64,000 nucleotides of DNA from contig NZ_CH672395.1 of assembly GCF_000152985.1 (NCBI RefSeq), forward strand, positions 1,216,567 to 1,280,566. Reading direction: 5' to 3'. Shown in pieces: positions 1 through 64,000 of this stretch. The notes beneath the pieces were generated by a model. The model did not search any database. It had not been told where the DNA came from and saw only the letters and a program-made list of their open reading frames with translations. The stretch's first letter is position 1, and every line of letters starts with the position of its first letter. The position numbers were made by a program, and so were the translations under genes. The stretch is from Leeuwenhoekiella blandensis MED217. Its GTDB lineage: Bacteria > Bacteroidota > Bacteroidia > Flavobacteriales > Flavobacteriaceae.

Positions 1-249
1 GATTCAAATTATCGATTTAGCAGTAGGCTTGAAAAATTGATAATACCGCTTATAGATTCTGTTAAAATTTTAAGTTTTTAAGCTTTTTTTAAGATATTGA
101 GAAAATTATATCGATTAGTTTAGGGCTCGTCTCTCACTGGATTTACAGAAGATTTACTGATTTTGAATCTTGCTTTTTTAGCAGAATTTTAAAGGTTTAG
201 GCTTTAGTGGTGGGATATAGTTCATTAATCAAAAACTCAAACCGTTTTT

Positions 250-1890
250 ATGAAAAGAAGAAATTTTGTGCAATTAGCAGGATTGGGAGCGGGAGCGTTG
301 ATGGTGCCTTCAGCAATGATAGGAAACAACATCGCCGCCGAAGCATTATTAGAACCTGGTCTTGATATTGCTACCAAAAAATCACTGGCCGATGTGGCGC
401 TAAACACCGCACGCTCCCTCGGCGCTTCGTATGCCGATGCGCGTATAGGTCGCTACCTTAATCAATATGTATTTACCCGCGAGGATAAAGTGCAGAATGT
501 AGTAAATACTGAATCTTTTGGTATTGGGGTACGCGTGATCGCTAATGGAACCTGGGGCTTTGCATCAACTAACGATGTAACCGATGCGGGAATCAAAAAA
601 GCCACGCAGCAGGCGGTTGCTATAGCAAAGGCAAATTCAAAAATTCAAACGGAGCCGGTAACGCTTGCTCCGGTAGAGGCACACGGCGAAGTAAGTTGGA
701 AAACACCTATCGTCAAAGACTTTAGAGAAGTTCCGGTTTCTGAAAAGGTAGAACTGCTGCTCGACGCAAATTCAGCGGCGATGAATGCAGGAGCCAACTT
801 TGTGAATTCGGCCTTGTTTATGGTGAATGAGCAAAAGTATTTCGCATCGACAGACGGTTCTTATATCGATCAGGATATTCACCGCATCTGGCCCACCTTT
901 GGCGTTACAGCCATAGACCGTGAAGCCGGGAAATTCAAGTCTCGTGATGCACTCAGTGCGCCGATGGGAATGGGATATGAATATATGGACGGATTGGATA
1001 GCGAAAAGCTGAAGAGTCCTGCCGGATTCAACCTGTATCGCAACAGCTATGATATTATAGAAGATGCAACAACAGCTGCAAAGCAAGCCAAAGAAATGCT
1101 TACTGCGGAATCTGTAATGCCGGGCAAATATGATTTGGTGCTAGAGCCGAATCACCTTGGTTTGACGATTCACGAATCGGTAGGACACCCGCTGGAGCTT
1201 GACCGTGTATTGGGTTACGAAGCCAATTATGCAGGAACCAGTTTTGCTACCTTAGATAAATGGAAAGCCGGTGACTTTAAATACGGTAGCGATATTGTAA
1301 ACATCGTAGCCGATAAAACCCAACCTCATTCTCTTGGTGCTGTAGGTTATGATGATGAAGGTGTGAAGACCAAGAAATGGGATTTGATCCGTAATGGAAC
1401 GCTGGTAAATTATGAAGCGATTCGTGATCAGGTAAGCATCTTAGGGCAGAATGAATCCCACGGATGTTGTTATGCACAGAGCTGGAATGATGTTCAGTTT
1501 CAGCGTATGCCTAACGTTTCACTCGAGCCGGGCAAAGAGCCGTATTCAGTAGAAGAAATGATCAAAGACGTAGAAAAAGGAATCTACATCGCAGGGCGCG
1601 GTAGTTATTCTATAGACCAGCAGCGCTATAACTTCCAGTTTGGCGGTACGGTATTCTACGAGATAAAAGATGGTAAGATTGTAGGCATGTTGAATGACGT
1701 GGCTTATCAATCAAACACGCAGGAATTCTGGAATTCATGTGCAAAGATCTGTGACGAGAAGGATTACCGATTATTCGGTTCGTTCTTTGACGGAAAAGGA
1801 CAACCTTCTCAGGTAAGTGCCGTTTCTCACGGTAGTTCAACGGCACGTTTTAACGGAGCTAATGTCATCAACACGGGCAGATCGGTCTAA
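250..1890 (+). CDS. tldD: TldD-family metalloprotease with Tat-like signal
   Basis: This 546-residue protein is the TldD half of the TldD/TldE (PmbA) heterodimeric zinc protease, which trims unfolded peptides and modified peptide precursors. The family HExxxH zinc motif is visible at H308-E309 to H313 (HESVGHPLELDR). The N-terminus carries a twin arginine followed by a hydrophobic stretch (KRRNFVQLAGLGAGALMVPSA), which resembles a Tat export signal; E. coli TldD has none, so the protein may act in the periplasm. The ATG at 250 places the Tat signal at the extreme N-terminus. The partner gene starts 31 bp downstream and a terminator follows it, so the two form a bicistron. The family assignment is firm; the location is inferred. 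Confidence 0.93.
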   Translation: MKRRNFVQLAGLGAGALMVPSAMIGNNIAAEALLEPGLDIATKKSLADVALNTARSLGASYADARIGRYLNQYVFTREDKVQNVVNTESFGIGVRVIANGTWGFASTNDVTDAGIKKATQQAVAIAKANSKIQTEPVTLAPVEAHGEVSWKTPIVKDFREVPVSEKVELLLDANSAAMNAGANFVNSALFMVNEQKYFASTDGSYIDQDIHRIWPTFGVTAIDREAGKFKSRDALSAPMGMGYEYMDGLDSEKLKSPAGFNLYRNSYDIIEDATTAAKQAKEMLTAESVMPGKYDLVLEPNHLGLTIHESVGHPLELDRVLGYEANYAGTSFATLDKWKAGDFKYGSDIVNIVADKTQPHSLGAVGYDDEGVKTKKWDLIRNGTLVNYEAIRDQVSILGQNESHGCCYAQSWNDVQFQRMPNVSLEPGKEPYSVEEMIKDVEKGIYIAGRGSYSIDQQRYNFQFGGTVFYEIKDGKIVGMLNDVAYQSNTQEFWNSCAKICDEKDYRLFGSFFDGKGQPSQVSAVSHGSSTARFNGANVINTGRSV

Positions 1891-1921
1891 CTCTTTTATC
1901 TAACAACTAATACAAAGTACA

Positions 1922-3238
1922 ATGGCAATATATACAGAACAAGAAGCACGTGAGATCTTAGAGAAGGCGATGAGCTTTTCTAAGGCTGATGCGTGTGTAA
2001 TGAATCTTGGCGGAAGCGAGAGCGGCAACATTCGCTATGCGCGAAATACCGTTTCTACCGCCGGCCACCAGTCTAATCAAAGCTTGGCTGTGGTTTCTAG
2101 CTTCGGAAAGAAATCAGGAACGGCAACCATAGACGAATTTGACGATGAGTCTCTGGAAAAAGTAGTGCGTCGCTCAGAAGAATTGGCGCAGCTTTCACCA
2201 GAGAACCCAGAATATATGGAACCTCTAGGGCCACAAACCTATGACGAATCAATTACCTACGTAGAAGCTACAGCGAATGTAACTCCAGAATATCGTGCCG
2301 AGGTGGCTGCAAACAGTATCAAGCCTGCTGCTGAGCAGGATGTGACGGCGGCAGGGTTTTTAGATGATGGAGCAGGCTTTAGCGCAATGCTCAATTCAAA
2401 CGGATTGTTCGCTTACAACAAATCGACCAATGTTGATTTTACAGTAACGATGCGTACCAACGATGGTACCGGTTCGGGTTGGGTGACCCGCGATTATAAT
2501 GATATTACCAAGTTTGATGCAGAAGAAGCATCAGCAATCGCAATAGATAAAGCGGTGATGTCGCGTGAGGCGAGAGCGATCGAGCCGGGGCGTTATACCG
2601 TGATCTTAGAACCTGCTGCGGCAAGTGATCTGTTAGGTAGATTCCGTGGCGCGTTCAACGCACGTACTGCTGATGAAGGCCGAAGTTTTATGTCTAAAGA
2701 AGGTGGAGGAACAAAATTAGGAGAGAAAATTGTTGACGAGCGCGTGAACATTTGGTCAGATCCATTGCATCCTGACGTGCCTGCTTCTACCTGGAGCGGC
2801 GATGGTTTACCACGCAAAAAAACACAATGGATAGAAAACGGAGTCGTAAAAAATCTTGCCTACGACCGTTATTGGGCATCGCAGCAAGGTGTTGAGCCGG
2901 TACCTTTTGCAGCCAATATGATTATGGAAGGTGGCGACACCTCTTTTGAAGAAATGATCAAAAGCACAAAACGTGGAATCTTAGTGACGCGTTTCTGGTA
3001 CATTCGTTCGGTTGACCCGCAAACGCTCTTGTTTACAGGACTAACCCGCGACGGGACTTTTTATATCGAAAACGGACAGATAAAATATCCGGTGAAGAAT
3101 TTCCGCTTTAACGAGAGTCCGATCATTATGCTCAACAACCTTGAAGCTTTGGGTAAACAGGTACGCGTAAATGGAAACCTCCTACCGTACATGAAGGTCA
3201 GAGACTTTACGTTTACCAGTCTTTCAGACGCGGTTTAA
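1922..3238 (+). CDS. tldE: TldE/PmbA-family protease subunit
   Basis: This is the 438-residue partner of the upstream TldD. TldE/PmbA subunits share the TldD fold but lack the zinc-binding HExxxH motif, and none is present here; catalysis needs the heterodimer. The protein begins MAIYTEQEAREILEKAM with no signal peptide or membrane segment, unlike its partner. If the pair is exported, the subunit would have to travel with the Tat-signalled TldD. The gene ends just before a strong terminator at 3255. Substrates cannot be predicted because no peptide-modification genes are adjacent. Confidence 0.92.
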   Translation: MAIYTEQEAREILEKAMSFSKADACVMNLGGSESGNIRYARNTVSTAGHQSNQSLAVVSSFGKKSGTATIDEFDDESLEKVVRRSEELAQLSPENPEYMEPLGPQTYDESITYVEATANVTPEYRAEVAANSIKPAAEQDVTAAGFLDDGAGFSAMLNSNGLFAYNKSTNVDFTVTMRTNDGTGSGWVTRDYNDITKFDAEEASAIAIDKAVMSREARAIEPGRYTVILEPAAASDLLGRFRGAFNARTADEGRSFMSKEGGGTKLGEKIVDERVNIWSDPLHPDVPASTWSGDGLPRKKTQWIENGVVKNLAYDRYWASQQGVEPVPFAANMIMEGGDTSFEEMIKSTKRGILVTRFWYIRSVDPQTLLFTGLTRDGTFYIENGQIKYPVKNFRFNESPIIMLNNLEALGKQVRVNGNLLPYMKVRDFTFTSLSDAV

Positions 3239-3254
3239 ACAAAAAAACAACGAT

Positions 3255-3291
3255 AAACTGGTTACTTTATAAGTAGCCAGTTTTTCTTTTT
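3255..3291 (+). terminator. Rho-independent terminator after tldDE
   Basis: A stem of about 13 bp with one T-G wobble (AAACTGG..TACTT against AAGTA..CCAGTTT) and a 3-base loop is followed directly by a T-rich run. It sits 17 bp after the tldE stop and separates that transcript from the DUF4159 operon. Confidence 0.85.
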
Positions 3292-3310
3292 CATTAAAAT
3301 AGATTGAAGT

Positions 3311-3976
3311 TTGGCTTTCGCCAAAAATAGAAATAGCAAACCCCTTAAACTTCCGTTGAATACCGAATTTTTCTTCACACGATTGCAATACGAGTCGGGC
3401 GACTGGGATGTAGACCAGCGTATGCCCTCCAATATGCTCAACTCGCTTGTAGAATATACCACCCTTAAGATCAGTACCACCGAAAATATCATCTCGCTAA
3501 GTAGCGATGCGATTTTTGAATGTCCGTTTTGTTATATCTCGGGACATAAACTGGTGCAGTTTACACCCAAAGAACGCGAGAATTTTGAGAATTATGTGCG
3601 CAACGGTGGTTTTGTATTTGCAGACGATTGCAATCACGATATCGACGGACTCTTTGCAAAATCTTTTGAGCGACAAATGGAAGAGATTTTTGGCCCTGAC
3701 AAACTCAAAAAAATCCCGAACGATCACGAACTCTATTCTTCCTTCTTTGAATTTGAAGACGGTCCGCCGGCAACCTCTCAGGAGCTCAACGGCTGGGGAG
3801 ATGACTTGGTGCACGAGTACTTAAAAGCTATTGAGATCAATGGCCGCATCGGGGTGTTGTACAGCAATAAGGACTACGGTTGCGAGTGGGATTATGACTT
3901 TAGGAACAAGCGATTTTATAGAATAGACAATACACGATTTGGGGTGAACATTGTGATGTATGCCCTGACCTCATAA
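3311..3976 (+). CDS. DUF4159 domain protein, first gene of the MoxR-type operon
   Basis: This 221-residue protein belongs to the DUF4159 family, which in Bacteroidota regularly accompanies MoxR, DUF58 and BatA-like genes. Visible family features are the start of the domain (FFFTRLQYESGDWDVDQRMP), then GHKLVQFTPKERENFENYVRNGGF and DDCNHDIDGLFAKSFERQM; the fold is related to glutamine amidotransferases. The only start compatible with the full domain is a TTG at 3311, because an in-frame stop lies six bases upstream. No signal peptide is evident. It lies 9 bp before the MoxR gene. Its biochemical function is unknown. Confidence 0.85.
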   Translation: MAFAKNRNSKPLKLPLNTEFFFTRLQYESGDWDVDQRMPSNMLNSLVEYTTLKISTTENIISLSSDAIFECPFCYISGHKLVQFTPKERENFENYVRNGGFVFADDCNHDIDGLFAKSFERQMEEIFGPDKLKKIPNDHELYSSFFEFEDGPPATSQELNGWGDDLVHEYLKAIEINGRIGVLYSNKDYGCEWDYDFRNKRFYRIDNTRFGVNIVMYALTS

Positions 3977-3985
3977 CTTAAACGT

Positions 3986-4978
3986 ATGGATAACAACTTG
4001 GTAAAAATCGAGCAGGAGGTAATGAGCCTTACGGCGAAAATCAAACAGCTCAAACAAGAAATAGGTAAGATCATCATCGGTCAGGAAGAAACGGTCGAGC
4101 AGTTGTTGATCACTTTTCTTGCTGGAGGTCACGCCTTGCTGGAAGGGGTTCCCGGGCTGGCAAAAACCTTGATGATACGCACATTGGCACAAGCCATAGA
4201 TCTTAAATTCAAGCGCATTCAGTTTACGCCAGATTTGATGCCCAGCGACATCATAGGAACCGAGATTCTCGAAGAAGATCAAACCACCGGAAAGAAATTC
4301 TTTGAGTTCAATAAAGGACCTATTTTTTCAAACATCATCCTTGCCGATGAGATCAACCGTACACCGCCCAAAACACAGGCGGCCTTGCTCGAGGCCATGC
4401 AGGAATTTGAGGTGACCTATTCCGGGAAGACTTACGCCCTGGATAAACCCTTTTTTATTCTCGCAACGCAAAACCCCATCGAACAATCGGGAACTTTCCC
4501 TTTACCGGAAGCACAACAAGACCGTTTCTTGCTCTACATCCGCATCGGCTATCCAACCGAAGCAGAGGAAACCACGATTTTAAAAGCGACTACGAGTTCT
4601 AAAAAAACAAAAGTTGAATCGGTGCTTAGCGGCGAGGAGATCATACGCTTACAGCAACTCGTACGCGAAATTCCCATCAGTGACGAACTGATAAGCAAAG
4701 TGAGCAAGATCATTAGAGCAACCCGCCCTGAAACGACGAGTGACGAATACGTCAAACAATGGGTAAGTTGGGGTGCAGGTCCGCGTGCTGGTCAGGCGAT
4801 GATCTTAACGGCAAAAGCCAGAGCGCTTTCACAAGGCCGGCTATCGGTGACTCCAGACGATTTGAAGTTCGTGGCTTTCCCGGTGTTGCGTCATCGCGTG
4901 ATCGTCAATTTTAAAGCGGAGGCTGCAAATATTACGACAGATACCGTGACTCAAAAACTATTAGAAACCATTTTATAA
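3986..4978 (+). CDS. MoxR-family AAA+ ATPase
   Basis: This is a 330-residue AAA+ ATPase of the MoxR class, chaperone-like proteins that work with von Willebrand A-domain proteins encoded next door. The Walker A loop is GVPGLAKT at residues 54-61 and the Walker B segment is IILADEINR at about 112-120; the sensor region LATQNPIEQSGTFPLPEAQ is also recognisable. It is preceded by DUF4159 and followed 6 bp later by the DUF58/VWA protein, the usual client partner. It is cytoplasmic and probably acts on the membrane complex encoded by the following genes. Confidence 0.95.
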   Translation: MDNNLVKIEQEVMSLTAKIKQLKQEIGKIIIGQEETVEQLLITFLAGGHALLEGVPGLAKTLMIRTLAQAIDLKFKRIQFTPDLMPSDIIGTEILEEDQTTGKKFFEFNKGPIFSNIILADEINRTPPKTQAALLEAMQEFEVTYSGKTYALDKPFFILATQNPIEQSGTFPLPEAQQDRFLLYIRIGYPTEAEETTILKATTSSKKTKVESVLSGEEIIRLQQLVREIPISDELISKVSKIIRATRPETTSDEYVKQWVSWGAGPRAGQAMILTAKARALSQGRLSVTPDDLKFVAFPVLRHRVIVNFKAEAANITTDTVTQKLLETIL

Positions 4979-4984
4979 ATCGGG

Positions 4985-5881
4985 ATGCAAACCAACTATC
5001 AAGAATTGCTCAAACCAGAAATCCTACACGAAGTGTCAGGACTTAACCTGATCGCTCGGGTGGTTGTTGATGGTTATTTACAAGGTTTAAATCGCAGTAA
5101 AAGTCTGGGCAGCGGTATGGAATTTAGTCAGTACCGCGGTTACGAGCCGGGGGATGATCTGCGTTTGCTCGACTGGAAAATGCTGGCGCGTTCCGGGAGG
5201 TATTACATCAAGCAATCGGAGATCGAATCTCAGGTTTCGGTGAAGTTCATTCTCGACGCGAGCAACTCGATGGCGCACCAAGAAGGCGAGCTGACCAAAA
5301 TGGATTATGCTCGGGTATTGGTGGCAAGCCTTGCGTATCTCGCACATCAACAAGGGGATGAGGTAGGTCTTTTCGCTTTAAGCGAAAACCACTTGACCAC
5401 CATTTACCCCAAAGCCAGTATACAGCATTTTAACCGTTTGCTTCAGGAATTACTTACGGTAGAAACCACCGGAACCTGGCCGATGAATGCGATAAGCAAT
5501 GAGCGCTTGCACGAGCGAGGACGCAAAGAACTTATCTTTTTTATTACTGATATGTATGAGCATAGCGACGAACTTTCAGCATTCATAAAAGCCTTGAAAA
5601 CGGCACGGAATGAAGTAGCGGTCTTACAAATTATGGGGCAGGACGAAGTGAATTTTGACTATAAAGGGACAGTGACTTTTGAAGATCTGGAGACCGGGAG
5701 CAAATTGAAGGTTTCGGCAAAAGAGGCCAAGAAGCACTATTTGGAAACCCTGCAAAACAAGCTTATACAGACTGAAGAACTATTGCTCCATCAGGACATC
5801 AGTCATCAGGTATTTACGATGGGCGAACCGCTGGGAGAAACCCTGAATCTGTTCCTCAAAAAACGCATAAATCTCGTTTAA
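4985..5881 (+). CDS. DUF58 protein with VWA-type MIDAS motif
   Basis: This 298-residue protein carries the DUF58 signature YEPGDDLRLLDWK at residues 53-65 and a MIDAS-like metal site D91-x-S93-x-S95 (DASNSM), typical of the von Willebrand A fold. DUF58 proteins are the normal partners of MoxR ATPases. No transmembrane segment is apparent, so it probably sits on the cytoplasmic face. The next gene begins only 1 bp after its stop, which indicates translational coupling. Its function in this operon (envelope stress or aerotolerance) is inferred from context. Confidence 0.93.
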   Translation: MQTNYQELLKPEILHEVSGLNLIARVVVDGYLQGLNRSKSLGSGMEFSQYRGYEPGDDLRLLDWKMLARSGRYYIKQSEIESQVSVKFILDASNSMAHQEGELTKMDYARVLVASLAYLAHQQGDEVGLFALSENHLTTIYPKASIQHFNRLLQELLTVETTGTWPMNAISNERLHERGRKELIFFITDMYEHSDELSAFIKALKTARNEVAVLQIMGQDEVNFDYKGTVTFEDLETGSKLKVSAKEAKKHYLETLQNKLIQTEELLLHQDISHQVFTMGEPLGETLNLFLKKRINLV

Positions 5882-5882
5882 T

Positions 5883-7115
5883 ATGTTTTTTGCCAATCCG
5901 ATGTATTTATGGGCTTTACTGGGACTCGCCGTTCCTGTAGCCATACATCTATGGAGCAAAGATGAGGGCAGAACCATCAAAGTAGGCAGCATTACCAACC
6001 TTAGAGAATCTGAAAACGCGCAAACGAGAACCCTACAGCTCAATGAATGGCTGTTACTGCTGTTACGACTGCTGGTGATCGCTTTGTTAGTTGTTATTTT
6101 GGCGGAACCTTTCGCTAAAACAAAAACCAAAAATCAGGATTTGGTGTATCTGGTTGAACCGGAATTATTAGAGATTGATACCTTCAAAACTTCTATGGAT
6201 AGCCTGGCGGAAATCAAAGCAGTAAGATTACTTCAAGAAGATTTTCCGGAGTATAATCCAGCCGATTCGGTGAAAACCGCTGCGACCAACTATTGGCAAC
6301 TGGCACAGGATTTTGAGAAACTAAAAGCCGATAGTCTGGTAGTGTATTCGCAAACGCTCCTTAGTGGATTCAAAGGAAAACGCCCGGAAATTACCGAAAA
6401 TGTAAATTGGGTAACCATTGATTCCGCTCAAACCACAGCAGGGGTTGTAGCCTTGACCCAATTACAAGATTCGATAGAAGTGCTTGAGGTAAAAAGCACG
6501 AAGGAACAGCTACGCTTTAAAAAGTCTTTTAGTGAACCTGCTGTTGTACAAAACCTGGACACGGATCTCGAGATTCAAGCGGTAGACACGCTTCAGGTTT
6601 ACGCATTCGCGGAAGACAACCTGCAAACCGATCTCAAATTCCTCAAAACCGGTTTTGAAGCTTTATCTGCGTATTTAAAGCGTCCGATTGCGATCACCGA
6701 TATTATTCCGAATGAAACACCGCAGGAAGGAATTTTGATTTGGCTCAGCCCAAGCGACCCGCCTGAGTTTTCAGGGATGCTACTGGATTATCAGCCGAAT
6801 GCGTTTGCTTCTGATTTGATCGTAAAAAACAGCACCCATTTTTCAATGACCCAAAACCTTACCCGAAAAAATGTGGTCGAACAACATCTTGCAGAACAGT
6901 TATTGCCGCTACTCAACTTATATCCCGAGTTGGATGAAGCGGTTCACAAATACGACCGTCGCGTGCTGGCCGATGCATTTGCAACACCCTTGCACACAGC
7001 AGAAGAGCAAGAACTAAACCAAGCCTCAAACATCCCGTTGACGCACTGGTTTTGGTTGGCCTTGCTCATCACCTTGATTGTTGAACGTGTGTTATCCCGA
7101 ATTCGAAAGCAATGA
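5883..7115 (+). CDS. BatA-like membrane protein
   Basis: This 410-residue protein starts with the BatA N-terminal domain: a first membrane helix (MYLWALLGLAVPVAIHLW), a short cytoplasmic loop, and a second helix at about residues 55-75 (LLLLLRLLVIALLVVILA). A large soluble region and a C-terminal membrane helix (WFWLALLITLIVERVL) follow. The usual VWA domain of full BatA proteins is not evident, so it is a scaffold-like variant. Its 3' end overlaps the start of the next gene by 4 bp (ATGA). Confidence 0.85.
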   Translation: MFFANPMYLWALLGLAVPVAIHLWSKDEGRTIKVGSITNLRESENAQTRTLQLNEWLLLLLRLLVIALLVVILAEPFAKTKTKNQDLVYLVEPELLEIDTFKTSMDSLAEIKAVRLLQEDFPEYNPADSVKTAATNYWQLAQDFEKLKADSLVVYSQTLLSGFKGKRPEITENVNWVTIDSAQTTAGVVALTQLQDSIEVLEVKSTKEQLRFKKSFSEPAVVQNLDTDLEIQAVDTLQVYAFAEDNLQTDLKFLKTGFEALSAYLKRPIAITDIIPNETPQEGILIWLSPSDPPEFSGMLLDYQPNAFASDLIVKNSTHFSMTQNLTRKNVVEQHLAEQLLPLLNLYPELDEAVHKYDRRVLADAFATPLHTAEEQELNQASNIPLTHWFWLALLITLIVERVLSRIRKQ

Positions 7116-9331
7116 GCAATACAGGAAAACATAGCGTCCTAAAATTCAAACAGCGTTGGCAAACCCAGTTATGGCTATTGGTGCTTTTATTGGCGTTACT
7201 TCCGGCGGTGTTGTTATTTATTTTGACCAAGGGTATTGTGGTGAGTATTGTGCTATTTATGGTCTTAGTACTCATCGGATTTTTGCTTTACAAACCTTTG
7301 GCGCTGGGGATTTCAAAAGTGCTTGCATACATAGATGCGCGCATTCAGTATTCGGAATACAGCGCAGGATTGGTATTTCAACCTACAGAAGAATTGAGCA
7401 GTTTAGGACAGATTCAGCGGTACCGCACCGAGCAGAAATTGGCAAACGAACTTAAAGCCTTAAAACCGCCTATCGATTTTAAAGGTTTCGGTTTATTGCT
7501 TTTTGGAGTACTTGCTGCCACGGTGATTTTCAGTTTTGTATTAAATGCAAATGACAGTCTTTTTGAGGAGGAAGCAATCCAACCGGAAAACGAAATGCTC
7601 ATCCGCGCTGTGGATTCCGCGGAAGCGAAAATAATTCCGCCTAAAATCATCGAGCAATCCGTTACCGTGCGTTATCCCGCATATACCGGTATAGCTCCAC
7701 GCACGAGCGAAAAAATGGATATCAAGGCGCTTGAGGGTTCGCAAATCACCTGGACCTTGAAATTTGACCAGTCGGTCGATTCGGTTTTTATGGAAAGTCA
7801 ATCCACGCAGTATGCGATGAAAACCAACGGAAAAACTTATCGAAGAACACAGCAATTGACGACTTCTGGGTTTTACAGTTTCCGCTTTGTGGATACCTTG
7901 GGCAATGCTTACGTTTCCGATTTACACAGCATTGAGACTTTGGTTGACGCGCCGCCACAGGTGGATCTTTTGAATCTCGACCAGTTCACTTCGTTTGAGC
8001 CAGGAGACGACAAAAACATTGCTTTTGACACTCAGATCATTGACGATTACGGTATTGGTGCTGCTTATATTGTGGCGACGGTGAGCCGCGGTTCGGGAGA
8101 ATCGGTGAAGTTTCGGGAGGAGCAGATAGCTTTTAATTCCGCTATAGCGAAAGGAAGCAAACAGCAGTCGCTTTCGCAAAAGCTAAATCTGGATCAGCTC
8201 AAAATGGAGCCGGGTGACGAACTTTATTTTTACGTGCACGCACAGGATTTGAAAACACCAAAGCCCAATGTAGCACGTAGCGAAACCTATTTTGCGGTGA
8301 TCAAAGACACGACCGAATATGAGTATGTCGAAGCCGGAGGAATGGGCGTCGATTTGCTTCCGGATTATTTTAGAAGTCAGCGCCAACTCATCATCGATAC
8401 CAAAAAACTGCTCAAAGACAAACCGAATTTAAGTACCAAAGAATTCAATTCGACCAGCAACGAACTCGCTTTTGACCAGAAAAGTTTGCGTCTAAAATAT
8501 GGAGAATTTATGGGCGATGAAGCCGAAGGTGGTCTTGCGGCACAAACCGAAGATCCCGGTGTGCTGAGCGAGGAAGAAGGTGACCCGCTTGCAGAATATT
8601 CGCATCGGCACGACAGTTCCAATGAGCATAATCTGGTGGACGAGGAGCACGAGCACGAAGGCGAAGAAACAGAGGAGGAAGATCCGCTGGAAAAATACGT
8701 ACACAACCACAGCGACCCCGAAGAATCGACCTTGTTTGCAAAATCTCTAAAACAGAAGCTGCGCGAGGCGCTCAATATTATGTGGGATGCAGAATTGCAC
8801 CTAAGAATGTTTGAGCCTAAAAAATCCCTGCCGTATCAAAATGAGGCGTTGAAATTGATTCAAGAGATCAAAAACAGTTCGCGTATTTATGTGCACCGTA
8901 TCGGTTTTGATCCGCCGCCCATCAAGGAAGATAAACGCTTGACCGGCGAGTTAAAAGAAGTTTCAAGCACCACAAAACAGGAGGATATGGAACAAGAGGT
9001 CCGTTTTGAAGCGATTCAAAAGGCCATCTCAAGATTAGAAGCCTTGATTGTACTTAAAGCGAAACCAACTCCAGAAGATCAGGAATTGTTTAAAGAAGCT
9101 GGTAACCAACTCGCAAGCTTAGCCATCGAGCAGCCTGGGAATTATCTGGAAACCCTACAACAACTCAATTGGATCTCGCAAAACTTGGATACCGATGTCG
9201 AAACTTTGAAAGAATTACAAAACGGGTTGCTAAAAGCCTTGCCCGCTGAAGAAGTAAAGCCCAATACACAACATGCCAAATATTCTAAACTGGATGCGGT
9301 GCTGGTAAAAAATCTGGATGCCGATGAGTGA
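7112..9331 (+). CDS. DUF4175-type membrane protein with His/Glu-rich segment
   Basis: This 739-residue membrane protein has two adjacent N-terminal transmembrane helices (about residues 18-60), a third at about 125-148, and a long extracytoplasmic part that includes a coiled-coil-prone C-terminal half. It fits the DUF4175-type member of Bacteroidota MoxR operons. An unusual segment encoded at about 8580-8740 is rich in Glu, Asp and His and repeats the pattern DPL-x-EYSHRHDS / DPLEKYVHNHSD, which could bind metal. The neighbouring genes overlap at both ends, so it belongs to one operon. Its specific role is unknown. Confidence 0.78.
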   Translation: MSNTGKHSVLKFKQRWQTQLWLLVLLLALLPAVLLFILTKGIVVSIVLFMVLVLIGFLLYKPLALGISKVLAYIDARIQYSEYSAGLVFQPTEELSSLGQIQRYRTEQKLANELKALKPPIDFKGFGLLLFGVLAATVIFSFVLNANDSLFEEEAIQPENEMLIRAVDSAEAKIIPPKIIEQSVTVRYPAYTGIAPRTSEKMDIKALEGSQITWTLKFDQSVDSVFMESQSTQYAMKTNGKTYRRTQQLTTSGFYSFRFVDTLGNAYVSDLHSIETLVDAPPQVDLLNLDQFTSFEPGDDKNIAFDTQIIDDYGIGAAYIVATVSRGSGESVKFREEQIAFNSAIAKGSKQQSLSQKLNLDQLKMEPGDELYFYVHAQDLKTPKPNVARSETYFAVIKDTTEYEYVEAGGMGVDLLPDYFRSQRQLIIDTKKLLKDKPNLSTKEFNSTSNELAFDQKSLRLKYGEFMGDEAEGGLAAQTEDPGVLSEEEGDPLAEYSHRHDSSNEHNLVDEEHEHEGEETEEEDPLEKYVHNHSDPEESTLFAKSLKQKLREALNIMWDAELHLRMFEPKKSLPYQNEALKLIQEIKNSSRIYVHRIGFDPPPIKEDKRLTGELKEVSSTTKQEDMEQEVRFEAIQKAISRLEALIVLKAKPTPEDQELFKEAGNQLASLAIEQPGNYLETLQQLNWISQNLDTDVETLKELQNGLLKALPAEEVKPNTQHAKYSKLDAVLVKNLDADE

Positions 9332-11063
9332 GTTGACCTTTGTACATAGCGCCTATTGGATTCCGGGATTGATTGCTGCGGTAATATTATTCGTAGTTTT
9401 TGTAGTGAAAGAATGGCCGCGCAGAAGCAGCAGTTTTGTGTTGCGTCTTGTAGCGGGATTGGTAGCCGTTATGGCACTCTTGGCAATCGCTTTAAAACCG
9501 GCGCAGTGGAGTCTGGTTGAAGGAAAACAAGGAGTTTTACTCACTTCAGGATATCAGGAAGCACAGCTGGATAGTTTGCGGGAAACAAATCCTGAGTTAA
9601 AGGAGTTGGTGTATCAAGACCATATCGACCGGGACGAATTGGATTCAATCTCCCAACTTTTTATTCTGGGAAGTGGAATACAACCGTATGATTTTTGGCA
9701 GTTAGAAGGAAGAACTGTAAACCTTTTACAAACGGAAATCCCTGATGGAATCGATCAGCTTAAGTATTCAAAAACACTGGCAGAAGGAGAAGATTTAAAC
9801 CTGACGGCCCGGTACACTAAGCCGAAACCCGGAAATCAAATCGTATTGCAAGCCCCGGGAAATTTAGGGTTAGATTCGATTAAATTTACGTCTAAAGCAG
9901 ATACGGTTTTTTCGCTTCAAGCGACAGTAAAAGCCCCGGGAGATTTTGTGTATACTGTAGCGGAGAAGGATTCGCTGGGAACTCTGGTGAACAATCAACC
10001 TTTACCAGTACACATAAGCCCGGAAAAGCAATTGAACGTTGTGATGCTTTCGGCATTTCCGTCTTTTGAGTTCAAGTACTTAAAGAATTATCTGGCAGAG
10101 TTGAACCATCAGGTTTTGGTGCGCAGTCAGTTGACGCAAGGCCGGTTCAAGTATGAATATTTCAATCAAGAGCGGAAGTCTTTTAATGCGTTGGCTACTT
10201 CCGGTTTGAAGGATTTAGATTTACTAATTCTCGATGCGGGAGCCTGGCAATCCCTTTCCCGAAACGAACAAAACAGTATCAAAGAAGCAGTAACGCAGGA
10301 AGGACTGGGCGTGTTTGTGATGCCTAGTGAAGACCTGTTTTACGGCAGTCAGCCCTTGATCGATTTTAAGTTCACCCGAACCGCACAGACGGAAGTTGAG
10401 CTACAAGACGGCACAGTAGTTTCAACCTTTGGCTACTATTTAGATCCTGCAACCAACTTTAATGCGACACTAAAGTCGGGAAATCAAATTTTGGCCGGAC
10501 AACGATTCTTAGGATTTGGAAGCGTAAGCACCACCGTATTGTCGAATACCTATGCCTTGCAATTAAAAGGAAATCAGGAGCGGTATAACAGGTTATGGAG
10601 TGCACTATTAACCTCGGTACTCAAACCGGAAAGCGATGTGGTCTTCTGGGAAGAACGGGGAGGAATAGGTACACCTAACGAACCCTACACCATAAAATTT
10701 CGCACTGCGGTTTCTGAATTCACCCTGACCGATACAGATGGGAATTCCATTCCTGTCATACAAGATCCAGACATCCCCGAGTTATGGTTAGCCACATTTT
10801 ATCCCGAAGAAACCGGTTGGTTTACCTTAAGATTTTCCACAGGAGATACGGTTTCAGAATATGCATATTATGTGTTTGCCGAAGTGGATTGGAAAGCTAG
10901 AGCAGCGCAGGGGCTCACCAAAGCCAATCAGGACTTTTTTAGAAAAGGAGATGCTGAAGTAGAAGAACTTCAAGTTAAACGTCCTATCAATCCAATATAC
11001 TTTTTTGTTCTCTTTGTGCTGGCTATGGGCTATTTATGGTTGGAGCCAAAGCTGCAAAGTTAA
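9318..11063 (+). CDS. Membrane protein closing the MoxR-type operon
   Basis: This 581-residue protein overlaps the upstream gene by 14 bp. It has two N-terminal membrane helices (about residues 12-28 and 42-60) and one C-terminal helix (YFFVLFVLAMGYLWL), with a large presumably periplasmic region between them. The part around LLILDAGAWQSLSRNEQNSIKE resembles the glutamine-amidotransferase-like fold found in comparable proteins, without an obvious catalytic Cys. It is the standard last membrane component of this operon type in Bacteroidota. No function can be assigned. An alternative ATG lies 6 bp inside the gene. Confidence 0.75.
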   Translation: MPMSELTFVHSAYWIPGLIAAVILFVVFVVKEWPRRSSSFVLRLVAGLVAVMALLAIALKPAQWSLVEGKQGVLLTSGYQEAQLDSLRETNPELKELVYQDHIDRDELDSISQLFILGSGIQPYDFWQLEGRTVNLLQTEIPDGIDQLKYSKTLAEGEDLNLTARYTKPKPGNQIVLQAPGNLGLDSIKFTSKADTVFSLQATVKAPGDFVYTVAEKDSLGTLVNNQPLPVHISPEKQLNVVMLSAFPSFEFKYLKNYLAELNHQVLVRSQLTQGRFKYEYFNQERKSFNALATSGLKDLDLLILDAGAWQSLSRNEQNSIKEAVTQEGLGVFVMPSEDLFYGSQPLIDFKFTRTAQTEVELQDGTVVSTFGYYLDPATNFNATLKSGNQILAGQRFLGFGSVSTTVLSNTYALQLKGNQERYNRLWSALLTSVLKPESDVVFWEERGGIGTPNEPYTIKFRTAVSEFTLTDTDGNSIPVIQDPDIPELWLATFYPEETGWFTLRFSTGDTVSEYAYYVFAEVDWKARAAQGLTKANQDFFRKGDAEVEELQVKRPINPIYFFVLFVLAMGYLWLEPKLQS

Positions 11064-11118
11064 ATTCTAATACGATTTCTTAAAATATATCATTTGGGCT
11101 TATAAAATTTAGAAAGCC

Positions 11119-11135
11119 TTAGCATATGATGCTAA
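11119..11135. promoter_or_regulatory. Short perfect inverted repeat between operons
   Basis: TTAGCAT-ATG-ATGCTAA is a perfect 7-bp inverted repeat in the gap between the MoxR-type operon and the small secreted protein. No T-run follows, so an operator or weak hairpin is more likely than a terminator. Function unknown. Confidence 0.35.
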
Positions 11136-11200
11136 AGTACTTTTAATCTTTTGCTGGTGAGCGCTAATGCTTTGTAAATTAGAATTATAAATTTTGAACG

Positions 11201-11500
11201 ATGAAAACTTTACTAAGCATATTCAGCATAATCACACTAAGTTTAAGCACCGCGGTAATACCGGTGAATGATGATCCTAGCACCCAACAACTCACCTTTG
11301 ATGGCTATGAAGGCGGGTACTATTTTTTCTCAGACGAAGCCTATCAAGCCGTGGTTCTGGAAAGTGATTCAGAACTTGTGATGGACCTAAAAAATAATGA
11401 TGCGGTAGGTGAGCAATTTGAGGTAGCTTACGAACCTAAAGCACAAACTGAGACTTCTTCAAGTCAAGGTACCATTGAAAGCATTAAAAAAATTAAATAA
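11201..11500 (+). CDS. Small exported hypothetical protein
   Basis: This 99-residue protein has an N-terminal signal peptide (MKTLLSIFSIITLSLSTAVIP) and an acidic mature part with no domain I recognise. The middle (FDGYEGGYYFFSDEAYQAVVL) looks like a compact beta-rich segment, and the tail is low-complexity Thr/Ser/Lys. It stands alone: 137 bp separate it from the upstream operon and a strong terminator lies just downstream. It is probably periplasmic, with unknown function. Confidence 0.7.
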   Translation: MKTLLSIFSIITLSLSTAVIPVNDDPSTQQLTFDGYEGGYYFFSDEAYQAVVLESDSELVMDLKNNDAVGEQFEVAYEPKAQTETSSSQGTIESIKKIK

Positions 11501-11525
11501 TTTATTTTGATTCCCCTCAACGAGA

Positions 11526-11555
11526 AAGTCCGGATTGTGAATCCGGACTTTTTTT
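11526..11555 (+). terminator. Rho-independent terminator
   Basis: A perfect 11-bp stem (AAGTCCGGATT paired with AATCCGGACTT) with a 3-base loop is followed by a run of T. It ends the transcript of the small exported protein and also marks the boundary to the minus-strand nitroreductase. Confidence 0.95.
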
Positions 11556-11620
11556 AGGTCTACACTTTTCGGAAGATTAAATCCTAAAAGCTATAGTGTA
11601 GAATGCTTCGGGCTGTATGC

Positions 11621-12253
11621 TTATTTAATTTCGGTGATGAAATCCTCTTTAGGCGTACGCACTTTTTTCATATTCACTAACCAATCATTATCGGCATCGC
11701 GATAGCCCAAAGTGAGCAACAAGGTACTTTTATAACCAGAACCTTCCAATTCTAATAATTTATCTACTTCCGCAGGAACAAAACCTTCCATAGGCGTTGC
11801 ATCAACTTTTTGTTCTGCCGCAGCAGCGATAGCCATCGCAAAAGAGATATAACTTTGTTTTGAAGCGTGATCTGCCTGCCACTCTTTACCTAAGGGTTCG
11901 TACAAACTCATAATATTTTGCTTGTAATCATCCATGGTTTCGTGCGGTAACCCACGCTGATCCATCGTATAATTAAAAACAGCACTTACGCGCGCATCGG
12001 TATACCCGTCCCAGGCAGCAAAAACCAATAAATGCGAGCAATCGGTAACCTGGCTTTGATTCCAGGCCACATTCTTAATTTTTTCAAGTAATTCCTTATT
12101 GGAGATCACAAATACTTTATACGGCTGTAATCCCGAAGAAGAAGGTGCCAGGCGGGCAGCTTCTAAAATATAATCCAGTTTTTCCTGAGGTACTTCAGCA
12201 CCATTCATACTTTTGGCTGCGTAGCGCCATTTTAGATCATCTAATAAACTCAT
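11621..12253 (-). CDS. NAD(P)H-dependent nitroreductase family oxidoreductase
   Basis: This 210-residue flavoprotein is of the NfsB/DrgA-like nitroreductase family, FMN enzymes that reduce nitro compounds or quinones with NAD(P)H. Family features visible are the N-terminal KWRYAAKSMNG segment, the APSSSGLQPY motif that contacts FMN, and the C-terminal GYRDADNDW segment. It is transcribed divergently from an HxlR regulator, a very common pairing in which the regulator responds to reactive electrophiles. The natural substrate is unknown. Confidence 0.92.
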   Translation of the reverse strand: MSLLDDLKWRYAAKSMNGAEVPQEKLDYILEAARLAPSSSGLQPYKVFVISNKELLEKIKNVAWNQSQVTDCSHLLVFAAWDGYTDARVSAVFNYTMDQRGLPHETMDDYKQNIMSLYEPLGKEWQADHASKQSYISFAMAIAAAAEQKVDATPMEGFVPAEVDKLLELEGSGYKSTLLLTLGYRDADNDWLVNMKKVRTPKEDFITEIK

Positions 12254-12273
12254 ATGCTAATATAATTTTTAAG

Positions 12274-12281
12274 CAAAATTA
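12274..12281 (-). promoter_or_regulatory. Putative -7 element of the nitroreductase gene
   Basis: On the minus strand this reads TAATTTTG, matching the Bacteroidota -7 consensus TAnnTTTG, about 20 bp before the nitroreductase start codon. A convincing -33 TTG at normal spacing was not found. Confidence 0.4.
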
Positions 12282-12291
12282 GCCAAGCATG

Positions 12292-12340
12292 GTTACATAA
12301 AGTAACTTTGTAACAAAATAGCTAGTAACATTAGAGTAAC
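12292..12340. promoter_or_regulatory. Candidate HxlR operator with repeated GTAAC motifs
   Basis: The divergent promoter region holds GTTAC-ATAAA-GTAAC (an inverted repeat at 12292-12306) plus further GTAAC copies at 12310, 12325 and 12336. Within it, TAACTTTG at 12303-12310 matches a plus-strand -7 element for the HxlR gene. The spacing and overlap suit autoregulation by the winged-helix regulator, but this is inferred from sequence only. Confidence 0.45.
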
Positions 12341-12346
12341 CGGGTT

Positions 12347-12706
12347 ATGTGTGAAGCAGATTTAAATTGTAAGGAGAAAATAAGAGCCATTCACGATACT
12401 ATGGATGTGCTGAGCGGCAAATGGAAAGTTTCGATCATCGCCTGTCTGTGTTTTCAGGGGATGCGATTCTCTGAATTGCTTCGGGAGGTCGAAGGTATTT
12501 CAGGCCGTATGCTCAGCAGAGAGCTCAAAGATCTCGAGATGAATAAGTTGATCGAGCGAACGGTGGTAGATACCAAGCCGGTAAGCGTGTTTTATAAGAT
12601 CACGCCTTATGGTGCTTCGTTAAAAGAATTAACCGATGTTATTGCCGAATGGGGCATCAAGCATCGCGCCGTGATCACCGAAGATTTTAACAAAGTCAGC
12701 GTATGA
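12347..12706 (+). CDS. HxlR-family transcriptional regulator
   Basis: This is a 119-residue winged-helix protein of the HxlR (DUF24) family. Visible features are DVLSGKWKVSIIACL, the RFSELLREVEGISGRMLSRELKDLE recognition region and the wing with YKITPYGASL. Two cysteines near the N-terminus (C2 and C8) could act as redox or electrophile sensors, as in related YodB/HypR proteins. It is divergent from the nitroreductase, which is its likely target. Its stop overlaps the start of the Fur-family gene by 4 bp, linking electrophile sensing to the metal cluster. Confidence 0.92.
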   Translation: MCEADLNCKEKIRAIHDTMDVLSGKWKVSIIACLCFQGMRFSELLREVEGISGRMLSRELKDLEMNKLIERTVVDTKPVSVFYKITPYGASLKELTDVIAEWGIKHRAVITEDFNKVSV

Positions 12707-13119
12707 ACGAGATCGAAAGCAAACTGAAACAAAAAGACGTGCGGCCTACAGCCATGCGTATGTTGATCTATAAGTTTATGGCCGAAAAGGAGGCGGCTCA
12801 AGCTTTGACCGATGTCGAACTGGCGTTTACTAAAGCAGATCGTACCACGGTGTATCGCACCCTAAAGACCTTTGAAGAAAAAGGGATCGTACATCAGATA
12901 GACGACGGTACCGGCGTGCTTAAATATGCGCTTTGCGAACCCGGATGCCGTTGCGATATCGATCGGGATTTGCATCTGCATTTCCACTGCAATTCCTGTG
13001 ACAAAACCATATGCCTTACCGAGCATAAAATACCTCACATCAATTTACCACAAGGCTTTATTGCCGAAGATGCCAATCTGGTGGTTAAAGGCATTTGTGA
13101 TGCCTGTAGCAGTTATTAA
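12703..13119 (+). CDS. Fur-family metalloregulator
   Basis: This 138-residue protein is of the Fur superfamily: an N-terminal winged helix (VRPTAMRMLIYKFM ... ADRTTVYRTLKTFEEKGIVH), a metal-binding histidine region (DLHLHFHC), and two CxxC structural zinc sites (HCNSCDKTICL and GICDACSSY). Whether it senses zinc (Zur), iron or peroxide cannot be decided from sequence. The downstream metal-export ATPase argues for zinc or a related divalent metal. Translation is coupled to the HxlR gene through an ATGA overlap. Confidence 0.9.
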   Translation: MNEIESKLKQKDVRPTAMRMLIYKFMAEKEAAQALTDVELAFTKADRTTVYRTLKTFEEKGIVHQIDDGTGVLKYALCEPGCRCDIDRDLHLHFHCNSCDKTICLTEHKIPHINLPQGFIAEDANLVVKGICDACSSY

Positions 13120-13160
13120 ATGCACTTCTGTTGCACGTTGCTTTTATAGAACTTGCAACT

Positions 13161-15122
13161 ATGAAAGAGCATAAACATCCTCATACGCATATAGCTGATG
13201 ACGCGTGCTGCGCCAAACACAGCAAAGCACCCGCTACAGAACATCAGCATCACCATACGTTGGATTTTAAAACCTACGCGCCCGGATTGTTCAGTTTTTT
13301 GATGCTGGCTTCAGGAATGCTGCTAGACCATTTTGAAGCTTCCTTTTTCAAAGAAAGCTTCCGCTTGATTTGGTATATCGTGGCCTATATTCCGGTAGGG
13401 ATCCCGGTGCTTAAAGACAGTTGGGAAAGCATTAAGAAGGGAGCGGTATTTACAGAATTTCTTTTGATGAGCATCGCAACGCTGGGCGCTTTTATTTTGG
13501 GCGAATATCCCGAAGGGGTTACGGTAATGTTGTTTTATGCCGTGGGCGAACTCTTTCAGCATGCTGCGGTGGATAAGGCCAAAAGCAACATCAAGGCACT
13601 GTTAGATGTACGGCCCAACGAAGCCCTGGTGTATCGCAATGCAAAGTTCACTCCGGTTGCTCCAGATGCTGTTGAAGTAGGGGAGCGGGTTCAGGTGCGG
13701 AAAGGTGAAAAAATACCTTTAGATGGAATCTTATTAAGTGCAAAAGCTTCATTGAATACGGCTGCCTTAACCGGAGAAAGTAAACCCGATACCATTACCC
13801 AAGGCGAAGCGGTTTACGCCGGAAGCATCAATAGGGATGAAGTGATCGAGCTGCAAACCACTGCGGTTTTTAAAGAAAGTGCGATCGCACGTATTCTGGA
13901 GTTAGTTCAAAATGCCACTTCGCGAAAGTCTAAAACCGAATTATTCATCCGAAAATTCGCTAAAGTTTACACACCTCTGGTGGCTTTTTTGGCCTTAGCC
14001 TTGACCTTTTTACCCTACTTCTTTGTTGCCGATTATGTCTTTAAAGAATGGTTATACCGCGCCCTGATCTTCCTCGTGATCTCGTGTCCCTGTGCTTTGG
14101 TGATCTCTATTCCTTTGGGATATTTTGGTGGTTTGGGTGCTGCTTCCCGCAACGGGATTCTATTCAAAGGTGCTTCTTTTCTGGATGCTATGACCAAAAT
14201 AAAGATCCTGGTCACCGATAAAACAGGAACCCTTACCCAAGGGGTGTTCCGTATAAAAACCATCGAAGTGCATAACGGATGGGACGAAACCCGGTTTATG
14301 GCTTATGTTAAAGCTATTGAAGCCCAATCGACCCACCCCATCGCCAAAGCGATTCAGGAGTACGATGTCGAGTTAGAAGATCTGGAGGTGAAGAACGTTG
14401 AGGAGCACAGCGGACAGGGACTGAAAGCAACCATTAATGGAAAAACGGTGCTTGCCGGAAATGCCGAGTTGCTGAACAACCATAATATCGAGGTTCCGCA
14501 AAGCCTCGATGCTATTGCGGAAACCTTGGTGCTCGTCGCCATTGAGGACCAATTTGCCGGTTATATCGTGGTTGCCGATGCGCTGAAGGCAGATGCTAAA
14601 ACAGCGATTCAAAAACTGAAAGAAGCAGGAGTGCAACAAACCGTGATGCTCTCGGGCGATAAGGACAGCATAACCCAACAAATAGCGCAAAGCCTGGGGA
14701 TCACGTGGGCAAAAGGCGGACTTTTACCGGAAGAGAAACTGCGTGAGGTGGAGGAATTACAGGCGCAAGGGAGTACCAAAGTAGCCTTTGTAGGCGACGG
14801 TATCAATGATGCGCCGGTCCTGGCAACGGCAGATGTCGGCATCGCTATGGGCGGTTTAGGAAGCGACGTGGCCATCGAAACTGCAGATGTGATCATTCAA
14901 AACGACGAACCTTCAAAAGTGGCGCAAGCCATGCAGATCGGAAGGTCTACCCGTAAGATCGTTTGGCAGAATATAGCTCTGGCATTTGGTGTAAAAGCAG
15001 CGGTTTTAATTCTGGGAGCCGGCGGACTTGCCACTATGTGGGAAGCGGTGTTTGCCGATGTGGGCGTAGCATTTCTCGCGATTCTTAATGCGATCCGCCT
15101 ACAAAATATGAAATGGAACTAG
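13161..15122 (+). CDS. Heavy-metal P1B-type ATPase (Zn/Cd/Co exporter)
   Basis: The gene encodes a P-type ATPase of about 653 residues that exports heavy metal ions at the cost of ATP. The phosphorylation motif DKTGTLT has its Asp at residue 353, the membrane metal site CPC is at C309-C311, and the hinge motif GDGINDAP is present near the C-terminus. The N-terminus lacks a ferredoxin-like HMA domain and instead is His/Cys-rich (HKHPHTH, ACCAKH, EHQHHHT), a likely metal-sensing tail. I use the ATG at 13161; an upstream in-frame TTG at 13131 would add 10 residues. It follows the Fur-type regulator by 41 bp and is probably controlled by it. CPC pumps usually move Zn, Cd or Pb. Confidence 0.93.
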   Translation: MKEHKHPHTHIADDACCAKHSKAPATEHQHHHTLDFKTYAPGLFSFLMLASGMLLDHFEASFFKESFRLIWYIVAYIPVGIPVLKDSWESIKKGAVFTEFLLMSIATLGAFILGEYPEGVTVMLFYAVGELFQHAAVDKAKSNIKALLDVRPNEALVYRNAKFTPVAPDAVEVGERVQVRKGEKIPLDGILLSAKASLNTAALTGESKPDTITQGEAVYAGSINRDEVIELQTTAVFKESAIARILELVQNATSRKSKTELFIRKFAKVYTPLVAFLALALTFLPYFFVADYVFKEWLYRALIFLVISCPCALVISIPLGYFGGLGAASRNGILFKGASFLDAMTKIKILVTDKTGTLTQGVFRIKTIEVHNGWDETRFMAYVKAIEAQSTHPIAKAIQEYDVELEDLEVKNVEEHSGQGLKATINGKTVLAGNAELLNNHNIEVPQSLDAIAETLVLVAIEDQFAGYIVVADALKADAKTAIQKLKEAGVQQTVMLSGDKDSITQQIAQSLGITWAKGGLLPEEKLREVEELQAQGSTKVAFVGDGINDAPVLATADVGIAMGGLGSDVAIETADVIIQNDEPSKVAQAMQIGRSTRKIVWQNIALAFGVKAAVLILGAGGLATMWEAVFADVGVAFLAILNAIRLQNMKWN

Positions 15123-15123
15123 C

Positions 15124-15783
15124 TTAAGGCTGAAGGTCGATCTTGTAATCGGTGATCTTCAGTTTTAAGATGCCGGTTTTGGTATCCATATTCCGCATGG
15201 TTTTGCGGTCTATTTTTGTGTCACTTCCCATAAAATTCAGTGGGATTTTAAGCTTTTCGATAGCAAAGGCAACTTCTACATAACTGGGCAACACCGTCGA
15301 TGCTCGATCGTATTCCATTTTGAGTTTATAGGTACCGTTCTTTTTGGTAGTGATCTCGGAGGCAGTGATGCGTTGCTGTTCTGTATCCAGAAACAAGGTT
15401 GCCAGCGCCATATCTGAGTCTTCACCGGTAGGAATCACATTGAGCACTTTTACTGGGGTTCCGTCAAGTGTTTGCATCCCGCGATCTACGGTGATAAACG
15501 GATGTTCAAACAATTCAGAAAGTGTAAAATCAAGACCGCGTTTGGGTAAGATCACAAAGTCATCACTAGAGAATTTGAGGTCTTTCCCACGCTGATATTC
15601 CATCGTAGCGCGTTTAGTGGGCATATTGATAAACGGCGCGTCGAGATCTAGTTGAAGCTTTGCCGAAAAGGTATTCACAGCGTCCATCTTTGCTTTTATA
15701 GCGAGTAAATCGGCATCAATTTCCTGAGCATTGCAGTTCAAACCGAACAGTAAAAAAGCGATTAAATATAAGGGTTTTATCAT
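15124..15783 (-). CDS. LolA-like periplasmic outer-membrane lipoprotein carrier family protein
   Basis: This 219-residue protein has a signal peptide ending at NCNAQ and the periplasmic fold of LolA-type lipoprotein carriers (repeated beta strands with AKLQLDLDAP, TKRATMEYQRGKDLKFSS). It overlaps the upstream permease gene by 4 bp and is the last gene of the minus-strand ABC operon, so it may serve that transporter rather than being the housekeeping LolA. Its stop faces the stop of the metal ATPase with only 1 bp between them. Confidence 0.72.
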   Translation of the reverse strand: MIKPLYLIAFLLFGLNCNAQEIDADLLAIKAKMDAVNTFSAKLQLDLDAPFINMPTKRATMEYQRGKDLKFSSDDFVILPKRGLDFTLSELFEHPFITVDRGMQTLDGTPVKVLNVIPTGEDSDMALATLFLDTEQQRITASEITTKKNGTYKLKMEYDRASTVLPSYVEVAFAIEKLKIPLNFMGSDTKIDRKTMRNMDTKTGILKLKITDYKIDLQP

Positions 15784-16613
15784 CCTACATCTTGTTTAGT
15801 AAACAGGTACATTCCGCCAAGGGCGACTAAAAAAGTATACACAGTCAACGCGATATTATCGATTAGAATCTCCTGTAATTGCAATTCGTAATCAAAAAAG
15901 CGCTGCCAAGAATTGGTAAGTTTAGCAAAGAAAAAACGTTCCATACTACCTAAACCGAAATCGGCTTTTAAAAGCAGCGAACTCAAAATAAGAAAGAAGG
16001 CTGAGGCGATCCAGGTTTTTGCAGGTTCTTTCAACAGTATCCCAAGCGTAACACTAACCGTCGTAAAAAAAAGCATACTCAAAGTTCCCGAAGCGAAGGC
16101 CATCAGGATGCGTTTAAATGCTTCTTCCGCAGGAAAAAAATTGAGCGTTCCCAAATACACCACCAGATCACCGCTACCAAAAATACCATAGGCGAGGACA
16201 AAGGTACTCGCCATTAGCAAAAGCAACATCAACAATGTGAAAATCGCTGAGGTAAGATATTTGGCCAGCATTAATTTACGCTTGCTTACGGCCTGAAGCA
16301 TCAGCGTTTTTAATGTGCCGTTTTTATATTCTTCGGTGATGAGGGCCGAGCTGACGATCATTAAGATGAGTGGTAGATTAAACCACAGCGAGTTAAGAAT
16401 GATGTAGAGCAGCAAGTTTCCGTTTAAAAGTGTTCCTTCAAAATAGAAGGATTGCCGCAGATTGTCGAGTAATAATTCTAAGATCGTTGCCCCTTGAAAG
16501 TAGGCGGCGATAAGAATGATAAACTCGATAAGCAAGACCGCAGCGACCGCATACCAGGTTTTACTTTCTCTAAAAAGCTTAAATAATTCAGCTTTTAATA
16601 AGGGAATCATCAT
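15780..16613 (-). CDS. ABC-2 type transporter permease
   Basis: This 277-residue integral membrane protein has about six predicted helices, including AVAAVLLIEFIILIAAYF near the N-terminus, YIILNSLWFNLPLILMIVSSALI, and TLLMLLLLMASTFVLAYGIF. The motif EEYKNGTLKTLMLQAVSKRKLMLAKYL after the second helix is characteristic of ABC-2 permeases. It overlaps the ATPase gene upstream and the LolA-like gene downstream by 4 bp each, so the three are translationally coupled. The substrate is unknown. Confidence 0.9.
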   Translation of the reverse strand: MMIPLLKAELFKLFRESKTWYAVAAVLLIEFIILIAAYFQGATILELLLDNLRQSFYFEGTLLNGNLLLYIILNSLWFNLPLILMIVSSALITEEYKNGTLKTLMLQAVSKRKLMLAKYLTSAIFTLLMLLLLMASTFVLAYGIFGSGDLVVYLGTLNFFPAEEAFKRILMAFASGTLSMLFFTTVSVTLGILLKEPAKTWIASAFFLILSSLLLKADFGLGSMERFFFAKLTNSWQRFFDYELQLQEILIDNIALTVYTFLVALGGMYLFTKQDVG

Positions 16614-17461
16614 GCGTTAAGCGGAATTATAAGTTGTTCTAAGGAAATGTTGGGAACACATGAATGTACCTCATATCCTTCTTCTAAAGTGCTTCGGAGT
16701 ACGGCTGAAATTGGAACGTGTTCACAATTGATGGTCACCGTGTTTGTCTCGGCGTGCAGCACATAGGGTTGAAGACTTTGAGCTTTTTCAATAGCAGTTC
16801 CTGTGAGTGTATATACCGATATAAGCGCGTTGAGCAGGGTTTGCGTAGGACCTTCATTAACGATTTTACCTTGATCGATCACATACAGATAATCGCAGGA
16901 CTTTTGAAGTTCTGCCATCAGATGCGACGAAACCAAGATTGCGATATTTTGTTGCGCAAGTGTTTTAATCAATTGAATAAGCGAAGCCACTCCCGTAGGA
17001 TCCAAACCAGAAAAAGGTTCGTCTAAAATTAGCATATCAGGCGCGTTGAGTAAAGCGATGGCAATGCCCAGACGCTGCTTCATCCCCATCGAAAAGTTGC
17101 GCACAGGATCTTTACGATCTAGTGGAAGTCCCACTTGAGTTAAATAATTTTCCAGCGAAGTGCGATCTGCCGGAGCAGCTTGAATTTGAGCAAAAAGTTT
17201 GAGGTTTTCGTAAGCGTTGAGGTAGGGGTACAGTCCCGGTTCTTCGATCACAGCACCTATAGGTTTAGCTTGTTTTGAAGCAATATGCACCTCACCAGAA
17301 TCTGGCGTAACTAACCCACAGAGTATTTTAAACAGGGTGGTTTTTCCTGCACCGTTGCGACCTAAGAGTCCGCTGATTTTTCCGGGTTCAAGAGCGATCG
17401 AAACCGCATCGAGCACCTTTCCTGATTTATAGGATTTGCTCAGCTTGATCGCATTTAGCAT
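16610..17461 (-). CDS. ABC transporter ATP-binding protein
   Basis: This 283-residue ABC ATPase energises the adjacent permease. Visible motifs are Walker A (GRNGAGKTT, residues about 34-42), the signature region (NFSMGMKQRLGIA), Walker B (MLILDEPFSGLDP) and the switch histidine (ILVSSHL). The C-terminal ~70 residues after the nucleotide-binding domain resemble those of the DrrA/CcmA class. Its start overlaps the end of the upstream 181-residue membrane protein gene by 7 bp. Substrate unknown. Confidence 0.95.
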   Translation of the reverse strand: MLNAIKLSKSYKSGKVLDAVSIALEPGKISGLLGRNGAGKTTLFKILCGLVTPDSGEVHIASKQAKPIGAVIEEPGLYPYLNAYENLKLFAQIQAAPADRTSLENYLTQVGLPLDRKDPVRNFSMGMKQRLGIAIALLNAPDMLILDEPFSGLDPTGVASLIQLIKTLAQQNIAILVSSHLMAELQKSCDYLYVIDQGKIVNEGPTQTLLNALISVYTLTGTAIEKAQSLQPYVLHAETNTVTINCEHVPISAVLRSTLEEGYEVHSCVPNISLEQLIIPLNA

Positions 17462-18000
17462 TCCGTTGTGATTTTTTGTGCGTTTCTAAATTCAAATTTT
17501 GGTTCGTAATATTTCTCTAAAAAGGTACGGGACCAAAAGTATTTTTTAAAAGGAAACAACGGATCCTGAATCATAAACTGCGGGATAAAGTGATACCATT
17601 TTATACCCGCTTGCGCATAATGCTGTTTGATCTCCGTTTCCATTCCTAATTCTTTAGCAGCAGCGTATAACGCCATGCGCTGGCATTTACTGCCTTTGTA
17701 ATGTTCTGCGATTTTAGGCGTAAACCCGTGCTGAAACAAGTGATCTTTGATGCGTTTGTAGTTTTGAAAACGCGACCAGACATCCATCGTCACCAGAAAA
17801 ATATGAATGAAAGAAAACATCAGGCACCACAACCAGAACGCGATGATAAGTATTGTTTTTTCGGTGTAGGCTTCTACAAATTTAGTGTAGTAAAAAACCG
17901 TTTCCAGAATAAACAAAAACAACGCGCCATATAAGAGTTTGCTTACATTCCAATAGGAAACAAAGGTGCTGGGTTGTTTAGGTAAATCACTAAAGTGCAT
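17455..18000 (-). CDS. Hypothetical membrane protein, first gene of the ABC operon
   Basis: This 181-residue protein has two membrane helices (about residues 22-40 and 50-70: LYGALFLFILETVFYYTKFV and ILIIAFWLWCLMFSFIHIFL), followed by a basic, aromatic-rich cytoplasmic part (KYFWSRTFLEKYYEPKFEF). No family was recognised. It overlaps the ABC ATPase gene by 7 bp and likely leads the four-gene transcript; it may be an accessory subunit. Confidence 0.72.
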   Translation of the reverse strand: MHFSDLPKQPSTFVSYWNVSKLLYGALFLFILETVFYYTKFVEAYTEKTILIIAFWLWCLMFSFIHIFLVTMDVWSRFQNYKRIKDHLFQHGFTPKIAEHYKGSKCQRMALYAAAKELGMETEIKQHYAQAGIKWYHFIPQFMIQDPLFPFKKYFWSRTFLEKYYEPKFEFRNAQKITTEC

Positions 18001-18165
18001 GAATAAACGGGCTGAGTGCTACAAGTATACGCATTTACAGGTTTTGATAACAAGAAAGGCTTAGGATTAACGGTATTTTTTAGGGATTAGTAGTGCACAG
18101 CGCAATTTTAGAGTATTCTTAAAAATATGGTCAGCGTGCGTACAATTTGATATAAATACTATAAA

Positions 18166-18187
18166 AGTAGTTTCAAAACTATTTTTG
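18166..18187 (+). promoter_or_regulatory. Inverted repeat and putative -7 element before the GLPGLI operon
   Basis: A near-perfect inverted repeat (AAAGTAGTTT against AAACTATTTT) lies 45-65 bp before the first GLPGLI gene. Its right arm contains TATTTTTG (18180-18187), which matches the TAnnTTTG -7 consensus. No -33 element was seen at the usual distance. Confidence 0.35.
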
Positions 18188-18231
18188 TAGTTTTAAATGA
18201 GTATCTTGTAGCCTCATCAATCAAAATATCT

Positions 18232-19065
18232 ATGCGAACCTTTATTGTAAACTTCATTATGTTCATGTTCTGTTTTAATCTTTTTCCGCAAGCAGATACC
18301 AATTATAAGATCACGTATCAGCTTACTTACAAGCCGGATAGTACCGATCTGGCTCAATTGAAAACTGAAAATTTTCAGCTCTTTACAAATGCTAAAACCT
18401 CATATTTTCTTAGTAATGCTGTGGTCTCAAAAGATTCTACTCGAAGAAATTTTGGGATAGGAGATATAGGCAGTGATGCCTATAAACGTGCTGCAGCATC
18501 CTGGGAAACCAACTTTTCTTATAGGATTTATAAAAAGCCGCTAGAAGAGCTGGTTTATCACTGTGAAAAAATCGCAACTGATAATTTTTATTATGCTGAA
18601 GACGTACATTTTGATTGGCAGATAGGGCAGGAGACTAAAACTATTGAAGGCTTTAGCACGCAAAAGGCCACAACAAGCTTTGCAGGACGAGACTACACAG
18701 CTTGGTTTGCCGCAGCAATCCCGATCTCAGACGGACCGTATAAGTTTTACGGACTACCGGGATTGATCCTCGAAATTGAAAGTACAGACGGCGATTATAG
18801 GTTTACGATGATCGGAATTGAAAAGACATCCTTTTATCCGGTTGTAAACACACCTCCAAAATCGCTGCAAAAAGCCACTAAAAAGGAACTCTTAAGGCTG
18901 CAACAGGAGTATTATGATGACCCAATAGGCTTTTTAAATAATTGGGTAGGGAGCAACGGTGCTTCGGTACATATAGGTCTTGAAGGTAAAGCTAAACAAG
19001 ACCACTATGCCAAATATGGGAAACAGTTAGCGCCCAAGATGAATAATTTTATAGAGATCTACTAG
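18232..19065 (+). CDS. GLPGLI family protein, copy 1
   Basis: This 277-residue exported protein is of the GLPGLI family (TIGR01200), named after the motif seen here as DGPYKFYGLPGLILEIES. It has a signal peptide (MRTFIVNFIMFMFCFNLFPQ) and the typical GLPGLI layout: a beta-rich N-terminal half, then the FAGRDYTAWFAAAIPISDGPYKF block. Family function is unknown, although its members are restricted to Bacteroidota and often sit beside outer-membrane receptors, as here. It is first of four tandem copies on one apparent transcript. Confidence 0.9.
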   Translation: MRTFIVNFIMFMFCFNLFPQADTNYKITYQLTYKPDSTDLAQLKTENFQLFTNAKTSYFLSNAVVSKDSTRRNFGIGDIGSDAYKRAAASWETNFSYRIYKKPLEELVYHCEKIATDNFYYAEDVHFDWQIGQETKTIEGFSTQKATTSFAGRDYTAWFAAAIPISDGPYKFYGLPGLILEIESTDGDYRFTMIGIEKTSFYPVVNTPPKSLQKATKKELLRLQQEYYDDPIGFLNNWVGSNGASVHIGLEGKAKQDHYAKYGKQLAPKMNNFIEIY

Positions 19066-19067
19066 CT

Positions 19068-19910
19068 ATGAAGTATAGCTACCTTTTAATATCCCTTTTG
19101 CTAAGTTTCAATGGGATCAGAGCTCAGCAACAAGCTGAGGTTGAATATGACTATAAAGCGGTCTATAGGCTTACGTTTCAGCAGGATTCAACCGATATTT
19201 CTTCGATAGCGGAGGAAACCGTTTTGTTATACCTCAACCCAAACCAATCCCGGTATTTGAGCTTGGGACAACAGACCAAAGATTCCCTTTTTGCCACGCT
19301 CGATCGAAATACTAAAAGTATGGCGCAGTTTAGTCGAATACGAGCGATGATCCCAAAAACGGCATTCAATTACATCATCTTTAAGTCTACCAAAAAACAG
19401 CAACTGCTGTATGCTGAAAAAATTGTAAAAGATAAATTTAAATATGTCGAAAATCTACCCTTACAATCTTGGGAGATTCAAACAGAGACTAAAGCGTATT
19501 TAGGGTATACGGTGCAACGTGCAACAACTACTTTTGCAGGTAGGAAATATACCGCTTGGTTTACTGCAGCGCTTCCCTTTAGTGACGGACCGTATAAGTT
19601 TGGCGGGCTACCCGGCCTCATCCTTGAAATTTATGACGCGCAAAAAAACTATCATTTCAGCCTTAAAGGTTTTGAAAAGCTTAAAGAACCGGTGCAGCCT
19701 AATATACGTTTGAACACCTATAAGCGTGTTACAAAAGCCGACTTTCTACAGATTAAGGAGCATTATGAACAAGACCCTTTGGACGCAATGGAGTCGGCTG
19801 GAATCAAACTCGATTTTTCTAATAGCAGCTTAAGCCGCGCACAGGCAAAACAGGATTTAAGAGCTTCTCATCAAAAAAAGAACAATGCTATTGAGCTTTT
19901 AAATAACTAA
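19068..19910 (+). CDS. GLPGLI family protein, copy 2
   Basis: This 280-residue paralogue starts 2 bp after copy 1. It has a signal peptide (MKYSYLLISLLLSFNGIRAQ) and the family blocks FAGRKYTAWFTAALPFSDGPYKFGGLPGLILEIY. It is clearly diverged from the other three copies in its first half (FQQDSTDISSIAEETVLLYL). It probably has the same envelope location. Function unknown. Confidence 0.9.
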   Translation: MKYSYLLISLLLSFNGIRAQQQAEVEYDYKAVYRLTFQQDSTDISSIAEETVLLYLNPNQSRYLSLGQQTKDSLFATLDRNTKSMAQFSRIRAMIPKTAFNYIIFKSTKKQQLLYAEKIVKDKFKYVENLPLQSWEIQTETKAYLGYTVQRATTTFAGRKYTAWFTAALPFSDGPYKFGGLPGLILEIYDAQKNYHFSLKGFEKLKEPVQPNIRLNTYKRVTKADFLQIKEHYEQDPLDAMESAGIKLDFSNSSLSRAQAKQDLRASHQKKNNAIELLNN

Positions 19911-19941
19911 TTCGTTAGTTTTAACTAAATATGTAGTAGAT

Positions 19942-20760
19942 ATGATTGATTTTAAACTTCTAGTTACCATATTAATAACTATGTTTTCTCTGAATACCTT
20001 CAGTCAAAACAAACTCAAAGGAAAACTGGAATATAAAGTCACGTATAACTTGAGCTTTCAGCTGGATTCTACAGATGCCAACTCCCGCAAGGCAGAATTG
20101 ATGATTTTGTATCTGGGGGAGGATTTTTCCAAATACTTAAGTCGGGCAAAAACCATCGCCAACCCAATCGTGGTAGAAGGGAACTCTGCTCATACCTCTC
20201 GTAATGCACTGACCAATTTTCATTATGAGATCATCAAAGAACGAGATAAGGACAGTTTATTGTATCTGCTCAAGATTGATAAATCAGATGATCGTTTAGT
20301 TTATGCAGAATCTAAGCATCAATTTGATTGGCAAATAGAACAAGAGACCAAGACCATTGAAGGCTTCACTGTACAAAAAGCGATAACAAGCTTTACGGGT
20401 AGGGCGTATACTGCTTGGTTTACTACAGAAATCCCGATCTCAGACGGGCCGTATAAATTTAACGGTTTGCCGGGTTTGATCCTTGAGATCACCGATACGC
20501 AAGGCTATTGGGATTTTAAATTTGTGGGGCTTGAAAAACTCTCGCCAAAGATCACCTACCGACTCAACCTCAAACAATACGAGAAAACCACAAGACCGGC
20601 GCTAGAGAAGCTGTGGCATCGGTATAGACAAGATCCATTTACATTTGGAGGAGGCATACCTGATAATATTACCATAAGTCCGGAGGTTCATAAAAAGTAT
20701 GTTGAAAGTTTTGCTAAAATGTTAGAGAAAGAAAATAATCCATTAGAACTAAAGCAATAA
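19942..20760 (+). CDS. GLPGLI family protein, copy 3
   Basis: This 272-residue GLPGLI protein has a signal peptide (IDFKLLVTILITMFSLNTFSQ) and the motif FNGLPGLILEITDTQGYW. Its body is almost the same as copy 4 over an ungapped ~636 bp, while signal peptide and C-terminus differ. The spacing to copy 2 is 31 bp. The pattern suggests recent duplication or gene conversion. Confidence 0.9.
   Translation: MIDFKLLVTILITMFSLNTFSQNKLKGKLEYKVTYNLSFQLDSTDANSRKAELMILYLGEDFSKYLSRAKTIANPIVVEGNSAHTSRNALTNFHYEIIKERDKDSLLYLLKIDKSDDRLVYAESKHQFDWQIEQETKTIEGFTVQKAITSFTGRAYTAWFTTEIPISDGPYKFNGLPGLILEITDTQGYWDFKFVGLEKLSPKITYRLNLKQYEKTTRPALEKLWHRYRQDPFTFGGGIPDNITISPEVHKKYVESFAKMLEKENNPLELKQ
20001..20636 (+). repeat. 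Tandem duplication, unit A (GLPGLI copy 3 body)
   Basis: This stretch aligns without gaps to 20833-21468 at a constant offset of 832 bp, with long identical blocks at both ends (around 20004-20040 and 20550-20585). Confidence 0.85.
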
Positions 20761-20770
20761 AGGATTTCCT

Positions 20771-21583
20771 ATGTCAAATTTTAAATTCTTCTCGATTCTA
20801 ACTTTTATACTGTTTGCTTTGAATAGTAGCTTCAGTCAAAACAAACTCAAAGGAAAACTGGAATATAAAGTTACCTATAAGCTGAGCTTTCAGCTGGATT
20901 CTACCGATGCCAATTCCCGCAAGGCGGAACTGATGATTCTTTACTTAGGTGAAGACTTTTCAAAATACCTAAGTCGGGCAAAAACCCTCGCCAACCCGAT
21001 CGTGGTACAAGGGAATTCTGCACATACCTCGCGCAATGCGTTGCCCCATTTTCATTATGAGATCATTAAAGAACGAGAAAAGGACAGTTTGTTGTATCTG
21101 CTTAAAATCCCTAAAATGGAAGATCGCTTTGTCTATGCAGAATCCAAGCATCAATTTGATTGGCAAATAGCGCAAGAGACCAAGACAATTGAAGGCTTCT
21201 CCGCACAAAAGGCGACAACCACGTTTGCCGGTCGGGAGTATACTGCTTGGTTTACTACAGAAATCCCCATCTCAGACGGGCCATATAAGTTTAACGGATT
21301 ACCCGGATTGATCCTTGAGATCACCGATACACAAGGCTATTGGGATTTTAAGTTTGTAGGGCTGGAAAAACTTTCGCCTAAGATCACCTACCGACTCAAC
21401 CTCAAACAATATGAGAAAACCACCAGGCCGGCACTTGAAAAGCTTTGGCATCGCTACCGAAGCGATCCTATGGGCTATGCTAATAATCCTAATGTTGTTG
21501 GAACTCCTGAAGTAGATCAATTTTATCGAGACGCGTTTGCCGAGATGTTACGTAAAGAAAATAATCCTTTAGAACTAAAATAG
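20771..21583 (+). CDS. GLPGLI family protein, copy 4
   Basis: This 270-residue GLPGLI protein follows copy 3 after 10 bp. Its signal peptide is SNFKFFSILTFILFALNSSFSQ, and the family motif FNGLPGLILEITDTQGYW is conserved. The mature part is nearly identical to copy 3, with differences concentrated at the signal peptide, at IPKMEDRF (copy 3: IDKSDDRL) and in the last 40 residues. The receptor gene starts 1 bp after its stop, which suggests translational coupling. Confidence 0.9.
   Translation: MSNFKFFSILTFILFALNSSFSQNKLKGKLEYKVTYKLSFQLDSTDANSRKAELMILYLGEDFSKYLSRAKTLANPIVVQGNSAHTSRNALPHFHYEIIKEREKDSLLYLLKIPKMEDRFVYAESKHQFDWQIAQETKTIEGFSAQKATTTFAGREYTAWFTTEIPISDGPYKFNGLPGLILEITDTQGYWDFKFVGLEKLSPKITYRLNLKQYEKTTRPALEKLWHRYRSDPMGYANNPNVVGTPEVDQFYRDAFAEMLRKENNPLELK
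20833..21468 (+). repeat. Tandem duplication, unit B (GLPGLI copy 4 body)
   Basis: Partner of the unit at 20001-20636. Most differences are third-position or scattered single bases, which fits recent duplication with partial homogenisation. Confidence 0.85.
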
Positions 21584-21584
21584 G

Positions 21585-24215
21585 TTGAAGCATAGGTTTG
21601 GATTGATAGTGCTTATTTGGTGTTGGGTTTCGGTCCTTAATGCGCAAATGATCCTTACGGGCACCGTTAAAGACGAAGCGAATAAAAACCTAAGCGGGGC
21701 GACCCTTACCATCAGCAAAGATTCGGTTTCCTCGATTCTGGCCTATGCGATCTCTAAAAGCGATGGAAGCTTTAAAATACGTATCGATAATGCTCCGGAA
21801 AAACTCTTTATCAAAGCTTCGTATATAGGCCTTACCACCTTCAAAAAAATACTGGAGCGCAAATCTCAGGAGCTCGAGATCCAACTGCGTCCTTCTTCAG
21901 AAGAACTGAAAGAAGTGGTGGTCAAATCAGAAATCATTCAGCGGCGTGGCGATACGCTTAGTTTTTCAGTAGAAGCCTTTAAGGATAAAAACGATCGGGT
22001 CATTGCAGATGTTTTACGGAAGATGCCGGGGATTACGATCAAGCCGGGCGGACAAATCTATTATCAGGGTAAACCCATTCAAAAATATTATATCGAAGGG
22101 CTAGACCTATTGGAAGGGCGTTACAGCCTCGCCAATGAAAATCTTGCGGCAGACGATGTTTCTAAAGTAGAAATTTTGGAGAACCACCAACCTATAAGAG
22201 TATTAGACAGTCTGGAATTTTCTGAACGCGCCTCGCTCAATATCAAACTAAAAAACGACGTCACCCTAAGCGGAACCGCAAAGCTTGGTTTGGGCGCAAC
22301 TCCGCTATTGTGGGAAGCCAATGTAACCCCGATGCTCTTTAATAAAAAACGCCAGTTTATTGCGAGTTATCAAAGCAACAACACCGGGAAAAATGTAGCC
22401 AATCAGGTACGGGATTTCAGCTTCAATCCAGGAGGTTCTACCTACGACATTGCCAAAACAGATTGGGTTTCCTTGCTCAATCCTGCAACGCCACCATTTT
22501 CTCAAGACCGCTGGCTCGACAATAATGTGCATTTGGCTTCGGCTAACGGAATTCAGCGATTGAAAAGTGATCTGGACCTCAAACTGAATCTTTCCTATCT
22601 CAACGATTACCAGCAACAACAAGGGAGCACACAGACTACCTTGTATACGCCGCAGGATACGGTTTCGATTTCCGAAGTACTAGACAACCGCCTGTTTATA
22701 AAGAATGTTCAAGGCAAGGCTACGCTGGAACAAAACACCAAAAAGAATTACCTCAAAAACCAATTGGAGTTTAATACCTATCGAAATACTGAGCGGGGAA
22801 TGTTGCAACGCACGGATGCAGCGATTGCACAACACTTAAGCACTCCATTTTACGGATTTAAGAATAATTTTGACCTCTACAAAACCTTTGGAAAGCAATT
22901 GGTACGCTTCAGTTCGAATACCGGTTTTTCAGAATCTGATCAATTTTTACGGGTGCGGCCTGGGCAGTTTGAAGACTTTTTAAATGCAGGGAATCCGTAT
23001 GCGGAAAGTCTGCAGAACATCACATCCAAAAAATTATATACCGACAATTCAGCAGGAATGACCAAAATGCTGGGCAAATTTACCACCACTTTAAAACTGG
23101 GCGTAGCGCTTCAGAAGGAGTCGTTAACAAGTGATTTGGTTCTGGATGATAGTGATACCCCATTAGGAAATGCTTTTCAAAATGATACCGATTTTAAAAC
23201 TTCAGAAGTTTACCTCAAGCAAAGTTGGCGCTTTAAGAATACTTCAGAAACCTGGAACATCAGACTAGGCGTGCCGGTGGCTTTTAAAGCATTTGACTTA
23301 GAAGGAAGCAACGCGCAAGCGCTTGATGCCTTTGTGTTTGAACCTTCGGTATATATTCAGCACAAACTGGCGGCCAAATGGGAGCTTTCGATCTCAGGAA
23401 ATCTGGATTATAACTTTGGCGGACTCGAGCGCTTGTACCCTGGATTTATTCTCACCAATTACCGAAACTTGCAACGCTATAACGCGCCTATTTTGGAGCA
23501 AGTGACACAGAATTATTCGACGTCTTTAAATTATAGAAACCCGATCAAACGACTCTTTGCCAAGGCTTCCTACAGCTATGGAAAAACTAAAAATAATTTG
23601 CTCTTTGGCAGTCAAATAGATCCTAACGGTACCAGCATTCTCGAAGCGGTGGTGCGGGATAATTATGCCAATAGCCACCGATTTAATGTTGAAGCTAGTA
23701 AATATTTGAGCCGACTTAATACTTCCCTCAAGCTGAATGCTTCGTATAGCATTTCAGAACGGGAGCAGTTGCTCAATGCAACTTTAGTCAAAAATGAGAA
23801 TACCAATTTTAACCTGAATGGAAGTTTAGAATCTGAATTGAGTGCCTGGTTAAGTTTGACGTATTCCGGAAGCCTAATGTTTTACAATTCGAAGCTGAAC
23901 AACTCAGAATTGCAGCAACTCAACACGCAGCAGCATAATGCTGAAGTGTTCTTTTATCCTTGGGAAAATCAATACTTCAGTTTGGGTGGCGAATACTTTA
24001 AAAACTCGCTTACCGAAGCCAATCGTAATTACTTTTTAAACCTGAGTTATCAATACACCTTTACCAAAAGGAAGATCGACTTGAAGCTCAGCTGGAATAA
24101 TATGCTGAATACTGAAAATTTCATCAATGCGTCGAGCAGCGAATTTTACATCATCCAAACCCGTTATGTATTGCGGCCTTCTCAGGTTTTGGCAAGTGTT
24201 TCATTTAACTTTTAA
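21585..24215 (+). CDS. Outer-membrane receptor with carboxypeptidase-regulatory-like domain
   Basis: This 876-residue outer-membrane beta-barrel protein has a signal peptide (MKHRFGLIVLIWCWVSVLNAQ), a carboxypeptidase-regulatory-like domain (about residues 22-110: ILTGTVKDEANKNLSGATLTI), a plug-like domain (IADVLRKMPGITIKPGGQIYYQ ... VEILENHQPIRVLDS) and a long barrel. The start is a TTG at 21585 placed 1 bp after the GLPGLI copy 4 stop; it gives a complete signal peptide. It probably works with the four GLPGLI proteins in one operon. No SusD partner is present, so glycan uptake is not indicated. The ligand is unknown. Confidence 0.87.
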   Translation: MKHRFGLIVLIWCWVSVLNAQMILTGTVKDEANKNLSGATLTISKDSVSSILAYAISKSDGSFKIRIDNAPEKLFIKASYIGLTTFKKILERKSQELEIQLRPSSEELKEVVVKSEIIQRRGDTLSFSVEAFKDKNDRVIADVLRKMPGITIKPGGQIYYQGKPIQKYYIEGLDLLEGRYSLANENLAADDVSKVEILENHQPIRVLDSLEFSERASLNIKLKNDVTLSGTAKLGLGATPLLWEANVTPMLFNKKRQFIASYQSNNTGKNVANQVRDFSFNPGGSTYDIAKTDWVSLLNPATPPFSQDRWLDNNVHLASANGIQRLKSDLDLKLNLSYLNDYQQQQGSTQTTLYTPQDTVSISEVLDNRLFIKNVQGKATLEQNTKKNYLKNQLEFNTYRNTERGMLQRTDAAIAQHLSTPFYGFKNNFDLYKTFGKQLVRFSSNTGFSESDQFLRVRPGQFEDFLNAGNPYAESLQNITSKKLYTDNSAGMTKMLGKFTTTLKLGVALQKESLTSDLVLDDSDTPLGNAFQNDTDFKTSEVYLKQSWRFKNTSETWNIRLGVPVAFKAFDLEGSNAQALDAFVFEPSVYIQHKLAAKWELSISGNLDYNFGGLERLYPGFILTNYRNLQRYNAPILEQVTQNYSTSLNYRNPIKRLFAKASYSYGKTKNNLLFGSQIDPNGTSILEAVVRDNYANSHRFNVEASKYLSRLNTSLKLNASYSISEREQLLNATLVKNENTNFNLNGSLESELSAWLSLTYSGSLMFYNSKLNNSELQQLNTQQHNAEVFFYPWENQYFSLGGEYFKNSLTEANRNYFLNLSYQYTFTKRKIDLKLSWNNMLNTENFINASSSEFYIIQTRYVLRPSQVLASVSFNF

Positions 24216-26017
24216 TCCACTTTGATCACTTGCGTTTGTGGGGAGATCCCATTTTCATTAAAGGCTTCGATCGAAAAGTAATAGGTCTGATCCCTGTCTA
24301 AACAACGCATAAAGAGTTCGTGCTCGTCATAAACCAACCACGACTGATATAGTTTATCAGGTGCAATACCCCAACGGATGTTATAGCCTTGTGCATTTTT
24401 GACAGTGTCCCAAGTAAGTTGCGCATCCCTGCGGTCGGTTTGTCGGTCTACTTCAAAGCCGTTTACCTTAGCCGGCTTTTTACCATAGCCTGTACCAAAA
24501 ACGCGAATTTCAGAAAGCGCGAGATTGTTTCCGGGAACTTCAATATTCCTATAGCGCACATACTTAGCTTTTACCGGTTGATTGAGTACCAAATAGGCAT
24601 TGGGCGTGTCTTTATAACTTTTAGAACGATCGATAACCGTTTGCCAGTTTGCACCATCTTCTGATGTTTCAATGATGAATCTATGTTTTAAGCCTTCCAC
24701 ACGCGTATAGATCCCGCTTTCGTGATCGTGAAAATTCAGCTGTAGTGCATATACGTTTCCGGGTTGAATCATTTTAATCGTTACCCATTGTTTAGCATCA
24801 TTGGCTTCAGCAACCCAAAACGACTTCGGGTTTTCATCGGTCAATACTTCAGAAAGAATACTTCCGTCAGCATTGGTTTTTTGAGGCAATTCGGTGACTT
24901 CAAAAGCTCCATCAGTGATCGTGCTTTTGGTGATTTGCAATTGCGAGGACGAAACGGTCACCTTCCCTTTATACGATAATAACATCCAGCCGTTGTGTTC
25001 ACCGGCTTTGGTAGGATGGCTCGGTGCAAAACGCGGATAATCCCCATAGCTGGTGTTGGAATACATGAGTCCGTCTTCATCAAAATACGTTGGAAACATA
25101 CACAGGCGGCGCTCCCAATGCGAGTTAGAAGCCAACGCCATCGTCGCAAAATGCCAGTACTGCCCGTTGGTTTGCTTTACTGTGATCCCGTGGCCCGCTC
25201 CGTTGGTAAAGCCTCCGGGTTTAAAACTCATCGGGTTGTTGGGCATATATTCAAACGGACCTAGCGGCGTTTCGCCCACATAGACCCCGTCTCCATAGAC
25301 ATTGAATTGCGTTCCCGGTGCTGCGTATTGCAAATAATACTTACCCTCGTGTTTGGTCATGGAAGCGCCTTCCATATAGCCTTCTTTAAGTGTAGGGTGA
25401 AAGTTGTTTTCGCCAAAACGCTCCCAGCCGTGGGCTTCCTCATCCAGATTGATGAGGTCCTTTTTAACGCCGGTTTCCAGCATACGATCGTCTTTATCCA
25501 GCATTTTTACGCGAATAGGATGCACATTAGAAGAACCCCAGTACAAATAGGTCTTCCCGTCATCGTCGATAAACAATTCAGAATCCTGAATATTATTGCT
25601 TATAGAAGCTACCGGATTCCATAGGCCTTCCTTGGGATTATCGGTGTATAGAATGCTTCCATAGCCAGCAGGATCTCCGGCAAAATAAACCAGCGAATCC
25701 TTATAATTAAATGCGGTAGGGGCGTTGCTTCCCTCAAAAAACCACTGCTTGGGTTTAATGAATTCCCAATTAACCAGATCGGTAGAATGCCAATAGCCAA
25801 ATGAGCGGGTGACAAACAGATAGTATTCCCCGCGGAATTGGATCACCGCAGGATCTGCACCCGAGCGGTACGAAATATTCTTACTCGAATTGTAAACCAT
25901 ATAGGTATAATCAAGATCTAAGGGATTGATATAGCTTTCAGGAATCACGGCTTGCGCCCAACTCGACGAAGTAAGGAGCGAGAGGAGTAGGATAGGAAGT
26001 AGCTGTAGTTTTTTCAT
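24212..26017 (-). CDS. Secreted GH43-type glycosidase with F5/8C and Fn3-like domains
   Basis: The protein is 601 residues from the ATG at 26017, which begins a clean signal peptide (MKKLQLLPILLLSLLTSSSW). A five-bladed GH43-like propeller follows, with the expected acidic triad visible as D55 (RSGADPAV), D145 (NIQDSELF) and E216 (YMEGASM). A discoidin/F5-8 type C region (about 400-520) and a fibronectin type III-like C-terminus come next. Such enzymes release arabinose, xylose or related sugars from plant or algal glycans; the exact specificity cannot be read. The open frame runs upstream to 26194, but that extension has no signal character. It converges on the receptor gene with a 4-bp overlap of the stops. 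Confidence 0.87.
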   Translation of the reverse strand: MKKLQLLPILLLSLLTSSSWAQAVIPESYINPLDLDYTYMVYNSSKNISYRSGADPAVIQFRGEYYLFVTRSFGYWHSTDLVNWEFIKPKQWFFEGSNAPTAFNYKDSLVYFAGDPAGYGSILYTDNPKEGLWNPVASISNNIQDSELFIDDDGKTYLYWGSSNVHPIRVKMLDKDDRMLETGVKKDLINLDEEAHGWERFGENNFHPTLKEGYMEGASMTKHEGKYYLQYAAPGTQFNVYGDGVYVGETPLGPFEYMPNNPMSFKPGGFTNGAGHGITVKQTNGQYWHFATMALASNSHWERRLCMFPTYFDEDGLMYSNTSYGDYPRFAPSHPTKAGEHNGWMLLSYKGKVTVSSSQLQITKSTITDGAFEVTELPQKTNADGSILSEVLTDENPKSFWVAEANDAKQWVTIKMIQPGNVYALQLNFHDHESGIYTRVEGLKHRFIIETSEDGANWQTVIDRSKSYKDTPNAYLVLNQPVKAKYVRYRNIEVPGNNLALSEIRVFGTGYGKKPAKVNGFEVDRQTDRRDAQLTWDTVKNAQGYNIRWGIAPDKLYQSWLVYDEHELFMRCLDRDQTYYFSIEAFNENGISPQTQVIKVD

Positions 26018-26225
26018 AGGAGTGTTGATCTTGGTAAAAAGAACAGGGCTTAGGGAGCATAAGACCCATAGCGAAACAAGCCCGGGCTGCAACCCAAGTT
26101 TTAAGGTAAAGATAGCGTATATTCTTTGGAAGACGGGCGGAGAAGGGGAGTATGCAGGCTCCATACACCTATCAAACCCAAAGCAACACACCAAAAGTTG
26201 AGCTAACCTGCTTGCTGTTAAAGAC

Positions 26226-26264
26226 CTAGGCTGTATTTTAGCTGAGCATAAAACAATAGCCTAG
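26226..26264. promoter_or_regulatory. Inverted repeat before the cyclase gene
   Basis: CTAGGCT (26226-26232) and AGCCTAG (26258-26264) form a perfect 7-bp inverted repeat with a 25-base loop, ending 9 bp before the cyclase start. It could be an operator or a structured leader. Confidence 0.3.
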
Positions 26265-26273
26265 TTAAAAAGC

Positions 26274-27380
26274 ATGGCCCTTTCAGCAAAAACCAACTAT
26301 CATCTGAAACGGATTCTACCCATTGGGCTCATTTGGCTCTTTATTGGATGGGCTTTTTTATGGAGTGAATATGCCGTGCTGGGAGACGGAGCAAATACGC
26401 CCGAATCTGCCATACGCATCACCCCGCGCATTATCGTTTTTGCGAGCATCAGTGTGTTTGCCGTTGGCTGCCTGGTAGGATTTATCGAAGTGCGTTTGAT
26501 CAATAAACTTTTCGCTAAAAAAAGCTTTCCGCAAAAGTTAGTCGGTAAGTTTCTGCTTTACGCCATCCTGATGTTTTGCATTATGTTGGTCTTCTTTATA
26601 TTGGCTGCCGCAATTGAGCTACAGGAATCGATCTTCAGCAAAAACGTATTGGACCGCTATGTGCTGTTCTTTTTCAGCATCACCCATATCAGTACAGCAG
26701 TGCAGTTGCTCTTCTCTTTGATCGTATCCCTGCTGTATGCCGAGATCAGTGAAAATATAGGCCAACACGTATTGCTCAATTTTTTTACGGGGCATTATCA
26801 TAAACCGAGGGTGGAGCACCGCATGTTTATGTTTGTCGATATGAAAGACTCTACCAGTATTGCAGAAAAGATCGGGCACAAGACCTACTTTAAATTGCTT
26901 AAGGACTATTACCAGAGTTTTTCGGAGGCCATCATCAGGAATTATGGCGAGGTCTACCAATATGTGGGAGACGAGATCGTGATCACCTGGAAGCTGCAGC
27001 GCGGACTCCAAAACAACAACGCGCTCCAATGTTTTTTTGAGATGAAAGCCGCATTGCAAAAACGACAACACCGCTTTAAGAAGGAATACGGCCTGCTTCC
27101 CGATTTTAAGGCCGCTTTGCATATCGGCCAGGTGACTACCGGGGAAATAGGAGCGTTAAAAAAGGATATCTTTTTTACCGGAGATGTACTCAATACCACA
27201 GCACGTATATTGAGTTTGTCTACCGAATTACAACAGGATTTTTTGATTTCCGAATGCCTTGCTAACCAACTTAAAGTCCCGGAAAATCTATGCTTAACCG
27301 ACCTTGGCATTCAAAGCTTAAAAGGGAAAACCTTGCCGATTCGTATTTTTGCGATTAACATTAAAGAGCCGCTAACTTAG
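26274..27380 (+). CDS. Membrane-anchored class III adenylate/guanylate cyclase
   Basis: This 368-residue protein has four predicted membrane helices in its first 155 residues (for example LPIGLIWLFIGWAFLW and IIVFASISVFAVGCLVGF), followed by a class III nucleotide cyclase domain. The two metal-binding aspartates are visible as D189 (FVDMKDST) and D233 (YVGDEIVITW). The substrate-specifying residues cannot be assigned with certainty, so cAMP or cGMP remains open. It stands alone. The cyclase domain is cytoplasmic and the membrane part probably senses an envelope signal. Confidence 0.88.
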   Translation: MALSAKTNYHLKRILPIGLIWLFIGWAFLWSEYAVLGDGANTPESAIRITPRIIVFASISVFAVGCLVGFIEVRLINKLFAKKSFPQKLVGKFLLYAILMFCIMLVFFILAAAIELQESIFSKNVLDRYVLFFFSITHISTAVQLLFSLIVSLLYAEISENIGQHVLLNFFTGHYHKPRVEHRMFMFVDMKDSTSIAEKIGHKTYFKLLKDYYQSFSEAIIRNYGEVYQYVGDEIVITWKLQRGLQNNNALQCFFEMKAALQKRQHRFKKEYGLLPDFKAALHIGQVTTGEIGALKKDIFFTGDVLNTTARILSLSTELQQDFLISECLANQLKVPENLCLTDLGIQSLKGKTLPIRIFAINIKEPLT

Positions 27381-27788
27381 GCCTTAAAGCCACCCAACGC
27401 CCAGGCATCCCCCAGGCAAAGCCTAGGATGGTGTATGAAGAGTGTATGAAAACAGCTTTTTTTAGGCTGGAATTTCACATTTTGTTAACACACAGTAAAG
27501 TGCTGAATTTTTGAGGGGTAAAGGAGTCTTTCTTTCAAACGGGTTCTTCTCTTTGGAAAATGCTCAAGAAAAGTTTAATATCTTGAATGTAAATTATAAC
27601 AGAGTATAGCAGAGTCATTTAATGATAGATATACGACGTATATTTATGTTTCGGAGGATAGTCTGAACACTCTTACTAAGACTACCAATTAAAAATTGCA
27701 GGAGGTCAAAATATCTATTCCTTTGGCGAGTATTTATCAGATAATAATAATGAGAAGACAATTGAAAATGTACTTGAACATTAAAATC
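27381..27788. other. Intergenic region before the caspase-fold gene
   Basis: A 408-bp region without a convincing gene. It contains a CCCAGGC-AAA-GCCTAGG imperfect hairpin near 27412-27428, without a T-run, and a perfect palindrome at 27629-27643. Short in-frame codons from 27696 extend the caspase-fold reading frame upstream but have no signal-peptide character. Confidence 0.5.
27629..27643. promoter_or_regulatory. Perfect palindrome upstream of the caspase-fold gene
   Basis: ATATACG-A-CGTATAT is a perfect 7+1+7 palindrome about 145 bp before the start codon, suited to a dimeric regulator. Its function is inferred. Confidence 0.35.
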
Positions 27789-30700
27789 ATGAAGACCTTG
27801 ATTCATTTATTCATGTTCTTAATAGGCACTGCCTGTTTCTCACAAGTTAAAGAACATCAGCCCGGCGTAATACTAAAGGATGTTCACTATGCTCCTGTAA
27901 GTGATGTAGTGGTTTTGGAGCAGAGAGATGAGGTGTATTCTGCAGATACCTCAGGTAAAATTATAGTACATGATCAGCAGTCGGGTAAATACTTATCAAC
28001 CTTTAAAGAAGCAGATAATTATCCCATAGCTCAATTACTAAAGCTAAATGACAAGCAATTGACCGTTATTAAAAAGTTTTCTATAACGCCTAACCAACCG
28101 GTTGATTCTGTATATTCTTATGATCTTGATACTAAAAAGATAGTATCAAGATTTGCTTTTAAAGGAACTTTAAATGGAAAAAGTAATGAAAATTATATTG
28201 CTGCGGTAGTCGACGCTGATAGTCAAAATGGGATGGTTCTTTTTCAAAAAGACCCTTTTATTCAATTAGATCCTATAAAAACGAGTAAAACAGTACGAGA
28301 CATTTCGTTTGCACCCAAGGATTCTATATATGCATTCACGCAGAATATCGGGTTTGATTATAAGAACGAATTGGTGGTTCAAAGATTTAATGGTGAGGTT
28401 TTACATAAGGAAGAACTTAAAGAAAGTGGCACAACGTATAGGGTGCTTTTTGAAAGTCAGGAGTCATTTTTACTTTTTCAATACGATCAAAATTTAAAGT
28501 CTCTGAGCATTTTTAGATACCAAATAGATGGTTTTGTAAAAAATACAGTTTTAGAGACATCATTTTTTACCACTGATTTACGCTTAGAACTATCAGCTGA
28601 TGGGGATCAATGGGTTGTGTTCTCAGACACAAATACCTTGGAGACTCCCCTAGTGTATGGCCGTCGCATTAAGGACTATTATACCCTTTCAGAATTAAAA
28701 ATAGAGAAACCCTTAAGTTACCTTTACATAGCCAAACCAAATTTGATTAGAGGCTTTATCACCTCTGATCCGGGGCGTGATGAGCCTCATACAAGTATTG
28801 AATTTAATACGCTTACCAACCAATCTCTTGCAACGGGTAGGTCTTTGGCATATGGTGATAACCGTGCTTTTTTTCTATCCAATGGGGATTACATTCTGCA
28901 AGAATACCTTTCAAATTTTGAAACTAATATTAGATATTACAAGGCGTCTACCTTTCAAAATAAATATAAGCGATTAAAATTTGGAGACTGGCTCAAACTC
29001 AATCAAGGTATTGATCTTTATGACAGGTATTTTGATAAAGGCCAACAAGAGTTTCATCATAATAGTATAGCATTTTTAGGGGAATATAAGGACCAACTTA
29101 GACTTATTGACTATAATTTAGATAAGGATACGTTCTCTTACCTGTCACCGGTTTTAAATAAGAGGAAGAGCATAGTTGATTATAGTAGTATAAAAAAACT
29201 GGCTATTGTTGTAGACCAACCTTTTTCAATTACTGAATATCCTAGTTTAAGAACTTTGGAGGTATGTACCGAGAAGAGATGCGTTCCTATGGAAGGCTTG
29301 TTTCAAAAAGCGGCATTGAGTGAAAACGGGGAGCTTCTTGCTACTATTGATCAAAATTTCTTATTTGAGATACGCAGTGTGCAGTCAATGCAAAGTATCT
29401 ATAAAGAGCAGCTGATTGAAAAACATCAGTATAAGCTTCTTTCTGTGGATACGACGTCTTTTGCTCTAGCAGTACAACCCCCTTTTAGATTTGACCAATG
29501 CGTGAAGTATACGGTGTTCTATGACGTAGATGAACATCAAGATGTAAAGTCTCAAAGAAATGAATGTTTTGAGATCGATGCTTTTACTTTTCAGAACAGC
29601 AAGCTTGCCATAGCCGTCGATAACCTCGGAATTTTTATTGACGATCGGTTAATCCCAATAGATCAGGCTAATCCCACGGTTGAACTCTCTTTTAATAAAG
29701 ATGCCAGTCTGTGTTTCGTGAGCCATGCAAAAGGGAATATTGATATATACGATACTACGAACTACGTTAGGAAAGCACAGTGGATTCTCGAGAATGATGA
29801 ACGCCAAATGCTGGTAAGTGATTCGGGATATTATTTCGCCAATTTTGAGGCAAGTGATTTGTTGACTCTTGATCAAGAGGCCAATGGCAAGATCAGCGAT
29901 TATCTAAAGCCTGACGAGGTACTCAAAGTGCTGGGCGAAATTGATCAAGAATACCTCGCAGCAATCGGAAAAGCAGAAGAACTAAGAGCAAGGGCCATAG
30001 CAACTCAACAGGCTTCCGTTGATGTTGATATCAACGCTATTCAACTTAATGGTAGTGCCAGTTTAACAACAACAAAACTTGAAAATACGATAAGTTTTGA
30101 CTTCAATGGAACTCCCGAAGAATTAATTTTTAAACACAACGGAGTGAAGTTGAACAGTGAGCAATGGCACGTAGCCGGAGAGCAAATCAACCTTGATTTT
30201 GAAGTAGTAGATACACTTAATTATATAGAGATACTAGACCAGAAAACCAATAATCGAATACTAAGAGCTACAATAAATTACGAGGGTCCTACATTGGAGC
30301 CTACGCTTCATGTTTTGGCAGTGGGTGTGTCGCAGTACCGGCAAGCTAATAATAACCTGACCTTTGCAGATAAGGACGCTCTTGATATAGCGAGGTTTTA
30401 TGGGGATATCCCTAAAGAGGATATTCAAGCCTATTATGACAAATTTTATGCAGAACCCTTGAGTATTCATAATGTTAATGGTGATCTTCAAATGGAAGTC
30501 ATTAACAGGTTTAGAGAATCCCGTCCATATTTAGAGTATCTAGGGGCAGGTGGCCGTTACTGGTATACCTATGACGCCATTGAAGAGCGCTTTCTATTAT
30601 ATGATTTTAAAAATGCTAAGGTTTCTACTATGCACTTACCGCCTAAGGAGAAGATTGCACCATTATTCTCCGGGAAAGATAATTTTATTAGAACTGTTGA

Positions 30701-32078
30701 TGGCGATGCATTCTATTTTTTGAGTAACGGTAAATGGAACCGGTATGATTTGATAAATAATTCTTTCAAACCAATCGATTTTAGTTTTGATGTTGACCTG
30801 CAATATAACAGTACGAATCTCTACCCGCTTAGCGACGAGAGGTGGTTCTTTTACGAGCCTAACTATGATGGCTTAAAGACCAATGTGACCATTACGATAT
30901 ATGATGGTAAGAATAAACAAACGATCAACAGCGCGATAGAAAATGACCAAGGACTCACCTTATTAAAGGTCTCATCAGATGGCTCTCATTTTTTATATAA
31001 GGATTTTTTTGAAGGACTTTATCTCTATCGTTTAGAGAATAAATCCTTTAGCTTAATTTCTGCCAGTAAAGAAATTTCAACGGCAACATTAGATAAATAC
31101 TACATCAATGTAAAAGAAGGTACGATCTCCCGATCTAACGATTCTTATGAGAAGGATCAAAGGCGACTGATTTGGGAAAAATATGATTTTGATTTTCAAC
31201 TTCTAAAGCAAAAGAGGCTCTTGATCGACATGAATAATGTGTTGGATGCTGTTGTCGACGCTGGTGAGTTATTTGAACTTAGACAAAGGAAAAGTTTAGC
31301 TAATAAAGATCAAGTGCTTTTATTGAATAAAGAAGATGTTTACGCGAAAGCGGGGAAGCCAGCTTCTTTCAAAAAAACAAGAGTTACGTATTTATTGAAC
31401 GAACAGGCCACAAAAAAGGCAATAAAGCAAGCGCTCCAAAGCTTAAAATCTAAAGTGGGGCCCCAAGACCAAGTGATCGTATTTTTCGCAGGTCATGGAG
31501 TATTGGATCAAGAATTGAACTACTATTATGCACCACATGATATGGATTTTAATAAGGTAAAAGATTATGGGGTTTCTTTTGACGCTATCATTGCTTCTTT
31601 AGGGGAAACGCAGTCTACCAAAATGCTTTTATTGATGGATACCTGTCACTCAGGAAATACGCTGGATATGGATGCTTATGAGATTACTCAGACCAAGGGA
31701 AAAGATGGTGAGCGTGGTCGTATTGCCAAGAAGATAGGGAAAACGAAAAACCCTATTAAAGTAAGCGATGTGGTAACCACGTTATTTGATAATTTGAATA
31801 CGGTTAATGGAGTGACGGTATTAGCTGCATCTTCAGGTCAGGATGTAGCTTTTGAAGCTAGAGATTTGAGTAATGGCGCTTTTACAACCGCGTATTTGCA
31901 AGAGGTAAAGTCTAGATCGAATAATAGCATGCAATTACAAGCTGAAGATGTGCCGGCAGTAAGCCTTTCGCCAAAGTTTATCAGTGACCTACGCGTCAAG
32001 ATCTTAGAACTTACTCACAATAAACAAGAAATGGACATAAGAGAAAGAAACGAGCTTACCACAATACGCTTGTGGTAA
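27789..32078 (+). CDS. Large exported caspase-fold (C14-like) protein with split peptidase domain
   Basis: From the ATG at 27789 the product is 1429 residues with a signal peptide (MKTLIHLFMFLIGTACFSQ). Residues about 20-740 look like repeated beta-propeller blades, followed by a short helical linker (EYLAAIGKAEELRARAIATQQ). A caspase-like peptidase domain starts at about residue 838 (HVLAVGVSQYRQANNNLTFADKDA). It breaks after DIARFYGD, is interrupted by roughly 300 residues of propeller-like sequence, and resumes at about 1199. The catalytic pair is visible as H1236 (FFAGHG) and C1286 (MDTCHSG). An in-frame TTG at 27696 would add 31 residues before the signal peptide and is less likely. Substrate and role are unknown. 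Confidence 0.8.
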   Translation: MKTLIHLFMFLIGTACFSQVKEHQPGVILKDVHYAPVSDVVVLEQRDEVYSADTSGKIIVHDQQSGKYLSTFKEADNYPIAQLLKLNDKQLTVIKKFSITPNQPVDSVYSYDLDTKKIVSRFAFKGTLNGKSNENYIAAVVDADSQNGMVLFQKDPFIQLDPIKTSKTVRDISFAPKDSIYAFTQNIGFDYKNELVVQRFNGEVLHKEELKESGTTYRVLFESQESFLLFQYDQNLKSLSIFRYQIDGFVKNTVLETSFFTTDLRLELSADGDQWVVFSDTNTLETPLVYGRRIKDYYTLSELKIEKPLSYLYIAKPNLIRGFITSDPGRDEPHTSIEFNTLTNQSLATGRSLAYGDNRAFFLSNGDYILQEYLSNFETNIRYYKASTFQNKYKRLKFGDWLKLNQGIDLYDRYFDKGQQEFHHNSIAFLGEYKDQLRLIDYNLDKDTFSYLSPVLNKRKSIVDYSSIKKLAIVVDQPFSITEYPSLRTLEVCTEKRCVPMEGLFQKAALSENGELLATIDQNFLFEIRSVQSMQSIYKEQLIEKHQYKLLSVDTTSFALAVQPPFRFDQCVKYTVFYDVDEHQDVKSQRNECFEIDAFTFQNSKLAIAVDNLGIFIDDRLIPIDQANPTVELSFNKDASLCFVSHAKGNIDIYDTTNYVRKAQWILENDERQMLVSDSGYYFANFEASDLLTLDQEANGKISDYLKPDEVLKVLGEIDQEYLAAIGKAEELRARAIATQQASVDVDINAIQLNGSASLTTTKLENTISFDFNGTPEELIFKHNGVKLNSEQWHVAGEQINLDFEVVDTLNYIEILDQKTNNRILRATINYEGPTLEPTLHVLAVGVSQYRQANNNLTFADKDALDIARFYGDIPKEDIQAYYDKFYAEPLSIHNVNGDLQMEVINRFRESRPYLEYLGAGGRYWYTYDAIEERFLLYDFKNAKVSTMHLPPKEKIAPLFSGKDNFIRTVDGDAFYFLSNGKWNRYDLINNSFKPIDFSFDVDLQYNSTNLYPLSDERWFFYEPNYDGLKTNVTITIYDGKNKQTINSAIENDQGLTLLKVSSDGSHFLYKDFFEGLYLYRLENKSFSLISASKEISTATLDKYYINVKEGTISRSNDSYEKDQRRLIWEKYDFDFQLLKQKRLLIDMNNVLDAVVDAGELFELRQRKSLANKDQVLLLNKEDVYAKAGKPASFKKTRVTYLLNEQATKKAIKQALQSLKSKVGPQDQVIVFFAGHGVLDQELNYYYAPHDMDFNKVKDYGVSFDAIIASLGETQSTKMLLLMDTCHSGNTLDMDAYEITQTKGKDGERGRIAKKIGKTKNPIKVSDVVTTLFDNLNTVNGVTVLAASSGQDVAFEARDLSNGAFTTAYLQEVKSRSNNSMQLQAEDVPAVSLSPKFISDLRVKILELTHNKQEMDIRERNELTTIRLW

Positions 32079-32681
32079 GGATGCTTGTTGATACGCGCTA
32101 ATAGTGTTCTTTAAGACTTTAAAAGCGCCCCATTAAAGAGAATACATAGAAAGCGGTAGGAGACTATGAGATGTATATGAATTTTTATCTAAAGCAAAAT
32201 CTTCGGTTGATTTAGTGCATTTCTGACCATCAGGATAGGTTGAATGCTGTTCAACAGCACCTGAGTTCCCTAAGGCTTGAATATTGTCTAATGCGTTAAT
32301 CTTGCAAAGATAAGGGGGAGTTTATAGGCTTTAGGTAATTTATATAAAAGTGCAACTATTTTCCGATACAATATCTAACTTTCCTTTGTTTACAGTAGTT
32401 TAAAAGGCTTGAGGTGTAAATGAGGTGCAAAAGGAAAAATTGTTGATAAAATTAATACAAACAACCTCAAAATTAATGTTGAGTGAAATTTATGTAGTAA
32501 AGATAGTTTATAATCATACAATATTCCCGAAAGTTAAACTCGTAAAATACTTCCATCAAAAGACTACGGCATAAAGCCATCGCTTCTGCCACTACTCATT
32601 TATTCCGTTTCCTTTTGAGCCAAGATTTTATCTTCCGTTTGGTTTCTGCTCAAATATTGTTTAATCAAAAATTTGAGTATT
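32079..32681. other. Intergenic junction between chromosome and mobile element
   Basis: A 603-bp stretch without a gene. It holds a perfect palindrome TGCTGTT-C-AACAGCA at 32245-32259 and the first ~136-bp leader repeat at 32535-32670. The left end of the conjugative element must lie here or slightly to the left, but I found no integrase, tRNA gene or duplicated att core to fix it. Confidence 0.5.
32535..32670 (+). repeat. Leader repeat R1 upstream of the parB-like gene
   Basis: About 136 bp that is closely similar to R2 (34585-34722), from TAAACTCGTAAAATAC to the TTTAATCAAAA just before the start codon. Conserved inside are GGC-ATAAA-GCC, two (A/C)TTCCGTTT boxes and a TTTGAGC ... GCTCAAA inverted repeat that would form a stem near the gene start. 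It may be a promoter or RNA leader shared by leading-region genes. Confidence 0.85.
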
Positions 32682-34469
32682 ATGACAACAAAAGTGAGTA
32701 CAACAAAGAAGCGCAATAGAGCAAAATCTACTGCTAAGAAAGAAGTAAATGGAAAGAAATCATCCGTACATCAAATTCAGAATCTGTCCATCGGCAACAT
32801 CAAGCCTGACCCAGAACAGCCGAGAAAGACATTTAACGAGGATGCGTTAAAGCAGCTTTCTGAGAGTATCGAAAAGCACGGTGTGTTGCAACCAATTACG
32901 GTTAGGCAACTAAATGGCCACTACGTCATCGTGATGGGCGAAAGAAGGTATCGTGCAAGTAAATTGGCAGGTAAGAAGACTGTGCCCTGTATCGTAAGAA
33001 CTTATGAGAACAATGATGTTCTGGAAGTTCAAATCATCGAAAATCTGCAAAGACAGGATGTCGAGCCTACCGAAGAAGCTGAGGCGATTGCTTACCTGAG
33101 CGAGAGATATGTACCTACCGAAATTGCAAAGCGATTGGGTAGAACGAATAACTTTATCAGACAACGCCTAAAACTGGCAGGTTTGATTGAAGGTTTTAAA
33201 CAATTTGTCCGCAATGGCGAAATGACTATTTCTTTGGGTGTTGGTGTTGCACTTTTTGAACCAGAGGAACAACAGATGATGTTGGAAACGATGGGCGAAG
33301 ATTTTAATGCACATCAAATCAATAGGATGATTAAAGACCAGACCTTTGACTTGGAAAAGGCATCTTTTGATGTAACTGATAAGAAGTTGGTGCCGAAGGC
33401 TGGATCTTGTGTAGAATGTCCGTTCAATGCGGCCAATCAAGGTAATCTGTTTGGCGACGGTAAAATGGTCTGTACCAAAGCAACTTGCTTTGAAACAAAG
33501 AAAAGCAAGTCGTTCTTGAACTTGATTGAGAAATCGAAGAAAGAGAATATTCTCTTGATTCCTGAAATACGACAGTACTGGGCAGATGACGAAAACAATC
33601 AGCTCATTATTTCACAGTTGGAAAAGAATGGTTTGAAAGTCTATTTACTGGATGATGTTGAAATCATCGAAAATCCAATTGAGCCAACAATTGAGGCCAT
33701 CAAAATAGAATATCAACATTACGATTATTCAGAAGATGAATTAAAAGCTGAGCTTAAGGAAGCCATTGAGAACTACGAAGAAGAATTAAAAAATTACAAT
33801 TCAGCAACTGACAATGGATTTGTAAATGGCATCGTTTTCCATCCTGAGACCTACCAAAACAAAAAAGTGTTTGTCAAGGTCATTGAAAAGTCAAAAGATA
33901 AATCCACGGAATATTCTGCACCATTGGCCAACAGAAAAATGGCAGATTGTACACCCGAAGAACAAATCGTGAAAATCAACGAAAGGGAAATCCGCAAGAA
34001 GCACATCGAGAACAACAAGCAGTTTGAAGAAGTTGTCCAGATGATTCGTGAGACAGACTATATCGATACCAAAAAAACACTTTCGGTAGATGAAATGGTT
34101 GCCTTTTCAATTTCGCTATTTGAAAACAACGTCGATTATGTAGGTCGGCAAAAGCACTTTTCCAAGTTTTTAGCGGGTACTTCGAAGATGACAGATGTTG
34201 AAGTTGTTGAACATTTCAAGAAGAATTTCAAAAAGGAAATTTTCCACAAATTGATTCGCTACATACTTACGAGACAAGTCCATTTTGGTGAAAGCAACCA
34301 CGTCAACAATCTGACGAATATTTCATTCTACAATGCGATGCAGGGATATTACAAATCCAAAATTGCAGGCATTGAGAAGGAATATGCCGAAAAACGAGAC
34401 AAGCGTGAAGCACGTTTGAAAGAGCGCATCACAATTCTTGAAAAGAAAATTCAGGAACTCAACGATTAG
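32682..34469 (+). CDS. ParB/Spo0J-like DNA-binding protein of the mobile element
   Basis: This 595-residue protein begins with a basic tail, then the ParB N-terminal domain (residues about 30-125: IGNIKPDPEQPRKTFNEDAL ... MGERRYRASKLAG) and a helix-turn-helix (PTEIAKRLGRTNNFIRQRLK). A long C-terminal region includes a CxxC pair (SCVECPFNA) and a terminal coiled coil (KRDKREARLKERITILEKKI). The ATG at 32682 is preferred to the TTG 9 bp upstream, because it aligns with the end of leader repeat R1. No ParA gene is in the window, so it may act as a regulator, CTPase clamp or anti-restriction factor rather than in segregation. A strong terminator follows. Confidence 0.87.
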   Translation: MTTKVSTTKKRNRAKSTAKKEVNGKKSSVHQIQNLSIGNIKPDPEQPRKTFNEDALKQLSESIEKHGVLQPITVRQLNGHYVIVMGERRYRASKLAGKKTVPCIVRTYENNDVLEVQIIENLQRQDVEPTEEAEAIAYLSERYVPTEIAKRLGRTNNFIRQRLKLAGLIEGFKQFVRNGEMTISLGVGVALFEPEEQQMMLETMGEDFNAHQINRMIKDQTFDLEKASFDVTDKKLVPKAGSCVECPFNAANQGNLFGDGKMVCTKATCFETKKSKSFLNLIEKSKKENILLIPEIRQYWADDENNQLIISQLEKNGLKVYLLDDVEIIENPIEPTIEAIKIEYQHYDYSEDELKAELKEAIENYEEELKNYNSATDNGFVNGIVFHPETYQNKKVFVKVIEKSKDKSTEYSAPLANRKMADCTPEEQIVKINEREIRKKHIENNKQFEEVVQMIRETDYIDTKKTLSVDEMVAFSISLFENNVDYVGRQKHFSKFLAGTSKMTDVEVVEHFKKNFKKEIFHKLIRYILTRQVHFGESNHVNNLTNISFYNAMQGYYKSKIAGIEKEYAEKRDKREARLKERITILEKKIQELND

Positions 34470-34482
34470 CTTTTGTTGTTTT

Positions 34483-34522
34483 GAAGAAGGGTCGGCATTT
34501 GTGCTGGCCCTTCTTCTTTTTT
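34483..34522 (+). terminator. Rho-independent terminator after the parB-like gene
   Basis: GAAGAAGGG (34483-34491) pairs with CCCTTCTTC (34508-34516), with additional pairing inside, and six T follow. It separates the parB-like gene from the R2-led transcript. Confidence 0.93.
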
Positions 34523-34584
34523 ATGATAGTACCTAAAAATGTATTTACGAGGAAGTGGTTATCAATCAATAGTTAGCGCAAAGG

Positions 34585-34722
34585 TAAACTCGTAAAATAC
34601 ACCCATCAAAAGACTACGGCATAAAGCCGTTGCGCGCATTCCATTCCTCATTTATTCCGTTTCCTTTTGAGCTGTGATTTTAGCTTCCGTTTGGGTACTG
34701 CTCAAATATTGTTTAATCAAAA
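34585..34722 (+). repeat. Leader repeat R2 upstream of the small gene and DUF932 gene
   Basis: Second copy of the leader seen at 32535-32670. Conserved parts include ACGGC-ATAAA-GCCGT (a 5-bp stem here), both TTCCGTTT boxes and the TTTGAGC/GCTCAAA stem. As in R1, an ATG follows about 10 bp after its end. Confidence 0.85.
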
Positions 34723-34731
34723 TATATCATT

Positions 34732-34892
34732 ATGAAGGAGTATCCAACAAGCCCAAAATTTCGCTACAAGAAGCTGAGGCACATTATCAATCCAACAAAA
34801 AAAAATACACGATTGAAGGTGCAGAAAGCCATTTGGCCTATTACAGAGAAAAGTATCCAGAGTATTACGCTGTGCTATCACAAAACGTTTAA
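34732..34892 (+). pseudogene. Small leading-region gene with a probable frameshift near its start
   Basis: The protein-like frame reads EGVSNKPKISLQEAEAHY followed by a helical Tyr/Lys/Glu-rich tail, and ends with TAA at 34892, 17 bp before the DUF932 gene. That frame has no ATG; the ATG placed correctly after leader R2 (34732) is in another frame, whose product is basic and unlikely to be real. Loss of one base right after the ATG would explain this, giving M-x-GVSNKPKISLQEAE. The other option is a GTG at 34674 inside the leader repeat, which would be unusual. I do not recognise the family. Confidence 0.5.
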
Positions 34893-34909
34893 CCTAAAAT
34901 TCAAAAGTT

Positions 34910-35746
34910 ATGTATTTACAAAATTTGCAACAAGATGAAATTTTCGTTTCCAATGAAATGAAATCCTTGAAAAGTCTGACCCAGATGGAATCCCGACGAG
35001 GGCTTGAAAATGCCATCATCTCAAATGGAAAAATCGTTAACGTGGTATCGAACAGTTACGGGCACATTCCGAATCAATTGTTCTTCAGGAAAGCTGAAGA
35101 AATGTTGACCGATGCACAACTGAACTTCCACAAGCGCACCATCAATAAAAACGATAGGTCGTTCATCACAGACTTCATCATCGACGATAAAAGCCAATTT
35201 ACGGTCAAAAACGATAAGGATTTGATACTTCCGATGCTTCGGTTCAAAAACTCTTATGATGGTAGTGAAAAGACCTCTGGCCATTTTGGGTTTTATAGAG
35301 AAGTGTGCTCAAACGGTCTGCACGTTTCACAAGCAGAAATTGAGTTTTCCATCAAGCACAGCAGGAACAATACCGACCTCATTATGCCGAGGTTGAACAA
35401 TCTGTTCGATAAGTTTCTGGATAATGAGTTCTACACCATTACCAAGAAATTCGATAAAATGAAGGAATTTAAAATCATCGACACACAAGAGTTTGTGAAA
35501 GCAGTTCTCGATAAAACAAAACTTTTTAGATACGAGTGTAGCGACAAGAACAGCGACCCTTCAAAAAAGTCTCGTGAAGTCATTGAGATATTGAACCACG
35601 AAGCCTTGTTGCTCAATGAAGAACCGAATCTTTGGCTGGGCTATAATGCATTCAATTCTGTACTTCATAATGTTTTGAAGAAAAGTTTCGGCCAACAAGA
35701 ACGGTTGGATAAAAAGCTGTTTGATGAAGTCTATGCTATGGCATAA
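34910..35746 (+). CDS. DUF932 family protein of the mobile element
   Basis: This 278-residue protein resembles the DUF932 (phage/plasmid-like TIGR03299) family, found on plasmids, phages and conjugative elements. Typical features are the central block PMLRFKNSYDGSEKTSGHFGFYREVCSNGLHV and the C-terminal LWLGYNAFNSVLHN. It is soluble, with no signal peptide. It lies behind leader R2 in the presumed leading region; a role in early establishment or in countering host defence is plausible but not demonstrated by sequence. Confidence 0.8.
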   Translation: MYLQNLQQDEIFVSNEMKSLKSLTQMESRRGLENAIISNGKIVNVVSNSYGHIPNQLFFRKAEEMLTDAQLNFHKRTINKNDRSFITDFIIDDKSQFTVKNDKDLILPMLRFKNSYDGSEKTSGHFGFYREVCSNGLHVSQAEIEFSIKHSRNNTDLIMPRLNNLFDKFLDNEFYTITKKFDKMKEFKIIDTQEFVKAVLDKTKLFRYECSDKNSDPSKKSREVIEILNHEALLLNEEPNLWLGYNAFNSVLHNVLKKSFGQQERLDKKLFDEVYAMA

Positions 35747-36493
35747 ATTAAATAAAGGTTTGTCCAGTACCTTAAACTGGATGGCTATATGGTAAGCATT
35801 TACTTCCAATCCCACTCAGCACATTCCCCTTCATTCCGTTACTCTTCATTTCGGGAAAAGAGCTTCACTACAAAGGTCTTGGACACAATCCCTAATTTCA
35901 GCTTTCCATTCCGTTAACCCTTTCCGCTATGCTGGAAAGGAACACTACATTCCCGAGCCAAAATTGTGAATAGAGTCCGCTTTTTCATCGGAAAGCCATC
36001 ACTTCGATTTTATTAACAGGATTTTCGGTGCGGTCTTCTTGAGCCGTCACTCGAAAATCCTTAAAAACCAAACCGCTGTCTTACACATTTTAAGGGGTTT
36101 ATAATGGATAAAGCCTTTGTTGTTTTTCGGGGCGTCGAAAAACAGGAACGACATAACCAATTCTAAATTAAACCCAGCCACTCATTTCGCTTAACTGTCG
36201 GTACGCTCAAATCGTAACCGGATTTAAAAGAATTGCTAATGCCCTTATGGAACTTGTCAAGACTGTACAAAGTTTTAGTGAAAAATAAGGAATCTACTTC
36301 CTTGAATCCCACAAAACGGCGGGATTACTACGTCGCAAACACACCTGATTTATTCCCTAAAAGTCTTGACAAAACCCACTCTATCCATTGTGCGATGCAC
36401 GAAAGAAAAGAACAAACACCCCTTAAAATTTAATCTGAATTGAAAAGGGAAATATTAATCAAGCCTTTAAAGGGCATTTAAAACCATTTAGTT
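35747..36493 (+). other. Hairpin-rich non-coding block before ssb
   Basis: Nearly 750 bp without a convincing gene but with at least four perfect inverted repeats: TCCAGT/ACTGGA (35763-35781), CCTTTCC/GGAAAGG (35919-35940), GGATTTTCG/CGAAAATCC (36019-36060) and GTTTTTCG/CGAAAAAC with a six-base loop (36122-36143). Two more (A/C)ATTCCGTT boxes occur near 35826 and 35908, resembling those in the R1/R2 leaders. It may be a structured RNA, a replication or single-strand initiation origin, or a single-stranded promoter region. Confidence 0.55.
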
Positions 36494-36838
36494 ATGAGTT
36501 CTATTAGAAATCACGTACAGTTGATTGGAAACGTTGGACAAGAGCCAACCATTACGAACCTTGAAAGCGGAAAGAAAGTAGCCCGCTTCTCACTCGCTAC
36601 GAACGAGTATTACAAAGACAGCAAAGGCGAAAAGCAAACGGACACCAACTGGCATACCGTAGTGGCTTGGGGCAAGACTGCTGAAATCGTTGAGAAATAT
36701 GTCGAAAAAGGCAAAGAAGTAGGAATCACGGGAAAACTAAAGACCCGAACCTATACCACGGACGATGGAAACCAACGCTATGTTACCGACGTGGTAGCAG
36801 ATGAAATCCTTTTACTTGGAAGCAAAAGCGACAAGTAA
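36494..36838 (+). CDS. ssb: Single-stranded DNA-binding protein of the mobile element
   Basis: This 114-residue SSB has a full OB fold (NHVQLIGNVGQEPTITNLES ... WHTVVAWGKTAEIVEKYVEKG). It ends at LLGSKSDK and so lacks the acidic C-terminal tail with terminal Phe that chromosomal SSBs use to recruit repair proteins. This short form is typical of mobile elements and would protect transferred single strands. It is followed by a strong terminator. Confidence 0.95.
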   Translation: MSSIRNHVQLIGNVGQEPTITNLESGKKVARFSLATNEYYKDSKGEKQTDTNWHTVVAWGKTAEIVEKYVEKGKEVGITGKLKTRTYTTDDGNQRYVTDVVADEILLLGSKSDK

Positions 36839-36850
36839 TCTTCAAAATTA

Positions 36851-36887
36851 AAGAGGGTGTTTCCGTCGAAAGATGCACCCTCTTTTT
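36851..36887 (+). terminator. Rho-independent terminator after ssb
   Basis: AAGAGGGTG (36851-36859) pairs with CACCCTCTT (36876-36884), with a short inner TTTC/GAAA pairing, and T residues follow. Confidence 0.88.
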
Positions 36888-36917
36888 CATTATCCATTAA
36901 TTAAAATTAAGATAACA

Positions 36918-37298
36918 ATGAAAGCACAAGTTAACGAAATCAAAGAGCGGTTGCAATATTTTAATGGAACAGAAATGTTCTATCAAATCCCGCTATTGAA
37001 AACACGATTTACCGATGGATTGAAATATCTTTCCGAGGTTGCCGAATGTTTTTGGCTTATTACGGATGCTTCCGTAATTGCAAAAAGTCTGATGAACCGA
37101 AGCGAATTTATAACCATCGACTTTAAAAGGTTGCCCGAAGAAAAACAGGATTATTCGGGTTACGAAGCCGAAATAATTTACAGCGATGGAAACGATAACA
37201 TTTTGGAAAAACACGGCTATCGTGCCACCGATTTTCCACTCGATGAACTGCGGTTGTTTTTTGTAAATGATACGCTGATGTCACCAAGTGAATATTAA
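36918..37298 (+). CDS. DUF6876-like small protein
   Basis: This 126-residue protein starts at the ATG at 36918 (MKAQVNEIKERLQYFNGTEMF). Its pattern (L-x-Y-F-x-G-T-E ... TDGLKYLSEVAECFWLI) resembles the DUF6876 family common on Bacteroidota plasmids and conjugative elements. An upstream in-frame extension to 36873 overlaps the terminator and is not used. Function unknown. Confidence 0.65.
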   Translation: MKAQVNEIKERLQYFNGTEMFYQIPLLKTRFTDGLKYLSEVAECFWLITDASVIAKSLMNRSEFITIDFKRLPEEKQDYSGYEAEIIYSDGNDNILEKHGYRATDFPLDELRLFFVNDTLMSPSEY

Positions 37299-37309
37299 AA
37301 TCTATCGCT

Positions 37310-37507
37310 ATGGTATATCTCAATTTTACAGACTTGAGCGAGGAAGCTCAAAACCGACTTTTGGAAACGTCCAAAGAAGATGTGAAGCGAAAATTTGGGG
37401 ATAGCATTCGCAAATACGTAAAAGAAAATTATGGCTGTTTTGAAACGTTGATAGAGGAAGAAGCACTTAGAAATTTATATTCCTATACCTACGTTTTCAA
37501 TATATAG
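37310..37507 (+). CDS. Small hypothetical protein
   Basis: This 65-residue, mostly helical, charged protein (LSEEAQNRLLETSKEDVKRK) starts 11 bp after the DUF6876-like gene and is followed by a strong palindromic terminator, so it is probably cotranscribed with it. I recognise no family. The last residues (NLYSYTYVFNI) are hydrophobic. Confidence 0.6.
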   Translation: MVYLNFTDLSEEAQNRLLETSKEDVKRKFGDSIRKYVKENYGCFETLIEEEALRNLYSYTYVFNI

Positions 37508-37529
37508 TTTTCGGCAAAAATGAAGCAAG

Positions 37530-37556
37530 CACCTCTAAAATTTTAGAGGTGTTTTT
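37530..37556 (+). terminator. Rho-independent terminator (perfect palindrome)
   Basis: CACCTCTAAAA is followed by its exact complement TTTTAGAGGTG and then five T, an 11-bp stem that could work in both directions. It closes the leading-region transcript. Confidence 0.9.
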
Positions 37557-37951
37557 GTATGCAATTACATCTACATCAAAAAAAATTACTATTTTTATTT
37601 GGCTGAAATTCAGCATTCAAATTAAAGTAAGGTTATCCACTTTTCGACTTTCGCCGATACCCTTACACATCGAATAAATAACATATCGGAAAATCATTTT
37701 CCCTGAAAATGGCAATCGGCTTTTTAGCCGGATTGTATGGATTTTTGTCACGCGCAAGCGTGACGAAAAGGAATAGCAAGAGGGTAACGGGCTGCGCCGC
37801 GTTACATATTCCATTTTCGTTTTAATCCATTGATTTTTAATTAGTTAAAAACAAAAAGGATTTAAAATTTCCAACAATTTGCGTCAAATGGTCTTGGAAC
37901 ACCAGTAAACAGGGATGGATTTACGTCAAATCTTTAAAAAAGCGAAAGGAA
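37557..37951. other. Candidate origin of transfer (oriT) region
   Basis: About 400 bp without a gene, directly upstream of the mobilisation genes. It contains GGC-TTTTTA-GCC near 37718, a strong hairpin at 37743-37768 (GTCACGC-GCAA-GCGTGAC with flanking T/A pairs) and an inverted repeat GTAACG/CGTTAC at 37784-37805. Position and hairpins suit an oriT, but no nic site is identified. Confidence 0.5.
37743..37768. repeat. Strong hairpin in the candidate oriT
   Basis: GTCACGC and GCGTGAC pair around a GCAA tetraloop, and T/A pairs extend the stem on both sides. It is the most stable structure visible in this gap. Confidence 0.7.
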
Positions 37952-38332
37952 ATGGATTCATTCATCACTATCAGGTTCAAAAGAAAAACTGCCAAGCGGT
38001 TTCAGGAATTTTCAAAGATGCACTTTAAAACACACACCGAAGCGATGGAAAACATCCTTGATTTTTTCCTATATAATGAGATTTCCCCAAAGGAAAAATT
38101 GGGACCAACAGGACGTACTATCGAGGCTAAATTACTCAAAAGAATCAATGCGGTCATCGCCATAATGCGTGATGTAGAAAAAACCCAAACCAAACCTACG
38201 GTCGCAATGTTGCAATCCCTTTTTGTGATGGAAGAACCTAACAAAAAGCCATTGATAGTTGAAAAGAAATATGCCGAAGAAAAGAAAGAAGTACGCTTCC
38301 GCGAAAGGCGTAACATTAAGAACGAACTATAA
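37952..38332 (+). CDS. BfmA/BtgA-type mobilisation accessory protein
   Basis: This 126-residue basic protein resembles the BfmA/BtgA mobilisation proteins of Bacteroidota. Its N-terminus (SFITIRFKRKTAKRFQEFSKM) looks like a ribbon-helix-helix DNA-binding domain, and it is followed by KPTVAMLQSLF. Such proteins bind oriT and assist the relaxase, and the candidate oriT lies immediately upstream. The relaxase gene starts 11 bp downstream. Confidence 0.8.
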   Translation: MDSFITIRFKRKTAKRFQEFSKMHFKTHTEAMENILDFFLYNEISPKEKLGPTGRTIEAKLLKRINAVIAIMRDVEKTQTKPTVAMLQSLFVMEEPNKKPLIVEKKYAEEKKEVRFRERRNIKNEL

Positions 38333-38343
38333 TTTTTTCAGCT

Positions 38344-39375
38344 ATGTATATCACAATAACACCTCAAAAAATGGGCGGTAATTTTTCCAAAAGTTCGGCA
38401 GATTTTGTTGGCTATTTAGAGAAAGAAAATCAAGGTCTGGAACAACAGGATATGGAACATTTTTTCAATCAATACGGCGATGAGATTTCTGCTGAGGCAG
38501 TCATTAGGGAAATCGATGGGAATACCGCAAAATTGGAAAAACACGAACCAAGATTCTATTCAATTACTATTAGTCCTTCAAAATATGAATTGCAAAAACT
38601 TCAGAACAGCAGCGAAGATTTAAAACGATACACCAGAGAACTGATGAAAGATTATGTGGCTTCATTCAATAGGGAAATCAAAGGGCGACCGGTTAACATC
38701 GATGATATAAAGTACTACGCAAAAATAGAGCATCAACGCACATTTAAAGGGACAGATTTTCAGGTAAAAGAGAACCAACCGTATGCCACGAAAATTCTTC
38801 AGCTCAAAACGGAAATCCGAAACGTTCAGGAAGGACGAGCTGAGGGGAATATTAAAAAGATGAAAAAGGAAATAGCAAAATTGGAAAAACAAGCGCCCCA
38901 CCAACAAAACGGAAAACGGATAGTCCAGGGAATGCGAAAAGATGGAAACCAGAGCCACATCCATATTGTCGTTAGCCGTAAGGATGCGTCCAACAGATTC
39001 AGTTTATCGCCAGGAAGCAAATACAAAGCATCCGATGTGAAGTTGAATGGGGAAACCGTAAAACGGGGTTTTAACCGAGACAAGTTTTTTGAAAGAGCAG
39101 AAAAAACATTTGATAAGACTTTTGGCTATAAGCGAAACTTTGCCGAGACCTACAAAGCCCGAAAGGATTTTGTTAAAAATCCCAATCTCTATTTCGCCGC
39201 CTTGATAAAACTTCCAGCTAACGAAAAAGCCTTGGCTTTTAAAATGATAGCAAAAACCGGATTGCCGATAGTGCCAAATATTCCAGTTAGTCAAACACAG
39301 GTTGCACTTCGGGTTCTTAAACGGTTGAGACGTGGTGCTGAAATAGCAATCAAATCAAGTTCCATTGGAATTTAA
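38344..39375 (+). CDS. DUF5712-type relaxase (BtgB/BfmC-like)
   Basis: This 343-residue protein fits the DUF5712 mobilisation family: N-terminal MYITITPQKMGGNFSKSSADFV, then GYLEKEN, and a histidine cluster SHIHIVVSRKD with H205 and H207, which resembles the HUH metal-binding motif of relaxases. The usual catalytic Tyr is probably the N-terminal Tyr2 or a later Tyr; this cannot be decided. It would nick oriT and lead the strand into the recipient. Its stop overlaps the start of the coupling protein gene by 1 bp. Confidence 0.8.
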   Translation: MYITITPQKMGGNFSKSSADFVGYLEKENQGLEQQDMEHFFNQYGDEISAEAVIREIDGNTAKLEKHEPRFYSITISPSKYELQKLQNSSEDLKRYTRELMKDYVASFNREIKGRPVNIDDIKYYAKIEHQRTFKGTDFQVKENQPYATKILQLKTEIRNVQEGRAEGNIKKMKKEIAKLEKQAPHQQNGKRIVQGMRKDGNQSHIHIVVSRKDASNRFSLSPGSKYKASDVKLNGETVKRGFNRDKFFERAEKTFDKTFGYKRNFAETYKARKDFVKNPNLYFAALIKLPANEKALAFKMIAKTGLPIVPNIPVSQTQVALRVLKRLRRGAEIAIKSSSIGI

Positions 39376-40964
39376 TGTGTATGCAGGTGGATAATCTCAT
39401 AACGATACTTTCAATTATTGGTCTGGCCAGTTGTATTTTCTATGCAGTTTTTCGGATAAGTCGGTATGCATTCATCATTAATTTTCTTGTGCTTGGTGCG
39501 ATGGTATTTTATTTGAACGAGGAAAACCGACTGATTCTGATTTCTCTCTATCTGGGTTGCCCTCTCATATTAATTAACATAGGAATGTATGTGTTCCTGC
39601 ATAAAACTGACAAGCCGACAAATGGCGATAGCAAATATCAGGTCAGCTTTACCACCACTAAGGGCAATTTCAAACTGGATAACATCAAACGTGGTGCATC
39701 CATCATCGGTTCCGCTGGAAGTGGTAAGACCGAAAGCGTTGTGTATGGATTTCTGAAACACTTCCGGAAAGATAGCTTTTGCGGAATTATCCACGACTAT
39801 AAGGATTTTGAACTGACCGAAATGGCATATCCACTTTTCAAGGATAGCGATATCCCGTTTAAGGTCATTTCCTTTGATAAAATCATTCACAGGGTAAATC
39901 CTATCGCGCCACGCTATTTAGAGAACGAGGAAAGCGTAAACGAGGTGTCGAGAGTGTTAATCGAAAACCTTTTAGAGCAAAGAGAAAGCGGAACAACAGG
40001 AACAACAAAGTTCTTTAACGATGCAGCTGAAGGTTTGATTGGTGGGTTGATTTGGAAACTGAAAACCACCTATCCACAATTATGCACACTTCCACATTTA
40101 ATTGCCATCTACCAATATCTGGACACGGACAGCCTTATCCAGTTCTTGGAAACCAATACCACATCAAGGGCAATGGCAGATGCTTTTATAAGTGGAAAGG
40201 ATTCGGATAGACAAACGGCTGGTGTAAAAAGTACCCTGGCCAATGCGCTGAAACGCATTAGTACACAACGGATTTTTATGGCGTTGTCCGCGGATGAAGT
40301 GCCGCTCAATATAAACAATGAGCAAAATCCAGCGGTCATTTCAATAGTCAACAACCCGAAATTTGAAACATCATATTCGCCTGTTATTGCCACCATTATT
40401 CACACCATAACCAAACAAATGAGCGTGCGAAACAGCAAGCCGTCTTTTTTGCTGATGGAAGAAGCGCCAACCATACGGTTATTGAATATGCACCGGATTC
40501 CGGCCACGCTTCGGAGTTATGATATTGCCACTATCTATGTGATGCAGGACAAGATCCAGAACGATATGATGTATGGCGATAAGGCGAGCAAAGCTATTCT
40601 GAGCAATCTATCCTATCAGTTTTTTGGTAAGGTCAATGACCCAGACACCGCAAAATATTACGAACGCTTTTTTGAAATCATCAAGAATCCTACAAAAAGT
40701 ATTAGTCGAGGGCATAACCTTGATTTTGATACCCGTATTACCACGGGCGAAAAGGAAACCCCAAAGATTAGGGCTGATATATTTTTTAGATTAAAGCAGG
40801 GCGAATTTATCACCTATGCAGATGGGAAGGATAAGAAAGTACAGTTCAAACTATCTAAAATCAACAGGCAACTACCAGAAGGAACCAAGCAATATTCAAG
40901 TGCTGATATGAACGCTAATTTTGAGCGGGTTTATGCTGAAGTGCGGTCGATATTCCAGAATTAA
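39375..40964 (+). CDS. Type IV coupling protein (TraD/MobC-like ATPase)
   Basis: This 529-residue protein has three membrane helices in its first 80 residues, then a Walker A loop (GSAGSGKTES, about residues 111-120) and the TraM-recognition region (FLLMEEAPTIRLLNMHRI) containing the Walker B-like acidic pair. It belongs to the VirD4/TraG coupling proteins, which hand the relaxase-DNA complex to the mating pore. It follows the relaxase gene with a 1-bp overlap, completing the mobilisation module. It faces gajB at its 3' end. Confidence 0.9.
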   Translation: MCMQVDNLITILSIIGLASCIFYAVFRISRYAFIINFLVLGAMVFYLNEENRLILISLYLGCPLILINIGMYVFLHKTDKPTNGDSKYQVSFTTTKGNFKLDNIKRGASIIGSAGSGKTESVVYGFLKHFRKDSFCGIIHDYKDFELTEMAYPLFKDSDIPFKVISFDKIIHRVNPIAPRYLENEESVNEVSRVLIENLLEQRESGTTGTTKFFNDAAEGLIGGLIWKLKTTYPQLCTLPHLIAIYQYLDTDSLIQFLETNTTSRAMADAFISGKDSDRQTAGVKSTLANALKRISTQRIFMALSADEVPLNINNEQNPAVISIVNNPKFETSYSPVIATIIHTITKQMSVRNSKPSFLLMEEAPTIRLLNMHRIPATLRSYDIATIYVMQDKIQNDMMYGDKASKAILSNLSYQFFGKVNDPDTAKYYERFFEIIKNPTKSISRGHNLDFDTRITTGEKETPKIRADIFFRLKQGEFITYADGKDKKVQFKLSKINRQLPEGTKQYSSADMNANFERVYAEVRSIFQN

Positions 40965-40982
40965 GTAAACGCTATTGATAGC

Positions 40983-42548
40983 TTAAATTAAGCTGGGAAA
41001 CTGTAGGGTTGGTGTATCGATTTCAACACCCAAATTATTTAACTTTTGTTTTGTATTATCTGAAATGGACTCTAAACAAGCAATGCATAATACTTTTCTT
41101 GCTCTGCTAAAAGCAACATAACCTAACCTGGGATAATCACTTGTTCCCCTGTCAGAATGTGCATCTCTGAAATCTGTACTCGTTTCCAACCATAGATTGA
41201 GCTCGGCTTCATTTTTTGCTACTGCAAGGATGGCATCTAATTCAAGTCCTTTAAACCTATGAATATTTGAAACCATTATGGCTTCTGCATTGGTATTAGA
41301 AACGATGATTTGACGCAGGTTTTCTAATTTGAAAGGAATATCATTTTTTATAATATAGCCAAATGTATCTTTAACAAAAATGGCGAAAGAATTTTCATTA
41401 GTTATCATTTCTGAGCGAATAGCACGTATGATTTGAACAGCCATTATTCTTAAATCAAATGGTGTTAATCCGTGAGCTTCACAAAACGCACTTTGATTAG
41501 TTCCCAACGATGATAGTAGTGTGTCTTTTATTTCAGAAACGGCTGAGATCTTTGCAGACTTATCAGGGGCAAGAACATTCCCATTTAAAGCAGCAATAGC
41601 TTTTTTAACTACGTCATTTTTTTTGGCAATTATGCCGCGTTCTTTATGCGGAATATTTTCTTTTTCACATCGGGCAAAAAATTCAGGTAGCATCGATGTA
41701 ATATTTTGGGTTGCATTTATAAACTTTACAGGTGTGCCAGGTATCTCGTTATGGCAATGTTGCTCAAATGTATTGTCCTGGTAAACTCGTTTGCTAAAGT
41801 TGTTTAAAAAAGTTACAATCGTCTTTACAGAGCGTCTATTCGTTTTATTTAGCTCGGTCTCATATTGATTCATTCGTGAAGCTTTGAGAATCGGGATATT
41901 TTGGAAGTTTTTAATGGAAGAATCAAAGCTTTGAATGTATTGTTCTGGGTCGCCTACGCAATATATTATTGTCTTTTTTTCCTTTCTAAGAGACTCTATA
42001 ATAGAAAACATCTTATTTCCAGTATCTTGAAATTCATCGACATATAAAAACTGAATTCTGTTAGACAACATCTCTTTTATTCTTTTGTTCGTTATAGCTT
42101 TTTCAGCTAAGCTGAGCGTTTGGTCGTAAGTAATGTAGCCGTTTTTATGAAGAGAAGTTGTCAATCTACTTTTTATATAATTTTTGGCTTTGTAGTCAGG
42201 TGTCTCGCCACTATTATCAAACATTCTTTTTAGAACATCATCCGTTCCACATTGAATAAATAATTTTTCACCATTGACATCATCATTATGTAAACTTGAA
42301 TACGGTATAACAATAAATTTATTCAAGAAAGAATGTATGGTCCCGATAAATAAATTAGGTGGTATGGCTATTTTCTTACCGAGCCGTTTCTTTATATTTT
42401 TTGTAGCCGAATTGGTATAGGTAACAACTATCATATAGCGATGTCGTTCCAATAATTTTAGAGCTTGGATAATTTCATCAACCATACCGTGGGTTTTTCC
42501 AGCACCAGGTCCAGCAATTACAAGTTTTGGTTTACCCACATTTACCAT
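40983..42548 (-). CDS. gajB: Gabija GajB: UvrD/Rep-like helicase
   Basis: This 521-residue UvrD-family helicase has Walker A GPGAGKT at residues 13-19, the Walker B/motif II sequence DEFQD at 171-175, motif III-like GDPEQYIQSF and motif VI (YVAFSRARKVLCIA). It lies 5 bp downstream of a class 2 OLD nuclease gene, and that pairing defines the Gabija anti-phage system. In Gabija, GajB is thought to sense or process DNA ends and activate GajA. The cassette is inserted between the coupling protein and the AlbA_2 gene. A palindrome AGCTTAA-A-TTAAGCT overlaps its stop codon and may end transcription. Confidence 0.85.
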   Translation of the reverse strand: MVNVGKPKLVIAGPGAGKTHGMVDEIIQALKLLERHRYMIVVTYTNSATKNIKKRLGKKIAIPPNLFIGTIHSFLNKFIVIPYSSLHNDDVNGEKLFIQCGTDDVLKRMFDNSGETPDYKAKNYIKSRLTTSLHKNGYITYDQTLSLAEKAITNKRIKEMLSNRIQFLYVDEFQDTGNKMFSIIESLRKEKKTIIYCVGDPEQYIQSFDSSIKNFQNIPILKASRMNQYETELNKTNRRSVKTIVTFLNNFSKRVYQDNTFEQHCHNEIPGTPVKFINATQNITSMLPEFFARCEKENIPHKERGIIAKKNDVVKKAIAALNGNVLAPDKSAKISAVSEIKDTLLSSLGTNQSAFCEAHGLTPFDLRIMAVQIIRAIRSEMITNENSFAIFVKDTFGYIIKNDIPFKLENLRQIIVSNTNAEAIMVSNIHRFKGLELDAILAVAKNEAELNLWLETSTDFRDAHSDRGTSDYPRLGYVAFSRARKVLCIACLESISDNTKQKLNNLGVEIDTPTLQFPSLI

Positions 42549-42553
42549 ATTTT

Positions 42554-44434
42554 TTACATTAAAGGGTCTAAGAATTTAATTCCGTCCTCTATATATTTTG
42601 GGATTGAAAAACCGCTTTGGTCTTCAGTCAACGACAAAGAAAGTTGTAAGGCAAACTCACTTTTATAATCTTCAATCAATGCAAAATATTCTTCGATATC
42701 AATATCATTTGTGCCTAATTCTTCTACATATTTTTTTCCTGCATTCGGTCGTACTATTGGAATCACTTTGCACAAAATAGTCTTACCACTTCCAGATTTA
42801 TTGCAGTTTATTAAATCCTTTTCAAATGTAGATAACTGAGAAATTTGGATATCTATTTCGTTTACGCCATCATATTTATTTTTAAGTTCTTGTGCTCTAT
42901 TTTCAGATTGAGTCCCAATATCGCTATCCGTAAGAACTAAGCATTTAGTATGAAAACCATTCACAATTATTTGAAGAAAATTCTTAAATGCAAGCCCATT
43001 GACATTTACTACGGCAGTTGCAGATTGGTCAATTGTTTCGCCAGTCTGGATTTTATAGAATAAAGGAAAGAGAAGTTTCTCAGAAATTCCTTCTACCAAT
43101 GCCAATCGTCTTGAATAAAATAAATTGACATTTTCACTATCAAGGTATTTTTTGAGGTAGTTTACCTGTCTTTTCTCTTCAGCTGTAGTTCCAAAACCAT
43201 CTAATATATAATGAGCTTGAACATTGCCATTTTTGTAATGAAGGACAACGGTGTTATCGAAATCTATTTTGGTTGTAATATGGTTGGAATGTGAAGTTAG
43301 GATCAGTTGTATATCCTTTCTATAAGTACCATCCTCTTTTTTTATGAGCCCTTCAAGATTTGAGGCTAAGTGATTTTGAAGATTTGCGTGAAGATGTGCC
43401 TCTGGTTCTTCAAGTCCCACGATTCTAAAAAAAGTGGACTGTGCACGCTCTGGGTCTTCTATAAATGATAGTATCAACGAAATGAACAAAAGGTTATTTC
43501 GCCCAGTTCCATTACGTTCAATTTTTATAGGATTATCATTGTAAATTAAGCTCAATTTTCTAAGCAAGTCTGAAACATTTGGAAGAGAGAATATTAGGTC
43601 AACAACGTTATTGGACGTTTCCGTACTTAATGAAATTTTATCAAGTTGTTCAGAAATGCGATTTTTTATACCTGAAATAGCCACATTTTGTTCGATAGCT
43701 CTTTGAAGACCCACTAACCGCTTTTTCAAATCTTGATAATCGGTTTCCTCATTTGCATTTAAAACTCTAAACAACAGCCCATTATTTCTACTCGCCGAAA
43801 GTTCGGATTTTGCATCCCTCAATGCATCAAGTAGCTCAAATTTTAGTTGGTTTAGATGGTAGGCGTTTGCCAAGCTTTCATTTTGGTTACCACCGTGTAT
43901 GCGATAATGGTATTTTGAAATTGGAAAATTTATTAGAATTAGTATTTCGCTTTGGGGTATTTTTTTAAATTCTTCAGGTCCTATTTCTTTTTCGTAATCC
44001 TGAAGAAATTGCCTTTGTAGGGTTATTTCTTCAATTTTATCAAAAGATGATATTGGTGCGAACGTATAAGTAAGTGTGGCCTCTGTAAAATCAGAATTAC
44101 TCATCCAGTCTGTTATTACAGCCTCTTGTTTTAAATCCCAGTCTTTAAGTGTAGCTTTTATTACAATTTTAGGATATGAAATATTCTTTGGTTCAATAGA
44201 AGTATCAAGGATTGCTTTTTTAAGTTCCAGAATAGTCTCGTAATTAAAGTCTGAAATGTCTAACATACGTCTTTTGAAGAAAGATACTTCTTGGCTGAAT
44301 ATTAAACCTAATGAATCCAAAAGGTTGGATTTACCGATATTATTTTCGCCAATGATTTGTGTAACTGGTTTTAGTTGTACAGTAAAATTTTTAAAGTTTC
44401 TGTAGTTTAATATTTCAAGTTGGGATACATACAT
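42554..44434 (-). CDS. gajA: Gabija GajA: OLD-family ATPase/TOPRIM nuclease
   Basis: This 626-residue protein begins with an ABC-like ATPase domain (Walker A GENNIGKS at 29-36), contains the signature and Walker B area (RIVGLEEPEAHLHANLQNHL, followed by the switch in LTSHSNHI), and ends in a TOPRIM nuclease domain with LALVEGISEK at about 448 and the DxD pair LTDSDIG at about 500. This is the class 2 OLD architecture of GajA, a sequence-specific nicking endonuclease controlled by nucleotides. The partner helicase gene follows after 5 bp. It is divergent from the AlbA_2 gene. Confidence 0.87.
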   Translation of the reverse strand: MYVSQLEILNYRNFKNFTVQLKPVTQIIGENNIGKSNLLDSLGLIFSQEVSFFKRRMLDISDFNYETILELKKAILDTSIEPKNISYPKIVIKATLKDWDLKQEAVITDWMSNSDFTEATLTYTFAPISSFDKIEEITLQRQFLQDYEKEIGPEEFKKIPQSEILILINFPISKYHYRIHGGNQNESLANAYHLNQLKFELLDALRDAKSELSASRNNGLLFRVLNANEETDYQDLKKRLVGLQRAIEQNVAISGIKNRISEQLDKISLSTETSNNVVDLIFSLPNVSDLLRKLSLIYNDNPIKIERNGTGRNNLLFISLILSFIEDPERAQSTFFRIVGLEEPEAHLHANLQNHLASNLEGLIKKEDGTYRKDIQLILTSHSNHITTKIDFDNTVVLHYKNGNVQAHYILDGFGTTAEEKRQVNYLKKYLDSENVNLFYSRRLALVEGISEKLLFPLFYKIQTGETIDQSATAVVNVNGLAFKNFLQIIVNGFHTKCLVLTDSDIGTQSENRAQELKNKYDGVNEIDIQISQLSTFEKDLINCNKSGSGKTILCKVIPIVRPNAGKKYVEELGTNDIDIEEYFALIEDYKSEFALQLSLSLTEDQSGFSIPKYIEDGIKFLDPLM

Positions 44435-44578
44435 ATAGTAATCGAAAGGTTATTTTTAGGTTATAAATTTAACAAACATTTTCCTGCATTTTGAATTAGT
44501 GTAATCCTTTTATGGTTGTTAAAACCAATTCCCACAATTTAATTTCAATATCTTTACTGTTCGATTTTTAATTAAAGA

Positions 44579-45949
44579 ATGCCAGAAACAAACCGCATAG
44601 AATACAAACGAGAATTGTCCGATGGACTTGAAAAAGAGGTTATTGCATTTCTCAACTACCGTGAAGGTGGCATTCTATACGTAGGTATAAATAAAGACGG
44701 AAACACCTACGGTTTGGCAGATGCGGATGGCGACCAACTTAAAATTAAGGATAGGCTGAAGAACAACATCCGGCCTTCAGCTTTGGGACTTTTTGACATC
44801 GTGAGCGAAGAACGAGAAGGTAAGGACATCCTCAAAATCATTGTGGCCAGCGGTCCTGAAAAACCTTATCATCTTAGAAAGTATGGGATGAGCGAAAAGG
44901 GGTATTTTATCCGTATGGGTTCATCTGCAGAGCCGATGCCACAGAAAATGATAGACGAGCTCTTTGCCAAGCGTACCCGAAATTCCATCAGCAAAATTAA
45001 AGCCGGACGACAAGACCTGAACTTTGGCCAGTTGAAAATCTACTATGAGGAAGCTGGCTATAATCTGGGCAAAGCCTTTGCAAAGAATCTGGAACTGCTT
45101 ACTGAGGATGGCGCATTCAATTATGCAGGTTATCTTTTGGCCGACAAGAACAATACCTCTATTAAAGTGGCCAAGTATTCAGGCAAGACCCGTACAGACC
45201 TTATTGAAAGCAACGAATATGGCCACGAATGTTTGGTGAAAGCCACCAAACAGGTCATTGATAAGATTGCCGTCGAGAACAGAACAACCACAAAAATTAC
45301 AGCCAAGGAACGGCAACAAGCCAATCTTTGGAATCCCATCGCCTTACGGGAAGCCATCATCAATGCTTTTGTGCATAACGACTATACCAATGAGATAACA
45401 CCTAAGTTTGAGATTTTTGCCGACAGGATAGAAATTACATCAGCTGGTGGACTTCCAGAAGGCTTGAGCAAGCAAGAATTTTTTGAAGGTTTTTCCGTGC
45501 CACGCAACAAAGAACTGATGCGGATTTTCAAGGATTTGGAACTGGTAGAGCAATTGGGTTCTGGCATCCCTCGTATTTTGGAACACTATGGCAAAGAGAG
45601 TTTTGGCTTTTCTGATAACTTTCTTAGAATGACATTTAAGGCCAAAGAAACTACTGTTGAAGATGGTGGTGCAAAAGGTGGTCAAATAGGTGGTCAAATA
45701 GGTGGTGTAAGAGGTGGTGTAACAGATGCTGGAATTGATGCCGCAACTACACTTACTAAAAGACAAAAAGAAGTAGTTAAACTTATAGCTGCTAATTCTT
45801 CTATAACTTACAATGAAATAGCAGACGCTTTAGGTATCAATGAATCTGCTGTTGGTAAACATATAACAGCTATTAAGAACAAAGGTGTTTTGGTACGTCA
45901 AGGTGGTACACAGGGCTATTGGGAAATCAATCTCGATAGAAATAAATAG
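44579..45949 (+). CDS. AlbA_2/Schlafen-like protein with HATPase_c_4 and winged helix
   Basis: This 456-residue protein begins with an AlbA_2 domain (EYKRELSDGLEKEVIAFLNY ... GGILYVGINKDG), continues with a GHKL-type ATPase segment (REAIINAFVHNDY ... GSGIPRILEHYG), then a Gly-rich linker of repeated GGQIGGQIGGVRGG, and ends in a winged helix (TYNEIADALGINESAVGKHITAIKNKG). This is the architecture of COG2865-type putative regulators, often misnamed RecG-like. It may regulate the neighbouring Gabija genes or be separate cargo. No catalytic function is demonstrated. Confidence 0.82.
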   Translation: MPETNRIEYKRELSDGLEKEVIAFLNYREGGILYVGINKDGNTYGLADADGDQLKIKDRLKNNIRPSALGLFDIVSEEREGKDILKIIVASGPEKPYHLRKYGMSEKGYFIRMGSSAEPMPQKMIDELFAKRTRNSISKIKAGRQDLNFGQLKIYYEEAGYNLGKAFAKNLELLTEDGAFNYAGYLLADKNNTSIKVAKYSGKTRTDLIESNEYGHECLVKATKQVIDKIAVENRTTTKITAKERQQANLWNPIALREAIINAFVHNDYTNEITPKFEIFADRIEITSAGGLPEGLSKQEFFEGFSVPRNKELMRIFKDLELVEQLGSGIPRILEHYGKESFGFSDNFLRMTFKAKETTVEDGGAKGGQIGGQIGGVRGGVTDAGIDAATTLTKRQKEVVKLIAANSSITYNEIADALGINESAVGKHITAIKNKGVLVRQGGTQGYWEINLDRNK

Positions 45950-45954
45950 GCTTT

Positions 45955-46326
45955 TCAAAAAGGCGATTTATCTTTTGAACTTCTGGCATCTGCCAGCCAC
46001 TTCCCGTTTTGCTTAACCAGCTTAAAGAGACCTGGGGTTTTATCGTAAGCTGTTGTATATTTTACCCAAGCCACATCACCCATAATCGTGTCCTGCAAAA
46101 CAGTAAACTTGGAATCATCTTTTGGCGTAGCATTGAACATATTTATAGTATTCATATAGTTTGAATATGCCTGTGGTGTCGAGTTGGCCTTTAAGGCTTC
46201 TTTATCCTTTTCATAAAAGCTTTCGATAACAACTTGAGCTGTAGCACTTGGTCCTGAAACTTTAGTTGTGGAATCAGCACACGAAAGGAACAGCAGTACG
46301 AGCAATAAAACACCAATATTTTTCAT
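45955..46326 (-). CDS. DUF4878-like lipoprotein at the end of the tra operon
   Basis: This 123-residue lipoprotein has a signal peptide ending in a lipobox (LLFLSCADS), then an NTF2-like fold compatible with DUF4878 (ATAQVVIESFYEKDKEALKA ... WVKYTTAYDKTPGLFKLVKQNGKWL). It is the last gene of the tra operon, 7 bp after traN, where TraO would be expected in CTnDOT-type elements. It may be an immunity, exclusion or envelope factor; this is not shown. Confidence 0.72.
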   Translation of the reverse strand: MKNIGVLLLVLLFLSCADSTTKVSGPSATAQVVIESFYEKDKEALKANSTPQAYSNYMNTINMFNATPKDDSKFTVLQDTIMGDVAWVKYTTAYDKTPGLFKLVKQNGKWLADARSSKDKSPF

Positions 46327-46333
46327 AGTGACT

Positions 46334-47188
46334 TTAATTTGGGTTATTGATATATCTGTGCGATAGTTTCATTTCAATATTTCGTTCACCATCCTTTTCA
46401 TTTAGTTCTAAAATTGCCCTACGGTCATTGGACAATGAAAATTTTGGCAACACATAAACGAACCGTACCGTTTCACCTTCTGCAATTTTTGAAGGCAGAT
46501 TATGTTTGTAGATCGGCTCTTGAAAAAGGCGTTGTAATGATTTCCTTTTTCCTTTCTGTCGAGTTTCAATCGAAAGGTTCAAGAAATTTAAATCGTAATC
46601 CAAGGTGGAATTATTCTCAATCTGGATAACGAAGTACAGCTCTTCTTTATCAAAAACGATATTCTCAATACTTAAGACAATGCCTTCATTCCGCTTTTTG
46701 ATTCGACCTATGCGCTGTTTTCTATTGAGAAGATACGAGCAGAATTTTTGGTAATAATAGGTTCTGTTATCTACACGCTCTTCAGAGGATTCAGCAAGAA
46801 TTGAATCGGTTACAGTCGGTTTTTCATTCCCGATACTACTTGATATCGGAATAAAATAATTGAGCTTAGAAAGCTGTTTTTTATACCTTACAATATACGA
46901 AAAAACCGAACCATTTCGGTTGACTACCAGTAAATTACTTTCCTTTCCTGGCTTGGCTTGCAACAGGCCGAAATACTGTTCTTTTTCACGGTTATAGGTA
47001 AAGACAAAATTATCTGAACCGGTTATGCCTTGCCGAATAGGTTCTGGAAAGAAAAGCGCAACATTCTTGGTGTCGTTCGCATAAATGGTATCGAGTACTA
47101 TAATTGATTGTGCTGTAGCCTGTGCCGAGCATAGTCGAGGTACGAAAGTGGAAATAAGTATTGCTAATATTATAATTTTTGCTCTCAT
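46334..47188 (-). CDS. traN: Conjugative transposon protein TraN (VirB9-like)
   Basis: This 284-residue protein has a signal peptide ending near LCSAQA and the DUF4138/TraN pattern (VLDTIYANDTKNVALFFPEPIRQGITGSDNF; KRNEGIVLSIENIVFDKEELYFVIQIENNS). It is a periplasmic or outer-membrane core component of the mating pore. It overlaps traM by 4 bp. Confidence 0.87.
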   Translation of the reverse strand: MRAKIIILAILISTFVPRLCSAQATAQSIIVLDTIYANDTKNVALFFPEPIRQGITGSDNFVFTYNREKEQYFGLLQAKPGKESNLLVVNRNGSVFSYIVRYKKQLSKLNYFIPISSSIGNEKPTVTDSILAESSEERVDNRTYYYQKFCSYLLNRKQRIGRIKKRNEGIVLSIENIVFDKEELYFVIQIENNSTLDYDLNFLNLSIETRQKGKRKSLQRLFQEPIYKHNLPSKIAEGETVRFVYVLPKFSLSNDRRAILELNEKDGERNIEMKLSHRYINNPN

Positions 47189-48114
47189 AATTTAGGTTTT
47201 AGAATTAATCTGTAATTGTTCAGTACGGTTACTTTTACCCTTCGGTTAGAGCGCCTGAATACTTGGGTAAGTCCGCCAACTTGTGGAACACTCGGGATAT
47301 TTATATCACCAATAACATCATCGAGAACCTCTCTGGTTGCTTCTTCCCTAAAGTTGTTCTCAACATAGATGCCCTCGCTACCGTCTTGCAAATCGAAGGC
47401 TTTGAGTTTGGTGGGATGGTGCTTTATGTTTTCAATTTCAATCAAGGCACGATTGGGCTGAAAACTGATAAATCCGAAAATCGGTGTGTTCTTTGGCATC
47501 AGTTTGCCATTTATTGTAGCAGCTTTGGTAAGGCGCATCCGTAATCGGGTATTTGTCTGAACAATTTGGTCGCCATCCACGACTACATAAATTGTTTCGT
47601 CTGTATTGCCGATAATTGAAACTTCATTGGGTTTGGGCGCAGCGGCAAAGAATAGTTGATGTTCCAAGCCCAGTTCTTTAGCTTCAATTTTTTGTTCTCT
47701 TTTAACTTCAGCTGAATCCACCTTTGGTACTGTTTGTTGAACAGCTCGCCTTTGCCCTAAATTTTGATACCGCTTTTCGGAATACTTAATTTTGCCAGCA
47801 TCATAGATACTATCAACAATGCGTTCTTTTTCACGTTCCGGTAAATCTGGGTCGTAAAAGCCCAGGGAATCAATCAACTTTTCATCATAGATGCTGGGTG
47901 CATTAGTTTCGCGCACTTCCTTCAGGTCGTTAATCGCATCGAGCTTGGACTCGTATTCTTTTTGGTCTTCTTCCAAATCAGGCACTAAAGTCTGTTGTAG
48001 GCTTTCATTCTCGCTATCATCATCGCCCATTACCATTATGGAATAGGAAATGAGGAATATGAAAATCACGGCCAATACCGCTACAAATACTATTTTATTC
48101 TTTTCTACTTTCAT
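47185..48114 (-). CDS. traM: Conjugative transposon protein TraM (VirB10-like)
   Basis: This 309-residue protein has one N-terminal membrane helix (IVFVAVLAVIFIFLISYSIM), a charged linker, and a C-terminal beta-rich VirB10-like domain (NTRLRMRLTKAATINGKLMPKNTPIFG). It links inner and outer membrane parts of the secretion channel. It overlaps traN and follows traK. Confidence 0.9.
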   Translation of the reverse strand: MKVEKNKIVFVAVLAVIFIFLISYSIMVMGDDDSENESLQQTLVPDLEEDQKEYESKLDAINDLKEVRETNAPSIYDEKLIDSLGFYDPDLPEREKERIVDSIYDAGKIKYSEKRYQNLGQRRAVQQTVPKVDSAEVKREQKIEAKELGLEHQLFFAAAPKPNEVSIIGNTDETIYVVVDGDQIVQTNTRLRMRLTKAATINGKLMPKNTPIFGFISFQPNRALIEIENIKHHPTKLKAFDLQDGSEGIYVENNFREEATREVLDDVIGDINIPSVPQVGGLTQVFRRSNRRVKVTVLNNYRLILKPKL

Positions 48115-48144
48115 AATCGTGGTTTTTAAATGCCGATTATCGGC

Positions 48145-48759
48145 TCAACTTTCATCATTCAGTTTTTTTAAGGTGTTCTCGAAGTAATTCGTAATCAAAA
48201 GTCCGTGAGGATTATTGGGAAAGTTTCGGTCAACCATAATCAGGTTTCCGGTGGAAACCAATTCATAAGTGTCAATTATTGAACCTCTATTAATTTCAAA
48301 AATGGTGGTGGTTGTAAAACTATACGAGCCATTATTTTCGTTTATCCTTGAGTCAATACTCAATACTTTTTGAACTAATGAATACTGAAGCAATCGGTTA
48401 TAAACGCCATCAGCTTTCTTCTGACGGTAAAGATTGTCCACAGAGCTATTGCCTAACCAAAGTGCTTTTTCCAAGTTTCGCTCATAGTTACTGGCATCGA
48501 TGTTATAGAAGTAGTTGTGGAACAGTTCTAAATGTGCCAGAGCTTCGACCCGAAAATTTTCCTTTTGAGTCACGAGCTTCAGCGGAATAATACTACCATC
48601 GGTATTAATGGCAAAAGCACTATTGAGTGCTTTTTGATTGGTGTTGAACACCATCCAAACTGAAAAAGTGCTGGACAGCAACGCACAGGCAACAACTGCC
48701 AAAACGATAAATCGATTCAGTTTTAGGACATTATAAATATTCTTATATGGTGTTTTCAT
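48145..48759 (-). CDS. traK: Conjugative transposon protein TraK (VirB8-like)
   Basis: This 204-residue protein has a short cytoplasmic tail (KTPYKNIYNVLKLNRF), one membrane helix (IVLAVVACALLSSTFSVWMVF) and a periplasmic VirB8-like domain (LAHLELFHNYFYNIDASNYERNLEKALWLG). It lies between traJ and traM as in CTnDOT-type elements. Confidence 0.92.
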   Translation of the reverse strand: MKTPYKNIYNVLKLNRFIVLAVVACALLSSTFSVWMVFNTNQKALNSAFAINTDGSIIPLKLVTQKENFRVEALAHLELFHNYFYNIDASNYERNLEKALWLGNSSVDNLYRQKKADGVYNRLLQYSLVQKVLSIDSRINENNGSYSFTTTTIFEINRGSIIDTYELVSTGNLIMVDRNFPNNPHGLLITNYFENTLKKLNDES

Positions 48760-48770
48760 ATTAATCTGAT

Positions 48771-49613
48771 TTAAGCAGTAAATAATCTGAGTGTAAAGGA
48801 CGTAGCACGTTTATACAGTTTGAATTTCAGGAAAACAATAAAGCCTACTGAACCCAACTGAACTACAGGTGCAAAAAAGCCTTGACCTGTATCGGTTCCG
48901 AATAAATTGACCCAGAAATTGGTATTGATTTCGGTATAGAGCGCATTTACAAAAACGTTGACCAAAAAGAAGGCAGGTACCAGCATATATACAGCTGCAT
49001 ACAATTTGAAAAATGTGTAAGCAAGTGAACGGAACTTTTCAAATACCGCTAAGCTTATGACCAAAGGGAAAAAGGTTTGCATAATTCCGAGTAGAAAAAA
49101 GCGTTCTGCCAAAAACAGCGGATAGATAAACAAATCCAATATCCATAGGAAAAGACTAATGATGAACGCAAGTATCTTGAAACCGTAAAGTGGTGTGACC
49201 AAGGCTTCATATAACAGCGTCATAGCCGATTGTGCAACTTCAATAATACTAACGTCCTCTTCGATGGGAATATCTTGCATCTGCAATGGCAATAAGGCTG
49301 GTGCTGTTCCTCGATATTGCCCTTCGATAGCTACTAATATGCCATCAAAAAATCCTAAGACCTGAGTTGAGAATATGACCAAGATGACAATGGCAAAATT
49401 CTTGACCAGTTCGCCTGGACTCAATCCCCAAGTATAACCATCCTTATCTGCAATGCCTTCATTATATTTTTTAAGAATGTTGACCAAAAAAAACAGGACA
49501 GCGAGCGTTTTTATTCCGGCAATAGTGTATTGCGAAAAGTCGCTAGCCTGTATGGTCTGGAAAACGGCATCTATATATTCCAGTCCGATCCCTAAGAGAA
49601 TTGTGGCAGTCAT
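48771..49613 (-). CDS. traJ: Conjugative transposon protein TraJ (VirB6-like)
   Basis: This is a polytopic inner-membrane protein of 280 residues from the ATG at 49613 (MTATILLGIGLEYIDAVFQ). About six helices are visible, including FAIVILVIFSTQVLGFF and ILAFIISLFLWILDLFIYPLFL. The open frame extends upstream to 49676 into traI; the start at 49613 places the gene directly against the traI stop and is preferred. Confidence 0.9.
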   Translation of the reverse strand: MTATILLGIGLEYIDAVFQTIQASDFSQYTIAGIKTLAVLFFLVNILKKYNEGIADKDGYTWGLSPGELVKNFAIVILVIFSTQVLGFFDGILVAIEGQYRGTAPALLPLQMQDIPIEEDVSIIEVAQSAMTLLYEALVTPLYGFKILAFIISLFLWILDLFIYPLFLAERFFLLGIMQTFFPLVISLAVFEKFRSLAYTFFKLYAAVYMLVPAFFLVNVFVNALYTEINTNFWVNLFGTDTGQGFFAPVVQLGSVGFIVFLKFKLYKRATSFTLRLFTA

Positions 49614-49614
49614 T

Positions 49615-50196
49615 TTAGTATTCGGTTTCGCGATTATTGACTTTATCCTGCATTTTTCTGAAGGAAATAATGTCACGATAGCGTTTCGTTTTTGTAGTGA
49701 TGTTAGAAACCATTTGTTTTGATTCCATCTCTTTTGCTTTTAGAATTTCAGCACGTTCGGCATCACTCATTTTTAGATAGTCGCTGGATAGAACTTCATC
49801 TATGAAATCTACCGTGTCCAATGAGTTTTGAACTATTGCATCAAACGATTGCACAACCCTTGAAACTTCATCGGGTTTTATATAGGGCGAATTCAGAATG
49901 TCCTGTACATCGTTTTGCATTACGCTGATAAGGTGTTGATTGTTTTGTCCAATTTCCTCAACTGCTCTCAGTTGTTCGACAACGCTTGACACTTTTTCTA
50001 TAGCCTCTTTTGCATCTTTCAGAAATTTTACAGACTTTATCATTTGAGCTGTCTGTTTCCCAGATTCCAAAAGCTGTTTTACCAAACTGATAAAATTGGT
50101 ATTGTCATAAGTGGGCATTCCTTGTGCAGTAGCTTTACCCGACATAAATAAGGTCAAGGCTACTGTCATTACTAAAATTTTGATTTTTGTCTTCAT
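49615..50196 (-). CDS. traI: Conjugative transposon protein TraI (VirB5-like, DUF4141)
   Basis: This 193-residue protein has a signal peptide (IKILVMTVALTLFMSGKATAQ) and a mostly helical mature part (LVKQLLESGKQTAQMIKSVKFLKDA), like VirB5-type minor pilins. Its stop lies next to the traJ start, and 4 bp separate it from traG. Confidence 0.88.
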   Translation of the reverse strand: MKTKIKILVMTVALTLFMSGKATAQGMPTYDNTNFISLVKQLLESGKQTAQMIKSVKFLKDAKEAIEKVSSVVEQLRAVEEIGQNNQHLISVMQNDVQDILNSPYIKPDEVSRVVQSFDAIVQNSLDTVDFIDEVLSSDYLKMSDAERAEILKAKEMESKQMVSNITTKTKRYRDIISFRKMQDKVNNRETEY

Positions 50197-50200
50197 AATA

Positions 50201-52603
50201 TTATGTTTTTGATGTGAATTGAATTATTGCTTTTTGCATATCGTTATGCTCGTTGTAGAGCTTCATTATTTCTTCGTTTTCCTGTCCATCGGTCAGGTAA
50301 GCTGCATATACTTCCTTCGGGACTTCCAACCGAAAAATGTTACTTTCCCTACCTATTTTGATGAACATTTCGGTGTATTTGCGTGGTCCGGTAAGGTTGT
50401 TCTTGATGGATTTTAACTGGTTCAGGTCGTGGCTGGACAGATTGAGTCTTTTGACCAATCCGTCATAGCCTTTTTCATTATTCAGACTGTAGATGACCTG
50501 TGTGTTTTCAAGGATGCTTGCGGAAGTCGAGTTGTTCGGAAGCTGATTGATAGATTGCAGAATAATCCCAATTGCACCGTTCTGTTTACGGATAGCTTGA
50601 TAATAGAACTCGACACTTTCCAATACATTTTCAAACTTTAGTTGTTTGGCAAACTCATCAAAAAGGATGATACCTTTTTCGGCTCTGTTTTTCCAAATAG
50701 TTCTTTGTATGGCGGACTTAATGAGCTTCAACATTACAGATAAGATCTCTTTGTTGTCCTTTACTTCATCCAGTTCAAAAACAATTAATCGTTTGTCCTC
50801 AATCTTATAGGTCTGGTCTTCGCTAACTTCAAAGAGGAAGCTATATAGACCATCGCCGACGTATTCGGACATTACGTGCAAGAAGCTCGTGACATTGAAG
50901 TAATCGGGATGGATTTTTAAAGTGCTCAGAAGGTCTTCCTGATTCCTTTCTATAAAGCTGTAAAAACCATCTAAAGAGTGATTTTCTGAAGTGCTATCGT
51001 AATAGTAGCGCAATATCTTTTTAACCGAAACCGATTGTGCTTTTGTGACTTTTAAATCTGAAGTAAACAATTCAAATAAGAAAACTGACAGGTCTTCCAA
51101 CCGTTCTGGTGTCAAGTCATTTTGGTTACTTATATAAAATGGATTGATACCCAAATTCTTACCGCTTTCATAGCGAAGTACTGTGTATTTTTCTGGGTAG
51201 AGTTTGGCAAACTTGGTGTAAGATCCACCAAGGTCGATAATGACCAATCGCACACCACTTTCAAAATACTGGCGTAAAATGTTATTGGCTAAAAAGGATT
51301 TGCCTTCGCCCGTTGGTGCGAAAATGGCGAAGTTCCGAGCTTTGATGCGTTTCTTGCGCTCGTCCCAAACATCCTTTAGAACGGGAATATTATGCTCTCG
51401 GTCATTGAAGATGATTCCGGTATTGTCGGATTTGTAATTGGTGTTATTGATGAACAGGCAAAGCGCGTGCTTTAAGTCTGTGACATATAAATCGTTGTTT
51501 GAAAAGTTGGAAGAGAAACAACAGTAACTGTTCAGAATGTAATTTTTACGTTCTTCACCTCTTGGATAGTATGGGATGATATCGAGTTCCTTAAACTCAG
51601 TCTTGATTTTTGAGGTTATTTTATCAAGCTCTTTGGCATCTTTAGACCAGTACACGATGTTCAGATGCCCACGAATGATTCTGGCATTATCATCGGCATT
51701 GATTTGGTCGAGAATGTGCTGGATTTTGCCAAGCACTACTTTATTCTGCGAACCAAAATTGGAACTTTTGTTAAGTTCCTCGATTTTCTTATCCAGTAAC
51801 TTGCGCCACTTCTGTTTATCATCTAAATAGATGATTTGGTTGACGATATGGTTTTCATTAAGCGTAAGCCCTAATCCATCAATAAACCCTTGATGAAATA
51901 CAAAATCGTCAGAAGTGAATTTCTCATTGGTTTTGCTACTCTGTACACTTTCGCCAAAGCACAGTTCGCTATTGATGGCAAGGGCATCAAAATGGTTTTC
52001 GCCAATATTGACGCTTTTTTTATCTAATATGATGTCCGTATCAAAACCCTCATTGAAACCGTTGAAATAACCGTTTGTGAGGTGCTGTATCTCATCCGCT
52101 TTAAGCGGAAGGAAAGCCATCTTTCGGCTATTATTAATGAAGGAAACAGAATCGCTTACAGAGTTTACAAAACTCTTAATATTATCGTCCAGTTCCTGTA
52201 CAATTCCCTTTGAAATTTTTCTAAAGGGATTGACATATTTTGAGTTGTTAAGTGCCTTGTTCTTGGTTAAGATGAAGAACAAATAACACTTGTGTTCAAT
52301 ATGCCCACGACCCTTAAAATGCTTGTGAGTAGCTTTTTCGAGAAAAGATGTATTCGGAAGTTGTTCTGAAGTATAGGATTTCTTCAGGTATATATCCTGT
52401 TTGTGAACCACGGTTCCCACAGGCAATGATTTTAGAGCTTGAAACCAAGCACCGTGCATATCTTCAAAGTCCTTTTCGGAAAGCGAATAAATTTCAGGTA
52501 GATTCCCTGTATAGCACAAGACCACATTGCCATTATTGGCAAAGACGATATTGTCTTGGATATCTGTAATCGGTTGATATGCCGAAAGGTTAATCTTATT
52601 CAT
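50201..52603 (-). CDS. traG: Conjugation ATPase TraG (VirB4-like)
   Basis: This 800-residue ATPase powers the mating pore. It has an N-terminal VirB4-type domain, a Walker A loop (APTGEGKS, about residue 430), a Walker B region with acidic residues (KGIILFDEFAKQLKF) and the later QSINQLPNNS segment. It overlaps traF by 8 bp. It belongs to the TraG family of Bacteroidota conjugative transposons. Confidence 0.95.
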   Translation of the reverse strand: MNKINLSAYQPITDIQDNIVFANNGNVVLCYTGNLPEIYSLSEKDFEDMHGAWFQALKSLPVGTVVHKQDIYLKKSYTSEQLPNTSFLEKATHKHFKGRGHIEHKCYLFFILTKNKALNNSKYVNPFRKISKGIVQELDDNIKSFVNSVSDSVSFINNSRKMAFLPLKADEIQHLTNGYFNGFNEGFDTDIILDKKSVNIGENHFDALAINSELCFGESVQSSKTNEKFTSDDFVFHQGFIDGLGLTLNENHIVNQIIYLDDKQKWRKLLDKKIEELNKSSNFGSQNKVVLGKIQHILDQINADDNARIIRGHLNIVYWSKDAKELDKITSKIKTEFKELDIIPYYPRGEERKNYILNSYCCFSSNFSNNDLYVTDLKHALCLFINNTNYKSDNTGIIFNDREHNIPVLKDVWDERKKRIKARNFAIFAPTGEGKSFLANNILRQYFESGVRLVIIDLGGSYTKFAKLYPEKYTVLRYESGKNLGINPFYISNQNDLTPERLEDLSVFLFELFTSDLKVTKAQSVSVKKILRYYYDSTSENHSLDGFYSFIERNQEDLLSTLKIHPDYFNVTSFLHVMSEYVGDGLYSFLFEVSEDQTYKIEDKRLIVFELDEVKDNKEILSVMLKLIKSAIQRTIWKNRAEKGIILFDEFAKQLKFENVLESVEFYYQAIRKQNGAIGIILQSINQLPNNSTSASILENTQVIYSLNNEKGYDGLVKRLNLSSHDLNQLKSIKNNLTGPRKYTEMFIKIGRESNIFRLEVPKEVYAAYLTDGQENEEIMKLYNEHNDMQKAIIQFTSKT

Positions 52604-52874
52604 AGTTAAAACCTGAATTTCTTTTGTTACTTATAATTTTTGGAAAAGCATTGGCTGTTTGAAAAATCTGTGGGTTGTGGGTAATTCTTGTCAATGCCAC
52701 ATAGAGCGCAGCGTTAAAAACGAGAATACCTATAATCATCCCGAAGCTGAAAGAGAAAATTACTATGAGCAATGAGGCTAATATGGAAACCATCATTAAG
52801 GCAAACAGGGAAATGGGCAAGCCGAAAATGACTGCCCGTTTCCTAATGTTTTTATAGACCTCGAACCGCTTCAT
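52596..52874 (-). CDS. traF: Conjugative transposon protein TraF (DUF4133)
   Basis: This 92-residue inner-membrane protein has two helices (GLPISLFALMMVSILASLLIV and FGMIIGILVFNAALYVALT), matching DUF4133/TraF, a VirB3-like component. Its start overlaps the traE stop by 1 bp and its end overlaps traG. Confidence 0.9.
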   Translation of the reverse strand: MKRFEVYKNIRKRAVIFGLPISLFALMMVSILASLLIVIFSFSFGMIIGILVFNAALYVALTRITHNPQIFQTANAFPKIISNKRNSGFNYE

Positions 52875-53158
52875 TATACAACGATTCCGATTAAGTATGT
52901 GAAGATGCCGACTACAGCGCCTGCAATCAAAACGAAAACGAGAACGCGGGTAATCCCCTTTTTGAGATCAGCATTTTCGCCAAAGAAATGTCCTGCGTTA
53001 AACAGGAACCCGATGAGGAAAATAACCCCTAATATGATTGGAAAAATAGTTCGGATGGTGTTAGAAACATCATCGACCGAATCTTCAATGCCACCAATTT
53101 GAGCAAATAGCGAAGTGGATAAGAGCGAAAGAGATGCTAAATAGAGTGATTTTTTCAT
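52874..53158 (-). CDS. traE: Conjugative transposon protein TraE (DUF4134, pilin-like)
   Basis: This 94-residue protein has a signal peptide (LYLASLSLLSTSLFAQ) and two membrane helices, as in DUF4134/TraE, the VirB2-like pilin candidate. It is the first recognised tra gene of the operon. TraA-TraD homologues are not seen upstream. Confidence 0.9.
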   Translation of the reverse strand: MKKSLYLASLSLLSTSLFAQIGGIEDSVDDVSNTIRTIFPIILGVIFLIGFLFNAGHFFGENADLKKGITRVLVFVLIAGAVVGIFTYLIGIVV

Positions 53159-53240
53159 AACGTAACAGTTTAAATTTTTGTGATGTTTTCGTTATGGGAA
53201 ATTTACATATATTTGATTATAAATAACTGAATATCAAATA

Positions 53241-53268
53241 TTTGTGAATAAAATATTATTTAGTTTTG
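53241..53268 (+). promoter_or_regulatory. Putative promoter of the amidase gene
   Basis: TTTG at 53241 and TAGTTTTG at 53261-53268 match the Bacteroidota -33 and -7 elements with a 16-base gap, slightly short of the usual spacing, about 80 bp before the amidase start. Confidence 0.4.
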
Positions 53269-53347
53269 TTTGAATTCCGTTGCTATTATTTGGCATCAAA
53301 TGGTATGGATTTTTGAAGTGGAACTGTTGAAAACATAAAAATTGAAA

Positions 53348-53983
53348 ATGAAAAAGTGGCTCAAAAACGTCAGTTTTATGATTTTGCTTCTCAAAAGTTG
53401 CATCCTTTTGTGTCAGAATTTGGACACAAAAAAGATAGTCGTAATTGACCCTGGCCACGGTGGAAAAGATTCGGGTGCAATCGGTATAAATGGCATCCAA
53501 GAAAAGGATGTTGCGTTGAATATCGCAAATGCCATTTTGAAGCTAAATGATGAGTTGGATAAAACTTTGGACATTTATTTGACAAGGCACACCGATACCC
53601 TCATTTCTATATCGGATAGAACGAAGTTGGCCAAAGTCCTTAAAGCTGATTTGTTCGTGTCCTTACATTGCAATCATTCGGATAATGTACATTCAAGAAG
53701 GGTTGAAGTTTACGTGGCTAATCAAAATTCTGAGTTTTCGGAAGAAGCCATTTGGTTAGCTTTTCAACTACAGGCAGACCTTAAAAAAAAACTTGGTTTT
53801 GAAAGTAGGGGTGTGAAGTTTGCAAATTTTCAGGTGTTGCGTGAAACCATTGCTTATTGCTCGTCATTATTATTAGAATTGGGGTTTTTGAGTAATTGGG
53901 ATGAGAATATGTACTTGTCAAATTCGAATAGAATTAAAATCATAGCTTATTTAATATATGAATCAATAAAATATAAAAGATGA
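53348..53983 (+). CDS. N-acetylmuramoyl-L-alanine amidase
   Basis: This 211-residue Amidase_3-type zinc hydrolase cleaves the amide between MurNAc and the peptide stem. It has an N-terminal hydrophobic export segment (VSFMILLLKSCILLCQ) and the zinc motif VIDPGHGGKDSGAIG, with later LHCNHSD and LLLELGFLSN blocks. The ATG at 53348 is preferred to the TTG 6 bp upstream. Divergent from the tra operon, it probably opens the wall for the mating pore. Confidence 0.9.
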   Translation: MKKWLKNVSFMILLLKSCILLCQNLDTKKIVVIDPGHGGKDSGAIGINGIQEKDVALNIANAILKLNDELDKTLDIYLTRHTDTLISISDRTKLAKVLKADLFVSLHCNHSDNVHSRRVEVYVANQNSEFSEEAIWLAFQLQADLKKKLGFESRGVKFANFQVLRETIAYCSSLLLELGFLSNWDENMYLSNSNRIKIIAYLIYESIKYKR

Positions 53984-54087
53984 ACGAACTATTTAAAGAA
54001 GTAATTCTATGTATTAAATCAACCTTATGTCGTTTGTTTTTAGAATTAAAGTTGCTATTTATTAGAAATGTGGATAACCGTAAATAA
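53980..54087 (+). CDS. Possible 35-residue peptide coupled to the amidase
   Basis: An ATG overlaps the amidase stop (ATGA) and opens a 35-codon frame (MNELFKEVILCIKSTLCRLF ...) that is amphipathic and hydrophobic in its middle. No family is recognised, and it could be chance. Confidence 0.25.
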   Translation: MNELFKEVILCIKSTLCRLFLELKLLFIRNVDNRK

Positions 54088-54148
54088 AGGAAAAGTTATT
54101 TAATTATCTTTATGAGATTTTTCCCTTAAAATGGATGAAGCATAAGAA

Positions 54149-55471
54149 TTGAATGATAACAACAATATAAATTTTGATTTTGTAAAAGAAATTAAAGAAC
54201 CTGGTGTTTACCAACTACTTTTTCCAAAGAAGGAAGTCGGGTTGGCAGTTATGGTTTTATTTGAGAAAATTGAAAACAAAACGCTACCAGATGGAAAATT
54301 CATCGAAAAGGATCTTCACGATGCGTTTGCGCAAATAAGCAAACCAAACGAGAGATACCCAAAAGAAATTTACAGTGAACATATTAAAGATCTTCAGGAA
54401 TACTTTTTAGACTACAACCAAGAAACTCAAAAATATTACTTTAAGGATTATGCACATAGGTTCTATGCCTATGCAAAGGAAACTTTAGAGGGTAACTTTA
54501 ATCCAACTCATATTGAAAAGATTTGTAGTCTTCTTACAGCTTCATTAAAACAAAGAGAAACTTTAGAGGATTTAAAGTTTTGGCTCAAATCAGAATTCAA
54601 AAAATATGAACCTGATCTTCGGGAACAGGTAGACTTTTTGGACAGACAGATTATTGAATCTGTAAATAAACTTAAAAACAATACCACAAATTCCGATAAG
54701 AATTTTATTGAACTCTTGCGAGAAGTAGAAAGCAATCTAGATAAAGCACAAGATCAGAGTAAAGAATTAGCAGCCGCGTATTCTGAAACTAAAGTGATAC
54801 GCTCAATCCTAGAAAAACGAGAAGATACAGATTCAGAAGCAGATGATTTAATAGCAGATGTTCACTTCTTTATCAAATATCTCAACGAGAGACTGGATTC
54901 TATAGATGGAAAATTAGATAGGATTCAACCAAAGATTAGACATTTATTTTCTATCCTAAATAGACCTCAGTTCAACAGCAAGATTGAAAAGTTTCTACAT
55001 TTTCTATTAGATAAGAGTACCGTGACCGGTAAAAAGGATACGGTTTTACCAAAGTCGGTACTGAATCCAGTTTTGCATATAGACACCCCTAATTTTACCA
55101 TTGTTGAGCGAGAAAGAGAATTATTTCCCTCTAAGCCAAAAAAAAGAGTTTCTTACAAATCAAATGAAGTTAAGATTGAGGAAAACACAAAAAGTATATT
55201 AAAAGTACTCACTCAACAGGATTTGATTAGAAAATGGGAACAACACATTATTGCCGAAATAGAATTAAGAGGTGGCATCGATTTATCCGCAACGTTCTTT
55301 GAAATTATGGAAGATACTAATGATGGACAGATAGCTGTAAGTGCAATATACAGTTCAATACAACAAGCACGTAAATCAAAAAGATTTGATTTTAAAATGA
55401 ATAAAACTAAACAGACCAACAGTAAAATAGAGCATATTAGTTTATGGAAGATGAACATACAAAAGATATAA
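54149..55471 (+). CDS. jetA: Wadjet JetA-like protein (DUF3375 type, MukF-like kleisin)
   Basis: This 440-residue protein has the size and layout of JetA: an N-terminal winged-helix-like part (NFDFVKEIKEPGVYQLLFPK), coiled-coil middle segments (LLREVESNLDKAQDQSKELAAAYS, then LDSIDGKLDRIQPKIRHLFS), and a C-terminal winged helix. JetA is the kleisin of the Wadjet SMC complex, which detects and cleaves circular plasmid DNA. The start is a TTG at 54149, with an in-frame stop 6 bp upstream. It overlaps jetB by 28 bp. Assignment rests mainly on gene order. Confidence 0.78.
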   Translation: MNDNNNINFDFVKEIKEPGVYQLLFPKKEVGLAVMVLFEKIENKTLPDGKFIEKDLHDAFAQISKPNERYPKEIYSEHIKDLQEYFLDYNQETQKYYFKDYAHRFYAYAKETLEGNFNPTHIEKICSLLTASLKQRETLEDLKFWLKSEFKKYEPDLREQVDFLDRQIIESVNKLKNNTTNSDKNFIELLREVESNLDKAQDQSKELAAAYSETKVIRSILEKREDTDSEADDLIADVHFFIKYLNERLDSIDGKLDRIQPKIRHLFSILNRPQFNSKIEKFLHFLLDKSTVTGKKDTVLPKSVLNPVLHIDTPNFTIVERERELFPSKPKKRVSYKSNEVKIEENTKSILKVLTQQDLIRKWEQHIIAEIELRGGIDLSATFFEIMEDTNDGQIAVSAIYSSIQQARKSKRFDFKMNKTKQTNSKIEHISLWKMNIQKI

Positions 55472-56091
55472 GGGTACAGTTTTTAGACCATCCTGATACA
55501 GAAGAACTATTTGCTTCCTTAGACTATATGTTGAAGGATGGTGTACATTTTCAAAGGGAAGGAAGTCAGGCAAGATATTACAATTACATCTACTCTAATG
55601 TAGATAGCTTAAAAGCGTACTACCAGTTTTTATTTAATGTTGAATTGACATTTGGCGGTACCGAAACAAGAGGTTATTACTACTTAGATTTTATTGGTAA
55701 CACAAGGGGTCAAATAGATGCTGGGCATAGATATCATATGAAGAGCGAACACGTTATAATTGGCTTTATCATTTACAAGATTTTTTTCATTGATAATCAA
55801 ATTGATGTGGCTTCGGTAGAAGACTTGCAAAAAAAGATTAGGACCGATTACGAAGATTTAAAACCTGGTATTTACAGATTGATTGCAAAATCAAGGAATA
55901 CCAATCCCGGGAATTTAAATGACGATGCCATAGATTCAACTGTAGAATCTGCACTTAGAGAATTCAAAAAAATTGGTTGGGTAACATTAAAGGATGATGA
56001 GTTCGACCTGTTACCAGCTTTCGATAGGTTGATTGCCATACACGAAGACCACATAAATAATATAGATGAAACTCTAAATGAATTGAAATGA
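55444..56091 (+). CDS. jetB: Wadjet JetB-like protein (MukE/MksE type)
   Basis: This 215-residue protein has the tandem winged-helix layout of MukE/MksE/DUF4194 proteins, which bind the kleisin and regulate the SMC ATPase. A recognisable section is TRGYYYLDFIGNTRGQI ... EHVIIGFIIYKIFFID, followed by DDEFDLLPAFDRLIAIHE. It overlaps jetA by 28 bp and jetC by 4 bp (ATGA), so all three are translationally coupled. Confidence 0.8.
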   Translation: MEDEHTKDIRVQFLDHPDTEELFASLDYMLKDGVHFQREGSQARYYNYIYSNVDSLKAYYQFLFNVELTFGGTETRGYYYLDFIGNTRGQIDAGHRYHMKSEHVIIGFIIYKIFFIDNQIDVASVEDLQKKIRTDYEDLKPGIYRLIAKSRNTNPGNLNDDAIDSTVESALREFKKIGWVTLKDDEFDLLPAFDRLIAIHEDHINNIDETLNELK

Positions 56092-59000
56092 AGAGATACC
56101 CTAGAATAAAAAGACTATCTACTTTGGGCATCGTGCATCATCAATCATTTGATTATGATTTTAATCCATTCAGAACAGATTTTGTTGGCGAAGGTGGTTC
56201 TGGTAAGAGTATGATTGCAGATATTTTGCAACTCATTTTTGTAGGTTCTGCTGCCTTTCATTCACCTACAGATAGTAGTGAGCCAAGGAAACCCAAAACT
56301 ATGGTGTTAAGGACATCTGGTAAAGGTACAGATATGGGTTACGCTTTTATCAATATAAAACTCGAAAAAGATGCCTTTGTAGTTATAGGTATATATCTTG
56401 AAAGTACCGGAAGCTCACGTTCTTTTATTATTCAGCAAGGAGAAAATTTTGAACCAGAAGATGAATTGCTTCCATTTAGTAAAGCCCTTAGTTTTTCAGA
56501 TTTTCTAAAGGACAACAGTATTTTACCAATAGAAGATTTAAAAAATCACATATTCGACACCAAAGGATATGTATGCGAATCTTGGACACGACCAGACAAG
56601 TTTCACAAACTGTTGTTTGAAAACTTTATTATACCGGTTGACTTGTCCATCAACCAAGAATCACTAAAGAGCTATGCTAAAATCATTCAGGCATTCTCTA
56701 GAGAATCTTTAGACATCAAGAAAAGCGAAAAAATTCAGGAATTTCTATTCGGAAGTGACAAAGAAAAAGAGCTGAAACTAGAATTTGATAAAGCTGTTGA
56801 AGAATTGAGTGGCGATATCCGTCAGTTTGAATCTAACAGGGATGAGATAGATATGTTAACCCACAAGCAGACAGAGCTGCAAGATCTTCTCAATCTGAAA
56901 AAGAAAAGGGACAAAGCAAAGAGCGAATTTTTAAACACAAAATTTCATTATTTAAATCAGCAGATAAATCTATCTAATGGTAAAATGACTGAAAAGTTAG
57001 ATGCCTTTTTTAATAATCGAAACACATTAAATGGACTTAAGAATTTTGCAGAAACTAAAGTTGAAGAGCTGAAATTAAATATACCTGCTCTAGACGAAGA
57101 CTTTGAAAAGGCTTCTGCGGAAAGGATGATATGGCAAGGAAAAAGCAAGAATTTGAAAAAGTATTTTTCTTGGATGCAATATTTTGAAAAGACAGGGGAA
57201 GAACTTTCAGAACATTATCACAGTTATCATAAAAACAAGCAGGACATTGAGCGAATAGCACAATTAAAGTCCTTACTAAAGTATAATAATATCTACGGCT
57301 TCTTCGGGAACAATGATAAGCTTGACAAGAGCACTTTATTGAATATCGCCGAAACGATAAAGGGATTTGAGTCTTCACTAGAAGAAAAAAGGAAACTCAA
57401 AGTGCTAAACAATTTGGACGATACCGCTTCACTTGCGCATTGGGCATTAAATCTCAAACGGAAGTTGAACTTAAAAGAGGAAAGTGTAGTTCACAAATAT
57501 CAAAACGATAATATTACCACCGAAGAACCTACAAACGGGATAAAGGAAAGATATATTCCAGAGCCAAAACTGCTCATTAAAAATCTGCAAATCACAAAGG
57601 ATCAAGATGATGGTTTTTGGATAGACTTGGGTGGGGTTCGCGAGTATATTCCGTATGTAAAAAAACCAATTTTTGATACGGGTAACTCAGATAAAATCAA
57701 AGATTATTTTTCAAAACAAAAAACAACTTTAGAAAATGATATTAAAGATTTAGAAAAGGAATTGAAGAGTTGGACAATTTTAAAAGAGCTTTTAAATAAC
57801 TTGGAAAACGCATCAACATATCTTTTGTCTTGGGAATCAAAAGATGTTAACTCTAAGTTTGACAAGCACGAACTGTTTGGGGAAACCCCAGATACCATAA
57901 AGCAATATTTGAAATTACTGGATGAAGATGAACTGATAGATGACGGTTTAAGAATGGCAAATAAGGTCTATAAGAAGATAGATGAAAAGCGTTCTGAAAA
58001 TATTTCGTTAATTAAGGGGTTAGAGACAAACCTAAAAACAATTTCAATTCCTGAAATCGAAGAAGATGTTAACCAACTAACCGTAAAATATAACTATGAA
58101 GTAAAAGATACGAATGGTTTTGTCAGATTGAAAAAAACGTTAGTTCAAAAAAAAGATTTCTATGACACTTTTGTTTCAAAGCTTCAAGAAGAGATAAAAA
58201 ATGAAATAGCTGTTGAAGATTTAAAATTTGAAGACAAAGCAATAGATGTTTTTAAGACAGATTTGCAAAAATTAATTGCTGACCATCCAAAAATCACTTC
58301 AGAAACTTATCAGGATGAGATTGAACTTTCTTCAGATTTATTAGAAGAAAAGGATACCCTAAATGCAGAATGTCAAAAACACTACAATACTAAATACGTT
58401 TTAGTGATAAAGGAATTTTTGAAAGAAAAAGCCAATCGCTATTTAGAAACAGATGATTTTAGACAAATATGCTCTGAAATTCTACCACCAGAGATTTTTT
58501 CAGAGAAGGATTTAGAAGATGATGAAATCATTCCACGTATAAAAAAGTTACTCAATGATATCAACATCAAGAATAAGCAGCTCAACATAAGAAAACTTCA
58601 AAAACTAACGAGTATAGTGGATAAGGTTCGTAATGAAGTAAGTGAACAGATATATTACTCAAGAAAAATTAGGGATTTTATAGATGCAGATGATAAGACG
58701 ATAACTGGCGGTCACAGAGCTAAATTGTCTATTAATTTTGAAAATAGCTATCCTAAAGAGTGGATGGAAGATTTTATTGATAAAATACGGGAAGACATTC
58801 GAGTATCAAGTGAGAATAATCTATTCAATGATTTACAGGGCGTTTCTAATGAATTAGAAAAATATACATCGCTAGAAGAAAAAATGCAGGAAGCATTTTA
58901 TAGATGTGGCGGTTCTAGAAATTTAAAGCCTAAAATTATAGAATTACTCAACCCTAAATCATATTATGGGTTAAACTTTACTATCAAATCCTTGCACGGA

Positions 59001-59339
59001 AAAACCAATCCAGGAAGCACGAGTCAGACCTATGCAGCAATTGCACTTTTATGTATTGCTAGGCTATCACTAATTAATAGAGTTGCCAAGGACAAAGTAA
59101 GGGATGGGATAAGGTTTATGCCTATTGACGAGGCTGCTGGTCTAGGAAGTAATTTCGATATGCTTTACGATATCGCCAAAGCTAATGATTACCAGATTAT
59201 TTCGTTGTCAATTCAGCCTTATAAAGTTGATATGCTAAACCAGTATATCTACTTACTTCATAATAATCTAGAAGAATCTGATAAAGTAAATTATGAACCA
59301 GTTCCAATATTTGGGGATTTTGATGATAACTTAAATTAA
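56088..59339 (+). CDS. jetC: Wadjet JetC-like SMC ATPase (MukB/MksB type)
   Basis: This 1083-residue SMC-like ATPase has Walker A GEGGSGKS at residues 34-41 and a C-terminal ABC part with a signature-like NPGSTSQTYAAIALL and Walker B-like IRFMPIDEAAGLGSNF. Long coiled coils lie in between (for example TGEELSEHYHSYHKNKQDIERI), interrupted by a hinge near the middle (KYNYEVKDTNGFVRLKK). JetC is the motor that extrudes DNA loops in the Wadjet complex. The length agrees with the family. It starts within the jetB stop codon. Confidence 0.87.
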   Translation: MKRYPRIKRLSTLGIVHHQSFDYDFNPFRTDFVGEGGSGKSMIADILQLIFVGSAAFHSPTDSSEPRKPKTMVLRTSGKGTDMGYAFINIKLEKDAFVVIGIYLESTGSSRSFIIQQGENFEPEDELLPFSKALSFSDFLKDNSILPIEDLKNHIFDTKGYVCESWTRPDKFHKLLFENFIIPVDLSINQESLKSYAKIIQAFSRESLDIKKSEKIQEFLFGSDKEKELKLEFDKAVEELSGDIRQFESNRDEIDMLTHKQTELQDLLNLKKKRDKAKSEFLNTKFHYLNQQINLSNGKMTEKLDAFFNNRNTLNGLKNFAETKVEELKLNIPALDEDFEKASAERMIWQGKSKNLKKYFSWMQYFEKTGEELSEHYHSYHKNKQDIERIAQLKSLLKYNNIYGFFGNNDKLDKSTLLNIAETIKGFESSLEEKRKLKVLNNLDDTASLAHWALNLKRKLNLKEESVVHKYQNDNITTEEPTNGIKERYIPEPKLLIKNLQITKDQDDGFWIDLGGVREYIPYVKKPIFDTGNSDKIKDYFSKQKTTLENDIKDLEKELKSWTILKELLNNLENASTYLLSWESKDVNSKFDKHELFGETPDTIKQYLKLLDEDELIDDGLRMANKVYKKIDEKRSENISLIKGLETNLKTISIPEIEEDVNQLTVKYNYEVKDTNGFVRLKKTLVQKKDFYDTFVSKLQEEIKNEIAVEDLKFEDKAIDVFKTDLQKLIADHPKITSETYQDEIELSSDLLEEKDTLNAECQKHYNTKYVLVIKEFLKEKANRYLETDDFRQICSEILPPEIFSEKDLEDDEIIPRIKKLLNDINIKNKQLNIRKLQKLTSIVDKVRNEVSEQIYYSRKIRDFIDADDKTITGGHRAKLSINFENSYPKEWMEDFIDKIREDIRVSSENNLFNDLQGVSNELEKYTSLEEKMQEAFYRCGGSRNLKPKIIELLNPKSYYGLNFTIKSLHGKTNPGSTSQTYAAIALLCIARLSLINRVAKDKVRDGIRFMPIDEAAGLGSNFDMLYDIAKANDYQIISLSIQPYKVDMLNQYIYLLHNNLEESDKVNYEPVPIFGDFDDNLN

Positions 59340-59362
59340 CTGGAAAACTGCTCATTGCCATA

Positions 59363-60316
59363 ATGAAGAAAAACGTAGAGTGGAAATATTTAATTGGTCT
59401 TAACCAGTTGTACGAGAAGGGTAGAACTAACCTTAGAATCGAGAATAATAGTTTTATCAAACAAGTATTGATGAGGCAGAAAAAGCTAATAAAACCAAAA
59501 ATGGGCAATCCTAAAATATTGGAAGCCAAATATGGTTATAAGGACTATTACAAAGAGGAATTTTTGAGCTACTTTGAGTACTATTCCAAGTTTTTTGAAA
59601 AAGCGGGATTAGAAAGTAACGCCCACAAAACCTACAATGAAGACGATTTAAAAAGTTTGGCTTTCATTTATTATCAAAAAGACCAGCTGAAGAAGAATCT
59701 AACAACCGAATATACATTTTCAACAAGAGTCTTCAAGGGTAAAGGTGCTAAATATTTAACTAATAAACCCAGTTTGCGCAATGCCGTATTACAGCTTTTA
59801 GAGATTGATGAATTTCCAGAGAAAGACCCGAAGAATGCTCAATGGCGATTTGTAGTCGATTGTGAAGATCCTAAGTTGGTTGTTATTTGCGAAAACATAG
59901 CCTGCCTTAAAGTGCCTTATGAATACAAACAAAATAACATTGAGTTATGGTACGTAGGCGGTAATAATACAAATCCTTTAAAGGATATTTCTGCGAAGAA
60001 AATAGAATTACCTCTCTTTTATTTTTGCGATTGGGACCATCACGGACTATCTATTTATTCTAGAATAAAAGGCATCTTTCAGGAAAAAGGAAAAGAAATA
60101 AGACTAGTTGAACCTACCACATTAGATAATGCACTACCTGTAGATTCACCACACCACAATAGTAAGTGGCGCAAAAAGGAATTTTCAGGATTAAAAAAAG
60201 AGAACTTTTCTGTGCAACAACAAGACATAATTAACAACTTGATTCAAGATAATATATGGGTAGAAGAAGAATCAATGGATTTGTTAGAACTTCTGGGAAT
60301 GAAAAGTTTAAATTAA
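59363..60316 (+). CDS. jetD: Wadjet JetD-like TOPRIM nuclease
   Basis: This 317-residue protein is the nuclease subunit of the Wadjet set. Its C-terminal TOPRIM domain shows E177-N178 (VVICENIAC) and the D-x-D motif D223-W-D225 followed by HHGLSIYSRI, as in JetD/DUF2220 proteins. The N-terminal ~160 residues would be the DUF3322-like arm and look short compared with most JetD proteins. The gap to jetC is 23 bp, and a Shedu-type gene starts 10 bp downstream. It would cut circular DNA after the SMC complex stalls. Confidence 0.83.
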   Translation: MKKNVEWKYLIGLNQLYEKGRTNLRIENNSFIKQVLMRQKKLIKPKMGNPKILEAKYGYKDYYKEEFLSYFEYYSKFFEKAGLESNAHKTYNEDDLKSLAFIYYQKDQLKKNLTTEYTFSTRVFKGKGAKYLTNKPSLRNAVLQLLEIDEFPEKDPKNAQWRFVVDCEDPKLVVICENIACLKVPYEYKQNNIELWYVGGNNTNPLKDISAKKIELPLFYFCDWDHHGLSIYSRIKGIFQEKGKEIRLVEPTTLDNALPVDSPHHNSKWRKKEFSGLKKENFSVQQQDIINNLIQDNIWVEEESMDLLELLGMKSLN

Positions 60317-60326
60317 AAATAAAGAT

Positions 60327-61511
60327 TTGGTAGAGATAGAAAAAATAGATTCAAAACTTGTATTAAAATACTATTCCGACTATGAGCCTACGGAATGGCT
60401 AGATAAGAAATTAGAAACGCTAATTCCTTTTAAAATCAAGCATATTTTTAATGTAGGAAGTAAGTCTCTACTTAAAAAGATTGAAAATGAATTTCAAGAA
60501 TCTGAGTACTTCTTTGAGATTGGCGAATTAATGGATGGCTACTATGGTGTTTACAGAGAAGTTTTGGGTGTGTCTAATACATTTTTCTTTCATAAATCTT
60601 TGGATATTAAACTCGACTATTTTTTCGTAAAATCTAAATCCTCACTTCTGTTGCAAATAGATAAACATTTGCAAGAAGACATTTATATTGGTGGTCCAAA
60701 AGAAACTATATTACCAATCGAAGAATTTGAAAAACTCATTAAAATTTTCCCCACTACTCACGAAATTACCCTATATCGTCAGGCAAAAGTCACATCAGTT
60801 TTAAAGAATTATTTTGACTATATTACAGATAAGGAAGAATCTTATCAAAACTATCTAAACAATAAAACACCCAACTATGGTAGCAACTTAAGAAAAACGT
60901 TTCGGGAAGCCGATATTGTCAAATATCAAACGCTTTTAGAGAAACTAAAGGAAATGCTTTCCAATGAAGTGAAGTACACAGAACATCAATGGCAAGCTGA
61001 AATTATTGAAATAATATTATTACTATTTCCTAAATACATCGCGGTATTTGACGAAGTAAAGTTTAAGGACATCTACAATAACAAAACCAGAAGACTAGAT
61101 TACGGATTAATCGATTTTATGGGGAATCTAGACATTGTTGAAATAAAAATTCCTTTTGATAAGAACATCGTATCGGCTAACCCTTACAGAGATAATCACA
61201 TTCCAAATAAGGATTTATCTGGAACAATAATGCAAATAGAGAAATACATATTTTATTTAAACAAAACTGGGGCAAACGGGGAAAAAAGATTGACTGAAAA
61301 ATACAAAGACCAACTACCAGAAAAATTGAAAATTAAGATTACAAACCCGAATGGAATGATTATTATGGGAAGAGATAATAACCTAACAGAAAGTCAACTT
61401 TCAGATTTTGAGATAATTAAAAGGAAGTACAAGAACATAATAGATATTTTTACATACGACGATTTAATGCGTAGAATGGAAATAATGTTGGCGCAGCTAG
61501 AACGGATATAA
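60327..61511 (+). CDS. sduA: Shedu-type nuclease SduA (DUF4263)
   Basis: This 394-residue protein has an N-terminal region without a clear family and a C-terminal DUF4263 PD-(D/E)XK nuclease core, with D258 (RRLDYGLIDF) and E272-I-K274 (DIVEIKIP) as the metal-binding and catalytic residues. That is the single-gene Shedu defence protein. It starts at a TTG at 60327 only 10 bp after jetD, so it is likely cotranscribed with Wadjet, a combination discussed in the findings. It ends 20 bp before the convergent DUF3800 gene. Confidence 0.85.
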   Translation: MVEIEKIDSKLVLKYYSDYEPTEWLDKKLETLIPFKIKHIFNVGSKSLLKKIENEFQESEYFFEIGELMDGYYGVYREVLGVSNTFFFHKSLDIKLDYFFVKSKSSLLLQIDKHLQEDIYIGGPKETILPIEEFEKLIKIFPTTHEITLYRQAKVTSVLKNYFDYITDKEESYQNYLNNKTPNYGSNLRKTFREADIVKYQTLLEKLKEMLSNEVKYTEHQWQAEIIEIILLLFPKYIAVFDEVKFKDIYNNKTRRLDYGLIDFMGNLDIVEIKIPFDKNIVSANPYRDNHIPNKDLSGTIMQIEKYIFYLNKTGANGEKRLTEKYKDQLPEKLKIKITNPNGMIIMGRDNNLTESQLSDFEIIKRKYKNIIDIFTYDDLMRRMEIMLAQLERI

Positions 61512-61531
61512 GATTTTTGGAATTTGAGAAT

Positions 61532-62656
61532 CTATTCTTGCTCAATGAGAGTATTAAGGGTGTGCATTCTGCTTTGTTCAGTTGTACCAGTTATTTGATG
61601 AAAAAAGCCTGGATTGTGGTTATCAGATTTAGAAATAATCTTCACGTAAAGCTGAAGATTGCTTTTTTGTAAATCATTTAATTTTTCAAACTCTGAGATT
61701 ATTAGTTTTTCAGGATGATTATTTATGAAACTATGATATTTAGAGGTTAAGCCTACTATGATATCGGAAAATTGAATCATAATTTCTGATTTTGAATCTT
61801 TGAATACATAGTTGTTCAAAGTCCTTTTTCCATCAATAAGATTAAATCGACCTATAATTTTTTGGATGGCATCTTCATTGTCAAACGTATGTGTAGAGTT
61901 TTTGAACATATAAATTTGTTTGATGTAAAACTGGTAAAACTCTTCTATTAACATATTATCTTTTTCTCCGCCTAGAAAAGGCATTTTTCGCTCCATACCT
62001 GAAAAGTCAAGTATTTCTTTGAGAATTTTTAGACTTTTCTGATTTTTTACATTTTCATTGTCATAGCTGGTTATAGCTATAATTTTTATTATAAATTCAG
62101 GAATATCTTCCTCACTTATGTTTGGGTATTTAAAATCAAAAAATAGAGCTCTAGTTTCATCTAAGTGTTCTCTAAGAACTTGGTGCATAACATCTTTTAG
62201 CTCTGCAATAAAATGAGGTCCACGGTCTAACAATTCTTTACGATTCATAAGTGCAGAATCCACAATATCAACTATAGAATAATACAAAAGATTAATACTA
62301 GAAAGATGAACTAATATATCTTCATTATCAATAAATTGTAGATAGGTATTTATTTTTTGAGAGTTTAAGCAACTTATAAAATCGCCACTAGCTAAATGTT
62401 TGAACTTGATTTCCTTTACATTTTTTTGCAATTGTAAAGAATCCTTAAGCTCTTTGAAGTTGAATACATTCCCAGCATCAACTATTCCACCCAAAACAAA
62501 ACTACCAGTTATTGAGGAGTTGAAATCTGTTTCTTTGGTGTATAGTTTTCTCGGGTTATTGGATTCATCATAGAAAAAATGATATTTTCCATCAAAGTTG
62601 ATATGTGGAGCGAGTGATTTCTGACCATCTCTTATTTTGTTTATGGGAAAATCCAT
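61532..62656 (-). CDS. DUF3800 domain protein
   Basis: This 374-residue protein fits DUF3800, a family with an RNase H-like fold. Acidic residues typical of the family are D30-E31 (YHFFYDESNN), an LFFDFKYPN segment in the middle and the C-terminal IMIQFSDIIVGL block. No membrane segments or signal. It is the second gene of a two-gene minus-strand operon, 10 bp after the 438-residue gene. DUF3800 proteins are frequent in defence and mobile regions, but their biochemistry is largely unknown. Confidence 0.75.
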   Translation of the reverse strand: MDFPINKIRDGQKSLAPHINFDGKYHFFYDESNNPRKLYTKETDFNSSITGSFVLGGIVDAGNVFNFKELKDSLQLQKNVKEIKFKHLASGDFISCLNSQKINTYLQFIDNEDILVHLSSINLLYYSIVDIVDSALMNRKELLDRGPHFIAELKDVMHQVLREHLDETRALFFDFKYPNISEEDIPEFIIKIIAITSYDNENVKNQKSLKILKEILDFSGMERKMPFLGGEKDNMLIEEFYQFYIKQIYMFKNSTHTFDNEDAIQKIIGRFNLIDGKRTLNNYVFKDSKSEIMIQFSDIIVGLTSKYHSFINNHPEKLIISEFEKLNDLQKSNLQLYVKIISKSDNHNPGFFHQITGTTEQSRMHTLNTLIEQE

Positions 62657-62666
62657 TATGAATTTA

Positions 62667-63983
62667 TTATGTGGTAATTGTGTTGTAATTCATTGAAGCA
62701 TAAGGATGGAAATCTGGCGTATAACTTATTAATTCTCCATCTATGAATTTGTGATGTCCTATATTTGGAAAGTATTCCATATCAATAGGGTGTTTTGCTT
62801 TCGGATTATGAAATAAGTTTAAACCTTCTCGCCAAGTCTCTTTTGTGTCCTCTGAGACCTTATATTTAAATGAAATTGGGTCAAAACTTTGTGGGTCTGG
62901 ATTTACACAATCTCCTATTCGAATAACTATCTGTCCCTCTTCTGCAAAGCCAGCTTGAATTCCCATACGTGTGAATTTGGCTAAGGTACCTGTAGCTGAA
63001 AATAGTATCGCACTTACATATTCAGTATCAGGTTGGTCAAAAAAACCTGTTGGGATTATTTTTCCTGAAGGCTTGGTGTAACTATTTGCTTTTACAGTCT
63101 TGATGATTTCTTTACCCTTCTCATCTTTCTCAGAAATTTGCTTATGACCATATAGATACTCTGTAAGAGCAACAAAAGACCATATCATAGAGGCGTCGCT
63201 ATGAAAATCTGCGATTGCAAAAACAAGAGGCCTGTTCTTTACGTGGTCAAGTTTCCAATATTCCTTTCTCAATTTAGAGTAAAGAGCACTACCATAACGC
63301 AGAGGAGTTTCATTTTTTAGCTTTTCTTCAATGTCCTGTAGAGTAGTTGAACGAGGTTGTATATGGACTAGTTTAGGAGGATCATTTTTACGACCTAAAA
63401 TAACTGCTTCTACAGCAATAGTTAAGTCATCTTTTTTAATCAAAAAGTCAGGTCTATTAAATTCTCTAAGCATTTCAAATTCTAATTCTATGAAGGAAGC
63501 AAAAAGATATAGCTCCCAAAGACGTGCATCAAATCCATTTATGGATTGAAATTGTTCTACAAAATTACCATCTATATCATCTAAATGATTAGATATTTCT
63601 ATAATAGCTTGTTTTGAAGCTTTTGAACCTTTACTGTTTTTGAGGTTCTTGAAATAAGGATGAAGTTTTTCTGGTGATTGATTTACCTCGAATAGCTTAA
63701 GGCCTTTTGGAGGGCCACCTTGTTCAACAATAGTCAAATTTTGAGAACTATGCCACTTCATTGAATTAGTTAGAGCGGTTATGCATTTTTCTTCTGTAGT
63801 GTAATCTGTTTTGATTTCAAATGCGCGAAACTGCCTATTTTCATCCCTTGCCATTAGTATGTAATTATAGTCTTTGTCTGTATAGTCAAGAATAACAACC
63901 CCTAAAATAGTGTTAGTGTCATTAGTATAATAGTGTAGTTCTTTGGCAAGAAAATTTATAAACGGATGCCTTGTAAAAAGCAT
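62667..63983 (-). CDS. Uncharacterised protein with possible nuclease core
   Basis: This 438-residue soluble protein is not from a family I can name with confidence. Its N-terminus (LGVVILDYTDKDYNYILMARD) and the middle look like a defence or mobile-element protein. Around residues 165-194 the run ASFIELEFEMLREFNRPDF and then AVEAVILGRK resemble a PD-(D/E)XK core with D179 and E192, though the usual Lys is Val194. The C-terminal half (SAILFSATGTLAKFTRMGIQAGF) has no recognised motif. The ATG at 63983 is only 17 bp from the window edge; the gene appears complete. It leads the operon with DUF3800. Confidence 0.6.
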   Translation of the reverse strand: MLFTRHPFINFLAKELHYYTNDTNTILGVVILDYTDKDYNYILMARDENRQFRAFEIKTDYTTEEKCITALTNSMKWHSSQNLTIVEQGGPPKGLKLFEVNQSPEKLHPYFKNLKNSKGSKASKQAIIEISNHLDDIDGNFVEQFQSINGFDARLWELYLFASFIELEFEMLREFNRPDFLIKKDDLTIAVEAVILGRKNDPPKLVHIQPRSTTLQDIEEKLKNETPLRYGSALYSKLRKEYWKLDHVKNRPLVFAIADFHSDASMIWSFVALTEYLYGHKQISEKDEKGKEIIKTVKANSYTKPSGKIIPTGFFDQPDTEYVSAILFSATGTLAKFTRMGIQAGFAEEGQIVIRIGDCVNPDPQSFDPISFKYKVSEDTKETWREGLNLFHNPKAKHPIDMEYFPNIGHHKFIDGELISYTPDFHPYASMNYNTITT

Positions 63984-64000
63984 AAAAATATCGAAGCGAT

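What the first reader, a model, noticed from the sequence alone, without database searches (positions are those of the whole stretch)
54149..61511. Wadjet operon extended by a Shedu nuclease
jetA, jetB, jetC, jetD and sduA run on one strand with overlaps or gaps of 28, 4, 23 and 10 bp, so the Shedu-type nuclease looks like a fifth subunit or a backup nuclease of the Wadjet set. Wadjet and Shedu are known as separate systems. Joint operon control could combine plasmid cleavage with phage defence, or SduA could act as an alternative effector.
Basis: partly seen in the sequence, partly recalled or inferred. Interest (0 to 1): 0.72.

Follow-up and report, generated by a model that had tools for sequence, protein, structure and literature searches.

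The report
Shedu gene riding behind Wadjet operon
A mobile element in a Flavobacteriaceae genome carries a phage-defence nuclease gene (Shedu) packed directly behind a plasmid-defence operon (Wadjet); relatives show that the nuclease is an exchangeable add-on rather than a fifth part of the Wadjet machine, although the two could still act one after the other on invading DNA.

Summary
jetA-jetB-jetC-jetD-sduA lie on one strand with overlaps of 28 and 4 bp and gaps of 23 and 10 bp, with no terminator-like hairpin or promoter-sized space between jetD and sduA. JetABCD is a divergent Wadjet. SduA is a full-length relative of the DNA-end-sensing E. coli Shedu (8PS4, E=1e-78). The "fifth subunit" reading is not supported. 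The operon is cargo in a CTnDOT/RteC-type conjugative element. Seven genomes share this Wadjet (JetD 81-88% identical), but only four (three distinct sequences) have sduA behind it. In the other three a different two-gene module takes its place, and DNA homology stops at the end of jetD. None of 13 more distant Flavobacteriaceae Wadjets examined has SduA. The same Shedu type stands alone on plasmids and prophages, or sits tightly in Hachiman, BREX, Gabija and type I restriction operons. Best reading: two independent defence modules, probably co-transcribed, in an ICE cargo slot. A functional relay (Wadjet linearises circles, SduA attacks the ends) is plausible but untested. Interest is moderate; it is a new member of a known kind.

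The parts
54149..55471 (+). jetA, MukF/MksF-like kleisin (440 aa, TTG start)
   Evidence: ORF; model pLDDT 73 matches MukF 9gm7/7nz2/3euh
55444..56091 (+). jetB, MksE-like KITE subunit (215 aa)
   Evidence: Pfam PF21980 4e-22
56088..59339 (+). jetC, SMC ATPase (1083 aa)
   Evidence: Walker A and B residues invariant in 15 homologues; no library family
59363..60316 (+). jetD, Toprim nuclease (317 aa)
   Evidence: PADLOC JetD 1.6e-4; model matches 8b7f and 7til; E177, D223, D225 invariant
60317..60326 (+). 10-bp jetD-sduA junction; border at which the downstream module is exchanged in relatives
   Evidence: Sequence; no terminator; homology between relatives ends at the end of jetD
60327..61511 (+). 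sduA, Shedu nuclease of E. coli SduA type (394 aa, TTG start)
   Evidence: PADLOC 7e-149; PF14082 4.5e-30; 8ps4 E 9.6e-79; D258, D263, E272, K274 invariant in 11 relatives
61532..62656 (-). DUF3800 / PDC-S51 candidate defence gene, neighbouring cargo
   Evidence: PADLOC 8e-118
62667..63983 (-). PD-T7-1-like defence gene, neighbouring cargo
   Evidence: PADLOC 2e-165
53342..53983 (+). N-acetylmuramoyl-L-alanine amidase, constant left border of the ICE cargo slot
   Evidence: PF01520 9e-44; present at this place in the relatives
46334..53158 (-). conjugative transfer (tra) genes of the ICE, including the TraG-type ATPase 50201-52603
   Evidence: ORFs; P-loop_TraG 1.4e-60

Best explanation
The locus is two separable defence modules packed head to tail in the cargo slot of an integrative conjugative element: a complete, divergent Wadjet (JetABCD) and a single-gene Shedu nuclease of the E. 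coli SduA type. With 10 bp between them they are probably read from one transcript (inferred). Each most likely works by itself. JetABC extrudes circular DNA and JetD cuts it (known for Wadjet, inferred here). SduA binds DNA ends and nicks near them (known for EcSduA, inferred here from full-length homology). Their coupling is shared expression and shared horizontal transfer; SduA is an exchangeable passenger and not a subunit of the Wadjet complex.
For: Six other loci share the same ICE flanks and jetABCD; sduA follows in L011 (= L012) and L013, but a 585-aa gene plus a 1020-aa LmuB-like ATPase gene stands there in L014, L015 and L016. L016 and L013 are 89% identical in DNA up to 18 bp before the jetD stop, then unrelated, then alike again at the DnaC-like gene; L011 and L013 are alike to the end of sduA. 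L016 groups with L013 in the JetABC tree (93/99). None of 13 more distant Wadjets has SduA; other partners stand beside them, such as Drt3a/b, PDC-M62A/B, Gabija, a Ppl-like gene, or none. The same SduA type sits in Hachiman (L017), BREX (L018, L040, L111), Gabija (L126) and type I restriction (L074) operons or alone on plasmids and prophages. Its closest relative outside this ICE lineage among the loci examined (70%, L072) has no Wadjet beside it. Catalytic residues of both JetD and SduA are intact.
Against: All three distinct SduA copies of this ICE lineage keep the same order and a short gap, and SduA is under strong purifying selection, which would also fit a functional link. No expression, interaction or restriction data exist. 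Only one ICE lineage carries the pair, so independence rests mainly on L014-L016 and on other contexts of SduA.
Confidence: 0.78

Rival explanations
1. Second-strike relay: Wadjet linearises a circular plasmid, and the end-sensing SduA of the same operon then attacks the fresh ends and makes restriction irreversible. The proteins need not touch; their substrates follow one another.
For: SduA aligns over almost its full length, N-terminal clamp included, with EcSduA, which binds DNA ends and nicks nearby (PMC12904381). Wadjet cuts circular but not linear DNA (PMC10586767). Known operon partners of this SduA type are DNA-targeting systems: Wadjet, Gabija, Hachiman, BREX, type I restriction.
Against: sduA is absent behind the same Wadjet in L014-L016. 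EcSduA-type genes mostly stand alone on plasmids and prophages. Defence genes cluster in any case.
Confidence: 0.13
2. SduA is a true fifth subunit or an alternative effector of this Wadjet subtype.
For: Tight co-directional spacing, repeated in three distinct copies of one ICE lineage.
Against: Replaced by other genes in sister elements; absent from the 13 more distant relatives examined; JetD catalytic residues intact; SduA occurs in unrelated operons and alone.
Confidence: 0.03
3. Plain neighbours with separate expression: sduA has its own promoter inside jetD, and the spacing is a by-product of compact ICE cargo.
For: The slot is a hotspot with varied cargo. A lone Bacteroidetes -7 motif lies in the 3' part of jetD at 60020.
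Against: Gaps of 10-27 bp in all three distinct copies, no -33 partner for that motif, no terminator. The alternative module instead has a 121-148 bp gap that holds promoter-like motifs.
Confidence: 0.1

Closest known systems
Wadjet (JetABCD / MksBEFG / EptABCD)
   Same: Gene order kleisin-KITE-SMC-Toprim nuclease, overlapping genes, JetD fold and catalytic residues
   Different: Too divergent for PADLOC models of JetA, JetB and JetC; subtype I-III not assigned; followed by an exchangeable defence gene
Shedu, E. coli SduA type (PDB 8ps4, 8ps5)
   Same: Almost full-length homology including the N-terminal clamp region, ExK nuclease motif
   Different: EcSduA is a stand-alone gene; here it is behind jetD in one operon
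Auxiliary or backup nucleases in BREX operons, Shedu included (PMC12839542)
   Same: A Shedu nuclease inside the operon of another multi-gene system (L018, L040, L111)
   Different: Here the host operon is Wadjet; I found no report of that pair in the library
Defence cargo slots of mobile elements (ICEs, islands, Tn7-like elements)
   Same: Fixed element borders with exchangeable modules; empty and differently filled variants in relatives
   Different: Here a CTnDOT/RteC-type ICE of Flavobacteriaceae, slot between an amidase gene and a DnaC-like gene

Membership tests
Wadjet | Four co-directional genes jetA-jetB-jetC-jetD | tested here: met
   same order in window, sister elements and 13 further relatives
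Wadjet | JetB of MksE/KITE family | tested here: met
   PF21980 4e-22, above cut-off
Wadjet | JetA kleisin and JetC SMC ATPase | tested here: met
   JetA model matches MukF; JetC Walker A and B residues invariant
Wadjet | JetD with Toprim nuclease fold and catalytic acidic residues | tested here: met
   Best PDB matches 8b7f and 7til; E177, D223, D225 invariant
Wadjet | Assignment to type I, II or III | tested here: inconclusive
   Only weak PADLOC JetD1 hit; no JetA/B/C model hit
Wadjet | Restricts circular plasmids | not testable with these tools
   Needs an experiment
Shedu (SduA) | SduA_C / DUF4263 nuclease domain with PD-(D/E)xK residues | tested here: met
   PF14082 4.5e-30; D258, D263, E272, K274 invariant
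Shedu (SduA) | N-terminal clamp region as in EcSduA | tested here: met
   phmmer to 8ps4 over residues 7-387; N-terminal construct 8ps6 also matched, 5e-17
Shedu (SduA) | Cuts near DNA ends and blocks phages | not testable with these tools
   Needs an experiment
Five-gene Wadjet-SduA system | SduA constantly present with this Wadjet | tested here: not met
   Absent behind jetD in L014-L016 and in 13 further relatives
Five-gene Wadjet-SduA system | Physical or functional dependence of SduA and JetABCD | not testable with these tools
   Needs pull-down and restriction assays
CTnDOT-type ICE cargo | RteC, TraG-type tra genes and coupling protein, constant borders with variable content | tested here: met
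   RteC 5e-68, TraG 1.4e-60, coupling protein 4.8e-16; variable slot content; integrase and att sites not mapped

The most novel reading that the evidence does not exclude
EcSduA-type Shedu is a general finishing nuclease that is recruited again and again to the operons of systems that cut or open DNA (Wadjet, Gabija, Hachiman, BREX, type I restriction). It acts on the ends or nicks they create, so that here Wadjet turns a circle into a linear molecule and SduA destroys it.
Probability: 0.13. Interest if true: 0.7.

Novelty: new member of a known kind. Interest (0 to 1): 0.38.

Why it matters
It shows near base-exact module exchange behind a Wadjet operon in an ICE, and that one Shedu type is packed into the operons of at least five different DNA-targeting systems. 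That makes a simple idea testable: whether an end-sensing nuclease adds to systems that create DNA ends. It also warns against reading tight spacing in defence islands as subunit membership.

Tried and rejected
Sigma-70 promoter scan: as many sites as in shuffles, so uninformative. Profile searches of JetD, JetC and JetA, and a single-sequence search of JetC, found no Jet protein among PDB sequences; only the fold comparisons did. JetD had no plasmid match at E 1e-5 and one IMG/VR locus (L115) without SduA. Considered and rejected: SduA as a replacement for a dead JetD (JetD intact); SduA as a decayed remnant (dN/dS 0.03-0.06); counting L011 and L012 as two observations (identical over 18.9 kb). 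No paper on a Wadjet-Shedu operon was found. The two key Shedu papers (Gu 2025, Loeff 2025) are not held in full text and were used only through reviews. A notebook remark that some slot operons look like type I restriction was never tested and is not used as evidence here.

Full report
Observation. JetB is a clear MksE. JetD is weak by sequence, but its predicted structure has the two solved Wadjet nucleases as its best matches, and E177 and D223/D225 are invariant in 15 homologues. The JetA model matches MukF, and JetC carries invariant Walker A and B residues. So this is a complete but divergent Wadjet that the PADLOC models for JetA, JetB and JetC miss. SduA is a strong Shedu and aligns over almost its full length with E. 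coli SduA, PDB 8ps4. Its core residues, including E272 and K274, are invariant in 11 relatives.

Surroundings. The operon lies in an integrative conjugative element of CTnDOT type. TraG-type genes and an amidase stand to the left. A DnaC-like ATPase, a helix-turn-helix protein and RteC stand to the right, just beyond the window. A second defence system, Gabija, sits at 40983-44434 between the coupling protein and the tra genes, and two further candidate defence genes follow sduA on the other strand. I fetched 20 relatives of the element through the DnaC-like gene. Their slot between amidase and DnaC holds an ArsR-like plus a MerT-like gene (named by eye, not scanned), other unannotated operons, or nothing (about 100 bp in L079, L084 and L087). 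None shows a Wadjet; L088 is cut by a contig end. The slot is therefore a cargo site.

Test of the subunit idea. A scan of one genome per species found six more loci with JetD 83-88% identical (81-88% over aligned codons), all in the same ICE context. jetABCD is constant. sduA follows it in L011 (identical to L012) and L013, but in L014, L015 and L016 a 585-aa gene and a 1020-aa LmuB-like ATPase gene stand there instead. Between L013 and L016 DNA identity is 89% until 18 bp before the jetD stop, then absent, then returns at the DnaC gene. Between L011 and L013 homology ends at the end of sduA. The JetABC tree joins L016 to L013 (support 93/99, just short of the usual 95 for the first value), so sduA was probably replaced, or else gained separately, inside this small group. 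In 397 Flavobacteriaceae genomes the JetD profile hit 18, of which one is a weak partial match. Thirteen further loci were read. Beside jetABCD stand Drt3a/b, PDC-M62A/B, Gabija, a Ppl-like gene, unknown or NERD-domain genes, or nothing, and never SduA. SduA is thus not a constant part of this Wadjet.

Where this Shedu type lives otherwise. The SduA profile found six full-length members in the same 397 genomes. Two are in this ICE lineage. One is in a Hachiman operon (HamA-HamB-SduA with a 4-bp overlap; L017). One is 11 bp behind a type I restriction gene (L074). One follows a coupling protein in another element (L072, 70% identical to the window protein). One lies 143 bp behind a partial type I methyltransferase match, with a type I restriction gene a few kb away (L073). 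Elsewhere it sits in BREX operons (L018, L040, L111), 5 bp behind gajB of Gabija (L126), and alone on plasmids, in a P2-type prophage region and in other prophages. The review PMC12839542 notes a Shedu-BREX link and proposes backup effectors there. I found no paper on a Wadjet-Shedu operon in the library, which lacks most subscription papers.

Mechanism. Shown here: gene order, intact catalytic motifs, exchange at the jetD/sduA border, purifying selection on SduA (dN/dS 0.03-0.06). Inferred: one transcript, from 10-27 bp gaps, no terminator-like hairpin and no complete promoter motif at the junction, whereas the alternative module has a 121-148 bp leader with promoter-like motifs. From the literature: Wadjet cuts circular, not linear, DNA (PMC10586767), and EcSduA binds DNA ends and nicks nearby (PMC12904381). 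The simplest reading is two autonomous systems with complementary targets, circles and ends, sharing expression and transfer. A relay in which SduA attacks the ends made by Wadjet fits the biochemistry but is untested, and the dispensability of sduA in sister elements speaks against a strict need.

Verdict. Observation confirmed; subunit or alternative-effector reading not supported; co-expression likely; functional synergy open. Both modules are known kinds, and the arrangement is a new member of a known kind (mobile defence cargo packed into shared operons). The recurrence of one Shedu type in five kinds of operon is the most useful lead. The counts rest on samples of genomes, not a full survey, and the Wadjet-SduA pair itself counts as a single origin.

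Noticed in passing
window 40983-44434 (-): A complete Gabija (GajA 42554-44434, GajB 40983-42548) sits between the ICE coupling protein and the tra genes, so the ICE carries at least Gabija, Wadjet and Shedu.
   Followed up: partly
L048:191-12795 and L050:64-13958: Two Flavobacteriaceae genomes of different genera have Gabija directly upstream of Wadjet (gajB-jetA 4-bp overlap and 12-bp gap), followed by PDC-M62A/B or by a 1344-aa protein with no family match. A recurrent Gabija-Wadjet operon may deserve its own look.
   Followed up: partly
L014:10078-14900, L015:10079-14901, L016:8559-13365: The module that replaces sduA: a 585-aa protein without a family match and a 1020-aa LmuB-like ATPase, possibly an uncharacterised Lamassu-like pair.
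   Followed up: partly
L017:5360-9998, L126:8155-13116, L074:8576-13035: The same Shedu type is packed into Hachiman, Gabija and type I restriction operons.
   Followed up: partly
L011 and L012 (18936 bases each): Identical 18.9-kb ICE segments in an uncultured Croceitalea assembly and in Eudoraea chungangensis: very recent transfer, or contamination of one assembly.
   Followed up: no
window 54149 and 60327: jetA and sduA both start with TTG, conserved in relatives; the weak starts may keep protein levels low.
   Followed up: no
window 27696-32078 (+): A 1460-aa protein with a C-terminal caspase-like match, near the left side of the ICE region.
   Followed up: no
window 32673-64000 and beyond: An ICE excises as a circle, a topology that Wadjet can target in principle; how an ICE-borne Wadjet spares its own circle is unexplained. 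ICE ends and integrase were not mapped.
   Followed up: no
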